Below are positions 1 through 64,000 of a stretch of 64,000 nucleotides of DNA, piece by piece. The notes beneath the pieces were generated by a model, which saw only the letters and a list, made by a program, of their open reading frames with translations, did no database searches and was not told where the DNA came from. The translations under genes were made by a program, and so were the position numbers. Source of the DNA: Daphnia pulex (lineage: Eukaryota > Arthropoda > Branchiopoda > Diplostraca > Daphniidae); assembly GCF_021134715.1 (NCBI RefSeq), contig NC_060023.1:11904001-11968000 (forward strand), given 5' to 3'. Numbering within the stretch: position 1 is the first letter of the stretch; each line of letters opens with the position of its first letter.

Positions 1-33
1 TTTTTCTTTTGTCTCGTCGCACCAAACCAAAAT

Positions 34-796
34 ATGACCGTTTTGACGTTCGTTGTAGCGACGACCATCTCCTTTACCGGAAGCACGGCGCCGTTTGCGG
101 CCCCCGCACTGGCCGGAACGCTCACCGGTACTTCATCCTCAATCTGAAACATTTAAATTCATTTGTAATCGCCAATCTACACATTTAAAAAAAAAAAAAA
201 ACAGGAATTGTGACCATATCGGCAGCACCGGATTCGGGTGGAATAAATGCAACAGTGGCGGGATCAGCCGGAGCGGGAGCCGTGGTTGGCGCCATCAGCG
301 CTGTTGCTGGTTGGATATTTTTTCGCCTATCTTAGTATTATTTTTAAAATTGAATTTAAGCTAATTATTATTCAATTGCATTCCAGAAAATGGTTCAGCT
401 TTAATTGGGGCGGTTCTCGGATCAGCTTCGTCTGCTGCCGTGACTTGCTGCAGCGCAGGTTTCGCCGGGGTAGTCAATACCGGACTCACGACCGGCCCCG
501 TCGGATGGCTGCTCCTCGGAGCACAACAACAACCCGACCGCCAAGACATTGGTGCCACGTTCGACTGCTGGAAGCCGGTGGTACGAGACAATTCGACCCA
601 ACTGTCGAGCGGGAAACTCTTGAAGGAGATTTTAGAGGATCAGCGCATCAAAGAAATAATCGTTCACGAGAGCCGAAACAGTTGGAATCTTCCCGAATTA
701 CGTCTGGTCAACATCTGGGAGGAGCGATTCGACATCAACTATCTCGTTTTGCCCACCAATAACCAACTGGTGGCTCACGCTGTTCGTGTGTCTTAA
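34..796 (+). CDS. Small Gly/Ala-rich protein of unknown function, 3 exons
   Basis: Exons 34-127, 205-309 and 387-796 join in frame to give about 202 residues. Introns are 77 bases each. The second donor (CTG|GTTGGA) is weak, but only it keeps the frame. Residues 1-105 are almost all Gly, Ala, Ser, Val and Thr, with small-residue spacing that suggests packed hydrophobic hairpins (motifs AGSAGAGAVVG and IGAVLGSASSAAV). A Cys pair lies near residue 87. The C-terminal 75 residues are a compact, charged soluble domain opening with FDCWKPVV and ending NQLVAHAVRVS. No catalytic motif is visible. An AATAAA signal sits at 809-814, just after the stop. The start is the first ATG in the window and upstream sequence is missing, so a longer N terminus is possible. 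I do not recognise the family. Confidence 0.7.
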
Positions 797-979
797 GTTT
801 TTTCCCGAAATAAAAAAAGGAAGTAGCGGACACGGCCCAAAGACAAATTCGTGTTTCATCCAGCAGTTGTGGAAAATCGTTTGCTGCACATTTAATATTG
901 TAAACGTATTTGAATTTCTCATCGCTGTCATTATTTTCTTGCATTGCTCAATATAGAATTAATTCGTAATCAAATTGTC

Positions 980-1794
980 TCAATTAATTTTTAAATAGTT
1001 CCAAACCAAGAAGTGCCAGTGTGGCGGCAAGACCCTCTTGGTGGGAAAAAATTGTTCACAAGTTTCATTCAAGTGTTTCAAGTTCAAAAATATTTGAATT
1101 TGATTGTTTAACAATAGACACAGTTGTGAGGTGACAAAAACAGGCCTGATCTGCAGTCGTTCTACACGTGAGCTATTTAATGAACCCTGACTGTGAAAAA
1201 CAAAAATGGCAAGGGAAAACAGTTTCAGCCAACTGCATGGCCCAGGAATAATCGTACTCCCAAGTCCCCAATGATTTATAATAAACGCCACTCAGAAAGG
1301 AAAGATAAAATTAATTTGTCCTACCTTTAAGCCTGGGAAATACAGCCAGGCATCTACGTCAGTTGCTCCATCCATTCTCAGTAAAAGGGAATTGAAGAGA
1401 TCCGTCCCACTCGATCGACATTGGTAGTTTCTCCAGTTAAAGAAGATGCTGTTTATCTAAATAAAAAAATTTCAACAATGAGTTACGAAAAATATTTACA
1501 GTTTAAACAATAACAAGCAAGGAAAAGTTGAAAATGAGACAGATTGAAACCAGGGGTATACTCTAATTGTTAATTAACAGGAGAATTAAAAGTTTCCACT
1601 GCATTTATAATGCAAGTCATGCGTAATCACAAAATCTGGCAGTTCACATGCAGGTCAATAAAAGCTGATAAAAGTAACGGAAATCATTACCTAAGCAATG
1701 ATACTGTGATTGTTGCTGATGACAGGAGGTCATCGGTCAAATCATATGACTGGAGGTCCAGCACAAGCAAAACATTGCTGTTACGATGGCTGGC
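980..1794 (-). CDS. Unnamed protein-coding gene, C-terminal exons only (partial model)
   Basis: Three minus-strand segments splice in frame: an open stretch from 1794 to donor 1691, an exon 1448-1325 (acceptor AAACAG|C, donor AAAG|GTAGG), and a last exon 1186-980 (acceptor GTCAG|GG) ending in TGA. The phases agree at both junctions, which argues for a real gene. Segment one reads NVLLVLDLQSYDLTDD; segment two holds GTDLFNSLLLRMDG and DVDAWLYFPGLK; segment three holds SQLCLLLNNQIQIFLNL and ends near LPPHWHFLVWNYLKIN. The 5' part is unresolved. The first segment is blocked upstream by a stop in its frame, while another frame there reads LRPEPAIVTAM, so a frame change or a missed exon lies near 1770-1800. 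It is convergent with the gene at 34-796. No family recognised. Confidence 0.45.
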
Positions 1795-1980
1795 TCAGGC
1801 CTCAAATCTGCACAGAGAAAAATGTTACATTTAGTGCAAACAAACTGCCATGCTCCATGCATAGACAAGGGGATAAATAATTCTAGCAGGAAGTAAAATT
1901 AAATTTCCAAACTTGGAACAAGTTTGACTTTGCTATTTAGCTCCAATAGTCATCCCATTTTTATTTTGAGTATTTATTAC

Positions 1981-2040
1981 CTGCCAAACAGGTATGGAAT
2001 GGAGAGCATGGAAAGCTGCAACACCCACTAAAGTTGGCAT
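1981..2040 (-). other. Possible 5' coding exon on the minus strand
   Basis: An ATG at 2040 opens 20 codons (MPTLVGVAAFHALHSIPVWQ) ending exactly at a CAG|GTAATA donor. It lies upstream, on the minus strand, of the unnamed gene at 980-1794 and could be its first exon. Its phase 0 end does not join any open frame of the next segment that I could find, so the link is not shown. It may be a chance open stretch. Confidence 0.25.
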
Positions 2041-2459
2041 GACCACATTTTTGTAATTTTATTTTCGTGCATCCTCGTGAGACGTGACCACGTCTCAAAA
2101 AGTGAACGTTCCTTTTCGAAACTTGTAAACGAAAATGAAAGAGTGAAAGCAGACGATACTAATATTCTAATTAGCAATGCTTTAAGATATCGATTAGAAT
2201 TTATTGTAAATCGACCTCTTTCGAAAAAAGGCGCGATATGCAAAATTGTTTCTACTTCTCAGATTCCCACTTATGCAAATGAAGTGCTAACAGAATAATT
2301 AATCGATAATGAGGGCTAACGCGGAGAGCTCATCATTCTAAAACAACCCACTCACCGCCAAGTAAAAAATTGAACCAACTAATAAATTATACAAAAAATC
2401 GATTGCTTACTTCACTTTATTTAGTGCACAGAATTAAGTGATCCAGTTGATGAAGAGCC
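2041..2459. other. Non-coding gap before the first gustatory receptor
   Basis: About 420 bases, AT-rich. Short open frames on both strands show no domain features. It should hold the 5' flank of the receptor at 2460 and perhaps the promoter of the minus-strand gene. No clear TATA box or repeat seen. Confidence 0.4.
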
Positions 2460-4026
2460 ATGGCGTCGGTTAGGACGGATGAATCCTTACCTCGTCGTTT
2501 TCCGGCTTGGACTGTTGAAGGGAACAAAGGCGATCCTGTCGACACAGCCCAACAAAACCCGTTGGTGCCATTTCAACCGTTGATCGTCTGTCTACGTATT
2601 TTGGGTGTCGAACTCGATCCTGCAATCCTGAACGAATCCTCAAAATGTTATCGTTACCTGTCATGGTCGCTCGGACTGTTTTTCCTTTTCTCGAACGGCT
2701 TGTGCAACATTTTTGCGGGTGTTTTGGGACAAAGGAAGAACATCTACGAGCATAACAAAGCCGTGCTCTCAATCTACAATCAGTCGTTAATTGATGGGAA
2801 TAATTCGACCATATCCTCCGTCATGTCGTGGAATTTGATCATCGATTACGTCAATTACGGTGTCCTAGCCTTTGGCGTTCACGCTTCCCTGTTCGTCATT
2901 ACTCGCCAACAGAAATGGAAATTGCTCTGGGACAATGTCCAGCAGATATTACAACATCACAACGAGTTTAAAGAAATAAGCAAGTCGATCCGTCGTGTAA
3001 CTATCGCTGGCCTTTTCATTGTTATCTTGGTACATTTATTAATTGAATTATTCTACATTGAAATCAACTTAATTCTTTTTACGTGCTGTACACAGGAATC
3101 TTTGTGGTTGGCTAGCTCGCCATTTTACTTCATGAGACTAGATGACACACATCAGATGCTTGTCGTTATTTTCAAATCATTTTCCTATTTATTCCACGTT
3201 TACGCCTTTTGCGGATTGTTGGTATTCGCCCTAATCGGATGGACAGTGGCGCAGGGTTTCCGTAGTCTCCACCGGGAATTAAAAAATAGTTCCTTGTTCA
3301 CCACCGCATCCGACATCCGCCCGGAAGAAAAAGAGGAAATGATTCAAGAAATGTTGACCGATTGGAAAGGACTTCACGTTTTATTGTGCGACACTGTGGA
3401 TGGAATCAACGATTGTCTCGGTCCTATTTTACTCATTTGGGTGGCTCACATTTTTGTCGGTTTCATCGCCACTCCATTTTACATTTTCGGCGGTTTCCGG
3501 TCCTCGCAAACGACAAACACGACGATTATTGCCCTAAACCTTTCCCTGATGGTCATGCTGTCTTTTCACCTGTTGGTTATCACTGGAATTCCAAGTCGCA
3601 TCTGGCACGAGGTATAATAGCTAGGTTATTATACTTGTTATTATTTAATTAATTTAATTCCAATTAAGGCAATCGAAAACGGAAAACTGTTGCAACAAGT
3701 TAACCTGAAAGACTCCAATCATCTCCAGGAGCAGGTATTATAGTTCTGGTTTATTGTCCGCATTATAATATTATTTAATTACTTTTTGAATAAAAAGGTG
3801 AACATGTTGACGACCGAAGTTTTCCTGTCGCTGCCCCGCATCACAGCCATGGAATACGGAGACTTGGATTTTTCGCTGATTCCTACCGTAAGAGTTGCCT
3901 TTAATTTTAAAGAGTTAAATAAAACATGAAATAATAATTGTTGAATTTTAAAATTCGTTTTAGCTGATCGGTACTACGTTGACTTATTTGATAATTCTGT
4001 GTCAGTTCCAGTCATCAGAGGAATAA
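2460..4026 (+). CDS. Gustatory receptor (insect-type 7TM chemoreceptor), tandem copy 1
   Basis: Five exons: 2460-3029, 3096-3611, 3669-3734, 3798-3887 and 3964-4026, giving 434 residues. The last exon carries the family C-terminal signature (TTLTYLIILCQF, the TY-x-QF motif of the last helix). Several strongly hydrophobic segments are visible, including LFFLFSNGLCNIF, ITIAGLFIVIL-type and LLVFALIGWTV stretches, as expected for a 7TM receptor with an intracellular N terminus. The family forms ligand-gated cation channels in chemosensory neurons; the ligand cannot be told from sequence. The start matches the paralogue at 5077 (both CCATGG). The first intron (3030-3095) is 66 bases with no in-frame stop, so a naive ORF runs through it; the paralogue has a normal 85-base intron at the same site. 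Exon structure is identical to copy 2. Confidence 0.9.
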
Positions 4027-5076
4027 AGTTTAACCACGGTCTCCAAACTCACTTTTGGTTTGTTCCGTGTGCGGATCAAATCCGCCGGATTTCGCTATCG
4101 AAGCCACAGGTAGAATTCCGTTGGAGGCCGTTTTGAACGACCTTGGACAAAGTAATGTGATTTTTAAACCCACCCTCCCTCTATTGTAACAAACCGCTAT
4201 AAAACTACATTTTGAAAAATATTTCGATAGTTTCTAAAAAAAACTCCCCCTTCATTTTAATATTTTTCTTTTTGTCAATTCCAATTTTTCAGACCCCACC
4301 TTCTAATCATCTCTAATAGTGTCAACCCCTCCCCACCTCTAACATATTGTAGCAACAATTTGTCGATATATTTGTTGCCGTCAGTGTATAAATCAATCAT
4401 TTGTGATTGATTGGTTTATCATGTGAAATATTCACTGAGCCAAGACAACGAAAGGTCCGATAATTGTTATACCTACGTTCTTATTATCTACTGTCTTTAT
4501 CGGCAAATAAATTCCAGTTAAATGTTTTCCATGACTGAAATACATTGACTCACTTTAAAAATGATCGTTCAAATTCAAATTCATTACATGTGATTGGTAC
4601 TTCTTTGACTTATTTGATAATATTGTGTCAGTTCCAGTCATCAGAGCAGTAACAACAACTGATGGGCGTATACCTCTTAACAGTAACTGATCCATCGCAA
4701 AAGAAGCACTACTCCCATTTTGGACCCATTTCATAAAAATGTCATTTCTGTTATTCAATTGCTGCTTATTGTTTAGATAAATTGTTATGAGCAAACACGA
4801 ATTTTTTCTTTGCAGTCTCCTTTGTTAAGATAAATTATGAATATCCGAAAATGTCACTCATACTGAGGAGATATTATAAAGCAATTACTCAAAGTGCATC
4901 CTGTACATATTCGAATTAATTATCAACTCATCGATTCAGGACGTAGCTACTACACCAGAAACATTTCAATATAGGCCATTTGACCTTTGTCAAATGGGAA
5001 AGAAACAGAATAAAAATGACATGTTGTGCGTGTTATATATAAATGAAACGCCTTTGACATTCAGTTGATGGGAGCC
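4027..5076. other. Spacer between the two gustatory receptors
   Basis: About 1 kb of AT-rich non-coding DNA holding the 3' end of copy 1 and the promoter of copy 2. The only recognisable content is a stray receptor last exon at 4591-4652. Small open frames have no domain character. Confidence 0.6.
4591..4652 (+). pseudogene. Orphan last exon of a third gustatory receptor copy
   Basis: This 62-base stretch matches the final exon of the receptor at 2460-4026 at roughly 55 of 62 positions by eye. It still translates to IGTSLTYLIILCQFQSSEQ followed by TAA. The splice acceptor AG before it is gone (ACATG in its place), and no upstream exons are recognisable. It is a relic of a tandem duplication or of a partial 3' duplication. 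It resembles copy 1 more than copy 2 (QSSE tail). Confidence 0.8.
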
Positions 5077-6702
5077 ATGGTGTCGGTTAGGACGGACGAA
5101 TCTTTGCCTCCGTGTTTTCCGGCTTGGACTGTGGAATTGAACAATGGCGATCCTGCTGCTGTTGACGATGAGGCGCATGAAAACAACCCGTTGGTGCCAT
5201 TTCAACCTTTGATCGTTTGTCTACGTTTCTTGGGCGTCGAACTCGATCCTGCAATCCTGAATAAATCATCCAAGTCTTATCGTTACCTGTCCTGGTCACT
5301 CGGACTGTTTTTGCTGCTGTCGAATGGAATCTGCAACATTTACAATGCAATTCTGACTAGAAATCAGCTCACTGGAGATGAAAACGCAACTGTGTTATTT
5401 CTATCGTCAATGGATGGGGATCATTTGCCAATCACGAAATCCACTACGATGTCGTGGAATCTCATCATGGATTACGTCAACTATGGTTCCCTCGTTATTG
5501 GAATTCACACCTGCCTCTTCATTCTTTCTCGTCAACCGAAATGGAAATGTCTCTTGGACAATGTCCAGCAGATATTGCAAGAGTTTCCAGACTTGAACAA
5601 GACCATTCGTCGCCTCACCATCGCTGGTCTTTTCATCATTTTCTTGGTATTTATATTCAATCACAGCAGCATTTGAACATCAGTTAAATCAATAAGGCGC
5701 TCAAAGTTGATGCTGTTTTTCTTCTTATTAGGAAATATCGTTCTACGTAGGCCTGTCCTTTAGCTTTATGGAACTGAATAGTGTTGACGGGCAACTGCTC
5801 CACGATTTATTATTCGGCTGCTTTGGAAACATATTTCTATTTTACGCCTTGGCCGGTCTGTTGCTGTTTGCCTTGATTGGCTGGACGGTGGCCATGGCAT
5901 TCCGCAGCTTCGGCCAAAAACTAATTAACAAAAATTTGCCGACGACTAATACCAAAAGCAATGATGATGAAGCTTCGTTAAACGACGGTTTTCATCTAAT
6001 GATAGTCAAGTGGAAACAGCTTTACATATTATTGTGCGACACTGTGGATGGAATCAACGATTGTCTCGGTCCTGTTTTACTCATTTGGGTGTCTTACATC
6101 TTTATCGGCTTCATCGCCGCTCTGTTTTACGTTGCTGATGAAGTTCATTTTAATTCGGCATTGCTATTATATCCTAGTTGGGCCATGCTGATCATCAGCG
6201 TTGTCCAAGTGGCCCAGCATCTTTTACATTTTCTAATCATCACCGGAATTCCGAATTACATCCGCCGAGAGGTATACTATACCTACATTTATTTTTATTG
6301 CTGGTTATAGGAATGTTTAATTTCACACCTTTTTAAAAAGGCAATCAGCATGGGTAAGCTTCTAAAGAAAGTCAATCTATGCGACTCTCATCTTCAAGAA
6401 CAGGTGTGACCTAGCTAATAATAAGCTTTTGTTTGTAATTATATTAATGGCACTGCATATCAATTGTTTTAACAGGTGAACGTTTTGACGACCCAAGTGT
6501 CACTTTCCCTTCCCCGTATTACGGCGATGGAATTCGGCGACTTGAATTTATCTCTGATCCCCAAGGTATTATATCACATCCAAAAAAGCTATGACACCGC
6601 CGCAAATTAATAATAAATTTGAATTTGTCGTCGCAGTTGATCGGTACTTCGTTGACTTACTTGATTATACTGTGCCAGTTCCGGTTGTTGGAAAAGAATT
6701 AA
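5077..6702 (+). CDS. Gustatory receptor, tandem copy 2
   Basis: Exons 5077-5646, 5732-6271, 6341-6403, 6476-6565 and 6637-6702 give 442 residues. It is colinear with copy 1: the N terminus (SVRTDESLP), the block LLCDTVDGINDCLGP and the last-exon signature TSLTYLIILCQF are shared nearly word for word. The extracellular and loop parts differ, for example the stretch between residues 95 and 125 and the segment after the first intron, as expected for diverging ligand specificity. An in-frame ATG nine bases upstream (5068) would add three residues; 5077 is chosen because its CCATGG context and following sequence match copy 1. Likely expressed in gustatory or chemosensory cells, like others of its family. 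Confidence 0.9.
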
Positions 6703-6749
6703 CTCATTCAATCTCATCATAGTCTGTTTCGACATATTATATAATGTAA

Positions 6750-8254
6750 TTAATTCAGAGTGAAATAAAAATCGACTGGCTCGGAATAGTCAACGGTGCT
6801 GTTGATTCCATTAGACTCGTCGGTGACGACGACGCACTGGGTGACATTGGTGTAGAAATCCTCGGTGGCTAGATGAGAATGATTCATGTGATTTTGTGAC
6901 ACGGTCATCCAGGCGATAAAACGACGTAACCCGCAGGCAGATGGGACACTGGGCATTCCCATCGTGAAGACACTGTTATTCCATCATTGGATTTATTTAT
7001 TTTAATAGGGAAAATGAATTGATGTGATACGATAACAACTCACCTGGTTGAATTGGAAGAAAAGCGGAGCCCGACTCCAGCTTTTTCCGTGCACATTCCG
7101 GAGTAGTAAACGTCGTCTATGGGCATCATGGGCGTCGTTTGCAGAGCTGCCAATAGCGGGAGAATGGTGCTGCCGGGAAACAGCACAGCCGGTCCCAGGA
7201 AATACGGAGGATATTCATTCCACGGCCAATCTTCAAAAGTCATGTTCCATTTACCATCTGATTACAATAGAATTATTAATTCAAATATGCGCGTATTATA
7301 TAAAGCGATTTACCTCGAGCTGGCCACAAGTTTCCAGCTGCCGAGCCAAACATACTTCGATTGGATTGGCGGTAAGTTTGAACGAAATGGGCTAAATTGC
7401 GCACGTTGACGTAGACATCGTCGTCCAATTTGGCAACGAAATCCACTTTGGCGCAGTATTTGTACAGCCAGTAGAACAGACCGGCCACTTTGAGGGACAA
7501 ATTTCGGTAAAAATCTGAAATTCCGATTTGAATAATATCCCCGTGAGTGTTGGCTTCTTCTTCAATTTGGTTTTGCGTCACGTTGTTGTCCGTCAGAGCC
7601 AAAACGAAAGCGAATCCAGCAATTCCAATTAGATCCGCTTCAATGTGCGGGGCTTTTAAATGATTTTTCCACGTCTGTCGAATGATTTTACGCCTGTCGA
7701 AATTACCTGGGGCTGAATTCACAAGTAAGACAATAGTTTGATTGGCGATAAAGTGATCCTGACACGGTGGAATGGAGATGGGAAATGTGAATGAGAGGAC
7801 GTCGTTGATGACGGGACCAAATTCGGGAATCAGCGGCTCCACACCAACCAAAGGAGCCAATCCCAATCGAGCCACGGTGTAGCGGGTGTAGTTGTCCACT
7901 CCGGGATAAGGAGTGTCGCGTAAATGATTGGCCAGGTAATCGAAAAACTCGCGATCGATAGTCAAATTCGTTTCTGCAATTTGTTTTTCGATTAGTGAAA
8001 TGTTGGTGATGTGCTCCGGAGAATTAGTTCGTATCGTCAGCAATTGTTTTTCCATTTGTTTCGTTCTGTTTGAAATTTGTAGTTCGGTCTGAATAACAAA
8101 TCAGAATAAAATATCCACTTAATGTTTAGAACAGCAGATTGTGTCGTGAAATTATTACCCAATGGGAGGTCTGGTGAGTGAAGTAAATCAAATAGGTGCC
8201 ACAAGCGATGATGAGGAGTAGCGACAATGCAGATCTAGAATAGACGGGAACCAT
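6750..8254 (-). CDS. Beta-1,3-galactosyltransferase-like protein (GT31 family)
   Basis: Exons on the minus strand, in order: 8254-8159, 8088-7314, 7257-7044 and 6972-6750, giving 435 residues. A type II signal anchor lies at residues 9-25 (LSLLLIIACGTYLIYF), then a stem and a lumenal catalytic domain. GT31 hallmarks: RRKIIRQTW near 164-172, the metal-binding triplet in KLDDDVYVN near 252-260, YPPYFLGPAVLF near 306-317 and DDVYYSG near 338-344, which stands where the family has EDVYxG. Such enzymes transfer Gal or GlcNAc from a UDP-sugar to glycan acceptors in the Golgi; the acceptor cannot be told. Several N-glycosylation sequons (NLS, NQT, NST) are present. The first exon fits the TM anchor exactly, which decides the start. 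Confidence 0.88.
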
Positions 8255-9030
8255 TTTTCCATCCAACCTCTAGGGTTTGGGTTAACTTTCTTTCTGGTAA
8301 GCATTATGTAAAGGTCATCATCTATTTCCCTAACTAAAATCCTGTGAGAAATATAATACAGTCACCAAATATTGCTGGAGTATATAAGCGCTGAGTCCCC
8401 TATTTTTATAAAAAAGAAGGAGGCTATGCACACGCCGGTATACTTTCCGACAATGCACGCTGAAAGCATAGCTAGAGAGACTGTCTACATATAATAGAAA
8501 GTTCTGTGGATACTATATAAGAGCCGATGACACAGTGTCACCTTCCTATATTATTATTATATCTGTTTGATCTGATATTTATTATCCGACCATCGCTTTC
8601 GGGGTTCATTCACTCCGAAGAGGGGGAAGCCAACGGTCCTTGAGGAAGGTCAAGATATCCAGCGCATCCGTTATTATATAAACATATACCTGCTCTATTG
8701 ATGGTTATTGTTTAAGACAGTTTCATTATACTCTACTATCTCTACTATATTTCTCTTATATACGAAAAGGAGGCTAATCCTATTAAGTTGATTATTATTA
8801 GCTTTATCAAGTTTGAAGATAATCGAGAGCGTTTTTGTTTCACCAGTGACATTCGACGGTATACACGCGCGGCTATACAATAACTACTGTAATTCAAGGC
8901 CCTCGAGCCTTGAGTTTGCTTCGTGTATTTAAGCCTAGCATTGCATTCCGTCCATCTCCCAGTTGCAGATGGACTGCGAAAGCCTCCACAGTTGCAATCC
9001 ATTCGCGGTGCGTCCATCAATTTCGGAATG
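8255..9030. promoter_or_regulatory. Divergent intergenic region between GT31 and sulfotransferase genes
   Basis: About 780 bases between two divergent genes. TATA-like strings occur (gtatataagc near 8380, ctatataaga near 8513). An open frame runs into the sulfotransferase start from 8923, but the paralogue's start argues it is leader. No RNA gene was recognised. Confidence 0.4.
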
Positions 9031-10415
9031 ATGCAGGCATTCCGATGTCAAGATTTCTACGTCACCGCTCTGACGACGGGATTGTTTTTAATTTCATTTC
9101 ACTATTCGATTAAAGCCGGAATTAAATCGACAATTTCACACAAGGACAGTGACAGCATCACAGACAAGCAAGTTCAATTAAATCACCAGCCTGAATGGGC
9201 TAAAGCGAATTATCCTTGGATTGGCGATCCCTACTGTCAACATTTACCCGTTCTAGTATGTGTTAGGTCCCTAATAGTAGCCCAACGTATTACAGTTCAA
9301 TCATTTATTCAATTTGATTTGTGTTGGTATTCAGTTTGCCAAAAATAAGAGCCGTCGGAAATGGGCGTTAACTTCTTTCCCCGGAAGTGGAGTGACGTGG
9401 ATTCGTCAGCTCATTGAAGGTGCAACGGGGTGAGTATAGTATTTATCCTAAAACAAATAAATCTATTTCAATTTTAAATTATAATTAATTTTTTTTTTAT
9501 TGTAATATATAATCAAAGAATATACACGGGGACCGTCTACGGAGCCACGGAGCCTCCGATCGTGGCAACAGGTGGCGATTAACATTTTTTCAAATTTAAT
9601 GGCGCGTAAATAATAAATCTAGAAATTTAATTCTGCGTGAAGGAGGACACCACGGTAATGAAGCGGATTTCAATTGCGGCTGCACGATCCTCATTAAAGA
9701 CCACGACGGCACCGAGGTGGATAACCTCCCCGCATACCTTGAAGAAATCAGCAACACTTCGGTAGGTATTAATTATTTAGAGAGCAAATTAGAAATGGTC
9801 AGACTAAAAAATTGTGTGGCCATCACAGATGAATGCGGTGCGGAGAGAAGAGTACGAAAAGCGAGCGATCCTTCTCCTCCGCAATCCCATTGACGCTTTG
9901 TTCACGTTCGGTCACTACATAATGGCCGGAGATGATCAAAAGGGGACGGTGTCGCCAATGACTTTCAAGGGTCCTGCCTGGAACCATTACGTCAATTACG
10001 TGACGTACGCCTGGGCGGATCACGCCATACGTTGGATACAAAACATTCAAAACGGGACCGTCATCTTCTACGAACTGCTCCTGAAAGACACCGAGGCCGA
10101 ACTGAATCGGCTCTTGCGGGCCGTCAACTTGACCGATCCTGTCGATCCTGAACGGATGCGCTGCACCCTCAAACATAAGGATCGCTCCGACCGCAAACGT
10201 TCCAAAAAGCCAACGTAAATATTAAAAAGTGTCGCACACATATTATTATTTGGGACGTGCACTGATGTCTAAATTGATTTCATTATTATAGGATCCCGCT
10301 GACTCCTGGGCAATATTCCAAGTTGGTGGCGTCCATCGAAAGAGTCCAGGACAGTCTCCGCCAAAAAGGATGGCCGTTACTGCCCCTGCGCCTTTACAAC
10401 CTGAAAAAACAGTAG
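9031..10415 (+). CDS. WSCD-like sulfotransferase, copy 1
   Basis: Six exons: 9031-9255, 9335-9429, 9519-9571, 9643-9761, 9829-10214 and 10292-10415, giving 333 residues. A short cytoplasmic tail and one TM segment (residues 8-26) make it a type II Golgi protein. The PAPS-binding P-loop is SFPGSGVTWIRQL near residue 89, followed by EGATGIYTGTVYG. The block AILLLRNPIDALF corresponds to the 3'-phosphate-binding region, and FYELLLKDTEAEL matches the loop seen in animal WSCD proteins. No WSC carbohydrate-binding domain is present, only the sulfotransferase part. By family it would move sulfate from PAPS to a glycan; the acceptor is unknown. The start is placed by alignment with copy 2 at 13248; an ATG three bases upstream is equally possible. 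Confidence 0.85.
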
Positions 10416-10617
10416 ACAAATTTCGTGAACAACATTTTTGAAAATATTATTTAATTGATTTCGTATTTAGCATCAGTAGGATCGCACCTGATTAATAGTT
10501 TTCTTTCAAAAAAGAAAGGAAAGTCAAGTAATTTATGTGAATTGAAATCTCATTTTATTGTATTATTTCTTCAAATCTCCTTAAATATTATATAATACGA
10601 CTGAGTAGCCTATAGAA

Positions 10618-11940
10618 TTAACAGTATTCCCAGTCCTTGTGATCTGGCGGTCGACATGCTTCCGGACATTTTTCAGGTTTGAGTGTACCACCGATTCCGC
10701 CCACATAGCAACTGCAGTTGCGTCTAGTGGGGAACGGCAACACTTTGATGGGCGACTTGTTGTTGAGTTTACCGTTTCGACAGTGGTAGCTGTCGTGAGC
10801 CATCTGATGTATTATTCAAATCAATAATGTCCACTTATTTTAAAAAGCTTAAAAAAGATAATGTAGCTAACCACGTCGTATTGAGCTGAAGGCCAGAGGA
10901 TCGTGTCCAGCAAATCTTGATCGGTGCTTTTCTGTTGGTTTTGGCCGGCCAATATCATGGCTCTCGTCAATCCTTGGACGAGATCTCGGCGTTGGTCAAG
11001 TTTCACTCCCCACATTCCTATAATAAATATAGTCGGTTTCTAAATTGACCGAGTCGAGCTGATTTCTGATGTCAATAATGTGATTAGTGCCCAAATTAAC
11101 ACCTGCCAAAATGGTGGCACTGTGGAATTTGTGGTCCCTCATCAGATGGAAAGTGAAGTTGGACTTGAGCCACTGGTTAACAGCGTCGACTTCCCGCTGC
11201 CAGATGACGCTGTCGATATCCCTGGAAATAAACAAGTCCACGTTGGGATCGAGCATGACTAAATAGCGGAACATTCGGCCGTTGAGGCCTCGCAGGAGAT
11301 CGGGATCGATGGGTGTCAGCGACGAGACTGTGAGACTGGCAATCATCTCCGTTAGACTGCACAAGTCGACGTGATGGAATTGGCATCTCAGTTCAGACAG
11401 CTGGTTGAAAACGGACTTTTCATCTGGGTTTTCACTTTGATTGCGGAAATTGTGGTAAATGCGGACAATCCAGCCCGGGTAGGATTTCTCCGCTGTCACT
11501 GAAATGTTTCTCAACAATTTGACGAAACGATCCGACACGGAAACGTTTTCCTTCTGGCCAGTGCCGAACAAGGAATAACTGATGACTTTCTGGTGGGCTC
11601 CGCGTGCCGATGAATCCGCACTGCACCACCGGAATGGCCCGGGTGTCAGCAACCCTGACGAAGTTGTTGAATTATTGCCAACAGCCACAGCATTGAACGT
11701 CCGGTTGCAATTGCGCTGTGACGTGATTTTCTCTGTCGTTGTTTGCTGGATCACTTCCGTCACTGCATCGATGACCGTTGACGGCTGGACGGTTTCAGTT
11801 TTAATTGAATTCACAGATGACACATTCTGAGGTGGTGATAGTCCAACAAATTGCCAAAAGAAAATCAAAAAAGCCAACGCGAAAAGGGCAAATCCTAAAA
11901 ATAAATTTCGGGCGTTGAATAACTTGGCAGGTTTGATCAT
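10618..11940 (-). CDS. Type II membrane protein, putative glycosyltransferase with RDIDS motif
   Basis: Minus-strand exons 11940-11103, 11017-10872 and 10803-10618 give 389 residues. TM anchor at residues 12-31 (LFLGFALFALAFLIFFWQ), then a Ser/Thr-rich stem. The lumenal domain has YPGWIVRIYHN near 154, FRYLVMLDPNVD near 224, and SRDIDSVIWQRE near 239, a DxD-type metal-site candidate. After the first intron it continues ILAGMWGVK and then a Cys-rich tail (NCSCYVGG, ending WEYC). The order of DxD, RDH and ILAGxWG blocks is one I associate with arthropod and nematode proteins of glycosyltransferase fold, but I cannot name the enzyme. The first intron (11018-11102, 85 bases) has no stop in the upstream frame. 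It lies between two sulfotransferase paralogues on the other strand. Confidence 0.75.
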
Positions 11941-13247
11941 TTTCTATTGCTGCCCAGCGGCGTTGTCACCCGCAACTGCTGTGGTATGATCCGACGTACC
12001 ACCAAATTGAAACTTAAATTGTTATCTCTCGTTCACCGCGATAAGAACAAAAGACAACACGTTATAGCTTTCCCTATTGTGTTGCAAGTGCTTATTCTTG
12101 TAGTAGTATCTATATTCCCTTATCAGGATTTCGAAATGTCTAATAACTAGCATCAATGTTCTCTCTGTTTTACGTATCGCAAAAGACCATGGGGGAATTG
12201 TAAATGTCTCAATACACCTATGGATTCCTAGAATTTTTCATAGTGGACCTTCAACATTCAAATTGAATTCCTTTCGGTGATTAGTTAACGAGTGACGATA
12301 TTCTATTGGGTGCGTTGGCTGATTATGGGTGGTTTTATTTTGATTTGAACGCCAAAAGCTGCTTGTAAATTTTGCTATTTCATTAAAAAATTGAATTATT
12401 TTTAGAATGCGTCAATGAGTACACAACAACACCGTACATATGCGGACCCGCGGTCAACCTCAATAAAAATCTTGTATTTTTAAACGTTGATTTCCATCCC
12501 AAAAGAATTTCCCTCCTAATCTCATCCACAGTCGGTCTGAACTCTGAAATGGATTAAATAAACTGAATAAGTTATTACGTGAACCGTTCCGTCATCCGTC
12601 ATTTGTTGAAGGAAATCTCATTTCAGTACATCACAACATAGCCCAAGGCGTCTAGGGTATTTTATAATATTCTATTTTGGGGTACTGCATCAGGCATGGC
12701 CTTCAGACAAGAGACAGACCCACCAAATGACAACATAAATCAGATGGGCCGTGTGGGTTGCATAACTTTTCGTTTTCATGCACAACACCAAAATCGACCG
12801 AAATAGGCTCTTTTCGAGTAAACTGAGGGACTTGTTTCAGTGTATAATTCTAATGACGACTCGATTTAATTTAATTTCTCATCACACGTCATCTCAATTC
12901 TCAAACAAATTGAAAAAAAGTCTCGACTTGTTACGTAACTAATAGAATTCGTCTGGTACATGTGTTAACGCGCTTGTATATTCATCCCACAAGAAATGTG
13001 ATGTCCGATGATGTCTATAGGCGGTAACAGCATTTGCCTGTCACATCCAAAGCCTCGCGGCCACCACGTCGTCCGACTCCCATAGACTCTAACTACCAAA
13101 ATAAAAAAATAGGACTTTTTTAAGTAAATGTTATACTGGACGTCTGTCTACGTGGAACACTCGCAGAGTCTGCTGTTGGTCGCATTTTATTTCTCAGTCT
13201 GATTTCAACAAAAACAGAAACACGCAATAATATCCAGCGCGGATAAA
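11941..13247. promoter_or_regulatory. Divergent intergenic region, about 1.3 kb
   Basis: Separates the DID-motif gene from the second sulfotransferase. AT-rich, no long open frame with domain features. The final 50 bases before 13248 (atatccagcgc) resemble a string near 8660 upstream of the first sulfotransferase, a possible shared promoter relic of the duplication. No repeats or RNA genes seen. Confidence 0.35.
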
Positions 13248-14531
13248 ATGCTGGCGCTCCAGTGTCAACATTTTTACTTTTGGTGCGTTTTGCTGTTTGG
13301 TCTTTCGCTGACGATGGTGATGACATTCCGCTCGACCAACATCAACTCGATCAGCGTCGTCGTCGATTCAGGACAAAATCAAACTTCAAATCACAATCAA
13401 ACAACAACGTCACAACCCAGCAGCAAACAGTTGGTCGACAGACAAGTGAGTTATCCTTGGATTGGCGATCCGACATGCCAACATTTTCCCGTCCAGGTAA
13501 GGAAATCCTTGCAATCCTATATTTTGATTATAAGTATTGAATTTGTGTTGTTGATAGTTTGCCAAGAATAAAAGCCGTCCGAAATGGGCGTTAACTTCAT
13601 TCCCCGGAAGTGGAGTGACGTGGACTCGTCAGCTCATCGAAGGTGCAACGGGGTTAGTAGTATACATCTTCAAACGAAAAATCTATTTCAATTTTAATTA
13701 ATAATTAATTTTTTAAATTGTAATTCAAAGGATATACACGGGGACCGTCTACGGACCCGACGAACCCAACATTTTAGACGGTAGGATTTATTTCCTTAAT
13801 AATAAAATCGGATAGTATAGACTAATAATCAATTGTTAATATTTAAAAGGGAATCACCATGGCAACCAAGCAGACACAGATTGTGGTTGCACGATCCTGA
13901 TTAAAGATCACGGATACCCGGAGACTTATCCATTCGTGGGGACGGCGGGACCCTACGAAAACCGTGGGATCCTCCTCATCCGGAATCCATTCGACGCTTT
14001 GTTCACCTTTGTCCACTTCCTGTGGAGTGGCAACGATCAAAAAGGAATCGTTTCGCCAGATCTTTTGACTGGCCCAGAGTGGGAGGATCACTTTCAATAC
14101 GTGTCCAAAGAATGGGCGGAGCATGCGATCCGCTGGATTCACAACATCCGAAACGGGACCGTCATCTTCTACGAACTGCTCCTGCAAGACACCGAGACCG
14201 AACTGAATCGGCTTTTACGGGCCATCAATTTTTCAATCGATCCTGTCGATCCTGAGCGGATGCGCTGCACCCTCAAACACAAGAATCGCTCCGACCGCAA
14301 GCGCTCCGTGAAACCCAGGTAATTTACTCCATTAAATTGATCGTTTTTAATTGGGGCGAAAGTCTTATTGATTTTCACGTAAGGATCCCGCTGACTCCTG
14401 GGCAATACTCCCAGATGCTGGGGTCCATCAAACGAGTCCAGGATAGTCTCCGCCAAAAGGGATGGCCGCTGCTACCCCTTCATCTCTACAACCTGCACAA
14501 TGGCGAGTCACTGGGCCGTCTAAAAATTTGA
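13248..14531 (+). CDS. WSCD-like sulfotransferase, copy 2
   Basis: Five exons: 13248-13496, 13558-13652, 13731-13780, 13850-14318 and 14384-14531, giving 336 residues. It is a paralogue of the gene at 9031: YPWIGDPTCQHFPV, the P-loop SFPGSGVTWTRQL, GILLIRNPFDALF and RMRCTLKHKNRSDRKR are shared. TM anchor at residues 9-26. Copy 1 has an extra intron and a stretch of about 20 residues (around PAYLEEISNTS) between the CGCTILIKDH block and the RNP block. Here that stretch is gone and the two exons are one, so copy 2 lost the intron with flanking coding sequence, or copy 1 gained both. The C terminus is seven residues longer (ESLGRLKI). Confidence 0.85.
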
Positions 14532-14787
14532 AACACTTTTTCTTAGTTTAATTTATTTCATTTCACACAAAGTTAATAATTCAAATACACGATTAATAGA
14601 AAACTACCGAAAGAATGTGCGTTAACAAATTTATAATAAGCGAACATTCCACACATCCGCCGCCCATCAGCATGCGAATAATCAAAATCCAATCTCGACA
14701 TATTATTTAATTATAGATGAAATGAAGAATAGAAGAAATTATTGGGCGTCTCATATTAGCAGTCGATAACAAAGAATTTGAAGCAAT

Positions 14788-17700
14788 TCAAAGTTTCGAC
14801 TCGCTGCGAGGAACGGAAGAGCCGTAACGGCGTTTGACGGGCTTGCTATTTCCGGTCGTGCGGATGGCGGAGCGGAATTCGCGCAGCATTCCCTTCCAGA
14901 AGCTTCCGCCTTGCTCATTGACGACTTGACGAGCCTCCCAGGCGAATTCGCACAAACTGATGAAGGCGGCAATCAGGAGGCCGCCCACCAAAACCACAAA
15001 GACTCCGCCGACGTTGGCCAATCCCAGTTCGCTGGCCGCCGAGCTCCCGCCACCTTCGTCCTTTTTTTATATTTCCAATTTTTCATTTGATTCAATTAAC
15101 TTGATTTGAATATGTAGATTTGACTCACTTTGCAAGCCCCGCCTCCTCGTTTTTCCTTCCACCATCGACTCTTGAGGATCAGGAGCCGATTGGTTTCCTG
15201 CAGTTTGAGGATGGCCTGACTGATGGCCGCCCTGTACGGCGATCCTGATAGTATCCGTTGGAATATTAGGCAAATTAGGATGATGTTACATAACAATTGG
15301 GTAATGTCTAGTTCACCTGTTTTCATGGCGATGCCGTAGCCTTTGGAGTCGATCATGCCACCGACTTGGGTCAAATCGCAGATCCTCTCTGTGAAGAATT
15401 CGATGGTCGACGATTCCATCAGGAAAGCGTAGAGACCCTTCGAGTCCTGCACGCGTTTGACACCTTCCATGTTGCTCTTGGTGAACGGGCCGGGATTGCT
15501 GGGCGTCGACGAGCGATTGATGGCTTCCATAAACTGCCACATCCGCTGGTAGTTGGCGATCTTGGCGTCCTGTTTTAAAAAATGTATTGAAATCGATTAT
15601 ATAATATAATAATTAAGTAATATAGAAGGATGACCCTGAAGAAGGCTCCGGTTGATCCGGATCCGACCAGTCCGTATTTGATTTTCGTCTGTTTGGCCAA
15701 ATCGTCGACGGACGAGATGGGCGACTCGACCCGTTCGATGGTGAGGAAAGCGGCCAAATTGGCCGTGTACGAAGAGATGATGATCATCGTGAAGAACCAC
15801 CAAATGCCGGCCACCATTCGAGTCGATGTGGCTCTTTCAAAATTACAAAAATTTAAATCAATAAAATAAACATGGATGTCTGATTATTAATTACTTTGGG
15901 GCTAAATCGCAACCTTGCTGCATGAGAGAGCCGATGGTGAACCAGGTGCTGTTGAGGAAATTGAAATTGTTTTCCAATTCCTTTGGATTGGGATCGCACG
16001 GGTGGGGATTGACCCACTCGAGTGGCGTCAGCCTAATGTCGAGCCGAAGGAATTTCAATTTTAAAAATACCGCCATTACTATCAAATGTTGATTTATTAT
16101 TACCTGGCCAGAATGAAAAGCGATAGGGAAATGCCGACGTAAGCTGCGCACATGTAAATCCAGACCTCGACGGAGAACGGCGATAAGAACGAGAACAAAC
16201 TGGGCGGCTGCTTCTGCGGCTTCTTGTACAAAATGCTAATGCCTGTCGTTACGATTGAATTAGATGTCTGATTTTAAAATTCAATTTGAGAATATGATAT
16301 TACCGGTATTCATAAAGGGCAGGGAAAAGTCGACGGCCTGTTCCCGGTCGTAGGTGATGCTCAAATCGGCGATACCCAAATCCGCTTTCTATATTAGACA
16401 ATTGGAATATTGTAACCATCAAATCAGCAATCAAAGAGGCGCCTTATTATTATTAGTAGCCTAATCTAGTAGCAATTGGAAATTGAATGAAACTTGAATA
16501 TTTAAAAAAAAAAGAAAAAGAACCTCATCCTGCAATTCGCGGATGACTCCGTTCCATTCACCCGTTTCCGGATTGAGTGATCCGTAGTTGGAATCGGCCA
16601 CGATCTGCAGCGTGTACTTGAAGCCCGAGAGTTTCGACACTTCGTCGATGACGTCCACCACGAATCCTTCGAACCGATCGTTGCCCGCCAACATCTTGGA
16701 CGATTCTTTCAACATGAAATAAGGATCGCTCTGCAATTTAATATAATAGACGAGGTCAATATCACAATTCAATCATCATTCGATTATAGCCCCGTACCAG
16801 TTTGGACGAAACAATGAGCGTTTTATTGACGAGACTATCGGCCAAAAGGGGCGTGGCCTCCGTGGCGGTGGGCCGGGTGATGTTGGCGCCGTCGATGGGA
16901 TTCCACGAGCTGACGGACGTCAATCCTTCCGGCGTCAATTCCAAAATGTTCAGATGAAAGAAGGTCCGATAGCCTTGCGTGTCGAATTTGATGAAGCCCG
17001 TCAGACCTTCCATTTCCACCTGGCCACATGGACATCATTTATAGAGTCGTGTTTTATTTGATTCAGTTATTTATTACACTTTGTAATATTACCAGGGTCA
17101 TGTAATTGATGAGACTGTTGCCGTGAATCCAAGTGTCGGTGCCGTCGCAATTCAAAGGTTTGACACGAACGTCCTGACTGCGATCCAATTCGCCCAGCGC
17201 TTTGGCGATCATGTGCACCGCATCGTAAGTCAACGCCGTTTCCGTCTATAATTCATAAATAGATGATTAGGAAATTTAGACGTTTCGTCCAATTAAATGT
17301 ATACAGTACGGTAAAAGTAGTTGCGTTTGGGTTCATGACAGCGGGATTGTAATAGCGACTGGTACTGCTGTACGCCTTGGTCAAATTAGCGGCTTTGATT
17401 TTGTTGAGATCGACCAATCGCAGTCCGGTGATGTTGGTACCGCTGTACTTGTAATCCTCCAAATCCAGTGTGTGCAGATCCTGTTTCATTCATTCATGTC
17501 ACGAGATTCATCTTGATTAAGTTACCGGGTGATTGAATAATAATACCAAAGATGTGATGAAGAAGGAATAGGACGATGTGATCAGACCGACTTGCTGGGC
17601 CTGTTTCAAAACGACGGCCAAGGTTTCGGCCGAACAATCCAACACAATTTGTCGTTCACCTTTGCCATCGATTTCTTTCAAAAGTGGCCTGTGTCCATCA

Positions 17701-18487
17701 CGTCCAGATATATAATTCCTTATCATTATAATTTTAAAAGCATTAAATTTTAAATGACTTACCGGTAATTATCCGTTTGAGGCAATTTGCGCACGTTGAT
17801 TTTGTAGCCGGAAGTGGTTGAGACTTTGAGCAAGTGCTGGAGTCTCACCATGGCTTCCTCCTCCTCGTAAAGAATGGTGAAGGCGGTCCATTCCCAGGTG
17901 CGGATGACGTCCACGTACGCCTGCCCTAAAGCCGTTGGGTGCGGATGCAAATTGATGGCGTAGTGGGTCCGGCGGAGTCTCGATTGACAGCCCGTGTTGA
18001 CGTGTGGAATTTCCAAGGCATCGCAAATGGACTGGATGTGAGACGAAGTCGACGATGACGATGGGCCAAGAACAGCCGCCAATCCGTTGCGGAGCATCTG
18101 ACACACTGCAAGAAATTTGGGATAAAAATTTAAATTTTAACACAATTAAATAAATGTTAAGACTGGTACCTCTTCTCGAGGCGAAATGGGAATCGTTGGG
18201 CGGTAGACGTTCACTTAAAGAAACCAAATTCGATTTGGGTAGAAATCGGCCATTTTCGTTGATGCGATCCAGGGCCTGCCGGAAGGCGGATTCTGGCATA
18301 GGATCGGAGCTATCAAACAATCCTCCTGATTTTTGGACATTATAGTCAATTCAATTGAAATTTGTAGACTCTAAACATTTGTCGACTCACCAATTCGAAT
18401 CACTTCCGGCAGAGCCAATGTCGTTTTAAAAGCCAATGTCAATATTGTGATGGCGACAAGTAAACACGAATGAATAGAAGACGCCAT
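14788..18487 (-). CDS. Ionotropic glutamate receptor, kainate-type subunit
   Basis: Fifteen minus-strand exons close in frame to 897 residues: 18487-18391, 18325-18170, 18105-17763, 17688-17547, 17480-17310, 17245-17093, 17019-16798, 16730-16524, 16388-16304, 16242-16104, 16032-15895, 15833-15635, 15569-15317, 15244-15129 and 15060-14788. Order: signal peptide (1-25), amino-terminal domain (to about 420), S1, M1 (about 547-570), pore loop, M3 with [12 protein letters not shown]2, M4 (about 820-842), short tail. The pore loop reads GSLMQQGCD, with genomic Gln at the Q/R site (about residue 610). Ligand contacts kept: the Arg in TYDRE and the Glu in [10 protein letters not shown]. The usual Pro of PLAIT is Asp here (DLSIT), as I recall for some arthropod subunits. 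ISILYKKP and the [12 protein letters not shown] block point to the kainate rather than the AMPA branch. Confidence 0.92.
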
Positions 18488-19453
18488 TGTTGTCGAGAGG
18501 ATTGAGCATTTGCAACACGCACGGCGTTGAGTCAAGGCGGGGAGAGTGAACGGACTAGACAAGAAGACGCGCGGCAGGCGCAACCGTGTGGATGAATGCA
18601 AAGTTCTAAACTAATTTAAGACTTTTGGGAGAGCTCCTCTAGCGCTTCTCCCCCCACCACCACCACCGCCAAATTCTAATAATAAAACTGGGCCTCACAG
18701 TCTCATCACAGCTCTGTGACTTTTTCTTTCATGAATTTCAATGGGCGGGTCCATTCCTTTATATTGACGTGTACGCTCTGATTCTTTTGCTGTTCATTTT
18801 TAATATTACGTGATGATAATTAAGCTTCAACTAGAGTAATATAGGTAGGGGATGAATCTCCATGCACAATAGTTATGGTCCGCTCGTTCAAACTTTTGTT
18901 GACCAGCTCTTTTCCCACTTCAATCGAATCAAAGTGAAGCGTTGGCCAGTCAAAGAGCCCTTTCATCGCTTACCGGGAAACGATCCTTTTCTTTAAAGAC
19001 AAGGAATTGTCTTGGTTCGTGGGATCCTTTCATCAAGAGTGGGGTCAGCTGAATACTCACGTAATAACATTTTTAGAAGAAGTTGGTGGAAGCAATTGCG
19101 AAATCAGTTAAAATGATCGTAATTCAGATTTGTTGGTGAATTTGCCAGCCACTGTCGAGATAAAAACAGAGAAACTGTTTGATTAATTGAGCCACTAACT
19201 CACCCAAACCTTTTCTAGCAACCACAAGAATTAATTGATAGCCAATCGATGGGAATTCAGAATTCGGATATGTTATTTGATTTTGATTTGGTTTTTTAGT
19301 TTAAATGGGTTTTCGAAATGACCGCCACAATGACTCACGTAATGGTGGTGCCCCCTGCTGTACAAATGAGTAAACTTTTTACGTCAACGATTAGTTTGTT
19401 TGAGTTTGAGTCTGCAAGTTGAGCAATCGTCGTTTTCAGCAAACACATAATTA
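18488..19453. promoter_or_regulatory. Divergent promoter region of the iGluR and MED15 genes
   Basis: About 970 bases with no gene. A CCACCACCACCACCG run lies near 18650. The rest is AT-rich. Both flanking genes start outward from it. No clear core promoter element stands out. Confidence 0.35.
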
Positions 19454-22338
19454 ATGGCTTCAGATGATTGGAAAAGTCCCGGGTTTCGTCAAAATGTTGC
19501 TGCCAGAATGTAAAGATATTGCTGCAAACCGAAAAATGGGAATTCATTTTCTATTTGGTAATAACGTGCTTGTTTTTTCTTCTGCAGTGAAGAAGCCATT
19601 CGGCAATCTGGAAATCCCACGACAAAGACAGCGAGTGAAATGGAAACTCATTTTTTTCAGAGGGCCAATAACAAAGTAAATATTTTAATCTGTCCTGTCA
19701 TAAACAAGTGTGAGTCACTAAATTGTGAAACATAATGATAACGTTTTCCCCTTGTAGGAAGATTATTTGAATTATCTTGCTCGTCTGCTGATACACATCA
19801 AAGAATTGAGTAAGACAAAAATTTTTAGCATAGAATTTGAAAAATTAAATTACGGGTTGATTCTTTCAAGGTGCAAAGGCCCGAGCTCAAGGTGGTACTG
19901 GAGTTGGAGTTGCTGGGCCCCAGGGCAATGTACAACCGAACAATCCTCAACAGCAAGGTTTGTGATTTGTTTATGAATCTCGAAAACAATTTGTTACAAT
20001 TATTTGAAAAAAATAGGCAATATCTCACAACCTCAGATGATGAATCACATGAATGTGAGACCACAAATGATGCAGAACATGGGTGGAATGGATCAACAGC
20101 AGCAAATGAATCAAATGGCACCCAATCAGCAGCAGCAGCAGATGAATCAAATGGCCCCAAATCAACAGCAGCAGCAAATGAATCAGCAACAGCACCAACA
20201 AATGAATCAGATGGCCATGAATCAACAACAGCTAAACCAACAGCAGCAAATGAACCAACAACAAATGAACCAGCAGCAAATGAATCAGATGGGTGTCAAC
20301 CAGCAGCAGCAACAACAATTGAATCAACAACAGCAGATGAACCAGTTCAATCCCAACAACAACCCCAACATGAACATTGGCAATCCTCTGATGCAACAAC
20401 TGGGTGCCCCCAACCAACAGCAACAACAACCCCAAGGAAATGTGGTCAACAACCCAAGTTCGGCCCTCATCAGCCAGTTGAATCAGAATCAACAGCAACA
20501 AGCTATGGGTCCAATGGGTGGTGGAATGCCACGCCCTAGATTTGCTGGCCCTACAGGCGTTACGGCTACAGCCAAAATGACCCCTCAGCAGCAACAACAG
20601 GTCCAGGCTCAGGCTCAACAACAGCAACAAATTCTCAACCAGCAGATGTTGATGCAGCAGCAACGGAAGCAACAGGCCGAAATGATTCAAAATCCAACGA
20701 CGCCACAACAGTTTGTTGGCGGCCCTGGAGTTCCATCACCTGCTCAACAACAACAGCAGTCAATGCAGCAGCAACAACAACAGCCCATGTCATCGGGTAT
20801 GACGAGTCACATGAGTGCCCCATCTCCGGCCTATGTCCATTCACCTGGTAACGTCCAGTTGGTCTCCTCACCGGCTGCAGCAGCCCGAATGGGCGGCCAA
20901 CAACAACAGCAACAACAAAGAAGTTTAAGCAGTTTGTTGCCTCCACCATCGCCCAACATGATGAATGTTCCGACACCGGGAGGCGGAGGCATGTTGCACA
21001 CTCCCCAAGGTGCCGGAATGGGTGGAATGGGAATGACTGGAGCGGGAGGCGGAATGATGGGCTCCGGCGGAGGTGGAACCGAGGAGCAAATGTATTTGGA
21101 GAAGGTGAGACAGTTGAGTCGTTTCATCGAGCCGCTGACGTGCCTCATCGGCCGCATTGGCGACGTGGATTCCGAGAAGTTGAGCAAAATGAAAATCATG
21201 CTGGATATCCTCTCCAACCCGTCGAAAAGGATGCCGATGGATACGCTACTGAAATGCGAGGCCGTTCTAGAGAAAATGGATTTCAAAAAGGTAAATTATT
21301 CACAATTTCTGGTTTTTTTTAAAAATATTATAAGAATTAATTTTTCGTAGAGTGAATCCGGAAGTGTGGCACCTCCTTCGGTGGCTTCCGTACCAAGTTT
21401 GGGTGTGGCCGTACCAGTGAGTAAGTAAAATTTTAATAAATATAATTTTAATTAAACATTAACTCGATCATTTTAACTTTCCAAATCTCTCAATTAACTA
21501 TAAATAACGATTCCAACACCAAAGACAACCCACCTGCTGCCACTCCGCTCCTCTCTCTGTTGGAAACGATTGCCAACCAGGTATAGACTCGAAATGCACT
21601 CGCATGTACAATTCAATTTTAAGATGAATTTTATTTCTTAATAGGCTCGATCCCCCTACATCAATCATACCCTCCAGCGAACATTCGCTCCTGCTGTCAA
21701 TTCCTTAATAGGTTGCGACATCGCAGCTCCGGCGGCGCCCAAGAAACGCCTTGATTCCGCCGACGATGACAAGGCTGATGAATTGATGTACACGATCGAG
21801 AGAGAAGTGGCTAATCTCTACCCTCGTTTCAAGGTCTGCCCCCAAGAATTTCGACAGTAACAATACAATTGCACCATTGTGACTGGATTGCTATTATTAA
21901 CGACTTGCAGGTTGATTTGGACCAATTGCATTTGTTTGGCTCGCAAGATTTACACCTGATTTGTCGACTGGAAGACAAGTATTTGCCTTCGGTTCCATCT
22001 CTGCGCATAGTTGTGCCTCGTGACTACCCCCGAACGGCTCCTTTTTGCGACAGTCGCCAACCCGATTACGGTAACCGTGAAGAAGTTGTTGTTGTTGTTG
22101 CTTCTCGTGTGGCATTTGGTTCATTTTTTATTTTAATTTAGATGTCAGTGGCTTCACCCGGACCGTGCTGCAGGGTTTGAGCGATCGATTGCGTCACATG
22201 CCGCATCGCTTCACCGTCAGCCAAATTTTGAATTGTTGGGAGATGGCCCTCCGCCACGCCTGCAAACCTTCCAACAGCAGCAACGACCATGCAAGTAATA
22301 GGGACGTTAGCGCCCTAACCGTCGCTTTAGGAGTGTGA
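19454..22338 (+). CDS. MED15: Mediator complex subunit 15
   Basis: Ten exons: 19454-19509, 19588-19675, 19758-19809, 19871-19957, 20017-21290, 21351-21420, 21525-21580, 21645-21833, 21911-22070 and 22142-22338, giving 742 residues. The N-terminal KIX domain (residues 1-70) has SPGFRQNVAAR, EEAIRQSGNPTTKTASEMET and DYLNYLARLLIHIKEL; it binds activator peptides in the Mediator tail. Then comes a very long Gln/Met/Asn-rich region with repeats such as MNQMAPNQQQQQMNQM, and Gly/Pro-rich spacers. The conserved C-terminal part starts near YLEKVRQLSRFIEPL and ends with the Mediator-association region (LDQLHLFGSQDLHLICRLED, then a helix with SDRLRHMPHRFTVSQIL). Introns are short except within the last third. 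Glutamine runs make this a length-variable locus. Confidence 0.95.
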
Positions 22339-22499
22339 GGCGTCGCTAATATTTCACGCAGTTTATTTGGCCATCTTCAAAGGGAGACAATTTCCAAGAC
22401 GTTCGTGTATCATTTTTGGACACAATACAAATCCGCCACCTTCTTCTCCTCTTTGTTGGCCCGTCGCCCAGTTGTTGACGGACAAAATTTATATATTGT

Positions 22500-23495
22500 T
22501 CATCCGAGAAGTGCGTCGTGGGCAGCTTTTAATCTTTGCTTGGCCCGGTGGTAGGTTTGAATCACTTGTTCGACGGCGGTGCTCGTTGCCGACGGCCTGT
22601 GCAGGTTGATGGATGCGCGGATCTGCTCCTGTTCCAGCACATTCCTGCCTCTCTGAATCATCGTATCAAAGCGTACCTGGACCGAGCCCGACGTCTCTGT
22701 GCCCAATGGAAAGCGTCCCAGGACCGACGGTGACTCATTATTATGGTTCTGTCAGATAAAGTTAATTATATGACATCAAACGAAAGTGGGTCCAATTGAA
22801 CCAACTAACTAATTGCAATGGATCAAGTAAATTAGGAGGTTATTTTACATCGTTAGGGATTCCGGCGTACTTGATGTTTTCAATTTGTGGAGCCAGGCCC
22901 AAGAAATACTCTCGAAGTTGAAGACTGGTCTCTGTTATGTAAGGCCGCCAAGTTGGAATTGCAATCGAGTAGGAGCCGGGAGTCAGCGGGACGTGCGTGA
23001 ATCCATAACCCACGGATTTCTGTCTATTCCACATGTTGACGTCGTAAACTTCCAGGAGCAGTAAAGGAGTTGGAATGAGATCAGGAGTCTCCGAAGACGA
23101 CGAGTGCTGCCAAGATTTTGACACATCGAGCGTGAAGCGGTGTCCAAAGTGGTTGCTGGAATCATTTCCAGCTCGCGATTGATGGGTGACACCGTGTAGG
23201 TTTTTAGGTTCAGCTAATATCCAATCTAATAATAGACGAGAAAAAAAAAACAGTTTGGGATTTTCTGGAATGAATGAATCGTCGTATGTAATATGTAGGA
23301 AATGTCATCGGAAGAGAATTTGGGAGTTTTACTACCTGCAGGTGCATCGACGACATAACGGACGTACAAATGGTTGCAATTATGGAATTCTTTGGCGGTC
23401 TCTATGGTCACATTCACAACGTGTCGTATGCGATCTGGTTTGATATTTTCGGCGAAAATGTTGTTGGGTTCTCTAATCACTTTGGTCGAACTCAT
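22500..23495 (-). CDS. MKS1: MKS1-like B9-domain protein, short form
   Basis: Minus-strand exons 23495-23336, 23225-22849 and 22748-22500 give 261 residues. The B9 domain starts near residue 20 (VNVTIETAKEFHNCNHLYVRY) and includes LLLEVYDVNMWNRQ, GYGFTHVPLTPGSYS and PTWRP. After it come LREYFLGLAPQIENIKYAGIP, FPLGTETSGSVQVRF and a C-terminal helix (VEQVIQTYHRAKQRLK). These post-B9 elements match MKS1 rather than B9D1 or B9D2. Vertebrate MKS1 is about 559 residues; the first 300 are absent here, and the Spt4 gene starts only 180 bases upstream, leaving no room for them nearby. MKS1 acts with B9D1, B9D2 and other MKS proteins at the ciliary transition zone. In an arthropod this suggests a role in sensory cilia or sperm. 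Confidence 0.85.
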
Positions 23496-23675
23496 TTCTA
23501 AAAAACAACTGTGGTTTATAAAAGAGCGATTTGTTTTGATTCCAGTGGTTGTTATGGCAACAAATTGGCAACGCTGCAACGACAGGCCTATATGCTAATT
23601 ATTTGGCAGACACAAAAGTTCTTTTCGACTTTTCGAGTGTTGAATTCATTTACATTTTCTCTTCTAAAGTAACAC
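23496..23675. promoter_or_regulatory. Bidirectional promoter between MKS1-like gene and Spt4
   Basis: Only 180 bases separate the two divergent start codons, so both genes must share this promoter DNA or use one another's 5' flank. No TATA box is obvious, in keeping with housekeeping genes. Confidence 0.6.
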
Positions 23676-24228
23676 ATGTCTGTCGAAATCGTTCCTAAAG
23701 ATGTTCGTAACATCAGGGCATGTCTTGTTTGCTCCCTCGTCAAGGTAATGATGAACTTTTCGTCTACTTAAAAACTGTTGCACTAAAATGGCCTTTGTTT
23801 TGATGTTGCAGACGTTTGAGCAATTTGAATTCGATGGCTGTGACAATTGCGACGAGTTTCTTCGAATGAAGAACAACAAGGACAACATTTATGACTGTAC
23901 CAGCAACAACTTTGATGGGTGTGTTGAATTCACCATTTGATTTACGTATGACGATTACAATTGATGAGACATTTATTTCATTCTCAGGATGGTTGCCCTG
24001 ATGAGCCCGGAAGATAGTTGGGTGGCAAAGTGGCAGAGAATCAGTGAGTACTATTGAATGCTTTTATTGTTTTTGCCAAACTTGTTAACTGTTGCAAACT
24101 ATTCAGATCGAAAAGTCAAGGGTGTCTACGCCATTTCTGTTTCTGGACGTCTGCCCGACACCTTCATCAGGGAACTGAAATCAAGAGGCATCCCCTACAG
24201 ATCCCGAGACACCAGCCAGCGTCAATAA
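23676..24228 (+). CDS. SUPT4H1: Transcription elongation factor Spt4
   Basis: Exons 23676-23744, 23812-23918, 23988-24043 and 24107-24228 give 117 residues, the usual animal length. The N-terminal zinc finger is CLVC at 16-19 and CDNC at 33-36. Then come [30 protein letters not shown] and [12 protein letters not shown], hallmark blocks of the family. Spt4 pairs with Spt5 to form DSIF, which binds RNA polymerase II and controls pausing and processive elongation. Introns are 63-70 bases. It is transcribed divergently from the MKS1-like gene. Confidence 0.96.
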
Positions 24229-25485
24229 TTCTGAATCTTTCTTTTCTTTCCCACTTATCTTAACTCCAATCTTATTTTGATAACAAAAAAAAAAAAAAAT
24301 TTTTTTCCAATAATCAACTTTGTGTGTTCCAATAATTGGATTCCTGTACATCAGCAAGGCATTGTTTGAGAAAAATACAGCTGAAATTGCTTGGCAGGTG
24401 TGCGTGGTCTCCTTGGAACGAGGGCAAACGAAACGTCGTGTTGCATCCCCCATGACTTCCTCTTTATGTAAGTAGAATCTTTCAACAGGTCCCTGGATGA
24501 GCAGATTGCATATCTTTGATTGGTGAATTCCCCCCCTTTATCTGATGTATGTTAATTCTGGGCATGCGCCAAAGCTCGAGAGTCGTGGCATTGAGGCATG
24601 ACCAAAGTTATCGACAAATATTTAAAACTGCTGCTTTTATGATTCTAAAACAACAAAACACCGAGGCTGAGATTTCTGTTGAATCGGTGCTGCTCGCCTT
24701 GTTGTCTGACGATTTTTGTCTCATTCCTCAGGTTCCCGGCCCAGCAAGGAGTCACGGTCGAATGGTCGTCCAAAAACCGCAGACATGCGACTTGATGAAG
24801 TGTGATAAATGCGTCAATAGGGTGCACCTTTAAGAGTGTGTGGCACGTCGTCGTCGTTGGCGTCCCTATCCTTTTGGGTGCAGAATTCCTCCTCCCGGCG
24901 GCCCTTCCCTCGTCGTCGATAAAAGAAAAAAGGAAGAACAAGAATTGGTAACTAATAAAAACATCAAAACCCGAGAGAAACTAACCAACCAAAAGACAAC
25001 GGGTTGTGCGCTAAGGGAGGGTGTAGGTAGCCAATCGAGTCAAGGTTTTTTTCCCTCCCACCCGTTTGGACGTCGGCACGCTAAGCAACGTGAGCGGCTG
25101 CCAAATACTTTGATGCGACGTCGAAAGTAAAATTAAACTCCCAACCCGAGAAAAGGGGGGCCCCTTCTTTTTTATCCCGCCCCTCCCTCACTGGCTCCTA
25201 CTTCACTTTCACGAGGTATTTTTTCTGCTGTATTTGATTCCTCCGTCAGTCCTGTTTGGTGTACGGTGGGAGCGTGAACCGCGCCGAGCGACGACGGCGG
25301 ATCCAATCAGAAAATCAAACGGTGAATGGGCTCGGTGATTTGCTTCGGGAATTCATCACCGACAAATTTCTAAAATTGAATTCGACCCGGATGATTTGTG
25401 TCGTCGTGTCTGTGCGTTTCTGATTTGAGTTTTACGTGGTGAGGATTATTGATGTTTGGCTGCCGATCCATCGGACACCACCACC
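24229..25485. other. Intergenic region upstream of the K2P channel gene
   Basis: About 1.26 kb. It begins with the Spt4 3' end (an A-rich run near 24287-24300). The stretch from 25140 to 25480 is GC-richer, has CT/GGGG runs and probably holds the channel's promoter and leader. Open frames here (for example 24549-24833) show no domain or splice support. Confidence 0.35.
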
Positions 25486-28400
25486 ATGCATTCGACGTAC
25501 GTCAAAATGGCCATGGATCGCCAGCGGGCCGAACTCCGCCACCGGAGGAACCGACGGCTCCGATCTGCTATGGTTCTCAAGAACAAATTGAAAGACTGCT
25601 GCCGAAAAATCACCGCCTTCTTCTTCACTCAAGTACAAATTTAATTATCCAATTATTACACATTTTTTGTGGGTGGTCGATGGAAGAATAGGAAATAATA
25701 ATGATAATCGGCGTGATTTGTTGGAGATGATTAGATTGGAGTTTGTGGACTTATTGTCGGTTATACAATCGTCGGCGCCTTCATGTTTATCGCCCTGGAG
25801 GCGGAAGCCCAGCATCCACTGACACAGCAAGTCATTACTCGCCGTCGATCCTGCGTCGACTACTTGTGGAACAGTAAAATCCCGTTTCTTTCCATCAATA
25901 AAAAAGAGAATTTCCCATTAATTTTTCTGAATTTTGGTTTGACAGTTACCCATCACCTCAATGTCCTGAATTACGACCAATGGCGACAGGACGTCAATCG
26001 CACCGTTTTCGAGTAATAACAAAATCCTTAACAAAAACTTTTTGATTTACGTAACTTTTTTTTTAAATTATTGGGAAAAAAATAAAGGTATCAAGCGCAA
26101 ATGGTGCGTCACATCCGGCGCGGTTACGACGGCACCGACGAGAATCCCTTGTTGATGCGCTGGACCATTCCGGCGGCTTTGATGTATTGCATCACCATTT
26201 ACACGACCATCGGTAACAACGTCAACCCCTTTTTTATTTCTTTTCATTATAAGATCATGGAACACATTTTCTTGTCATGTCGTCGCTTAATTTTTTCTGC
26301 CGGGCAAACAAACGGGCGAAAACAATGTCCAGCAGCAGAAAATAAATAAATTGAGCGCCAGCAAAGTGAATGGGGTGCCTAACGAGTTGAATGAAGGAGA
26401 GTTCATTTGGAATCAAAGTTGATTTTGTTAAGTTGGGAGCGTCGCCAAGTTTGTTAGGCCACCGCCGCCGGCGGATAAATGACATGTGAAAAGATAAAAA
26501 GTTTGTGTGTCTGTGCAACATTTTTCGCCGCTGATTGCCGCTCGGCCAAAGGAGTTCCGTCTCGGGCGTCAAGTGGAAACGCCCATCAAGAGCCTTTTCT
26601 TTTTTACCCCCTCGTCCGTTTATCAACTTTTGTCCGTCCGTCCGTCTCAGTGTGTACAGACGGTGGCGTGGGCGTCGGCCAGAGAGAAAAGAGACGGGCA
26701 ACAAACTTTGCTCAGGAGAAACTGGAAATAAAGTTGTGTCCGTGTTATTGTTACATCTCGCCGGATCTGCACGATATAAAAATGCTGTCAAAATGAGCGG
26801 CTGGCCAGGCAGTTCTTTCAGCTCTTGTTTAGATCCCCATTCCCCGCACGTAAAGGATGCGCCGAATCCAGCGGGATCAGCGCGAAACACAGTCGATATT
26901 CACCACCAACGAGCAACTTTCTTATTTGGCAGAGTCGGAAGAATCTATTGGCAATTTCTTTTTTTTTACGGATTGACTCGGCCATCGATTGATTTTCTCT
27001 CTCGCCCAGGATCCAGCAACGACGTATGGATCAGACAGAAAAGCAGCAGTCCCCATAGATTCTCCCATCAAATTACCATCGTCGACATTTTCTATTTCTT
27101 GGGTCGCCTTTATAAACCGGAGAGAGGAGAGAAAAATCTATTTTCAGTCCGGCCCGTGTGTGTCTGCTGGCCCGTCTCTCTGAGAGAGGAGATGTTATGG
27201 GCAGGGATGAAAGTTTATTTAAGGACTGGCGGCAGCGGCGGCCGCTGTCCCGGCAATAAAAAATAGGCCAGTCAATGGCGGGACGGGAATTCTGTTGTTG
27301 TTGTTGTTGTTGTTGGACAACGCCAATAATTAACTTTGCTCATCACTCGACGTGTTGTTTTTGTTGTTTCAGGTTACGGCAACTTGACGCCGAGAACTGC
27401 CGGGGGTAAATTCGCCGTAAGTAATTTTGATTTATAATTAATTACACCAAATTGTTGAATTAACTTTGATTGTGTTTTTGTATAGACGGTGATTTACGCC
27501 ATGGTGGGCATCCCGCTCATGTTGCTCTACATGGCCAACGTGGGTGAAATCCTGGCGACATCATTTAAATTCACTTATAAGAAAATGTGCAAGTGAGTTG
27601 TTGTTGTTGATTTTTGACATTTCATATAAGGGAAATATCCCACATGATCAGGGGGGCGTTGCCTCTGCTCCTAATGGGTTTGGCACATTACTTTGACTGT
27701 CCCCCCCGGCCCAGTCCGGCAGACACACTTTTTTGCCCGTCTATATTTGTTTGGATAAGTTAACGGGAGAGCGTGGGCGTGACGTGTTGTGGCCCGTTTC
27801 GTTCTTTTTTTTTGTGTGTTGGTATTTAGGAGATTTATGGCTCCTAACAATCGTCGGCTCAGCGCTCCTTGCGACAGCTTGTTTAATGTTTATGCGCCTG
27901 TTGACTGAACGTTATTCATCGCTTGTTTGGATGGAAAATGTCGTCAATGCGACGTTTTGTGTGTGTTACTCCTCCCCCCTTGCTGGATTCGATCACAAGG
28001 ATTCTATTTTTGATGAAGGATTTTTTATCTCTTGTTTTTAGATGTCCAAGGAGGCGGAGGAGGGGTCAGTTGACGCCGGAAGTGGCCACCATTCCGGTCA
28101 GTCAAGAGCCAGTGAGAGACAAGAAGCGGAAGAAACATAAAACGGATCCAGCAGCGACCATCACCGTCTCGGTCATTCCGGTGGAGCCGGCGGAAGAAGA
28201 CGATCCGACCGCTTACGATCCGCAAACAGTTTCCGTCACCAGCTGTCTGGTCGTCATGAGCAGTTTTGTGATTGGTGGCGCCATCCTCTTTAGCGTGTGG
28301 GAGGTAACACAAAAATAAAAAAGGAAAAACGATCCTCATTTTATTGATTTTCACTTTTTTCTATTTTAAAACACATTTTTCAACTGAATCTTTTTCCCTC

Positions 28401-28767
28401 TCTCTAACTCGTAGGGCTGGGGCTATGTGGACGGATCCTATTTCTGTTTCACCAGTTTATTGACGATCGGCTTCGGAGATTTCGTTCCCGGTCAGACGAT
28501 CGCCCATTCACAGGACGCCGTCGACAGTAAACTCATCATGTAAAGTTACAATTTGGATCTAGAAAAATTGAAATCAGGATCTTTTTTTAAATCTTCAATT
28601 TGGTCCATTATTTTTGCAGTTGCGCCGTGTATTTGTTACTGGGCATGGCCCTGCTGGCCATGTGTTTCAACTTGATGCAGGAATCGGTTTTCATGAAAAT
28701 CAAACGACTCGGACGACGGCTGGGTTTGCTCAGAGACAGATCTGCTGCTCCTGCTGCCTCCTCCTGA
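25486..28767 (+). CDS. Two-pore-domain potassium channel (K2P), canonical filters
   Basis: Nine exons: 25486-25632, 25735-25873, 25946-26012, 26088-26212, 27373-27416, 27486-27592, 28042-28303, 28415-28539 and 28620-28767, giving 387 residues. Order: basic N terminus, M1 (about 50-72, GLIVGYTIVGAFMFIALE), extracellular cap with VTHHLNVLNYDQWR, pore 1 with TTIGYGNLTPRT (about 157-168), M2, a basic cytoplasmic loop (RRRRRGQL and DKKRKKHK), M3, pore 2 with LLTIGFGDFVPG (about 313-324) and M4. It would conduct background K+ current as a dimer. The intron after exon 4 splits the filter glycine codon of pore 1 (phase 1), a position I know as conserved in this family. Closest named subfamily not decided. 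The C terminus is short (about 25 residues after M4). Confidence 0.93.
26213..27372 (+). other. Large intron inside the K2P pore-1 codon
   Basis: The 1160-base intron interrupts the GYG codon of pore 1. It holds two long overlapping open frames on opposite strands (26535-27266 plus, 26255-26890 minus) with no domain character and frequent Ser/Arg/Pro, which I read as composition effects. A GTT run lies at 27293-27315 near the acceptor. Confidence 0.6.
27293..27315 (+). repeat. (GTT)n microsatellite
   Basis: About eight GTT units, in the K2P intron some 60 bases before the acceptor. Similar GTT/CAA runs recur near 34163, 34523 and 34680. Confidence 0.85.
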
Positions 28768-29057
28768 TGCTCCTGCCAAATTCAATCGTCGTCCATATTG
28801 TTTTTCATCTTTTCTTGTTATTGAAAATGTATTGTCGCATAACAGTTTCTTTCCACATGTGCCGCCTTGCAATATATAATATCAAAACGACACTGTTGAC
28901 AGTGCACACGCGGGCGCAATATTACGACTGGGCGAGAGAAAAAAACACGGAGAAAATGGATTTTTATACAACGAGGAAATGGACAACAAAGAAATCAAGA
29001 AAGAAAAACAAATTTTTTTTAAATCAATTTTTTGATGCAGGTGGAATTTTATTTTGT
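28768..29057. other. Convergent 3' ends of the two K2P genes
   Basis: 290 bases between the stop codons of the two tail-to-tail genes. It holds both 3' UTRs, A- and T-rich on each side; long antisense transcript overlap is likely. Confidence 0.5.
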
Positions 29058-31349
29058 TCAGGAGCGGAAGCTGCCGGATCTTGAGCGACGACGCGTGCTG
29101 TCGCTCTCGGCTGATGGATCGCACGGACTGGCCGACGACGTCCACTGAGCCAGGAGCCACTCGTAGATCAAATTGAAACAAATGGAGCACAACGTCAGAG
29201 CGAGGAAAATGTAAATGGAAACGGCGACCAGCGGCCAGGATGATTGTCCGCTCCAGACGGCCGAGTGGGCGTCGGGAATGCCCGTTGTCGTCAGGAGCAT
29301 GAAACTGAGCAAAAGGGCGTCGGTGGCCGGCAGAGACATGAGGAAACTGAAGAGCAAAGTGCCGCAAGCCACGAACAAGAGGACCAGGATGAGGCAGAAA
29401 ATAGGCGGCCAAAAGGATCGGATCCTGCCGACGAGTCGGCGGTAGTCTGCGCTGCTGCTCGACGTCGACGACGTGCTGGCCTCGATCGATTCGTCGTCTT
29501 TGACGACCACCGACGATTTCATCGGCTGCTGGTGGTGGAATAACAATTCGTTGGCCGGCTGGTGGTGCTGGTGGCTAAAGGACGTCGAGTCGTGACGGGT
29601 CGTCATCACTACCGCCGGCACGGCCGACATGTGACTGGACCCGTGCTCCCGCCGACGTCTGCCACCACCGCCTGTTTTCCGCGAATTCAATAATGGGCAG
29701 CACATGAGGCAGGAGGACAGAGCCGATCCCACGACTGTCAGATAAAACAGGAGCAGCGGGATCCCGAAAGCGGCGAAAAGGATCGTCAGGATTTTGCCTT
29801 CGTTTGATTCGGGAATCACTGGACAGGAACCTGCGACCAGGAGGAAAAGATCAAAAAGACACACAAATCAGCACATTTTTTTTATCATGGGGCGTATGCA
29901 AATGATTGCAGAGAATATATAAGATGTAATAATAATATTCATATGATTACTCGAGGGTGGAAATTACAATAACAAACAATCTGGCAACCATTTCTTTCTC
30001 CCGCTCGATGCTTTTCATTTGTTGATATTGTATAAACACAAACACCACTAGAGTAGTCGTCTTTTTTTCGGTTGAATGATATGAATATAAACGTGAAAAA
30101 GGAAATCGATTTCCTTTTTCTTTTTCTCTTCTGTTTGTTGTTCAAACCCTTTGAATGTTTGAATAGAGTTTCGGTTCCTCGTGTGTGTCTGATCTCGCTA
30201 ACTGACGAACAAAAGACGCATGGAAGCCGGAGGGGTTTTTTCTTCTTGTTTGAAGAGTTTTCGTCTTTTGATGCCAGTCAGTTTCAAAAAGTTATATATA
30301 TTTGCACACACAACATCTTCTCGTCGTTGACTCACTGGGTAATATGTAGTAATCATTCAAGTTTGTGTGCTCTAATATTTCAACGTCTAAACTTTTACGT
30401 AAATGTGTTGGGCATTATTCAGACATTCAAGTTTTGGAACTGGTGTTTGAGTGTCTACGTCAACAAGGGAACTTCCCCCCAAAGATTAATTTGTAGCTGC
30501 TCTATATATTTACTTGTGTGTGTGTCATATCCCGGTTGATTTCCAGCACAATGTCTGCAACGGCAGAGCTATATACAGCCTGAGAGAGCTTTATTGTATA
30601 CACATGTGAATGATAGAATGTTGTTTTGTTGCAGGTTGTTATTGTTGTTGGCTCCTGCAATATGTCTATAATCCTTTAAGACTCCACTTACCCAGAGTGG
30701 TGATGACGGAGAGGGCATACAGGAAAGCAGTTGGGTAATTCCACTTGACAGCAGTTGTTGTCTGGCGATTGTGTCCAGCAGCAGTTCCAGCAGCTCTTGG
30801 AGTAGCTGCCGTTGTTGCCTGTCCGACCGCCGTCATTTCCTGGGATTTTCGCCGATCGTTGCTGCAATCCTTCTTCATCCAGAGATACATGGTCTCGTGG
30901 AAACGGTAAATCTCGCCGGCAGCCAATCGAGTCCAGTTCTCTTTGTACAAAATGTTGAGATTCTCGGTAATGTCCCACAGTTTGTCGAGCACTTGACGGG
31001 TCATCAACTCCTTCATTTGCGTCACATCTTCGCCGGCAGCCCCGTTATCAGTCGTGATGGCCGTAGGCTCCGACGTGGTCGACAGCCCCGTTCCACTCAA
31101 GGCCGTCCGGATCTCCTCGGTGGGTGGCGTGTGCTGATGGAACGGATGGGAAGCCGACGACGACGACGCCTCGATCAGCATGAAGACGTAGGCGCCCAAC
31201 GAGACGTAGGCCAGGAAGAAGAGCATCAGTGAAAGTTTGGCCGACCAACCCCGGGAGCAGTCGGTTGTCCTTCCGCCACCACCGCTGGATCGTCGAATTT
31301 GCTTGGAAGGTAATTGCCTTTTCAAGCTGCTGCCCCCGCTGTTCTCCAT
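29058..31349 (-). CDS. K2P-channel-like protein with both selectivity filters altered
   Basis: Minus-strand exons 31349-30692 and 29830-29058 give 476 residues. Basic N terminus, M1 (about 37-59, LSLMLFFLAYVSLGAYVFML), a long extracellular cap with sequons (NWT near 138), pore helix FLYALSVITTLG, M2 (EGKILTILFAAFGIPLLLFY), a long Ser/His/Gly-rich cytoplasmic loop (about 270-355), M3 (FCLILVLLFVACGTLLF), a second pore helix (LLLSFMLLTTTG) and M4. The K2P plan and the EGKI, GIPL and LLFY landmarks are kept. The first filter reads TLGSC in place of TIGYG and the second TTGIP in place of TxGFG. The sole intron is phase 1 in the pore-1 glycine codon, the same place as in the canonical neighbour. 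Likely a membrane protein that cannot pass K+ in the usual way, perhaps a regulatory partner. Confidence 0.85.
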
Positions 31350-32541
31350 GGCTCCTGACGCGAGATCTGCATAATTCCATCGAAAGGTTCAGTCATGTGT
31401 GCCGGAGGTTTTATTCTTGTTCAACATAAATTTCCAGCGACAAAGACGGAAATAACATTTTCACGCCCGGATGACTCTATAGGAGGAGGAACCCAAAAAA
31501 CCATCCGACGACTCAATCCAATTATGTTCGTGTCTTTATCTTTTAGCTCCTTGTTATTAACAAGATTTCCTCGCTTCCCATCTGAAAATTTAAATGGGAA
31601 ATGCTGGGCGGATGAGAGAGAGACACCCAATTACTGGGCATCTTTTTTTCTTCCGCCGGAGTATAACAAAAAAGAAAAGAAGAAAAAAAGGTGAATGGAA
31701 AACAACAAGCCAATTGGAATGAATATGCTGACGCTTGTATGATGCTGATTAAGATAGAACTTTGTGTGTCGGATGTGAGCCAGTGAAATCGGATGCTGGA
31801 AGGGACAAGTAGTTAATGAGCCAGCGCCAAAGAGATAGATAATAACACGCACACTGCTCGACTGGGTCCCTCCTAGTACTCATTAGTATTATAATATCCA
31901 AAAGTGTGCCACAGGGAGCAGCTCAACTACTACTACTACCCCTGGCAGACAGACAGAGTTGCAGCTTGTGCACATATCACTAGTAGGGTAGTTGTAGTTT
32001 GGTAAGGGGGGGGGCTCCTTTTGATTCTCCAGGAGAGAGAGCTCCTGTACTGTTGTATTAATAAATGCGTATAGCCAGAAATCTATCTTTATTTGTCGGC
32101 TAATAGTTTCCTGCTGGATTATTCACGCAGGAAAATGGTCTATTTTAACTCTTTTCTTTTTTCTTCTTTTCCAGCAGATTCCCAGGAGGAATTCCCCTCG
32201 CACACTCTCTGGCAAGAACCCGATAAACCCTTTTTGCCGAGAGTCTAGGCCCGTAACGTTTATTATCACGGCCGGCGTTCCCTTAAGGGGAGGAAATTCG
32301 CCTCCCGCCCAAGGAATCACGAAAACCGGAAAAAAAAAAGAAAAATTCGGATCCTAATGGATCAACTTGACCCTACGCGTTCAACCCCACCGTTTTTCTC
32401 TGCGCGTCACCCGTTGTCGTGCGGTTTTTCCCGATCGGGAAAAAAGTCAAATGGAAAGGGCAACCGGATAGACTGTCAAGTTGATAGAGCCCCCCCACCA
32501 CCCGCTCCTACCCCACTGTGTACAGACATGAACCGAGTCGG

Positions 32542-32557
32542 CACACACACACACACA
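32542..32557 (+). repeat. (CA)8 microsatellite
   Basis: Eight CA units in non-coding DNA between the K2P-like gene and testin. Confidence 0.9.
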
Positions 32558-33258
32558 TGGAAACACTAGAAAGGTATTGATTTTTCTCCAAACGCTACTG
32601 TAGCTGCTGCTCCTGATCCTGCTGCCGGCCTGCCTCCTACCACCCATAGGAAATGAGAAAATGCTTAAAAAATAAATAAAAAACAACACACGAAGTGGAG
32701 AAGACAGGAAGAAGAAAGAAGAAGAATGGCGTGTATCAGTGGGTGGGTGGTGCGTGTCACGTACTTTTCGTTTTGCCGCTCCTCCTTGGCCGTCGGATCC
32801 TGTTCACATCAAGAGAAGAAAAGAGGAGGAGCAAGAAATTGCCGACAAAAGGAGCACACGAGCGGCACAGAAAAATCCATTGATAACGCCAGGGCCGAAA
32901 ACACAACAACAATTGACCGCCGTCCGGCCACTCTGCATTCAGCACACACAAATAACAACTGGTCCGTTTCTCCTTCCAAACATTTAAATTTCCCCCTTTT
33001 TTAAATTTCCTTTTTGAAATTTTATTTTAGTTCGGATGTAGACATCCGCACTAGGGACAACTCGAGGGAGAAGGCGGACACAAGTATCCAGCACTGTCCG
33101 GGCGATGGAACCGGAATGTTGTCCGTTAACGAGTTGGGAGTCTAACTTGTATAGTAGCGTGTTTCTCTCTGTGTGGGTGGAGAGACGGACGGACGGACGA
33201 TCGGCGGATGCAACTGGATATCTACCCCGGCCAGGATTTGACGGAGCCTTATAAATGT

Positions 33259-33272
33259 GCGCGCGCGCGCGC
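33259..33272 (+). repeat. (GC)7 alternating tract
   Basis: Seven alternating GC pairs preceded by ATAAATGT. Such tracts can form Z-DNA; no gene link is seen. Confidence 0.85.
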
Positions 33273-34905
33273 TCAGGATCCATGGCCCAGGAAACAACAA
33301 ACTCTCTACAGCCCGTCGAAAAAAAAGAAGAAAAAAAATGAAAGGAAAGCGTTTTTTTACTTCTTCTTCTTCCGTTTGGAACTGGAAGAAGATTGCGTTT
33401 CCGTTTGGCAGTCACTCACACACCCATCCAATTTTCTTTCCATCTAGATTACAATAAGGAGCCAAGGGGCTCTCTCTCATCATCATCGCTCCTGATTGAA
33501 AAGATTCTTTGCTCCGGCTCCTCCTCCTCCCAATATTTGCAGACTTGACTAAACATTGTTGGATGTCTTTTATTTCAATTGCAACACACCAAGGGGGGAA
33601 AAAATCCATTTCATCCGGAAATAGGATGGAAAACGTATTTTTATTTCACTCCACTTTGAGGCCATTCTTCCGGTTTGCCAGTGGTGAGGAAGAAAATTGG
33701 TTGATGTCTAAGTAAATGGAGGCATTCATCGCCTTCTACTCACTTACATACATCAACAACAACGTTCTCTAGTGTGTTGTCTGCAGTAAAGGAAAACCCA
33801 GTCATCCAGAAGGAGCTTGTCCTCGGCTCCTTGGCTCCTCACTCTACTCTACTCTGCTAGTGTGTGTGTGAGTGTATATACATCAGTGAATTCCTTCCGA
33901 TAGATTTCCTGTGTGCATCACTGTGCAAGTACCAGCAGCTGCTCAATTCCAACTGCAGAATAACCGACCCTACCCCCTCCCGGTTGTTGTTGCTGCATCC
34001 CATCTAGACGACACGAATTGTGGGTGGCTGGGCGTTGCCTTGGCAACCACAACAAATCGATCCTTTTCGCAGGAACGGCCCCTACCACTCGGCTAAGACT
34101 CGCCCCATTTCTACTGTTTTCAAAAGGGCAACCCCCAAACGTAAATTGTTTGTACAACTAACAATATACACTGTTGTTGTTGTTGTTGTCGAGGGGGCGT
34201 ATATTTTCACCACAGCCAGGGCATTCATGTGTGTGTGGTGTGTCGCTATGGATGTCGGTCCTGAAACAAGTTCAATGAAGCCATCCGACACTGATTAAGA
34301 ATGATGAAAACGGAATAAAACTTTTTCTTTTTCTTCTTCCAGGCTCCTTCGAGTAGGTAGGCGGATTTCCCATCAGGATCCCCCACCCCATCATTATTTA
34401 AAAAGTGCACACGATGGATGCGATGGCGGATCACAGAGGCCGAGTCAAGAGGGGGGATCCTAATTGCTAATACAAAAGGATCGGCTCTGCTGACATGATT
34501 TCTGCTCTCAGTTGGACCTCCTGTTGTTGTTGTTGCCATGGGACCCCACTTGCGTCACGTCAATGAATGGCCGGCGGTGTGCCGCTCTGACTGGAGTGAC
34601 GAGATAACCTGATTGGCCCAATATTCTCGGCACCAAATGACCACAGGGCCCAGACCCCTCCTCATTGACTGCCCGTCTGCAACAACAACAACAACAACAA
34701 AAACCCCTTTGTCCAGACTATGATTGATTGGCCCTCAGCGTAAATCCAATTCCGTGTATATTCTTTGATGTAACCAGTCCATTAAGCGGAGGAATAAGTT
34801 TTTTGTGCACATTGGAATGAACCGAAACAATTTTTCAGAGATTATTAATTACTCGTAAAATTGAATTTGAAATGTTTTTTTAATAGGAATTTCTTTTCTT
34901 TTTGT

Positions 34906-37467
34906 TCAGACTAGGATCGGCTGGGCCTGACATTGCGCGTTCTGGACGACGCATTCCCTGGAACAGTAAATCTGCCCGTTCTTCAAAATGAATTGGCGAT
35001 TCATCATCGACACTTGACATTGGCGACATTTGAAGCAGCTGGCCGTGTTGTGCCAGTTCATTTCGCCGTGACTGACTCGCGTTTCTTCCGCACGGATCGG
35101 CCTGTGGCACTCGTAACAATCCTGTTTGTTCCGGGTTAAAAAATTCCAGTTAAATCAAATCATTTCATATCGTATCCAGATGAGGTTTTACCTTTCCGTA
35201 TTTCTTTTGGTAGCAGTCGAGACAGTGCGGCTGGCCCTCGATCGGCGTGTACTGGTGTCCGGCCAAGGGCGTGTCGCAGATCCAGCAGCAAAAGTGATCC
35301 ATGTGCCAGCTGGCCCCTTCGGCGCTGGTGTATTCCGGGGCGAAAATCAACTCGTCGCAGGCCTTGCACCGCGGGATCTTCATCTGCTCGGCGTAGTGAC
35401 GGCCACAGAAGACGTCGTCGTCGACGAAAAAGTAAATCAAATCCGCCAGCATTTCCTGTTTCGTACGGCAAAAGACAGAGACATCTAGGAGCCGTTTTGA
35501 GAATCTAACAGGGAAATAAAACTTACGTGGCAGATGGAGCAGACGAAACATTGCGGATGCCAACACTTGTCGCTTCCGGCTCTCTCGGCGAAAATGGCAA
35601 TCGTTCCGGGTTCAATCGGCTGGGTACATTTGCGACAGGACCAGGCTCCTACCAGTCCTTCAGGATCCTGAAACACTTCCTGCTGTTGCTGCTGCTGGAT
35701 GGGTCCTCCTGCTGCAGGTATTTGGGCAGTCACGTATTTGTTATTATCGGATCCGCACGGATGGGAATGGGCGGAGGGGCGCCGATTAGACAACGGCGAT
35801 TGATTGTTGTTGTTGTTGCTTTGGTTTTGGATGGTAGGAACAACTGGATTGTTGTTGTTTTGGGATTTCGCCACTTGCTCTTCCGGGAAGTAATCGAAAT
35901 CGGTCGTCAACAACTGACGGCTGCCGTTGTTGTTGTTGTTGTTTGATAATCTTCCAGTTGGTCCCGAGACGGGCGGCGCCCGTTCTCCTAATCTCGGTGA
36001 GGAACCGCGACTTCCCGTTCCAGCGACCGCAACGGGGGCTGCCAGTCCAACTTTCGTATTAGGATTTCGTTGATTCAAATTGGGCGACGTTCCAGGCGAC
36101 GCTCCAAACGGTTTGGCTGTGGCGTTGAACGTGCCGGAAGCGGCCGCCTGGTGCAAAAACGGCGATTTCAATTTGCCCGGCAATTTCTTGCCTTCCTGCT
36201 CGTCCAGGAAATCGAAAAATTCCCTCACTGGATCCTGTCGCTTGTTGTGGCTGGATTCCTCCGCCAGCAGTTCATCCACCACCAGTTGAGGAGGCGGAGG
36301 TGGCGGCGGAGGAGGAGTTTCAGGAGCAGCAGCCGGAGCTGGATAGGACGCATCCATCAGCAGCATATCCGGCGGCGGAGGAGGTAAATCGCCGAATTCG
36401 GAACTCATTCCGGCGTGGGGTTTGGCCGACATCCGCTTGATCTGTTGCGCCGACGGAGCATCCGCTTTGATGGCGAACGGCTTGGCCGTGACGAAGGCCG
36501 GAAGAATGGGCCGTTTGGCATTGGCAGATTCCTGCAAACTCAAAGTGTTGACTTTCTCGCCCAGGATGCGGTCGAGTTGCGGCGGCGGAGGCGGCAGTTT
36601 CCCCGATGGTCTCGGTGGACATTCCTGGATCAGACCTTGACCCACTACGTGTTGCTTGACGTTCTTGACATACTCTTCCATCCTGTCGGAAGAATTCAGG
36701 TCATTAATCAACTTTTCTTTTTTAATTTGAAATTTTAATTATTTTAAAAGGCGGAATTACTTTCGTTTCTCGTTGGCGGATAGGTTGGAACATTGTTCCG
36801 GATCGAGGTCGTGCGACGGTAATTGTCGGTCGAGGGCAATTTTGCGGTCGACGGCCGCCTGACTGCCCGTAATGGGCTGCTTAGCCAGCGGAAGTTGTTC
36901 CATGTATTTGATGGCCAATTGAGAGTCGTCGGTCGGTGGGACCCAATCCAGCGGACTGGCCGGGGCATCCAAAGTGACAGCCGATCCCCTGGCGGGACTA
37001 TTGAAATCCAATTTGGACGGTCGGTTGCTGCTGGCGAGACCATAGTCTCCGCCTTGTTGTTGTTGTTGGAGTTTCAAGTCCATTTTAGCTTGGAATGGAG
37101 TGACGGCCAGTAACCGGATCAATCGGATCGACGGGTCCTCATCTACCACATTGTGGACCTCCTTACCGCAACGACAGTGACGACAAACTTTCCTAATTTT
37201 TTAAAATTCAATTATTAATTCAATTATCAATAAAAATTTCAATCCGAAAATTTACCTCCAGAAATGTAAATCCAGCCCTGGACATTTTGGCCCGCATTTG
37301 GTGCATTGCGATCCGGCGCCTTGTTCGTGGGCGATTTTCGATTGCTACCCAGAAAAACAAAAGAGCATCGTGGTGAGTCATTCAAAAAGAAAACAAAGAA
37401 AAAGAACTCGACTAACCTGTCTGGTTTTATTTTCCAGGTTCAAGAGATTCATTCCTGGGACGGCCAT
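34906..37467 (-). CDS. TES: Testin (PET and triple LIM domain protein) with a long linker
   Basis: Minus-strand exons 37467-37417, 37344-37256, 37192-36761, 36682-35527, 35455-35192 and 35121-34906 give 735 residues. The N-terminal Cys-rich module (AHEQGAGSQCTKCG, LDLHFWRKVCRHCRCG) and the PET domain (about 118-205: PLDWVPPTDDSQL, YMEQLPLAKQPITGS, LDRQLPSHDLDPEQC) match vertebrate testin closely. Three LIM domains fill about 536-735, with CRKC, CKACDELIF and CYECHRPI starts. Human testin is 421 residues. Here about 330 residues lie between PET and LIM1, rich in Pro runs (PPPPPPPPP), Asn runs, Gln runs and Ser. Testin sits at focal adhesions and binds zyxin, Mena/VASP and actin; the Pro-rich linker may add EVH1 or SH3 sites. 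It ends PILV. Confidence 0.93.
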
Positions 37468-39013
37468 TGTCTCAGCCACTGATGGAACCAACTGCAGACA
37501 CACGCACACAAAAGGTATACGTGTAATCAGCCCAGCTTTATCTCTCGATCGCGCTCCAACAACGTGTGTTATCAGTCGTCTGACAGATCTAATCGCTGAG
37601 GCCAATTTTTGTCGTCGTCAGATGACACGTTTTCCACCGATTTATTTATTCGGCAGACGAACTCACACACAAGAACTCCAGGAGGATGGGGGAATCAATG
37701 CGTCAGAGAGGCGCGGGAGGCTTTGTGTGTGTGTGGAGACGACGTAGTGTACTTTGCGATGTGCTCACTTGAGCGGGACTGAATAGATCGGACTGGCAAT
37801 AGAGGAGAGAGACAGATGGTTTTGAAAAGGGGGAGGTGGGGCTGCTTTTTTTTCTTTTCCCTGGTGGAATAAAGCGGCGGCGGATGTGGGATAGTCGCTC
37901 GCCCCAGAAAGGCAACGCCGACTCACGACATCTAGCGGATATGCAAGATCCGGTTCCGCTGGGAATCTTTTACTGGTGGGCGTTGCCACTTTGATTGAAC
38001 CGCCTATTTTTGGTAGAGAGATTTAGTCGCGAGGGTCTCTTATCACATTTCGTCAGAATCGTTAATTTGAAAGTGATGTGGGGGAATACCGAGGAAATGA
38101 TGACGTCACAAAGCCGCAGGGTGAAATCTGTGAGCGATGACATCATCGCTCAGGATTCTTTTATCCAGCTCGCCACTTGACGCCATTGTATAGAATAAAA
38201 TGAAATAGTTCTTCGTGACAGCCTCGCTCTCATTCCGAACGAAAAAAAGAAGTATTAGCCATTAGTGACAACATTCCACGTTTATTTCTTCACTTTATTC
38301 GGATATCATTATTTGAAATTCCCGCACAAAAAATCTACAGTCAGGGCCACGAATAACGTGTCAAATATATAATGCGGCGCAGAGTGCACGAGAAAATGTG
38401 TTTCCATCTACAGAACAAAAAGGAGCTAAAATATACACGAACGGTATTATTTTTTTTTCCCGAATTTTTTTGTTCCTGTCACGTTTTTTTCTTTTTTTTT
38501 ACGCGGGGGTGGACGATGCACGGTTCAATACATCAAAGGCCGTTATTTTCTTTCAAATACAATTGCGATTTATTTTTTAGAATAATATAAGTGAAAATTG
38601 GAGAGATAGAGAGGACGAGACGGGAGTCGACTAGAAGTGCAAAATATCTTCAATGAAGCGAGAGTGCGGGGACGACAATCTTTTATCGAAATAAAGGCGA
38701 TCGGATCGATTTTAAAAGTTAGCTGAGAGTATTTTAATTAACAGAGCCATACGTTTGGGAGTTGTAACGAGTTTTTGTTAGTATGTGGAGAGAACGGTGA
38801 TAAATCAAACACGCCGGAGTGAATTTGGCGATTTTCTACATGGCTGACGATGCGTGTGTGTGTGTGTCAATTCATTCGAGTGGATACAACGACATGGTGG
38901 GGAAGCCAACGGATTGCGAAATGGAAAAAAAAAAACAAATTGTGGTGTGGTGTCGGGAAATAGAGAGAGAGCTGTACTATTTATAAAAGGGTTTTTTGGG
39001 GAGTTAGATCATT
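37468..39013. promoter_or_regulatory. Testin 5' flank and 3' flank of the Ig/FN3 gene
   Basis: About 1.5 kb without a gene. Next to testin it is Cys-free, AC- and CT-rich leader-like DNA. From 38200 on it is AT-rich with T runs and a GT run at 38855-38866, probably the 3' UTR of the Ig/FN3 gene. A direct gaaatgatgacgtcac string near 38093 contains the CRE-like TGACGTCA core. Confidence 0.4.
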
Positions 39014-40380
39014 TCACAAACAAACAGCCGGGCGACGAGGGACCATGAAGTTACATGTCAAAAGAGCTTGACGGTCGTTGTGGCCTTGTTCGTTGGTCAA
39101 AAGGGTGCGGTCACTCTCCGCCTGGTAATTTGGGTTCACGATGATGTTGGTCACTAGTTCCATATCGTCAGATGAATCATACGTCCTTCCTGTTATTTGA
39201 CACAAAACAAATAAGCACACAGAGATAGTAAATATGGGCGTGACCTCACATCAACAAAGTTCATCTGGCTGAAGAGGTCAGGCACTTACTTCTCGAACAA
39301 ATTCTCCGATTTTGAAGCATAAAGAAAGCCAAGACGAGGACGGTGAATCCGACCGAACCGACCAACACTGACAGGGTGAGGATCCAAGGGCTTGTTGACT
39401 GGATACGCCCATAGGTCGATGTCAAACTCCCATGAACTTGAATGGAGAAACAAACAAACGTGGGGGGGGGTATTATTTTGGGGCGGCTTGTTCGTCGCCG
39501 AGAAAGATGTGTGCAAAGCTGGTTAATACCTTGATTGTCAAGGGTGTCTTTGGTAGTTGCCATGACTTCTGCATAGTCCCCTGGGCCTAGTTTATTGATT
39601 GCCCATACTCTGAATTTGTAGGTCGTATTTGGGTGCAGCTTGTAAATCTCCACTTGGGTCTGCAATTAAAAATGAATCAATCATTTCGTTAAAATCAAGG
39701 GGATAATTATATAATTTACAATTGATGGCTTTAGTTCTTCAGGATATGTCCGATGCCAAGCTGGATTGTTCCAATCATCATCTGTGACTTCTTGGTAAAT
39801 GACAGAGACAGATTTAATTGGGTAACCTCCAGTGCTGTTGAGTTTCCACGTGACTAGAGCTAACACTGATGATGGGTAGACTGTCAAATAAGCTGGAGGT
39901 GGGGGTGTTGCTGAAAAGAGTTACAATTTTGAGGTTACTATGCCATTTCCAAGAACAACTTGTGTGTGGGATCAACATACTTTTGACGTGGAGCTCCACT
40001 TGAGCCACATTTCTGGTGAAAGTCCTTTCAGAGTAACCGAAAGACTCTTCTGCCTGACAGGTGTAGACACCAGAGTCTGCCCTGGTGATTTTGGTCAATG
40101 TGAGGATCCCGTTTTCTTCAACCCTACTGTGCTGAAGGGTTTTGCCCTCTCTGATCCAGAGCAAAAGAGAGTTCTCGCCAACAGCAGGGGTGTAAACCTC
40201 TGTGTTTGATCTGAGACTCTGTGGTAGGCAGGGTAAAGACACATTAGATCCAATGTCTGCGTAGACATGGGCCACCGACACATCATCAACTTGAGATCCA
40301 CAACTGATATTGAACCACAAAAGGAGCAAATAAAATGGTGCAATGGCCATTTTAAGAAACGAAGAGCAAACTGGGATCAT
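39014..40380 (-). CDS. Single-pass membrane protein with one Ig and one FN3 domain
   Basis: Minus-strand exons 40380-39981, 39910-39720, 39659-39530, 39436-39290 and 39189-39014 give 347 residues. A signal peptide is followed by an Ig domain with the Cys pair in SLPCLP and YTCQAEESFG and the Trp in LLWIREGKT. An FN3 domain follows (TPPPPAYLTVYP, then ALVTWKL, YKFRVWAINKLGPGDY), then a linker, a TM helix near 260-285 (WILTLSVLVGSVGFTVLVL) and an acidic cytoplasmic tail of about 60 residues ending RRPAVCL. The tail holds NPNYQ, an NPxY-like phosphotyrosine or endocytic motif. Two in-frame ATGs exist (40380 and 40350); both leave a signal peptide. Likely a cell-adhesion or signalling receptor; I cannot name the orthologue. 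Confidence 0.85.
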
Positions 40381-41669
40381 CTTATCGGAATTAAGACAAT
40401 GTGTCCGTTGTGTGGATCCATCAGTAGGTCAGCAATTCCATAGTTTCTATCGCCCTTCAGTGTGTGATTTACATTGAAGCACGAGCAATTGTAGGTGCTG
40501 TGATTTCAATCGAAAATCGGATATATGTTTGATCACAAAGACGCAACATAAAACACAACGCAGGAATCACCTAGTCACGCACCAAGTATTGTACTACGGG
40601 CAAACAAAATATATGCACTGCACGCCAGACTAATCCATTGAACAAGCTGTCACTGTCAAACATTTTTAGATCAACTTTGGATTTAGACAGACAGACACTC
40701 GCTAGATGGCAATACCGTTTTTAGACAGATAATCGCTAGATGGCAACGGCGCTTCGTCAATTTCAAAAAAGGTTTGGCGGGATATCGTCTCGATAATAAT
40801 TAGGAAATGAAATAGATATAGCTTGTTAAAATGGTAAAACCCAATACATTTTACTTTAAACTTAATCTCAGTTACTCGGTAATACACGTACAGAATACTG
40901 AGAAAACATTAGGTATGGCTGGGTGTGGTTACTATGTTTTCAGTACCTTCAACAACTTTGACCTCCATTTACAACTTTACATGTACAGCAAGTCATTGGA
41001 TATTTTATTGTATTTATTTGTTTACTTTCACTTCAATTACTGACTCTCTGATCTGGATTTCGGATAGGGATTAGGGTAATTAAAAAATCCGCTGTCCGAC
41101 ATGCGCAATCCAATAAATTAGTAGCGCCACTTCGGCAAAATGAGGCAATACTAAATCAAGAAGTTGTTGAGTTTTTTTTTTTGCTGATTTGGAAGGGAAC
41201 CGGTTGGCAATTTCGGGTGAGAATTCAAGCAAAGTATCCCTTTTTATGTCATTTGCTTGCATCTATTTTTATACTTTTGCATGGCCATGTGAAGACCACG
41301 ATCTATCGACACTGTTTTTATGTATTTATCAGGGCTCTATAACCAAGGAAAACAAATTCGTGAAAACTCCTTCTGACACGTAATCGTTAGGCCTTCAAAC
41401 CAATGTTTGGACAAGTTTCGTGAGGGCACAGTCTGTTTATGTCATCATTTGATAAGTGATTCTAACGCTCCTCCTCACACATTTGTAGTAGAAAAATCAC
41501 AAAGTCCTGCCAAAGACCCCACCAGTTTTATCAATAGATGTAAGTCCTGTATCATTTTGTGAAATATGGTTCAATATTAGTAAAACACTAAGGCACAACA
41601 ACTTTAGAATTTTAGTAAGCTTTTTATCCAATAAATTTTCGTCTGTGCAGATCATCATCAAAACCTATC
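40381..41669. promoter_or_regulatory. Divergent region with the YIF1 5' UTR intron
   Basis: About 1.3 kb between divergent genes. A direct repeat of the string cgctagatggcaa occurs near 40692 and 40732, both after gacagac or tagacagat. A likely non-coding first exon of YIF1 ends at 41539 (GAT|GTAAGT) with the acceptor at 41650 (TGTGCAG). The upstream exon has a stop in frame, so translation starts at 41670. Confidence 0.5.
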
Positions 41670-42886
41670 ATGAGGAAAGCAAGACGAGCAGCCGAAATGC
41701 AGGATCAAGGAGCTCCAATGCCCTACCCACAGTATGGTTATCCACCACCTAATGCCCAATCTCATCAAGATCCATCCATGTACATGGCTGGTCCTCCCGC
41801 TGGCATGTACAATCCTGCTGCCCAGGCTCCAATGTCTCCTCCTGGTTACTACCCTCAACAAGGAATGCCATTTATGCCAATGGGTGGTGGTGGAGGTGGT
41901 GGCGATCAAACCAACTTTATGCCTGCCCAGTTTTTGCAAAACCCTGTCATGGCCAACATGGCAATGCAATATGGCCAGAGCCTAGTGGGACAAGGCAAAG
42001 AGGCCCTTGACCGGGAGCTCAACAAATATGTCGCTACCTCGAGAATAAAGTACTACTTTTCAGTGGACACGGCGTACGTCGCCAAAAAATTGGCTCTTCT
42101 TCTCTTCCCCTTTACACACAGAGTGAGTTACAGAATTTAATTGTTTCTTGATGAATAATAAACTTAATATTTGTTCCCTCATGGTCTTCAGGATTGGTCT
42201 GTCAAATATAATCCAGACGAACCCGTTCAGCCCAGGTATGAATTAAATGCACCGGACCTCTACATCCCTGCGATGGCATTCGTGACGTATTTACTTATCG
42301 GCGGAGTGTCACTCGGAATTCAAGAGCGTTTCAGCCCGGAAGGATTGGGCATCCAAGCTAGCACAGCGCTTGTGTGGGCCTTTATTGAAGTACTGGCAAT
42401 TTGGGTGACACTTTATATCATGAATATCCAAACGAAATTGACTTCTTTCGACATTTTGGCGTTTTCGTCCTACAAATACGTCGGGTATGATTTAATTTTT
42501 GTTTGCAAATTTTACAACCCTCTGTACAAAAATGTTTTTTTTTTTTCCCCACAGAATGATAGTTGCAGTTATTGCTAGCTTCATTATGCCGTCAGCATAC
42601 CATCTAGCTCTAATATACGTAAGCGCAGCCACAATGTTCTTCCTGGTAATTATTTATTTTCTAATAAAGTTGAATACGATACATTAAAACAATTGTTTTA
42701 TTGGGACCACAGATTCGTTCTTTGAAGGTTCAAATACTACCAGAGTCCTCCCATGATTCCTACGGAGAACAGAATACTAGCTTCACCGGGGAAGGTTCTA
42801 AACGACGGACTTATCTTTTGCTTTTCATGGGAGGTTTGCAGCCGTTGATGATGTGGTGGCTGACTCGACAGATTGCACGCCCCTAA
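41670..42886 (+). CDS. YIF1: YIF1 family protein (Yip1-interacting factor)
   Basis: Exons 41670-42122, 42192-42484, 42555-42645 and 42713-42886 give 336 residues. A Pro/Met/Gly-rich cytoplasmic N terminus (about 1-95, with YPQYGYPPP) is followed by VMANMAMQYGQSLVGQGK, YYFSVDTAYVAKKLALLLFPFTH and LNAPDLYIPAMAFVTYLL, which are the conserved YIF1 blocks. Several TM helices follow, including SSYKYVGMIVAVIASFI, and the last ends LMMWWLTRQI. YIF1 partners YIPF5/Yip1 in ER-to-Golgi vesicle traffic and Golgi structure. An AATAAA signal lies at 43029-43034. It is convergent with mL50, 250 bases away. Divergent from the Ig/FN3 gene. Confidence 0.94.
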
Positions 42887-43136
42887 GGTGTTTTGACAGT
42901 AGAATCTAAGTGGAGCGCTTCCGTTTCATCTGATTGAACACTCTTCTCCCAGCGTATTTTCGTTTTCAGATGTTATAAAATTTTTGCCAAGACTATATTC
43001 TGAATGCAATGTGCTTTGCAAAATTTCAAATAAACTCAAAAGTTCATTCTTTACTACTCTTTAATTGGCTTGTAATAAAAATTGGGAGATTTTTCATTTT
43101 ATTATTTGACTATAAAAGTTGTACAGTAATGTCCAT

Positions 43137-43772
43137 TCAATGCCATATAGGTTTATAATTGTAGCCAGCATACTTCTTCTTGTATTTCAATCCAGTGACT
43201 ATGGTAGACCGCCTGGGGAAAGCACTTATGCCACCGTGCATGGTGTCTGTGTCTGGATGGAAACGGTGATAATCATACTGGATTGAGACATTGGGTGGGA
43301 GCTCAATGGACTTGAATTTATCCAGTGGCACTCTAGTATCAATTTCTTGCAGGTAAAAGTCTCTGATGTCATCTAAATAGAAGCAAAACATGGTTAAATA
43401 CCTAAACCCTAGTCTGATTTCTGTTTCTAGCTTACCTGTGGTTAGAATTTCGTGTAGTTTTGAATTAGGCACTCCATGATTAAATTCCTTGAAGCAGGCC
43501 GTAAGCACTTTAAACTTGATGCGGCCATTACTTAATTGTGCTGAATTTGAGCCCAATTGGCTTTCAAAAATGCCATCGAGTTTCTTTTCGGCGTCCTCCG
43601 GAGGGGTGTAAGGTTTATGAGGGCGCAGATAACTTCTGTCCTTCAAAGACTTTGCGATGGATTCTATAGTCGACGCAAAGCGTCTTGCCTGTAAAATCAA
43701 AGTTCACATACAAATCAAATAATAATAACGGTTTAAGTTACGAATACCAACCTGATATAATCCACAAGCCAT
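43137..43772 (-). CDS. MRPL50: Mitochondrial ribosomal protein mL50
   Basis: Minus-strand exons 43772-43752, 43688-43436 and 43372-43137 give 169 residues. The blocks HKPYTPPEDAEKKL, IKFKVLTACFKEF, HGVPNSKLHEI, DIRDFYLQEIDTRVP and LPPNVSIQYDYHRF match human MRPL50 (158 residues) in order. A component of the large mitoribosomal subunit. The N terminus (MACGLYQARRFASTIES) is basic and hydroxylated, fitting a mitochondrial import signal. The second intron (43373-43435) is 63 bases without an in-frame stop, so the unspliced frame stays open. Its 3' end faces YIF1 and its 5' end faces MED13. Confidence 0.93.
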
Positions 43773-44802
43773 GCTGTTCTGGCTGATCTCGGAATAAGAT
43801 GTTAAAGAAAATAACATGTGGTGGCCATCTAGCGAGAATGGACGACACCTTTTTTAACGTTACCGGCTTTTTGTCACGATTCAATTCCCACCGAAGTGAA
43901 GAAGGAAATGTCGTATTTTTTCAAAAAGGCTTTCCAATTCTGCGTTACTTAAACATTGCTTGTGAATATATTTGACTAGTGATAAAGATATGATATTTTC
44001 CCGCTTTTCCTTGATCGTGTTTTCAGAATTTTTTTACATTTAACAGGAAAAGAAAGCGTTGTCCTCATTACGTTTTTTAGCCTACAATGTGAATTAGAAT
44101 GTTTCTAGAAATTAAAAATCCAGAGTCCGTCTTTTCGATATAAGACTTAGATGACGTAATGATAAAGTTAAATATAAAATGGAGAGAAATGTCGAATGAG
44201 GGTTTTGCTGTCAAAAGTAGATTGAGAGTCACGTGACGGCTGTGTGGGCCAATGAGAAGGAGGCAGTATGGCGACGCTCGCTCAAACTGGCAATGTCTTG
44301 TCGTTGGTCGGCCATTGAAAGTTAGGCTAGGTGTACGAGCTAGGAGTCTCGGTTTCTTCTGCGTGTGCTGCGGCGCTCCAAAAATCCAAAAGACACCATG
44401 GCTTGTTGGTGAAATTGACTGGATTTTCGTCTAATCTTTCCTTCTCGTCTTGATCGTGTCATTTTTTCGCTAGTGAGTTGTCCGATTCCAACGAGAACCA
44501 AGTGTGAGAGAAAGGGAGAGAGGCGCCCTCGAAGAAGAAGAAGAAGTTTGTGTCTGTGTGTGTGTACCCCGACAACTTTGGTGTGTGTGTGTGTGTGTGA
44601 TGCGTTTCAAAGTGTAAAAACGTTGCAAGCCATGATGATGCTCATCGACGAGGGAAACAATCCGTTCGATTGAGTGAAAAAGGTGTATAATTGCTTTCAA
44701 AGTTCAACATCATACACACGGCGTTCTGTGTGTGTGTGTATAGTGCCGTGTGTGTGTGAGCGAGCGTAAACCTCCCTCCCACTCTTCCCACCATACACAC
44801 AA
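43773..44802. promoter_or_regulatory. Divergent promoter of mL50 and MED13
   Basis: About 1 kb. The distal part is AT-rich; from 44250 on it is more GC-rich and contains GT microsatellites (44581-44598 and near 44728 and 44747), GAAGAA runs and CT runs typical of a leader. The MED13 start at 44803 follows CACACAAATGG. Confidence 0.45.
44581..44598 (+). repeat. (GT)9 microsatellite in the MED13 leader
   Basis: Nine GT units about 200 bases before the MED13 start, with further GT tracts at both sides. Confidence 0.85.
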
Positions 44803-47800
44803 ATGGCCCATCCGAATTCGCAAACCAATGGAGCTAGCTTAGAAGATTGCCACACCAACTTCTTTGCCCTGGTATATTTCATTTGCTTATTTTATCGATT
44901 AATAAGTTGGTGAATTTCCACAAGAATTTGGGTCGCCCGGGGGGCATCAGGGGAGACAACACACAGAAAATAACAGTTGAAGAGAGGAAGCGATCAAGAC
45001 TCGTTCGGCGCCATTCTCGGCCCTCTTCATAGGTGTCGTCCCGAGACATTGACACAGTGCAATGCCCTACTTTCATGAGCTTGAGCGGGCAAAACGACCA
45101 ACAAACAATATTTTCATCTCATTTTACTTGCATTAGTATGGGAGATTTTCTATTTTTCTGAAAGTTTCCATTAGATATTATCAATAAGAGACTCTGGTTG
45201 AATGGCTAGAGCCATCTGATGTAACTCTACAGGTTAATGACCTCAAAGCTGCCAGTCTATTCATTGCATTTTCTCTCTCTCTCTCTTGTTTAGACGGATC
45301 TGTGTGGCATCCGATGGAGGAAGCTAACTTCAGAAGGGTACAGCCCTCAACCTGGTGGTGGGGGAGTGTACGGTGGGCAGCAGGGCAACCCACATCAGCA
45401 GCAGATGCGTGGGATGGCTGGAGGAACCCAGCAGCCTTGGGATTACCTCAATGATCCTGTTCTCTTGTCTTACTGGCGATGCCTTTCGAATGACATCCTC
45501 TGTGTTTGGAGGAGGATCCCATCTGCCTCTTCTGCGTCTAGCCCTGGTGGCTCATCAGCATTCCCACCATCGTTCCCCAGTGGCTTCCCCAATCCCCAGT
45601 CCAGCACACAACAGGGTTCAAATGGATTGAGTACTCTGAGCGGGGCTAAAGAGTTGTGGATATTCTGGTATGGTGATACATCTCCAGACCTCAGTAGCCT
45701 TGTTGTGCCAGAGATCCTCAACATGGAGGGTGAGCATGGATCCTGGGAGAATGGACTCTCCTACGAGTGCAGATCCTTGCTCTTCAAAGCCCTTCACAAT
45801 CTCATTGAGAGGTCAGTCTCTTCCTCATTTTTGTCTTGTCCAAAACATAACCATTTGTGATGGGTGTGCAGGTGTTTGCTGTCAAGAGATTTCATCCGAT
45901 TGGGCAAGTGGTTTGTGCAGCCACAGGAAGGAGTGGATTCTGCCTGCACTCAACAACAGCAAAACCAGCAACCGGATTCCTCCAACCCTACAACAACCAT
46001 TCCAGCCAGGAACGGTCACTTGTCGTTTTCATTTTCGTTTTTCGTCCACGGAGAGTCGACTGTTTGCGCCAGCATCGACGTCCGTCAACACCCAGTCGTA
46101 CGCAAGACCACCCACAGGCATTTAGCCGCCGCACAGGCCACAAGCGGTGGAGTCCATGGTAACATTTTTGTAACAATTTGTAACGTGCCAAAATGGAAAA
46201 GTTAACTGCACAGTCTCGTTGAATTATCTCCCCACAGTTATGTTGGCTCCTTACGGCCTAGCGGGCGTATTGACTGGCGTTTCCTACCGGTCAGCCACTG
46301 ACCACGTAACCCGCAAGCTGATGGAAGAATGGCGCCAATACTACCCTGTTGAATGCGGTGGCAATAACAGCCCGCAAACTGCAGCAGGAGCTGGACAGCA
46401 ACAGCGAGGTCCAGGTCCCGGTGGCGGCCTGGGAGGATTAGAAGCTGCCTCGGACACGGAAGATATGGTGGAAGTCATCGTCGGCAATGTCCGCATGCGC
46501 TATCCAACGTGCTACGTTATGGTCTGTGATGCGGACAGTGCGGCCAACTCGGCTGCCTTCAACCAACTGGCGACTTCCGAAGGGGGTAGGATCTTCTTCC
46601 TTCTGGTTACAACAAAACTTTTTACTGATGGATTTCTCTTGATAGGAATGCTGATGACTCCACCAGCATCGCCTCCTCTGACATCGAATCCGGCGAGTAT
46701 ATCTCGCAGTATTAGCCATTCCGCCGTAGTGTCATCCCTGACGTCGTCGTCTGCTGTTACTTCCGCTCACCACTCATCGTCTTCGCAGCAGCAACTGATT
46801 TCCACCGTGCCCAGCTCCACGGCCGCTGCGCTGAACCGGATTGCACAAGCGGCTCATTCCTGGAGACCCGAAGAAGCTCGACGATTGGCTGAGCAAGCCT
46901 GGCAAGACAGTCTTCTCTCGCCGGCTGGTCTGCTCCCACAGCCCAAACCCTCCGTTGATCCAGCTGCATCTGCTGTGGTGCCATCCTCCCCGGCTACCAG
47001 CACCACCCCGACGACCGACAAAGATTCCACGGCGAATCTTTGGGATTTTGTCGATCCCACAACCAAGAACAGCTGCATCTGTGTCAAGTAAGTTTTGGCC
47101 AATTTCACTTTCATCTTTTTTTTTCAGTTTTTTTTTTTATTATTTCGAATTGTTGCGAAAATAACGACAAAGTTTGAGGTTTGAAACATTTGAATTTCTT
47201 GTTGCCGAGAGATGGAAACTTGTAGTAATATCAAAACATTATTGGGTAACTATTGTCTCCTCCCCCTCCCAACCTGCGACCCAACTTCTACACGAACTCC
47301 GCCCCGAAAACAACAACACAAACGAAAACATTAGGTCGAGACGGAATAAAACTGGAAGCAGTGTCCAGGGCAACGGCGTCGGCAGCAATTCCAGCGCCAA
47401 GATGGCTTCTACCACTCCATTGAACACTTCTTCTTCATCCTCCTCCTCCTCTATCCCGTCCTCTTCTTCTTCTTCCTCCTCTTCTTCCGGCAAGAGAGGC
47501 GGCGGTGTGCATCCATTCCACCACCGCCCGACCTATGCAGCTCCGACTCGGGCCCAATCGACTGTCGCTAGTGTTGGGCAAAAGCTGTTGCCGGACAACA
47601 ATAACGCCACGGCCGCCCTTCCGCCGGGAAGTGGATCAGGGTCGGTCGAAGGCGGTCAAGATAGGGTCAACAGGTCAGTTTTATATCATGCCGCAACCGA
47701 CGCATACACACAGCCAAACTACTACTACCACTACTACTACTACTACTTGGCTTTCCTTCTTTATTCCCCCCTTTTTACAATTCGATCGGTTGAACCAAAA

Positions 47801-50800
47801 ACCAATTGATAACACAAATATCAATCCCGGCTTTTTATCTCTCCTCTTGAGCGAACCAACTGTCTTTTATTCTGTCTCTCTATCTGCTTTTCCCCTCTAC
47901 TTTTGAACGGAATTTATGAAAAAAATAAGCGACGATCGAAAAAAGGATTGTCCGTCGTCGTCGTCTACTAATCAGCCCCTAAAAACTAACTCTCAAATAA
48001 CAGCTTGTGCTCCAGTTGTCCATGGGCTCTCTCTCTCTCCCGTCTTTTTGTCTTGTCTCTTGTATGCGCCTATGAACCTCTTGACTCTCTTTTTTTTAAT
48101 CTTATCTTTCTGTGTATGTCTTTTTTCTGGCCTCTACGAAAAAATATCGTCTGCCGACTTTTAAAGTCCTTCAAACCGGGACAGACGCAAAATGAGGTGA
48201 ATTTCAGACACACAATCCATCGCTTTTCCATTCACAATTTTTTTTTCGTGTCTTGATCTCTTCCAATTTTCCGTTCGTCTTTGCGTGGGGTCGGATGCTA
48301 AAATTCATATGCTGGTCTCGTTTCAAAACTACTACCACTACTACCAAACACACTGCTCTACTTGCTGCTCCCTATGCCTCCTATGCGCTTTAGACGTTGG
48401 CTTTTTGGAATCTCCCAACCAACCAAAAAAAAAAAAAATGAATTACGCGTGCGATAATCCAATTGGGTTGCCATACACCTCCATAACGAATTGAAGCTTG
48501 AGAAAACCTATCGTGGCTTGGGTGCTATATAAAAAAAGACAATGCTTGCTGTTTTTTTGTTTTTTATTTCGACTAACGTTCTTGTTTTTAAATCAAATGT
48601 CGACGTGATAACTTTGAAATTAATTTTGTTTTTTTTTTCCTTTTTTTCTTTCTCTCTTGTCTCGGGTTTGAATTGGCCCGTCGTCTTGTGTGTTTGTTTG
48701 TGTGATTGTGTAAAGAGCGGGAACGGCGAATCCGACGAGTACAGGTGGCGCCACCACACCGGCACCAGCTCCAGCCCTGCCGACTTACCAGCGGAGCCAG
48801 GCGGCTCTCCGTGGGCCCGCCAGCCAACAAAGTCAGCAGCAACAGCATTCCAATCACGGCATGAACTCGAGTGGCAACAGCAACAGCGTCGGACCATTCA
48901 CGCTGGCTTCGCCGGCTTCGGTTGCCCCGCCAACGCCCCACTCTCACGCTCCGCCCAGCGTCCCGCCCATGGGTAAATTGACTCGCTACAACTTTGTTTT
49001 GACTGTCTTTTCTAACCACCACCACAAAAAATGAAATGTCATAATCATTTGTTGATTGTCGTCGTTGTAGATTCGTCGCTTCCGTTGTCGAGTCCTCATC
49101 CACCAGCATCGAATGACCCATCGTCCAACTTTATCCCGTCGACACCGTCGGCCAGCGACCATAACATGACGTCGCAGGATCAGAACTGCAGCCGAGCCAC
49201 TCCTGGTGGAGCGGCCCACACTCCGGGTGGTGGACCTAAATCGAATCAAGCCGCCTATTCGCCTTACGTTGCCCTGCCGAGCGTCGACACCCCCGGTTGG
49301 CCACACTCGGCCGGTGGAGGTGGAGGCAGCGGCTCTTGTCACGCCACTCAGCCGCGCAGCAGTGCCGGGCAGCAGCCCGCCAGTTGTGGCCCTGCCACTT
49401 CAGTGGCCCCAACGACACCCAACGTCGGCGGCGGAGGAGGAAGTGGTGGCGAAAGAGCCAATGGCGGTGGAAGCACCTGCTCCACTGCCGATCTCTATGG
49501 AATCAAAAAGATTGTACTTCCTCAGAAAGAGTACGAGGAAGAACTCAAGGAAGGAGAAACCGCTCCTGGTCTGCTCTACGATTACAGTAACATGACGGCC
49601 TGGTAATAGACATGTCAGATTTTTCGTTTGTGCAACGTTTCATTCATTTTGTTTTGTGCACAGGTTGTTTCATCCGGTCAAGCGAATGAAAGTAGGCAAC
49701 AACTCCTCGAATGGGGACCGACCAACGGATTCCTCTGACGGTGGATCGTCTTGTAGCGGGAAGCAGATCAACGGCAACTTAATGGTAAGATGTTGATTCG
49801 TTTCTCTTTGAATGGCCATTTCTAAAGGAAACGTGTTTTTGAATTGACAGCTGGACATGGAAGCCAGAGATGCGATCGAGTACGACGAGGATGGCGTCCA
49901 CAACGGCCAATCCCGCAAGAGGAAGGAGCCCGACTCTGGTCGCGACGAGGACAGCAACTCGTTGAACTCGGCCAACGCAGCCGGTGGAGCAGCTAAACCA
50001 GTGAATCCAAGTTCGCTCTTCACCAGCGAGGGACTCCAGGCGTCCTATCAGGACTTGGACAAGATTTTCGACAATTCAGACGAGTCGAACGACACGTGCC
50101 CTGTGCCTACGCCGCCCGGATCGAACAAACCGGCCGGACTCCCAGAAGACACGGCTCTCATGGGACACGGCCACCACAAAGCGCCGCGTGGTGGCATCAC
50201 GGCAGCTCACCCGTCACCAGGAACGACCATGCTGGGCGGTCACCACTTGACGGCCGGTGGAGTCAACATTTTGGCCTCGGCCGAATTCTCCAACATGTTC
50301 CCGACGCCGCCATCTCACGAACATCCCATGCAATCGCCGTGCGGACAGATGGAAGGATCGGTGGATTTGTTGGGCGGCGACATGAACAATTCCGGGCACA
50401 ACGGCATCAAGAGTGAGCCGGGCTCCGGTCACTCGCTCAACGGCTGCAGTCCGACATATCTACAAGAGGACAGCGCTAACAAGGACTGGTCCTACGTCTA
50501 CCGCCCACCCACTGTCTGGAAAGTTGCCAATTCCTCCAAGTACGCGCCGCTTCCGATCCTGCCCAGCCAGACGATGAGTCCTTTATTCCTACCCGCGCCT
50601 TACCGGCCCTCTAGCAGCAGCAATAGCTCGGCCAATCACTCGTCGGGAATTGTGGAAGTGCCTCGCGGACCCATGATGCAGCAACAACAACAACAACATG
50701 CCTCGATCCGGCCGTTCCAGCGGCTTCAGTCGATGGTGTCTCCCATGCAGCAGCATTTCTCACGCGGTTCCGGTCCGGCGCCTTTCAGCCCCATCTCTCC

Positions 50801-53800
50801 GTCTCCGTACGGCATGGATGGTGGGCCGCCGCCTTTCGGCGGTATGCCCGGCCACGGGCAGATCCAGCGCCCTGGAATGAACATGGGCGGTTTCCCGCCT
50901 ACACTGAAGCAGCTGCTGCAACCTCAACAGGGTCAGGGTCAACCACCTGGGTTTCCTCAGCACCAGCCTGGATTCCCGCACCACCATCCACCGCAGCAGC
51001 AACTCCAGCTGCAGATCCAGCAGCAGCAGCAGCAACAACACCACCACCAACAACAACCGCAATCGGTCAACAACAGCAACAACATGAGCAACCACTCGAA
51101 CTTGCCCGAATGCCATTCTCTGATGGTGAACATTGTCCTGGGCGACTCGATGCTCAACATCTTCCGCGATCACAACTTTGACAGCTGCACCGTTTGCGTT
51201 TGCAGCGACGGACAGAATTGGGTGGGCACGATACGCGGGCAAGACGCCGTGTTTTACCTTCCAGAGTCGTCAAACGCGCGTTCGTCGTCGATGCGAGCGT
51301 TGCCCAGCTCATCGCAATTCCCCGGAATGGGTGGCGGTCCAGGCTCGTTGGGTCTGCCTCCTCCGCCGATGAACAACCTGGAGGAGGAAAGCTGCCGGTG
51401 CAACTGCGGGTTCAGCGCCCTGGTGAACCGCCACCTGGCCCATCAGGCCGGCCTCTTTTACGAAGACGAAGTGGAGATTGTTGGCGCCAACGCCACCCGA
51501 GATCCCGGCCAGTTTAAGCGCGGCTCCCTGTACGCCGTCTGCCACTCATCGGATAAACAGGAACAGCAGATGCTGATGCGATCTCGCATGCTCGACTGCG
51601 GACCCGGCCTTTCGCTCTACGGCCCGGAAGCCAACGGCAAAACTCCGGGCGGCAAAGGCGGCGACAAGGAGCCAGTGGACAAGGGCGACATCATCAGTCA
51701 GTCGATCGCTGCCGTCGTCATGGAAGCCTCGGCCCCCTTGGTCGACACGTTGCCCGTCGCCTTGATGGAACTGCTTCGAGAGCAGTGCCTGCTGGTCCAT
51801 CACTCGAGCAGTCCACTCTACCGGGCCGAACAGTTGCAAGCGGCCACGAGGAAGGCCTCCCTTTTGCACGCCCTCGACTACTCTGACGGATGCGAAACGG
51901 CCCGCAATGCCTTGACGTTAGCCTTACACAACAATTCTCCGATGCCCATGGCGTCTCCTGTACACCAGCAGCAACCTCCGCCACCTTACCAGCAACAACA
52001 ACATCAACAACACCAACAGCAGCAGCAACAACAACAACAGCACTGGAATAACGGACCTCAAACTCCCAATCCGTACGGTGGCATGTCCTTCAACCCAGGC
52101 ATGGGCGGATTTCAGGCAGGTGGACCTGTCGGTGGTCCTGGTGGCCCAGGATTCCAGGGCCCCAATTCCGGAAACATGCACCTGCCAATGAGTCCTTCGC
52201 TGCACAGTCCGACGATGCCGGTTCGAGGGAGACCGCCAACCCCGGCGTCCGTGGGCGGCATGCCGATGCCCCTGTCGAGTCCGGTCGGAATGGCCATGGC
52301 GCAAAGACAACCTCATCCTTCTCACGGAGCACATGGGCACTCGACCAACCATCCGTCGACTCTGTCTTCCGGCAACAACGGACCCATCGTCCATTATTGG
52401 CCGTTTTTGCACGTCCAGGGCCCCAATTCCAGCCAGGACGTGATCCGCGTCATGAGAACGTTGCAGCCGCTCCTGCAGGACAGCATCCAGAAGAAGAGGG
52501 CCGCCTCATTGTGGAGGGCGCCGTTCGCCGTGCAGGGTCCTCTGACTTGGCGTCAATTCCACCGGATGGCCGTTAGAGGCACGGAAGATCGTTGCGAGCC
52601 TCAGCCGATCCCTTCGGTCATGGCCGGCTACGATCGCGATTGGGTGGCCATCGGTCCGCTGGCCATTCCACACTGGGACCGGCTCCTGCTGGAACCTTAC
52701 AGCCGCCAGCGTGACGTTGCCTACATTGTTCTGGCTCCCGAAATGGACTACGTTTTGTCGCGGACGAAAATCTTCTTCAAGGAGCTCTCGGCCACCTACG
52801 AGATGTGCCGCTTTGGCCGCCACGTTCCCTACAAGGGCCTGCGGGACGGCATTCTCCGCGTGGGCAAGAGCGCCGCCGCCAAGCTGGCCAACGACGCGGT
52901 CGACGACTGGTTCAGCAACATCGGCGACTCGCCCATCGCTTCCCTCCTGCGTCTCTACGCCAAAGTCTGCCGCTACCATCTAGCGCCGACTCTCATTAAT
53001 ATGCCGATGGATCGAACTCTGCTCGATCCACCCGCGCCACCGTCATCCAATCGACCCATGAACGCCGTCCCGTCGCCCATGGCGCCTCCATCCACCACGC
53101 CCATTCATCCGGGCGATTTCGGCTCGGCCACTCAGAGCGGCATGGGACCGCCGAATCCGGGCGGATCGACGCCTCTTCAGGGTTCCTCCACATTCGGCGT
53201 CCATCACACGTCGACACCATCGTCCGGCATGACGTCATCGGACGGTAAGCCGACTTCCCCCAAAACGGAAGACGGTGCCGATGGAACGTCGGGTCACGGG
53301 GCTTCCGGTGCTACCGACGGATCGGCGGCCGATGACGAGGAGGTCGAACCTCCTTCCATCGTCATTTACATCGTGGATCCGTTCAGTTTCGGCTCGGACA
53401 ATTTGGACCTCGGGCGGTTGACGGCGTTGGGTCTTTTGCGTTGCTATCACCAAATGTTGTCGCTCCTTTCGGAGACGGTCCAGCTCAACGTGTCGCTGCA
53501 ATTGATTTCCGCCGACGCCATCCTCCAACTGGGCAAAGACGTGAACGGCGCCTCTCGCTACGATTCGCTCCGATCGCTGGCCCTCAACGTCTTTTCGCAG
53601 TGCAAGAAATTAATCTCACAGCCGTCGAACGTCAAATCGCTGACGGGATTCGGTCCGGCTGCCGCCTCTGACACGTTCCTCAAAGCCAAAGACGAGAGGA
53701 ATCGTGCTCCTTACAGGGTCTACATCCCGGCCTACGTCCTGGCGCCGACCAAAGACAGGACGGTCTGCGACCTCGATCCAGGCGTGTCTACCAACGGAGG

Positions 53801-55425
53801 GCCCGGCAGTGGCCCACTGTCATTCTTGGCCCGGCCCGACAAGTATTCCGTCCTCTACGTCAGCTACTGCTTATCAGAAGATCAGCGCTGGCTGATTGCC
53901 GCCTGCACGGACGAGCGCGGCGAGCTGGTTGACAGCTGCACCATCGGCATCGACGTCCCAAACCGAACCAAGCGGAAACGAGTCTCAGTCAGGCGGTTCG
54001 GGCTCCAGCGGCTCATGGATTTCATTCTGGGCGTCATTTCCACCGGAGTTCATCCGTGGAGGCTCGTCATTGGCCGCGTAGGTCGAATGGGCCACGGCGA
54101 ATTGAAAAGTAACAATCTAATTTTTAATTTCACCAATCGGATGGATTTTTAAAATGTCAATCTTTTATGTGTTTTCGCCACAATAGGTTGGAGCGCCCTG
54201 CTGAGTCGCAAAAATCTGTTGAGAGCCTCGCGACATTTGGCCGACATTTGCGGCCAGTGTTCGCTCGTGTTCCCTTCGCAGGCGCCCACTTTAGTGTCGG
54301 CCTGTCTGGTCTCGCTCGAGCCGGACTCTCACTTCCGCATGATGCCGGATCAAGTGACTCCTGACGAGCGTTTCGGTCAGCAGTCAGCCAACAGTCACCT
54401 GTCGACACCCGAGGACGCCTCTTGCACTCACATCCTCGTTTTTCCCACGTCAGCTACCACTCGAGTAAGTCGTCGTTTCTGCTCGCCTGAAGGAAAGGTG
54501 TTTCTTTTTTTATTCTAACTTGTTTATTCTTTTTTCTTACGCAGTCTCCTCAGACGACGTTCCACGAGGAAAACATCAACGGACCCGATTTGGGAGATGA
54601 CGATCTGCTCTCTGCCCTCAACGACGACATGGGCGACGGATTCGAGGGGATGAGCGGCTTTGACGACATTTTCATGACGTGGCCGGAAACGGACCAAGTC
54701 AATGACGGCACCGACGATTTGACGTCGGACATAACGGGCGGCAACAACGGCGGGATGAACAACATGGGCGGTTGCGGAACTTCTCGGTCACCTGGAGCTT
54801 CGCACGGTGGCGGCGGTGGAGGTTCGCCCGGCCGTGGCGGCATGCGCTCCAACATGAATCCCGAGTCGCCGTCGGGCATGGGCGGACACCACCACGCGGG
54901 CGGTTCCGGGCGGCAGAGTCCGCGAGCGGAGCAGGAGGAAGTGGGCACGCTGCTCCAGCAGCCACTGGCCCTCGGCTATTACGTGTCGACGGCGCCAACG
55001 GGCGACATGCCGTCCTGGTTCTGGTCTTCGTGCCCTCATTTGGCGCGTGCCTGCCCGGCTTTCCTCAAGTGCGCACTTCACTTGCACAACCACGCCGTCC
55101 AGCAGAATTCGGACGACATCCTCCTGCAGCAGCAGCAACAGCAAGTCAACAACTCGTCAAAGGTGCATCCGCTCGACTCGCAAGTCACGACGGATGTCCT
55201 CAGGTACGAAACGAATCTTTCTTTTTATAAATTGGGATGAGGTCGTGGGTCACGTTGGTATTGATTATTGATTTCGATTGGAAACCCCAAAGGTACGTCA
55301 TGGAAGGTTACAACGCCCTCTCTTGGCTGTCGCTCGATCCCAAGTCTCGTGATCGCCGCTCTTGCCTCCCCATTCACATCCAGCTCTTGGTGCAGCTCTA
55401 CCACGCCTTGGCTGCTTTAGTCTGA
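44803..55425 (+). CDS. MED13: Mediator complex subunit 13 (kinase module)
   Basis: Thirteen exons: 44803-44871, 45294-45811, 45872-46158, 46238-46585, 46646-47087, 47335-47673, 48716-48972, 49071-49602, 49664-49784, 49851-54108, 54187-54464, 54545-55203 and 55293-55425, giving 2746 residues. The N-terminal domain has [49 protein letters not shown] and [17 protein letters not shown] long Ser/Gly/Pro/Gln-rich middle follows. The MID/PIWI-like part starts near [20 protein letters not shown], and the conserved C-terminal domain has [35 protein letters not shown] and, at the end, [19 protein letters not shown]13 joins the CDK8, cyclin C and MED12 module to core Mediator. One exon is 4.26 kb. The fourth intron (46586-46645) is 60 bases without an in-frame stop. 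Confidence 0.96.
47674..48715 (+). other. Largest MED13 intron
   Basis: 1042 bases, T- and CT-rich, between a Ser-rich exon and an Ala/Pro/Gln-rich exon. CTACTACTAC runs near 47718 and 48330 and long T tracts near 48630. No nested gene seen; it could hold an enhancer but nothing specific shows. Confidence 0.6.
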
Positions 55426-57738
55426 AAACAACAACAAACACAACAACAAAATCATTTACAACCCCTCTGAAAAAAAAAAGAAAATTTGTTTTCCCCGTGT
55501 CGGAATTTCTTAATTTGACAGAAACAGAAGAAGAAATAATTACGATATTATTATTTAAAAGAAAAAGAAACTTAAAAAAGAATCGATGCCCTGTGCTGGT
55601 GTATGCACTTCGCAATATCCTACTCGCCTCACCCCCTCACACTCACACACAAACACAACACGCCACCATCCGTCATGACAAAAACAAAACTAAAAAAACT
55701 AAAAAAATAGTATAATATTACATAATGGCTCTACATAATGTTTTTTTCTTTTTTTTCTGTTGGTTCGTTCGATTGTTGGGTCTTTCTTGTTCCCTTCTCA
55801 TATTCGTTGACGATTTTTCTAGTGCAAAAAGTAAAAACACCAACAAAAAAAGAAAGAAAAAAAAAAGATGAATAATTAATTACATAATAATCTTTACAAA
55901 AAAAATTTGCGATGGATTTGTTAGCGTCGGGGGTATATATTGTGTTCCTCCTCCTTTCACGGTGTTGTTGTACCATCCCCCCCCCTTTTTTTCTATCTTG
56001 AAAAACTTAAAAAAAAAAGCAAAAGACAAAGGAACAATATCTTATTATGTAATCAGCTTTGTGATGGTGATGTTTTTTGTACAGGACAGTTCAATTTCCA
56101 AAGCGTTCATATGGGCCACATACCGTTTGTAATTCTGCTCCGAAATTATTTTTTTTTTCGTCTCTTCCTGTAATTTCTTTCGGTTTAATTTTCTTTTTGG
56201 ATGGATGGATTTCATTTATACGCATTTCTCCTCTTTACCTCTATCTCCCTCCTTTTTTTTTTAAATTTCTTAAAAAACTATTCTCGAAATATTTCCAGCG
56301 AAACAGCAGCAATACTGGCCGTTTTGTGAGCGAAAATTAATCAATTAGTTTGGGGGACAAACCAGCAACAAAAAAAAAAACCCAGGCAGTTTGTTGGGAT
56401 TTATTGTGTTTGGTTGTTTTGTCTCTGCAGGGCCTCTAGAAGAAAGAAGAGAATGATGATAATAATAAAATCTTATATATTTCAAGTGAATGACGGAACA
56501 CAGCCCTGCCTGACTTAGAGCAATTGATTGTGAGTAAGAAAAAAACGAAGGTGACATCTCGTCTGTTGTTGTTGTTTCCTAGCCCTCCCCTGTGCTGTAC
56601 ATTCTTCTTCTCTTTGTCCTGTCCGCTTAACTCCTCTAGTGTCAACACTCAAATCAACATCCTCTATTCATCAATTGTCATTACCTTAATTTTTCCTTTT
56701 GTGTGTCGAGAGAGAAATGTAGTAGGATGGGGTGGGCGACTTATTTTATGATTGTATCCTTTTTCCTTCCCTTTTTCAAAATCTTATCGAACGACAAGTG
56801 ACCGGAGATTCTAAAAACTAGACCGTCATTCTTCATCTTCTCTTGGTGGTAACATGTTTTTCTTTTTTTTTTCTTGAATTTGGTCAGTTCCTCTCTCCTT
56901 CGATTGAATTTTGTTTTCCTTTTGATTTCCCCTTTTGTGGAGGTGTGTGTCAAATCGAAACTCTGATCGTCCATTTTTGTCGCCGTGTAACTGGGAAGGA
57001 AAGAATGAACCACACACTCCTCATCCGATATGCATTTTGTACAAAACAGAAACAGCAACTTAACAAACCACAACAACACACAAACAACAACCATTCAATA
57101 AAAACAAGACTTATAATAAAATCCTGTTGATTTCGTGTGTGTCCCCCTTCTCCCCCCTGATTCACATTAACTCCCATACCTCCTTGTAAGCTTGTTTCTC
57201 ACCTCTCAAAATTGTCCGTGTCTCCACACACACACATAATTGAATTGTTTTTCTTTGAAATTTTGATGGCCTGACGGTTGTCGGGCAAAAAGTGAAAATT
57301 GAAAACTTTGGCCCGATGATCAATTGGCGATTGCGCTATTATACAAAAAATTGAATTTGTAATATGAATTAATATTATTGATTTATACTATTATGTCCAA
57401 AAGAAACTGAACTCTTTAAGTCCTCAATCTTTTCCCCCACGCCCATTTTTATTTTCATCCATTTATTATTCTCTCTCTTTTGATATTCCGTCAGCGAAAA
57501 GAAAAAAACACACACCTGCTTGCGCGAATACAAGTAACTTTTATACAGTAACCAACGCCAAAAACAGCCCCGTCCGTTTTCAAAATTTCGTGAGTATATT
57601 TGTGTCAATCCGAGTCATTAACAGGTTGATTGGAGAGTACAGCAGTTGAGTTAGCGGAAGAGTATTAAGAAAAAAAATCACTACTTTTACAGGAATTTCC
57701 AGACTACGAAGATTTTGGCGACCGCAAAACACTTTTTT
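55426..57738. other. MED13 3' UTR and HPD 3' flank
   Basis: About 2.3 kb of T- and A-rich DNA with no supported gene. A long MED13 3' UTR is likely; candidate polyadenylation signals are caataaaa near 57097 and aataaaat near 57114, followed by GT-rich DNA (gtgtgtg near 57135). Small open frames are composed of Lys, Phe and Ser runs and are dismissed. Confidence 0.5.
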
Positions 57739-59629
<1,891 letters not shown>

Positions 59630-60788
59630 GTTGCCGTTGGTTATTAACTAATCCACGATGGCGTTCGTACGTCCCAGGGTCACAAAGTCAACTGGCCACT
59701 GGTCATCAACAACAAGTCGACGTCTATGAGCTGGAACAGGGTCTAGCAGCCCTCCAATGACAAGCGCAGGTAAAAACGGAGCAACCAATGCACCAGGTGA
59801 GCGAGGGACAAAGTCGAGCCGCTTTTAATGCACTTGGCACGCGGGACACGTGAGATTGCAAACGGCCCCCCGACGTTATACTTTCCAACTATTTACTTCT
59901 TTTTGGGAAGATGAGGGGGGGGGCCATTAAGTCCACGACCTACGGGCAAATTTCACAATCTCGTAGCCCATCTTTTTTCTACTACCTAGTATTTATTTTC
60001 GGCTGTTATTCTGTTTTTCTGTTGCGTAGTGAAGGAAAAATATCATCGAGTGACCTTGCTTCTGGTTGTTGTTTCGGTAAAATAAATTGTTCAACATGAA
60101 ACTACAAGGATGTCGAGACACTTTTCGCATACCTGTTTTCGGATTGGTTCTTTCGACAGGTGTGTTACAGTCATTTTTCTAACCCCCAAGGCCTTTATTG
60201 CCATTCAGAATATTTACGTGCATGGCATACGTAATTAGATAATACACAAATGTTTCTCTCGTCGACTATGTAAAAATGCGAAATTGCTGGAATATGAAAG
60301 TTAATTATCAGGTTGGTGGTATCGACATTCTTTTTCTCGCTATATCACCGCTCTTTTTTTAAATTCTGAATTTGGCTTATTCTGGCGCGTTTCGTCGAGT
60401 TTTAAATTTTTGAAAAATGTTTTTTCTTAGGATTCAAAATTCGATCAGGCAACATTGCTAGAAAACGCCGATTTCTCTTTTTTTCTCTTATTTGGTTTAA
60501 TTTGATAAATATAGGTTGTATCTATGCGCTTTATTATTCACTTATTTTCGTGGTATTAACACTAGTCCAGTCCAGATAACAAGTTCACACGTGACACGGT
60601 CGACGGACAAACGAAAGAGATCACATTTCAACGTATTCAACGTAAGTTAGTCTTGTCACAGTCTTGTCTGGTCTTGTGTAACAACTGCGGTTACTAGTGT
60701 GCGACGGGTGTGGACTTGTTTCTTATTAAAACTTATTATTTCTTTGTTTTATCTAGGAATATTATTAACTTAAAAAAAAATCATCATC
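59630..60788. promoter_or_regulatory. Divergent region between HPD and the PhnD-like gene
   Basis: About 1.16 kb, AT-rich. A GGGGGGG run lies at 59915. A cacgtgacac string near 60589 contains a CACGTG E-box. The leader of the PhnD-like gene ends in an A run just before the ATG at 60789. No gene recognised. Confidence 0.4.
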
Positions 60789-61854
60789 ATGAGTGAACAT
60801 CAGAAACGTCCTCTCCAAATCATAACTTATCTAGTCCCGGGCTTGAATGTGGAATTGTTCGAGACTCTGGCCCAATATCTGGAGAGTTCTTTGGGCAAAG
60901 AAACAACACTTGTTTATGAATCCCGCTTTATTGGCCCTCAGCCTGATCGCATTGATCCATTCAAGAACAAAACTGCAGACTTAGGTATAAAATTTTCGTG
61001 TTTACATCACACAACTTTAGTAGGTGATGATTAATGGTTTTATTTTGTAATTATACCTCAGCATTTGTAACTGGAGCATCTTATCAACAGCTGGTAAAGG
61101 AGAACAATGTCGACTGGGAACTTTTGCAGGTTGGAGCAGTTTTTCCTCATCTGATAAAAGGAGAAACTGCAGGATACTTTGCAGATATCATAATCCACAA
61201 AAATTCTCAGTAAAGAAACACCTATATATTTTGAAATGTTCATTAAAAACAGATTTTCACTCTTCTTTTTTATTATCAGGGAGAGGATCAAAGATTTTCT
61301 GGATCTACGTGGGGCAAATTGGGCCACCAATAGCTCCAGCTCAACAAGTGGCCACTTTGTGATGCTCAAGGCTCTTAAAGAGTATGGAGAAAATCCGTCC
61401 TTCTTTGGAAGTGTACTTAGTGAGTTGAAAGCATAATTGACACATGAAAGATGAAGATGTTTAATGCATTGCATTTTTGTTTTCAGATTCCGGCTCTCAT
61501 TTGAATTCTATTCAAATGGTTGCCTCCCGCAAAGCTGATGTGGCATCTGTCGATTCGAACGTTCTGGGCTACGCGATGGCCAAATCTCCGTCCCTAGCCA
61601 AAGATCTTCACGTCTTCAATTCCATTGGTCCACTTTCGCCTTACCCGATTATGGTTCGCTCGTCGTTGCCGGCCGAAGAAAAGAAGGCCATTTGTGATGC
61701 TCTACTCCAGCTAGAGGGGGTCGCGCCATGGAATAAACGCTGTGCTGATTTGAGGCTGTTACGCTTTGTCAAGATTAACACAGATATTTATTTGGAGGAC
61801 CGCGAATCACGTGATTCGCTCGCCAATTTGTCAGCTTCTGTTCGCTACTATTAA
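60789..61854 (+). CDS. PhnD-like solute-binding-domain protein (cytosolic, animal)
   Basis: Exons 60789-60984, 61062-61209, 61280-61419 and 61487-61854 give 283 residues. The chain resembles the periplasmic-binding fold of bacterial phosphonate or phosphite ABC transporters: ITYLVPGLNVELFETLAQYL, an LVYESRF strand, TADLAFVTGASYQQL, then DLRGANWATNSSSSTSGH (the anion-gripping Ser/Thr loop position), SHLNSIQMVASRKADVASV and an end block IMVRSSLPAEEKKAICDALL. No signal peptide, lipobox or TM helix is present, and no permease or ATPase gene is near, so it is not an ABC uptake component. It probably binds a small oxyanion or phospho-compound in the cytosol, or has an enzyme role. Four introns-exons of normal host size argue that it is a resident gene. 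Confidence 0.75.
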
Positions 61855-62259
61855 ATGGGGAAACTCATTTTTGCCTTTTTAAAACGGAAACTCACTGGAT
61901 CTGTTCCTGTCCCGCAAACACATTTCCAATTGTTAGGTCGAATATCCATTATAAGTTAAAAAATGTGATGTCTAGTTTATCAAAATTATGAGCTTAGCGT
62001 GGTTTGAGGAAAAAAGGAAATAAATATCTGTTAAAAGTTATGCGTGTTTGATTGATTTTCCTGCACACAACTATCACGTTTTATTTAAGGCGCTCATATT
62101 TTTCAGATATAAAAGAAGGCTGGTCGATAGCTCTATCGCAATCCGTAACATTATGACATTATGTAATAATCCGTGAATAATCAGTGAAGAGGATGGGTAT
62201 AAACCTCGCCATGAAGTTTGTTCTCTCTTCACTAGAGAGTGCTGCAGTCTATTTGCAAA
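61855..62259. other. Spacer between the PhnD-like gene and NDUFS8
   Basis: About 400 bases. It holds the 3' UTR of the first (AATAAA near 62020 in ggaaataaatatc) and the short promoter of NDUFS8. Nothing else seen. Confidence 0.5.
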
Positions 62260-63062
<803 letters not shown>

Positions 63063-64000
63063 AGCTTTCGATACTAGCAAAGTTTCACCAATGTAATATT
63101 ATAGTAAGAAGGTCCTTGATGGTGTCAATAGATGAATACGAAATCATCTCCGTGTTTCTCACGTTAGAGGTTAACACAGATTTTAACGGTGAAATATTCT
63201 GGATATTGTCTAGTTTAATCGATCGCCCCATCATAAACCTATCCTAAACCAAATGCAATATTTCCTTTTCCTTGATTTGTCCCATGACGTTGACATAATT
63301 CTTCCAACGTTTTTTTGGCGAACTTTGGTGCAAAAGGACCAAAAAAAAAGAGAGTACTGAAGTTTGATCAAACTATGTGAAAGTTCGATGCTATAACAGT
63401 TTGGAAAGTACGGAAACCTTATACTTCTACCCAACTACCGAGTTCCGCTTAGTTATATTTGATGAACAAAGAAGTTACTCTGAAATTCTGAAAGTGACGT
63501 TATCGATCCCATTTCCGAATGCCGGCCTCACTGACATGTCAACTAAAACTAACCTTTCCTGTTTTTTCGTTTCGGTTAGACGTCATGGATGACGTTTGGA
63601 TTTTATAGATCTGTTTTACCTTATCCCTGCTTTTGTTCACCATCAAACCAAGTGTATCGCTCGAATATCTTCCGTGAAAGGATTCCACCGGCCAATTGAT
63701 TATTCTCAATCGCAGTTGGTCTCATCGACGGTGATCCGGTTTTGGTGTGAAAGGTAGGCCCATTCCACAATTTCTCTTTAGTGTTACTCTTTTATTGGTA
63801 GTAGTTGATTTTAAAATCGTCACGAAAAATCGGTGACAGTAGTTGTAATCACCTCTTGTCATCGTGTTGTAGTTAAAATCCTCTGGCACAGTGATGGGCA
63901 TCCCAACGGTCATAGGGTAGATTAGGTTGAGGGACGGTCTCACGAAGCGTGCAATATTTAACAGTAACACGGGGTGGAATCGTGTGGAACTTGCGCGCGA
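63063..64000. other. End of window, mostly non-coding
   Basis: About 940 bases after NDUFS8. The first 650 bases hold its 3' UTR and AT-rich DNA without supported genes. A minus-strand open frame at 63722-63970 is listed apart. Confidence 0.4.
63722..63970 (-). other. Possible coding exon of unknown gene at the window edge
   Basis: An 82-codon open frame ending in TGA; it is open further upstream to the window edge. It reads ARFVRPSLNLIYPM, GMPITVPEDFNYN and RGDYNYCHRFFVTIL, which has balanced, protein-like composition with Cys, Trp-free hydrophobic spacing and few low-complexity runs. It may be the last exon of a gene beyond the window. No family recognised; chance is possible. Confidence 0.3.

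Follow-up and report, generated by a model that had tools for sequence, protein, structure and literature searches.

K2Ps of animals are regarded as leak channels for potassium and are defined by two TxGxG filters. A gene of Daphnia pulex, described in a sequence-only reading as K2P-like with both filters lost, raises the question of whether such a protein is in decay, conducts other ions, serves as a partner subunit or has taken up another role. An intact K2P without both filters would offer a natural experiment on the role left to the fold once conduction is gone, be it dimer control, altered selectivity or signaling, and here a canonical relative with a common cap motif adjoins the gene, making a partner hypothesis directly testable with two genes. 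The window, i.e., the whole stretch of DNA that was analyzed, comprises 64,000 nucleotides (NC_060023.1, positions 11,904,001 to 11,968,000), and all coordinates refer to it.

Gene structure and the altered filters

The gene consists of two exons on the minus strand, running from 31349 to 29058, and encodes 476 codons followed by TGA. Recomputation of the exons (31349-30692 and 29830-29058) reproduces the coordinates, strand and length given earlier. The features of the gene and of its neighbor are as follows.

30692..31349, minus strand: exon 1, open from the ATG through 219 full codons and one further base, with the GT donor at 30691; encodes the N-terminus, M1 and the cap region, then pore helix 1 and the beginning of filter 1, ending on the first base of the Gly220 codon
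30692..30701, minus strand: 5' part of filter 1 (T217, T218, L219, first base of G220), codons ACC ACT CTG G, followed by the gt of the donor
29831..30691, minus strand: intron of 861 nt, GTAAGT...GCAG, phase 1, within the codon for the first glycine of filter 1
29058..29830, minus strand: exon 2, an open frame; completes filter 1 and encodes M2 (with EGKI and GIPL), a long loop on the cytoplasmic side, M3, the P2 region including filter 2, M4, the C-terminal tail and TGA
29820..29830, minus strand: 3' portion of filter 1 (the remaining two bases of G220, then S221, C222, P223), GT TCC TGT CCA
29433..29696, minus strand: M2-M3 loop, about residues 265-352 of the translation, long and rich in Ser, His and Arg
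29271..29288, minus strand: filter 2 (T401-D406), codons ACA ACG GGC ATT CCC GAC
25486..28767, plus strand: canonical K2P gene, the convergent neighbor, nine exons and 387 amino acids in a GT-AG exon model that is less secure at the first exon and the start codon

Filter 1 of the protein reads T217 T218 L219 G220 S221 C222 P223, compared to T-T-I-G-Y-G-N in the neighbor, while filter 2, in the TTTGIPD region, reads T401 T402 G403 I404 P405 D406, compared to T-I-G-F-G-D. The translation thus bears out the loss of both canonical filters (TTLGSC and TTTGIPD): the first glycine is kept in each and T-x-G remains, the aromatic residue and the second glycine are gone, and neither P1 nor P2 carries a filter of the TxG[YF]G type (TTLGSC, TTTGIP). 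Judged by its filters, the predicted protein falls outside what defines a K2P channel. By the cheapest route among the allowed codons, a minimum of 10 changes in the 39 filter nucleotides, i.e., at least 0.26 per base, is needed to turn canonical codons into the present ones.

Because the codon of the first filter-1 glycine is interrupted by the intron, an alternative acceptor was sought that could supply a canonical filter, the outcome that the sequence-only reading had named as contradicting it. Of the AG acceptors whose phase matches the known donor, none within 28900-31400 of the minus strand gives G-[Y/F/L/I/M/H]-G upon joining, while 14 such acceptors occur elsewhere in the window; on the sequence side, an alternative exon supplying GYG was accordingly rejected. 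It is very improbable, on these sequence grounds, that an error in the gene model or the assembly conceals canonical filters. Besides the missing acceptor, filter 2 sits midway in one long open exon, and a single sequencing error cannot explain the filters, because both differ from the canonical ones at several codons.

The signs expected of a pseudogene, a broken frame or broken splice sites, are absent, as all 476 codons are open and the intron is of the GT-AG type. In first-order Markov sequences of the same composition, read in the fixed frame, exon 1 stays open in 8 of 5000 cases and exon 2 in 43 of 5000. The codon-usage score ranks the true frame at the top of the sense strand for both exons; since one antisense frame of exon 2 scores slightly higher (0.366 compared to 0.335), the coding bias is not decisive. 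The GC content of the intron is 0.37, compared to a GC3 of 0.71 in the coding sequence. An AATAAA hexamer at 29048-29053 on the minus strand starts five bases past the stop codon, so the gene may have only a very short 3' untranslated region.

K2P ancestry and the canonical neighbor

The membrane plan is that of a K2P. Hydropathy places hydrophobic stretches at residues 37-62, 230-267, 355-389 and 416-447, which we take as M1-M4, and a further one at 207-225 in the pore region, so that a single chain combines four membrane segments with two pore regions; the cores of the membrane segments are uncharged. Pfam Ion_trans_2 matches residues 200-258 with an E value of 4.7e-12, across the exon junction. 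This is the only stretch that Pfam recognizes, i.e., one pore domain and not both. The best PDB match in phmmer is KCNK4 (E 2.3e-11), to which the protein aligns in order, P1-M2 with 25.1 bits and M3-M4 with 18.5 bits, M1 weakly with 3.7 bits. The P1 alignment is free of gaps, and the M3-M4 segment by itself matches KCNK4 weakly (E 2.3e-4).

The EGKI and GIPL landmarks named in the sequence-only reading are found at 230-233 and 242-245, respectively. The latter forms the GIP hinge in M2, which together with the Leu three residues on corresponds to the pattern described in PMC6377628. Single-sequence AlphaFold2 models place the M2, M3, P2 and M4 helices in exon 2 (mean pLDDT 56.5, pTM 0.33) and helices where expected in exon 1 (mean pLDDT 52.3, pTM 0.27), both with low confidence and too weak to carry weight.

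The adjacent canonical K2P reported earlier is there. Its filters are TTIGYGN and TIGFGD, its Ion_trans_2 match has an E value of 3.1e-30 (in a 389-residue approximate version of the sequence), and the stop codons of the two convergent genes are 290 bases apart. The alignment of the two proteins (E 7e-19) covers 436 positions, of which 94 (22%) are identical. K2P genes commonly have a phase-1 intron that interrupts the codon of the first filter-1 glycine, and the neighbor, the one gene used for this comparison, has its intron 26213-27372 in the same filter-1 Gly codon and phase as the altered gene. A tblastn search of the whole window with both proteins, at E up to 1, detects no K2P loci beyond these two.

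A further tie lies in the cap. In K2Ps, the cap is built by two M1-P1 linkers together (PMC4726246). The corresponding linker of the present protein is 140 residues long (62-201), compared to 69 in the neighbor, and the two have the motif LW.IT..LN.L....W in common, with an alignment score of 68 against 24.8 +/- 4.5 for shuffled sequences (0 of 2000 reaching it); by this motif, the extracellular cap between M1 and P1 appears to be present. A KCNK2a cap resembles neither, as its score is reached by 846 of 2000 shuffles for the altered protein and by 984 of 2000 for the neighbor. The cap cysteine of the neighbor, Cys89, aligns with Val120, and the cap disulfide at this site is therefore not conserved; TASK channels lack the cap cysteine as well (PMC4726246).

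Taken together, the Ion_trans_2 and KCNK4 matches, the similarity to the neighbor and the cap motif uphold the K2P plan claimed for this gene and, at the level of sequence, make it a K2P homolog by descent. It is a diverged paralog that probably belongs with the convergent neighbor in one subgroup, which we infer to be an invertebrate one; the cap motif may mark such a subgroup, and the pair possibly represents an old inverted duplication.

The surroundings of the pair were also scanned. Out of ten other frames of the window, six have a Pfam match at E 0.001, with 7tm_7, galactosyltransferase, LIM, immunoglobulin, YIF1 and Med13 domains. This set is consistent with animal DNA, and the 7tm_7 match points weakly to an arthropod. 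Two similar multi-membrane proteins are encoded in tandem on the plus strand at 2454-3617 and 5047-6310; the former weakly matches the chemosensory receptor family 7tm_7 (E 4e-5, which misses the cut-off of that family), and the scanned part of the latter (5047-5676) has no Pfam match. The region 35165-36738, upstream of the altered gene and on the same minus strand, holds a proline-rich frame (35485-36738) and, after it, a LIM domain (E 7.7e-14 in 35165-35611). On the plus strand, 49848-54152 is a Med13 exon (MID_MedPIWI, E 1.7e-51; Med13_C, E 6e-29). The Gln-rich frame 19977-21350 we take to resemble Med15; if this is what it encodes, two Mediator subunits would lie within 35 kb.

Erosion of the pore, decay and possible function

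The two pore regions have fared differently outside the filters, where we compared the columns that are invariant in five PDB K2Ps and the neighbor. Around P1, 8 of 11 such columns are kept and the other three are conservative replacements (T to S twice, Y to F). Around P2, the count drops to 2 of 6, with E, W, Y and V lost, and pore helix 2 lacks the conserved tryptophan and tyrosine. Since, in addition, Pfam is silent on P2 and the phmmer match there is weak, P2 must be regarded as eroded beyond filter 2 and more widely than held in the sequence-only reading, whose statement that the pore helices remain stands for P1 and only in part for P2. From its sequence, pore helix 2 persists merely as a hydrophobic stretch.

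Such erosion, together with the failure of Pfam to detect P2, would suit a gene in decay, whose pore function was lost recently, whose frame is still unbroken and which has no present function. Relatives are also missing where they were sought, namely in viral and prokaryote contig collections rather than animal ones: none of the pattern matches was confirmed for exon 1 (6 in viral contigs) or exon 2 (4 in viral contigs, 35 in prokaryote genome contigs), which has little meaning for an animal gene. Against decay speak the open codons with the GT-AG intron, the uncharged membrane cores and the extent of the filter changes, which exceeds what a frame could be expected to survive under neutrality. 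The latter was estimated by simulating neutral drift as point changes from the present frame, with 2000 runs per rate and before any indels. At 0.02 changes per base, 695 of 2000 frames are still open; at 0.05, 0.10 and 0.15, the number falls to 154, 21 and 5, respectively, and at 0.23 and 0.42 it is zero in each case.

Because the filters have accumulated at least 0.26 changes per base, the frame would be expected to be broken had they and the rest of the gene drifted neutrally together. The 10 or more changes beside an intact frame thus argue against simple neutral decay, on the assumption that filter and frame were equally exposed to drift, in a gene that was chosen for its changed filter. 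A burst of filter change followed by a very recent loss of function is possible and compatible with the drift result. The earlier judgment that the gene is not simply decayed hence gains indirect support from the open frame, the uncharged cores and the simulation, the last of which holds under shared drift. We consider decay rather unlikely.

If the protein is functional, the filters suggest that potassium-selective conduction has probably been given up. The aromatic residue and the second glycine of the filter are needed for the usual outer potassium sites. With Ser-Cys and Ile-Pro in their place, the outer (S1-S2) sites would not be built in the usual way, because all four filter strands of a homodimer would lack both residues.

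One possibility is that the protein forms, as a dimer, a cation channel whose permeability is altered and probably non-selective, with the inner sites (Thr and the first Gly) kept and the outer ones lost. The T-x-G in both filters and the gap-free alignment of P1 to KCNK4 are in line with this, and CNG channels likewise lack the Y-G after T-x-G. NaK (TVGDGN), which has only the S3-S4 sites, is described as non-selective (PMC9822992). In the same motif, however, the second Gly is still present in NaK (PMC9822992). In the present protein, a regular filter seems unlikely because Pro takes the second-Gly position of filter 2 and the aromatics of the P2 helix are lost. By analogy with these channels, conduction of this kind is conceivable, yet quite doubtful.

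The reading that we tentatively prefer, while giving it somewhat less than an even chance, is a non-conducting, K2P-derived dimer subunit. The protein would still fold as a four-helix K2P subunit and dimerize through the cap and the membrane helices. In the simplest version, it would pair with a canonical K2P such as the neighbor and silence or retain its partner; an action on the neighbor may proceed through the shared cap. The K2P homology, the shared filter-1 intron and cap motif, and the open frame despite the filter changes all point in this direction. The erosion of P2 beyond the filter, which would also fit relaxed constraint, speaks against it. Pairing with the neighbor specifically is disfavored by the overall identity of 22% and by Val120 at the cap cysteine site.

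Other properties of the chain would suit a homodimeric membrane protein that is not a channel and reuses the fold as a receptor, a scaffold or an intracellular membrane protein, with no canonical K2P partner. These are the long M1-P1 linker, the long Ser/His/Arg-rich M2-M3 loop and the basic stretches at 166, 277 and 466, which could be retention signals. On the other hand, Pfam recognizes no added domain, and nothing ties the protein to any ligand or pathway, and from the sequence we find this alternative unlikely. A more far-reaching proposal is that of a conserved K2P-fold dimer in which the Gly-Ser-Cys and Gly-Ile-Pro filters would create a new route that does not carry potassium, or else a mouth for sensing ligands, i.e., a repurposed fold; such a role would be quite unlikely as well.

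Comparison with known systems

Among the matches listed in a search of the open-access literature, judged mostly by titles and the openings of abstracts, no animal K2P without both filters was recognized, which is weak evidence for novelty. The Daphnia K2P inventory in PMC3879215 names five members, Dpul_TWIK, Task6, Task7, Ork1 and TRESK. Zebrafish CNGK was considered as a case of a non-canonical filter and set aside, as the motifs described for it in PMC4749565 are canonical GYG or GFG.

The canonical K2Ps, represented by KCNK4, KCNK10, KCNK2 and the neighbor, have the same membrane plan as the present protein, with two pore regions, the M1-P1 cap linker and the M2 GIP hinge. They differ in the aromatic residue and second glycine, which its filters lack, and in the conserved W and Y, which its P2 helix lacks. 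CNG channels, which belong to a different family, resemble it in keeping T-x-G while the outer filter is changed. The same holds for NaK (PMC9822992), also from a different family, which has a second glycine where the present protein has none.

Among the silent mammalian K2Ps, KCNK7 in particular serves as a precedent and, like the present protein, is a K2P by sequence. KCNK7 deviates in filter 2 only, whereas both filters are altered here; a title from Salinas 1999 reportedly speaks of a "unique pore structure". In the relevant passages of PMC8616229 and PMC5428834, KCNK7 is described as having no proven conductance and as located mainly in the endoplasmic reticulum.

Arabidopsis KCO3, a relative of the two-pore potassium channels, provides a precedent for a modulator with a dead pore. 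According to the account in PMC7757853, KCO3 lacks its first pore and has no channel activity of its own, although the pore that is left is functional in engineered versions; the gene is stated to be no pseudogene, root growth is reduced in the null mutant, and a modulator role has been proposed for the protein. The whole first pore is absent in KCO3, while the Daphnia protein keeps both pore regions and has its filters altered.
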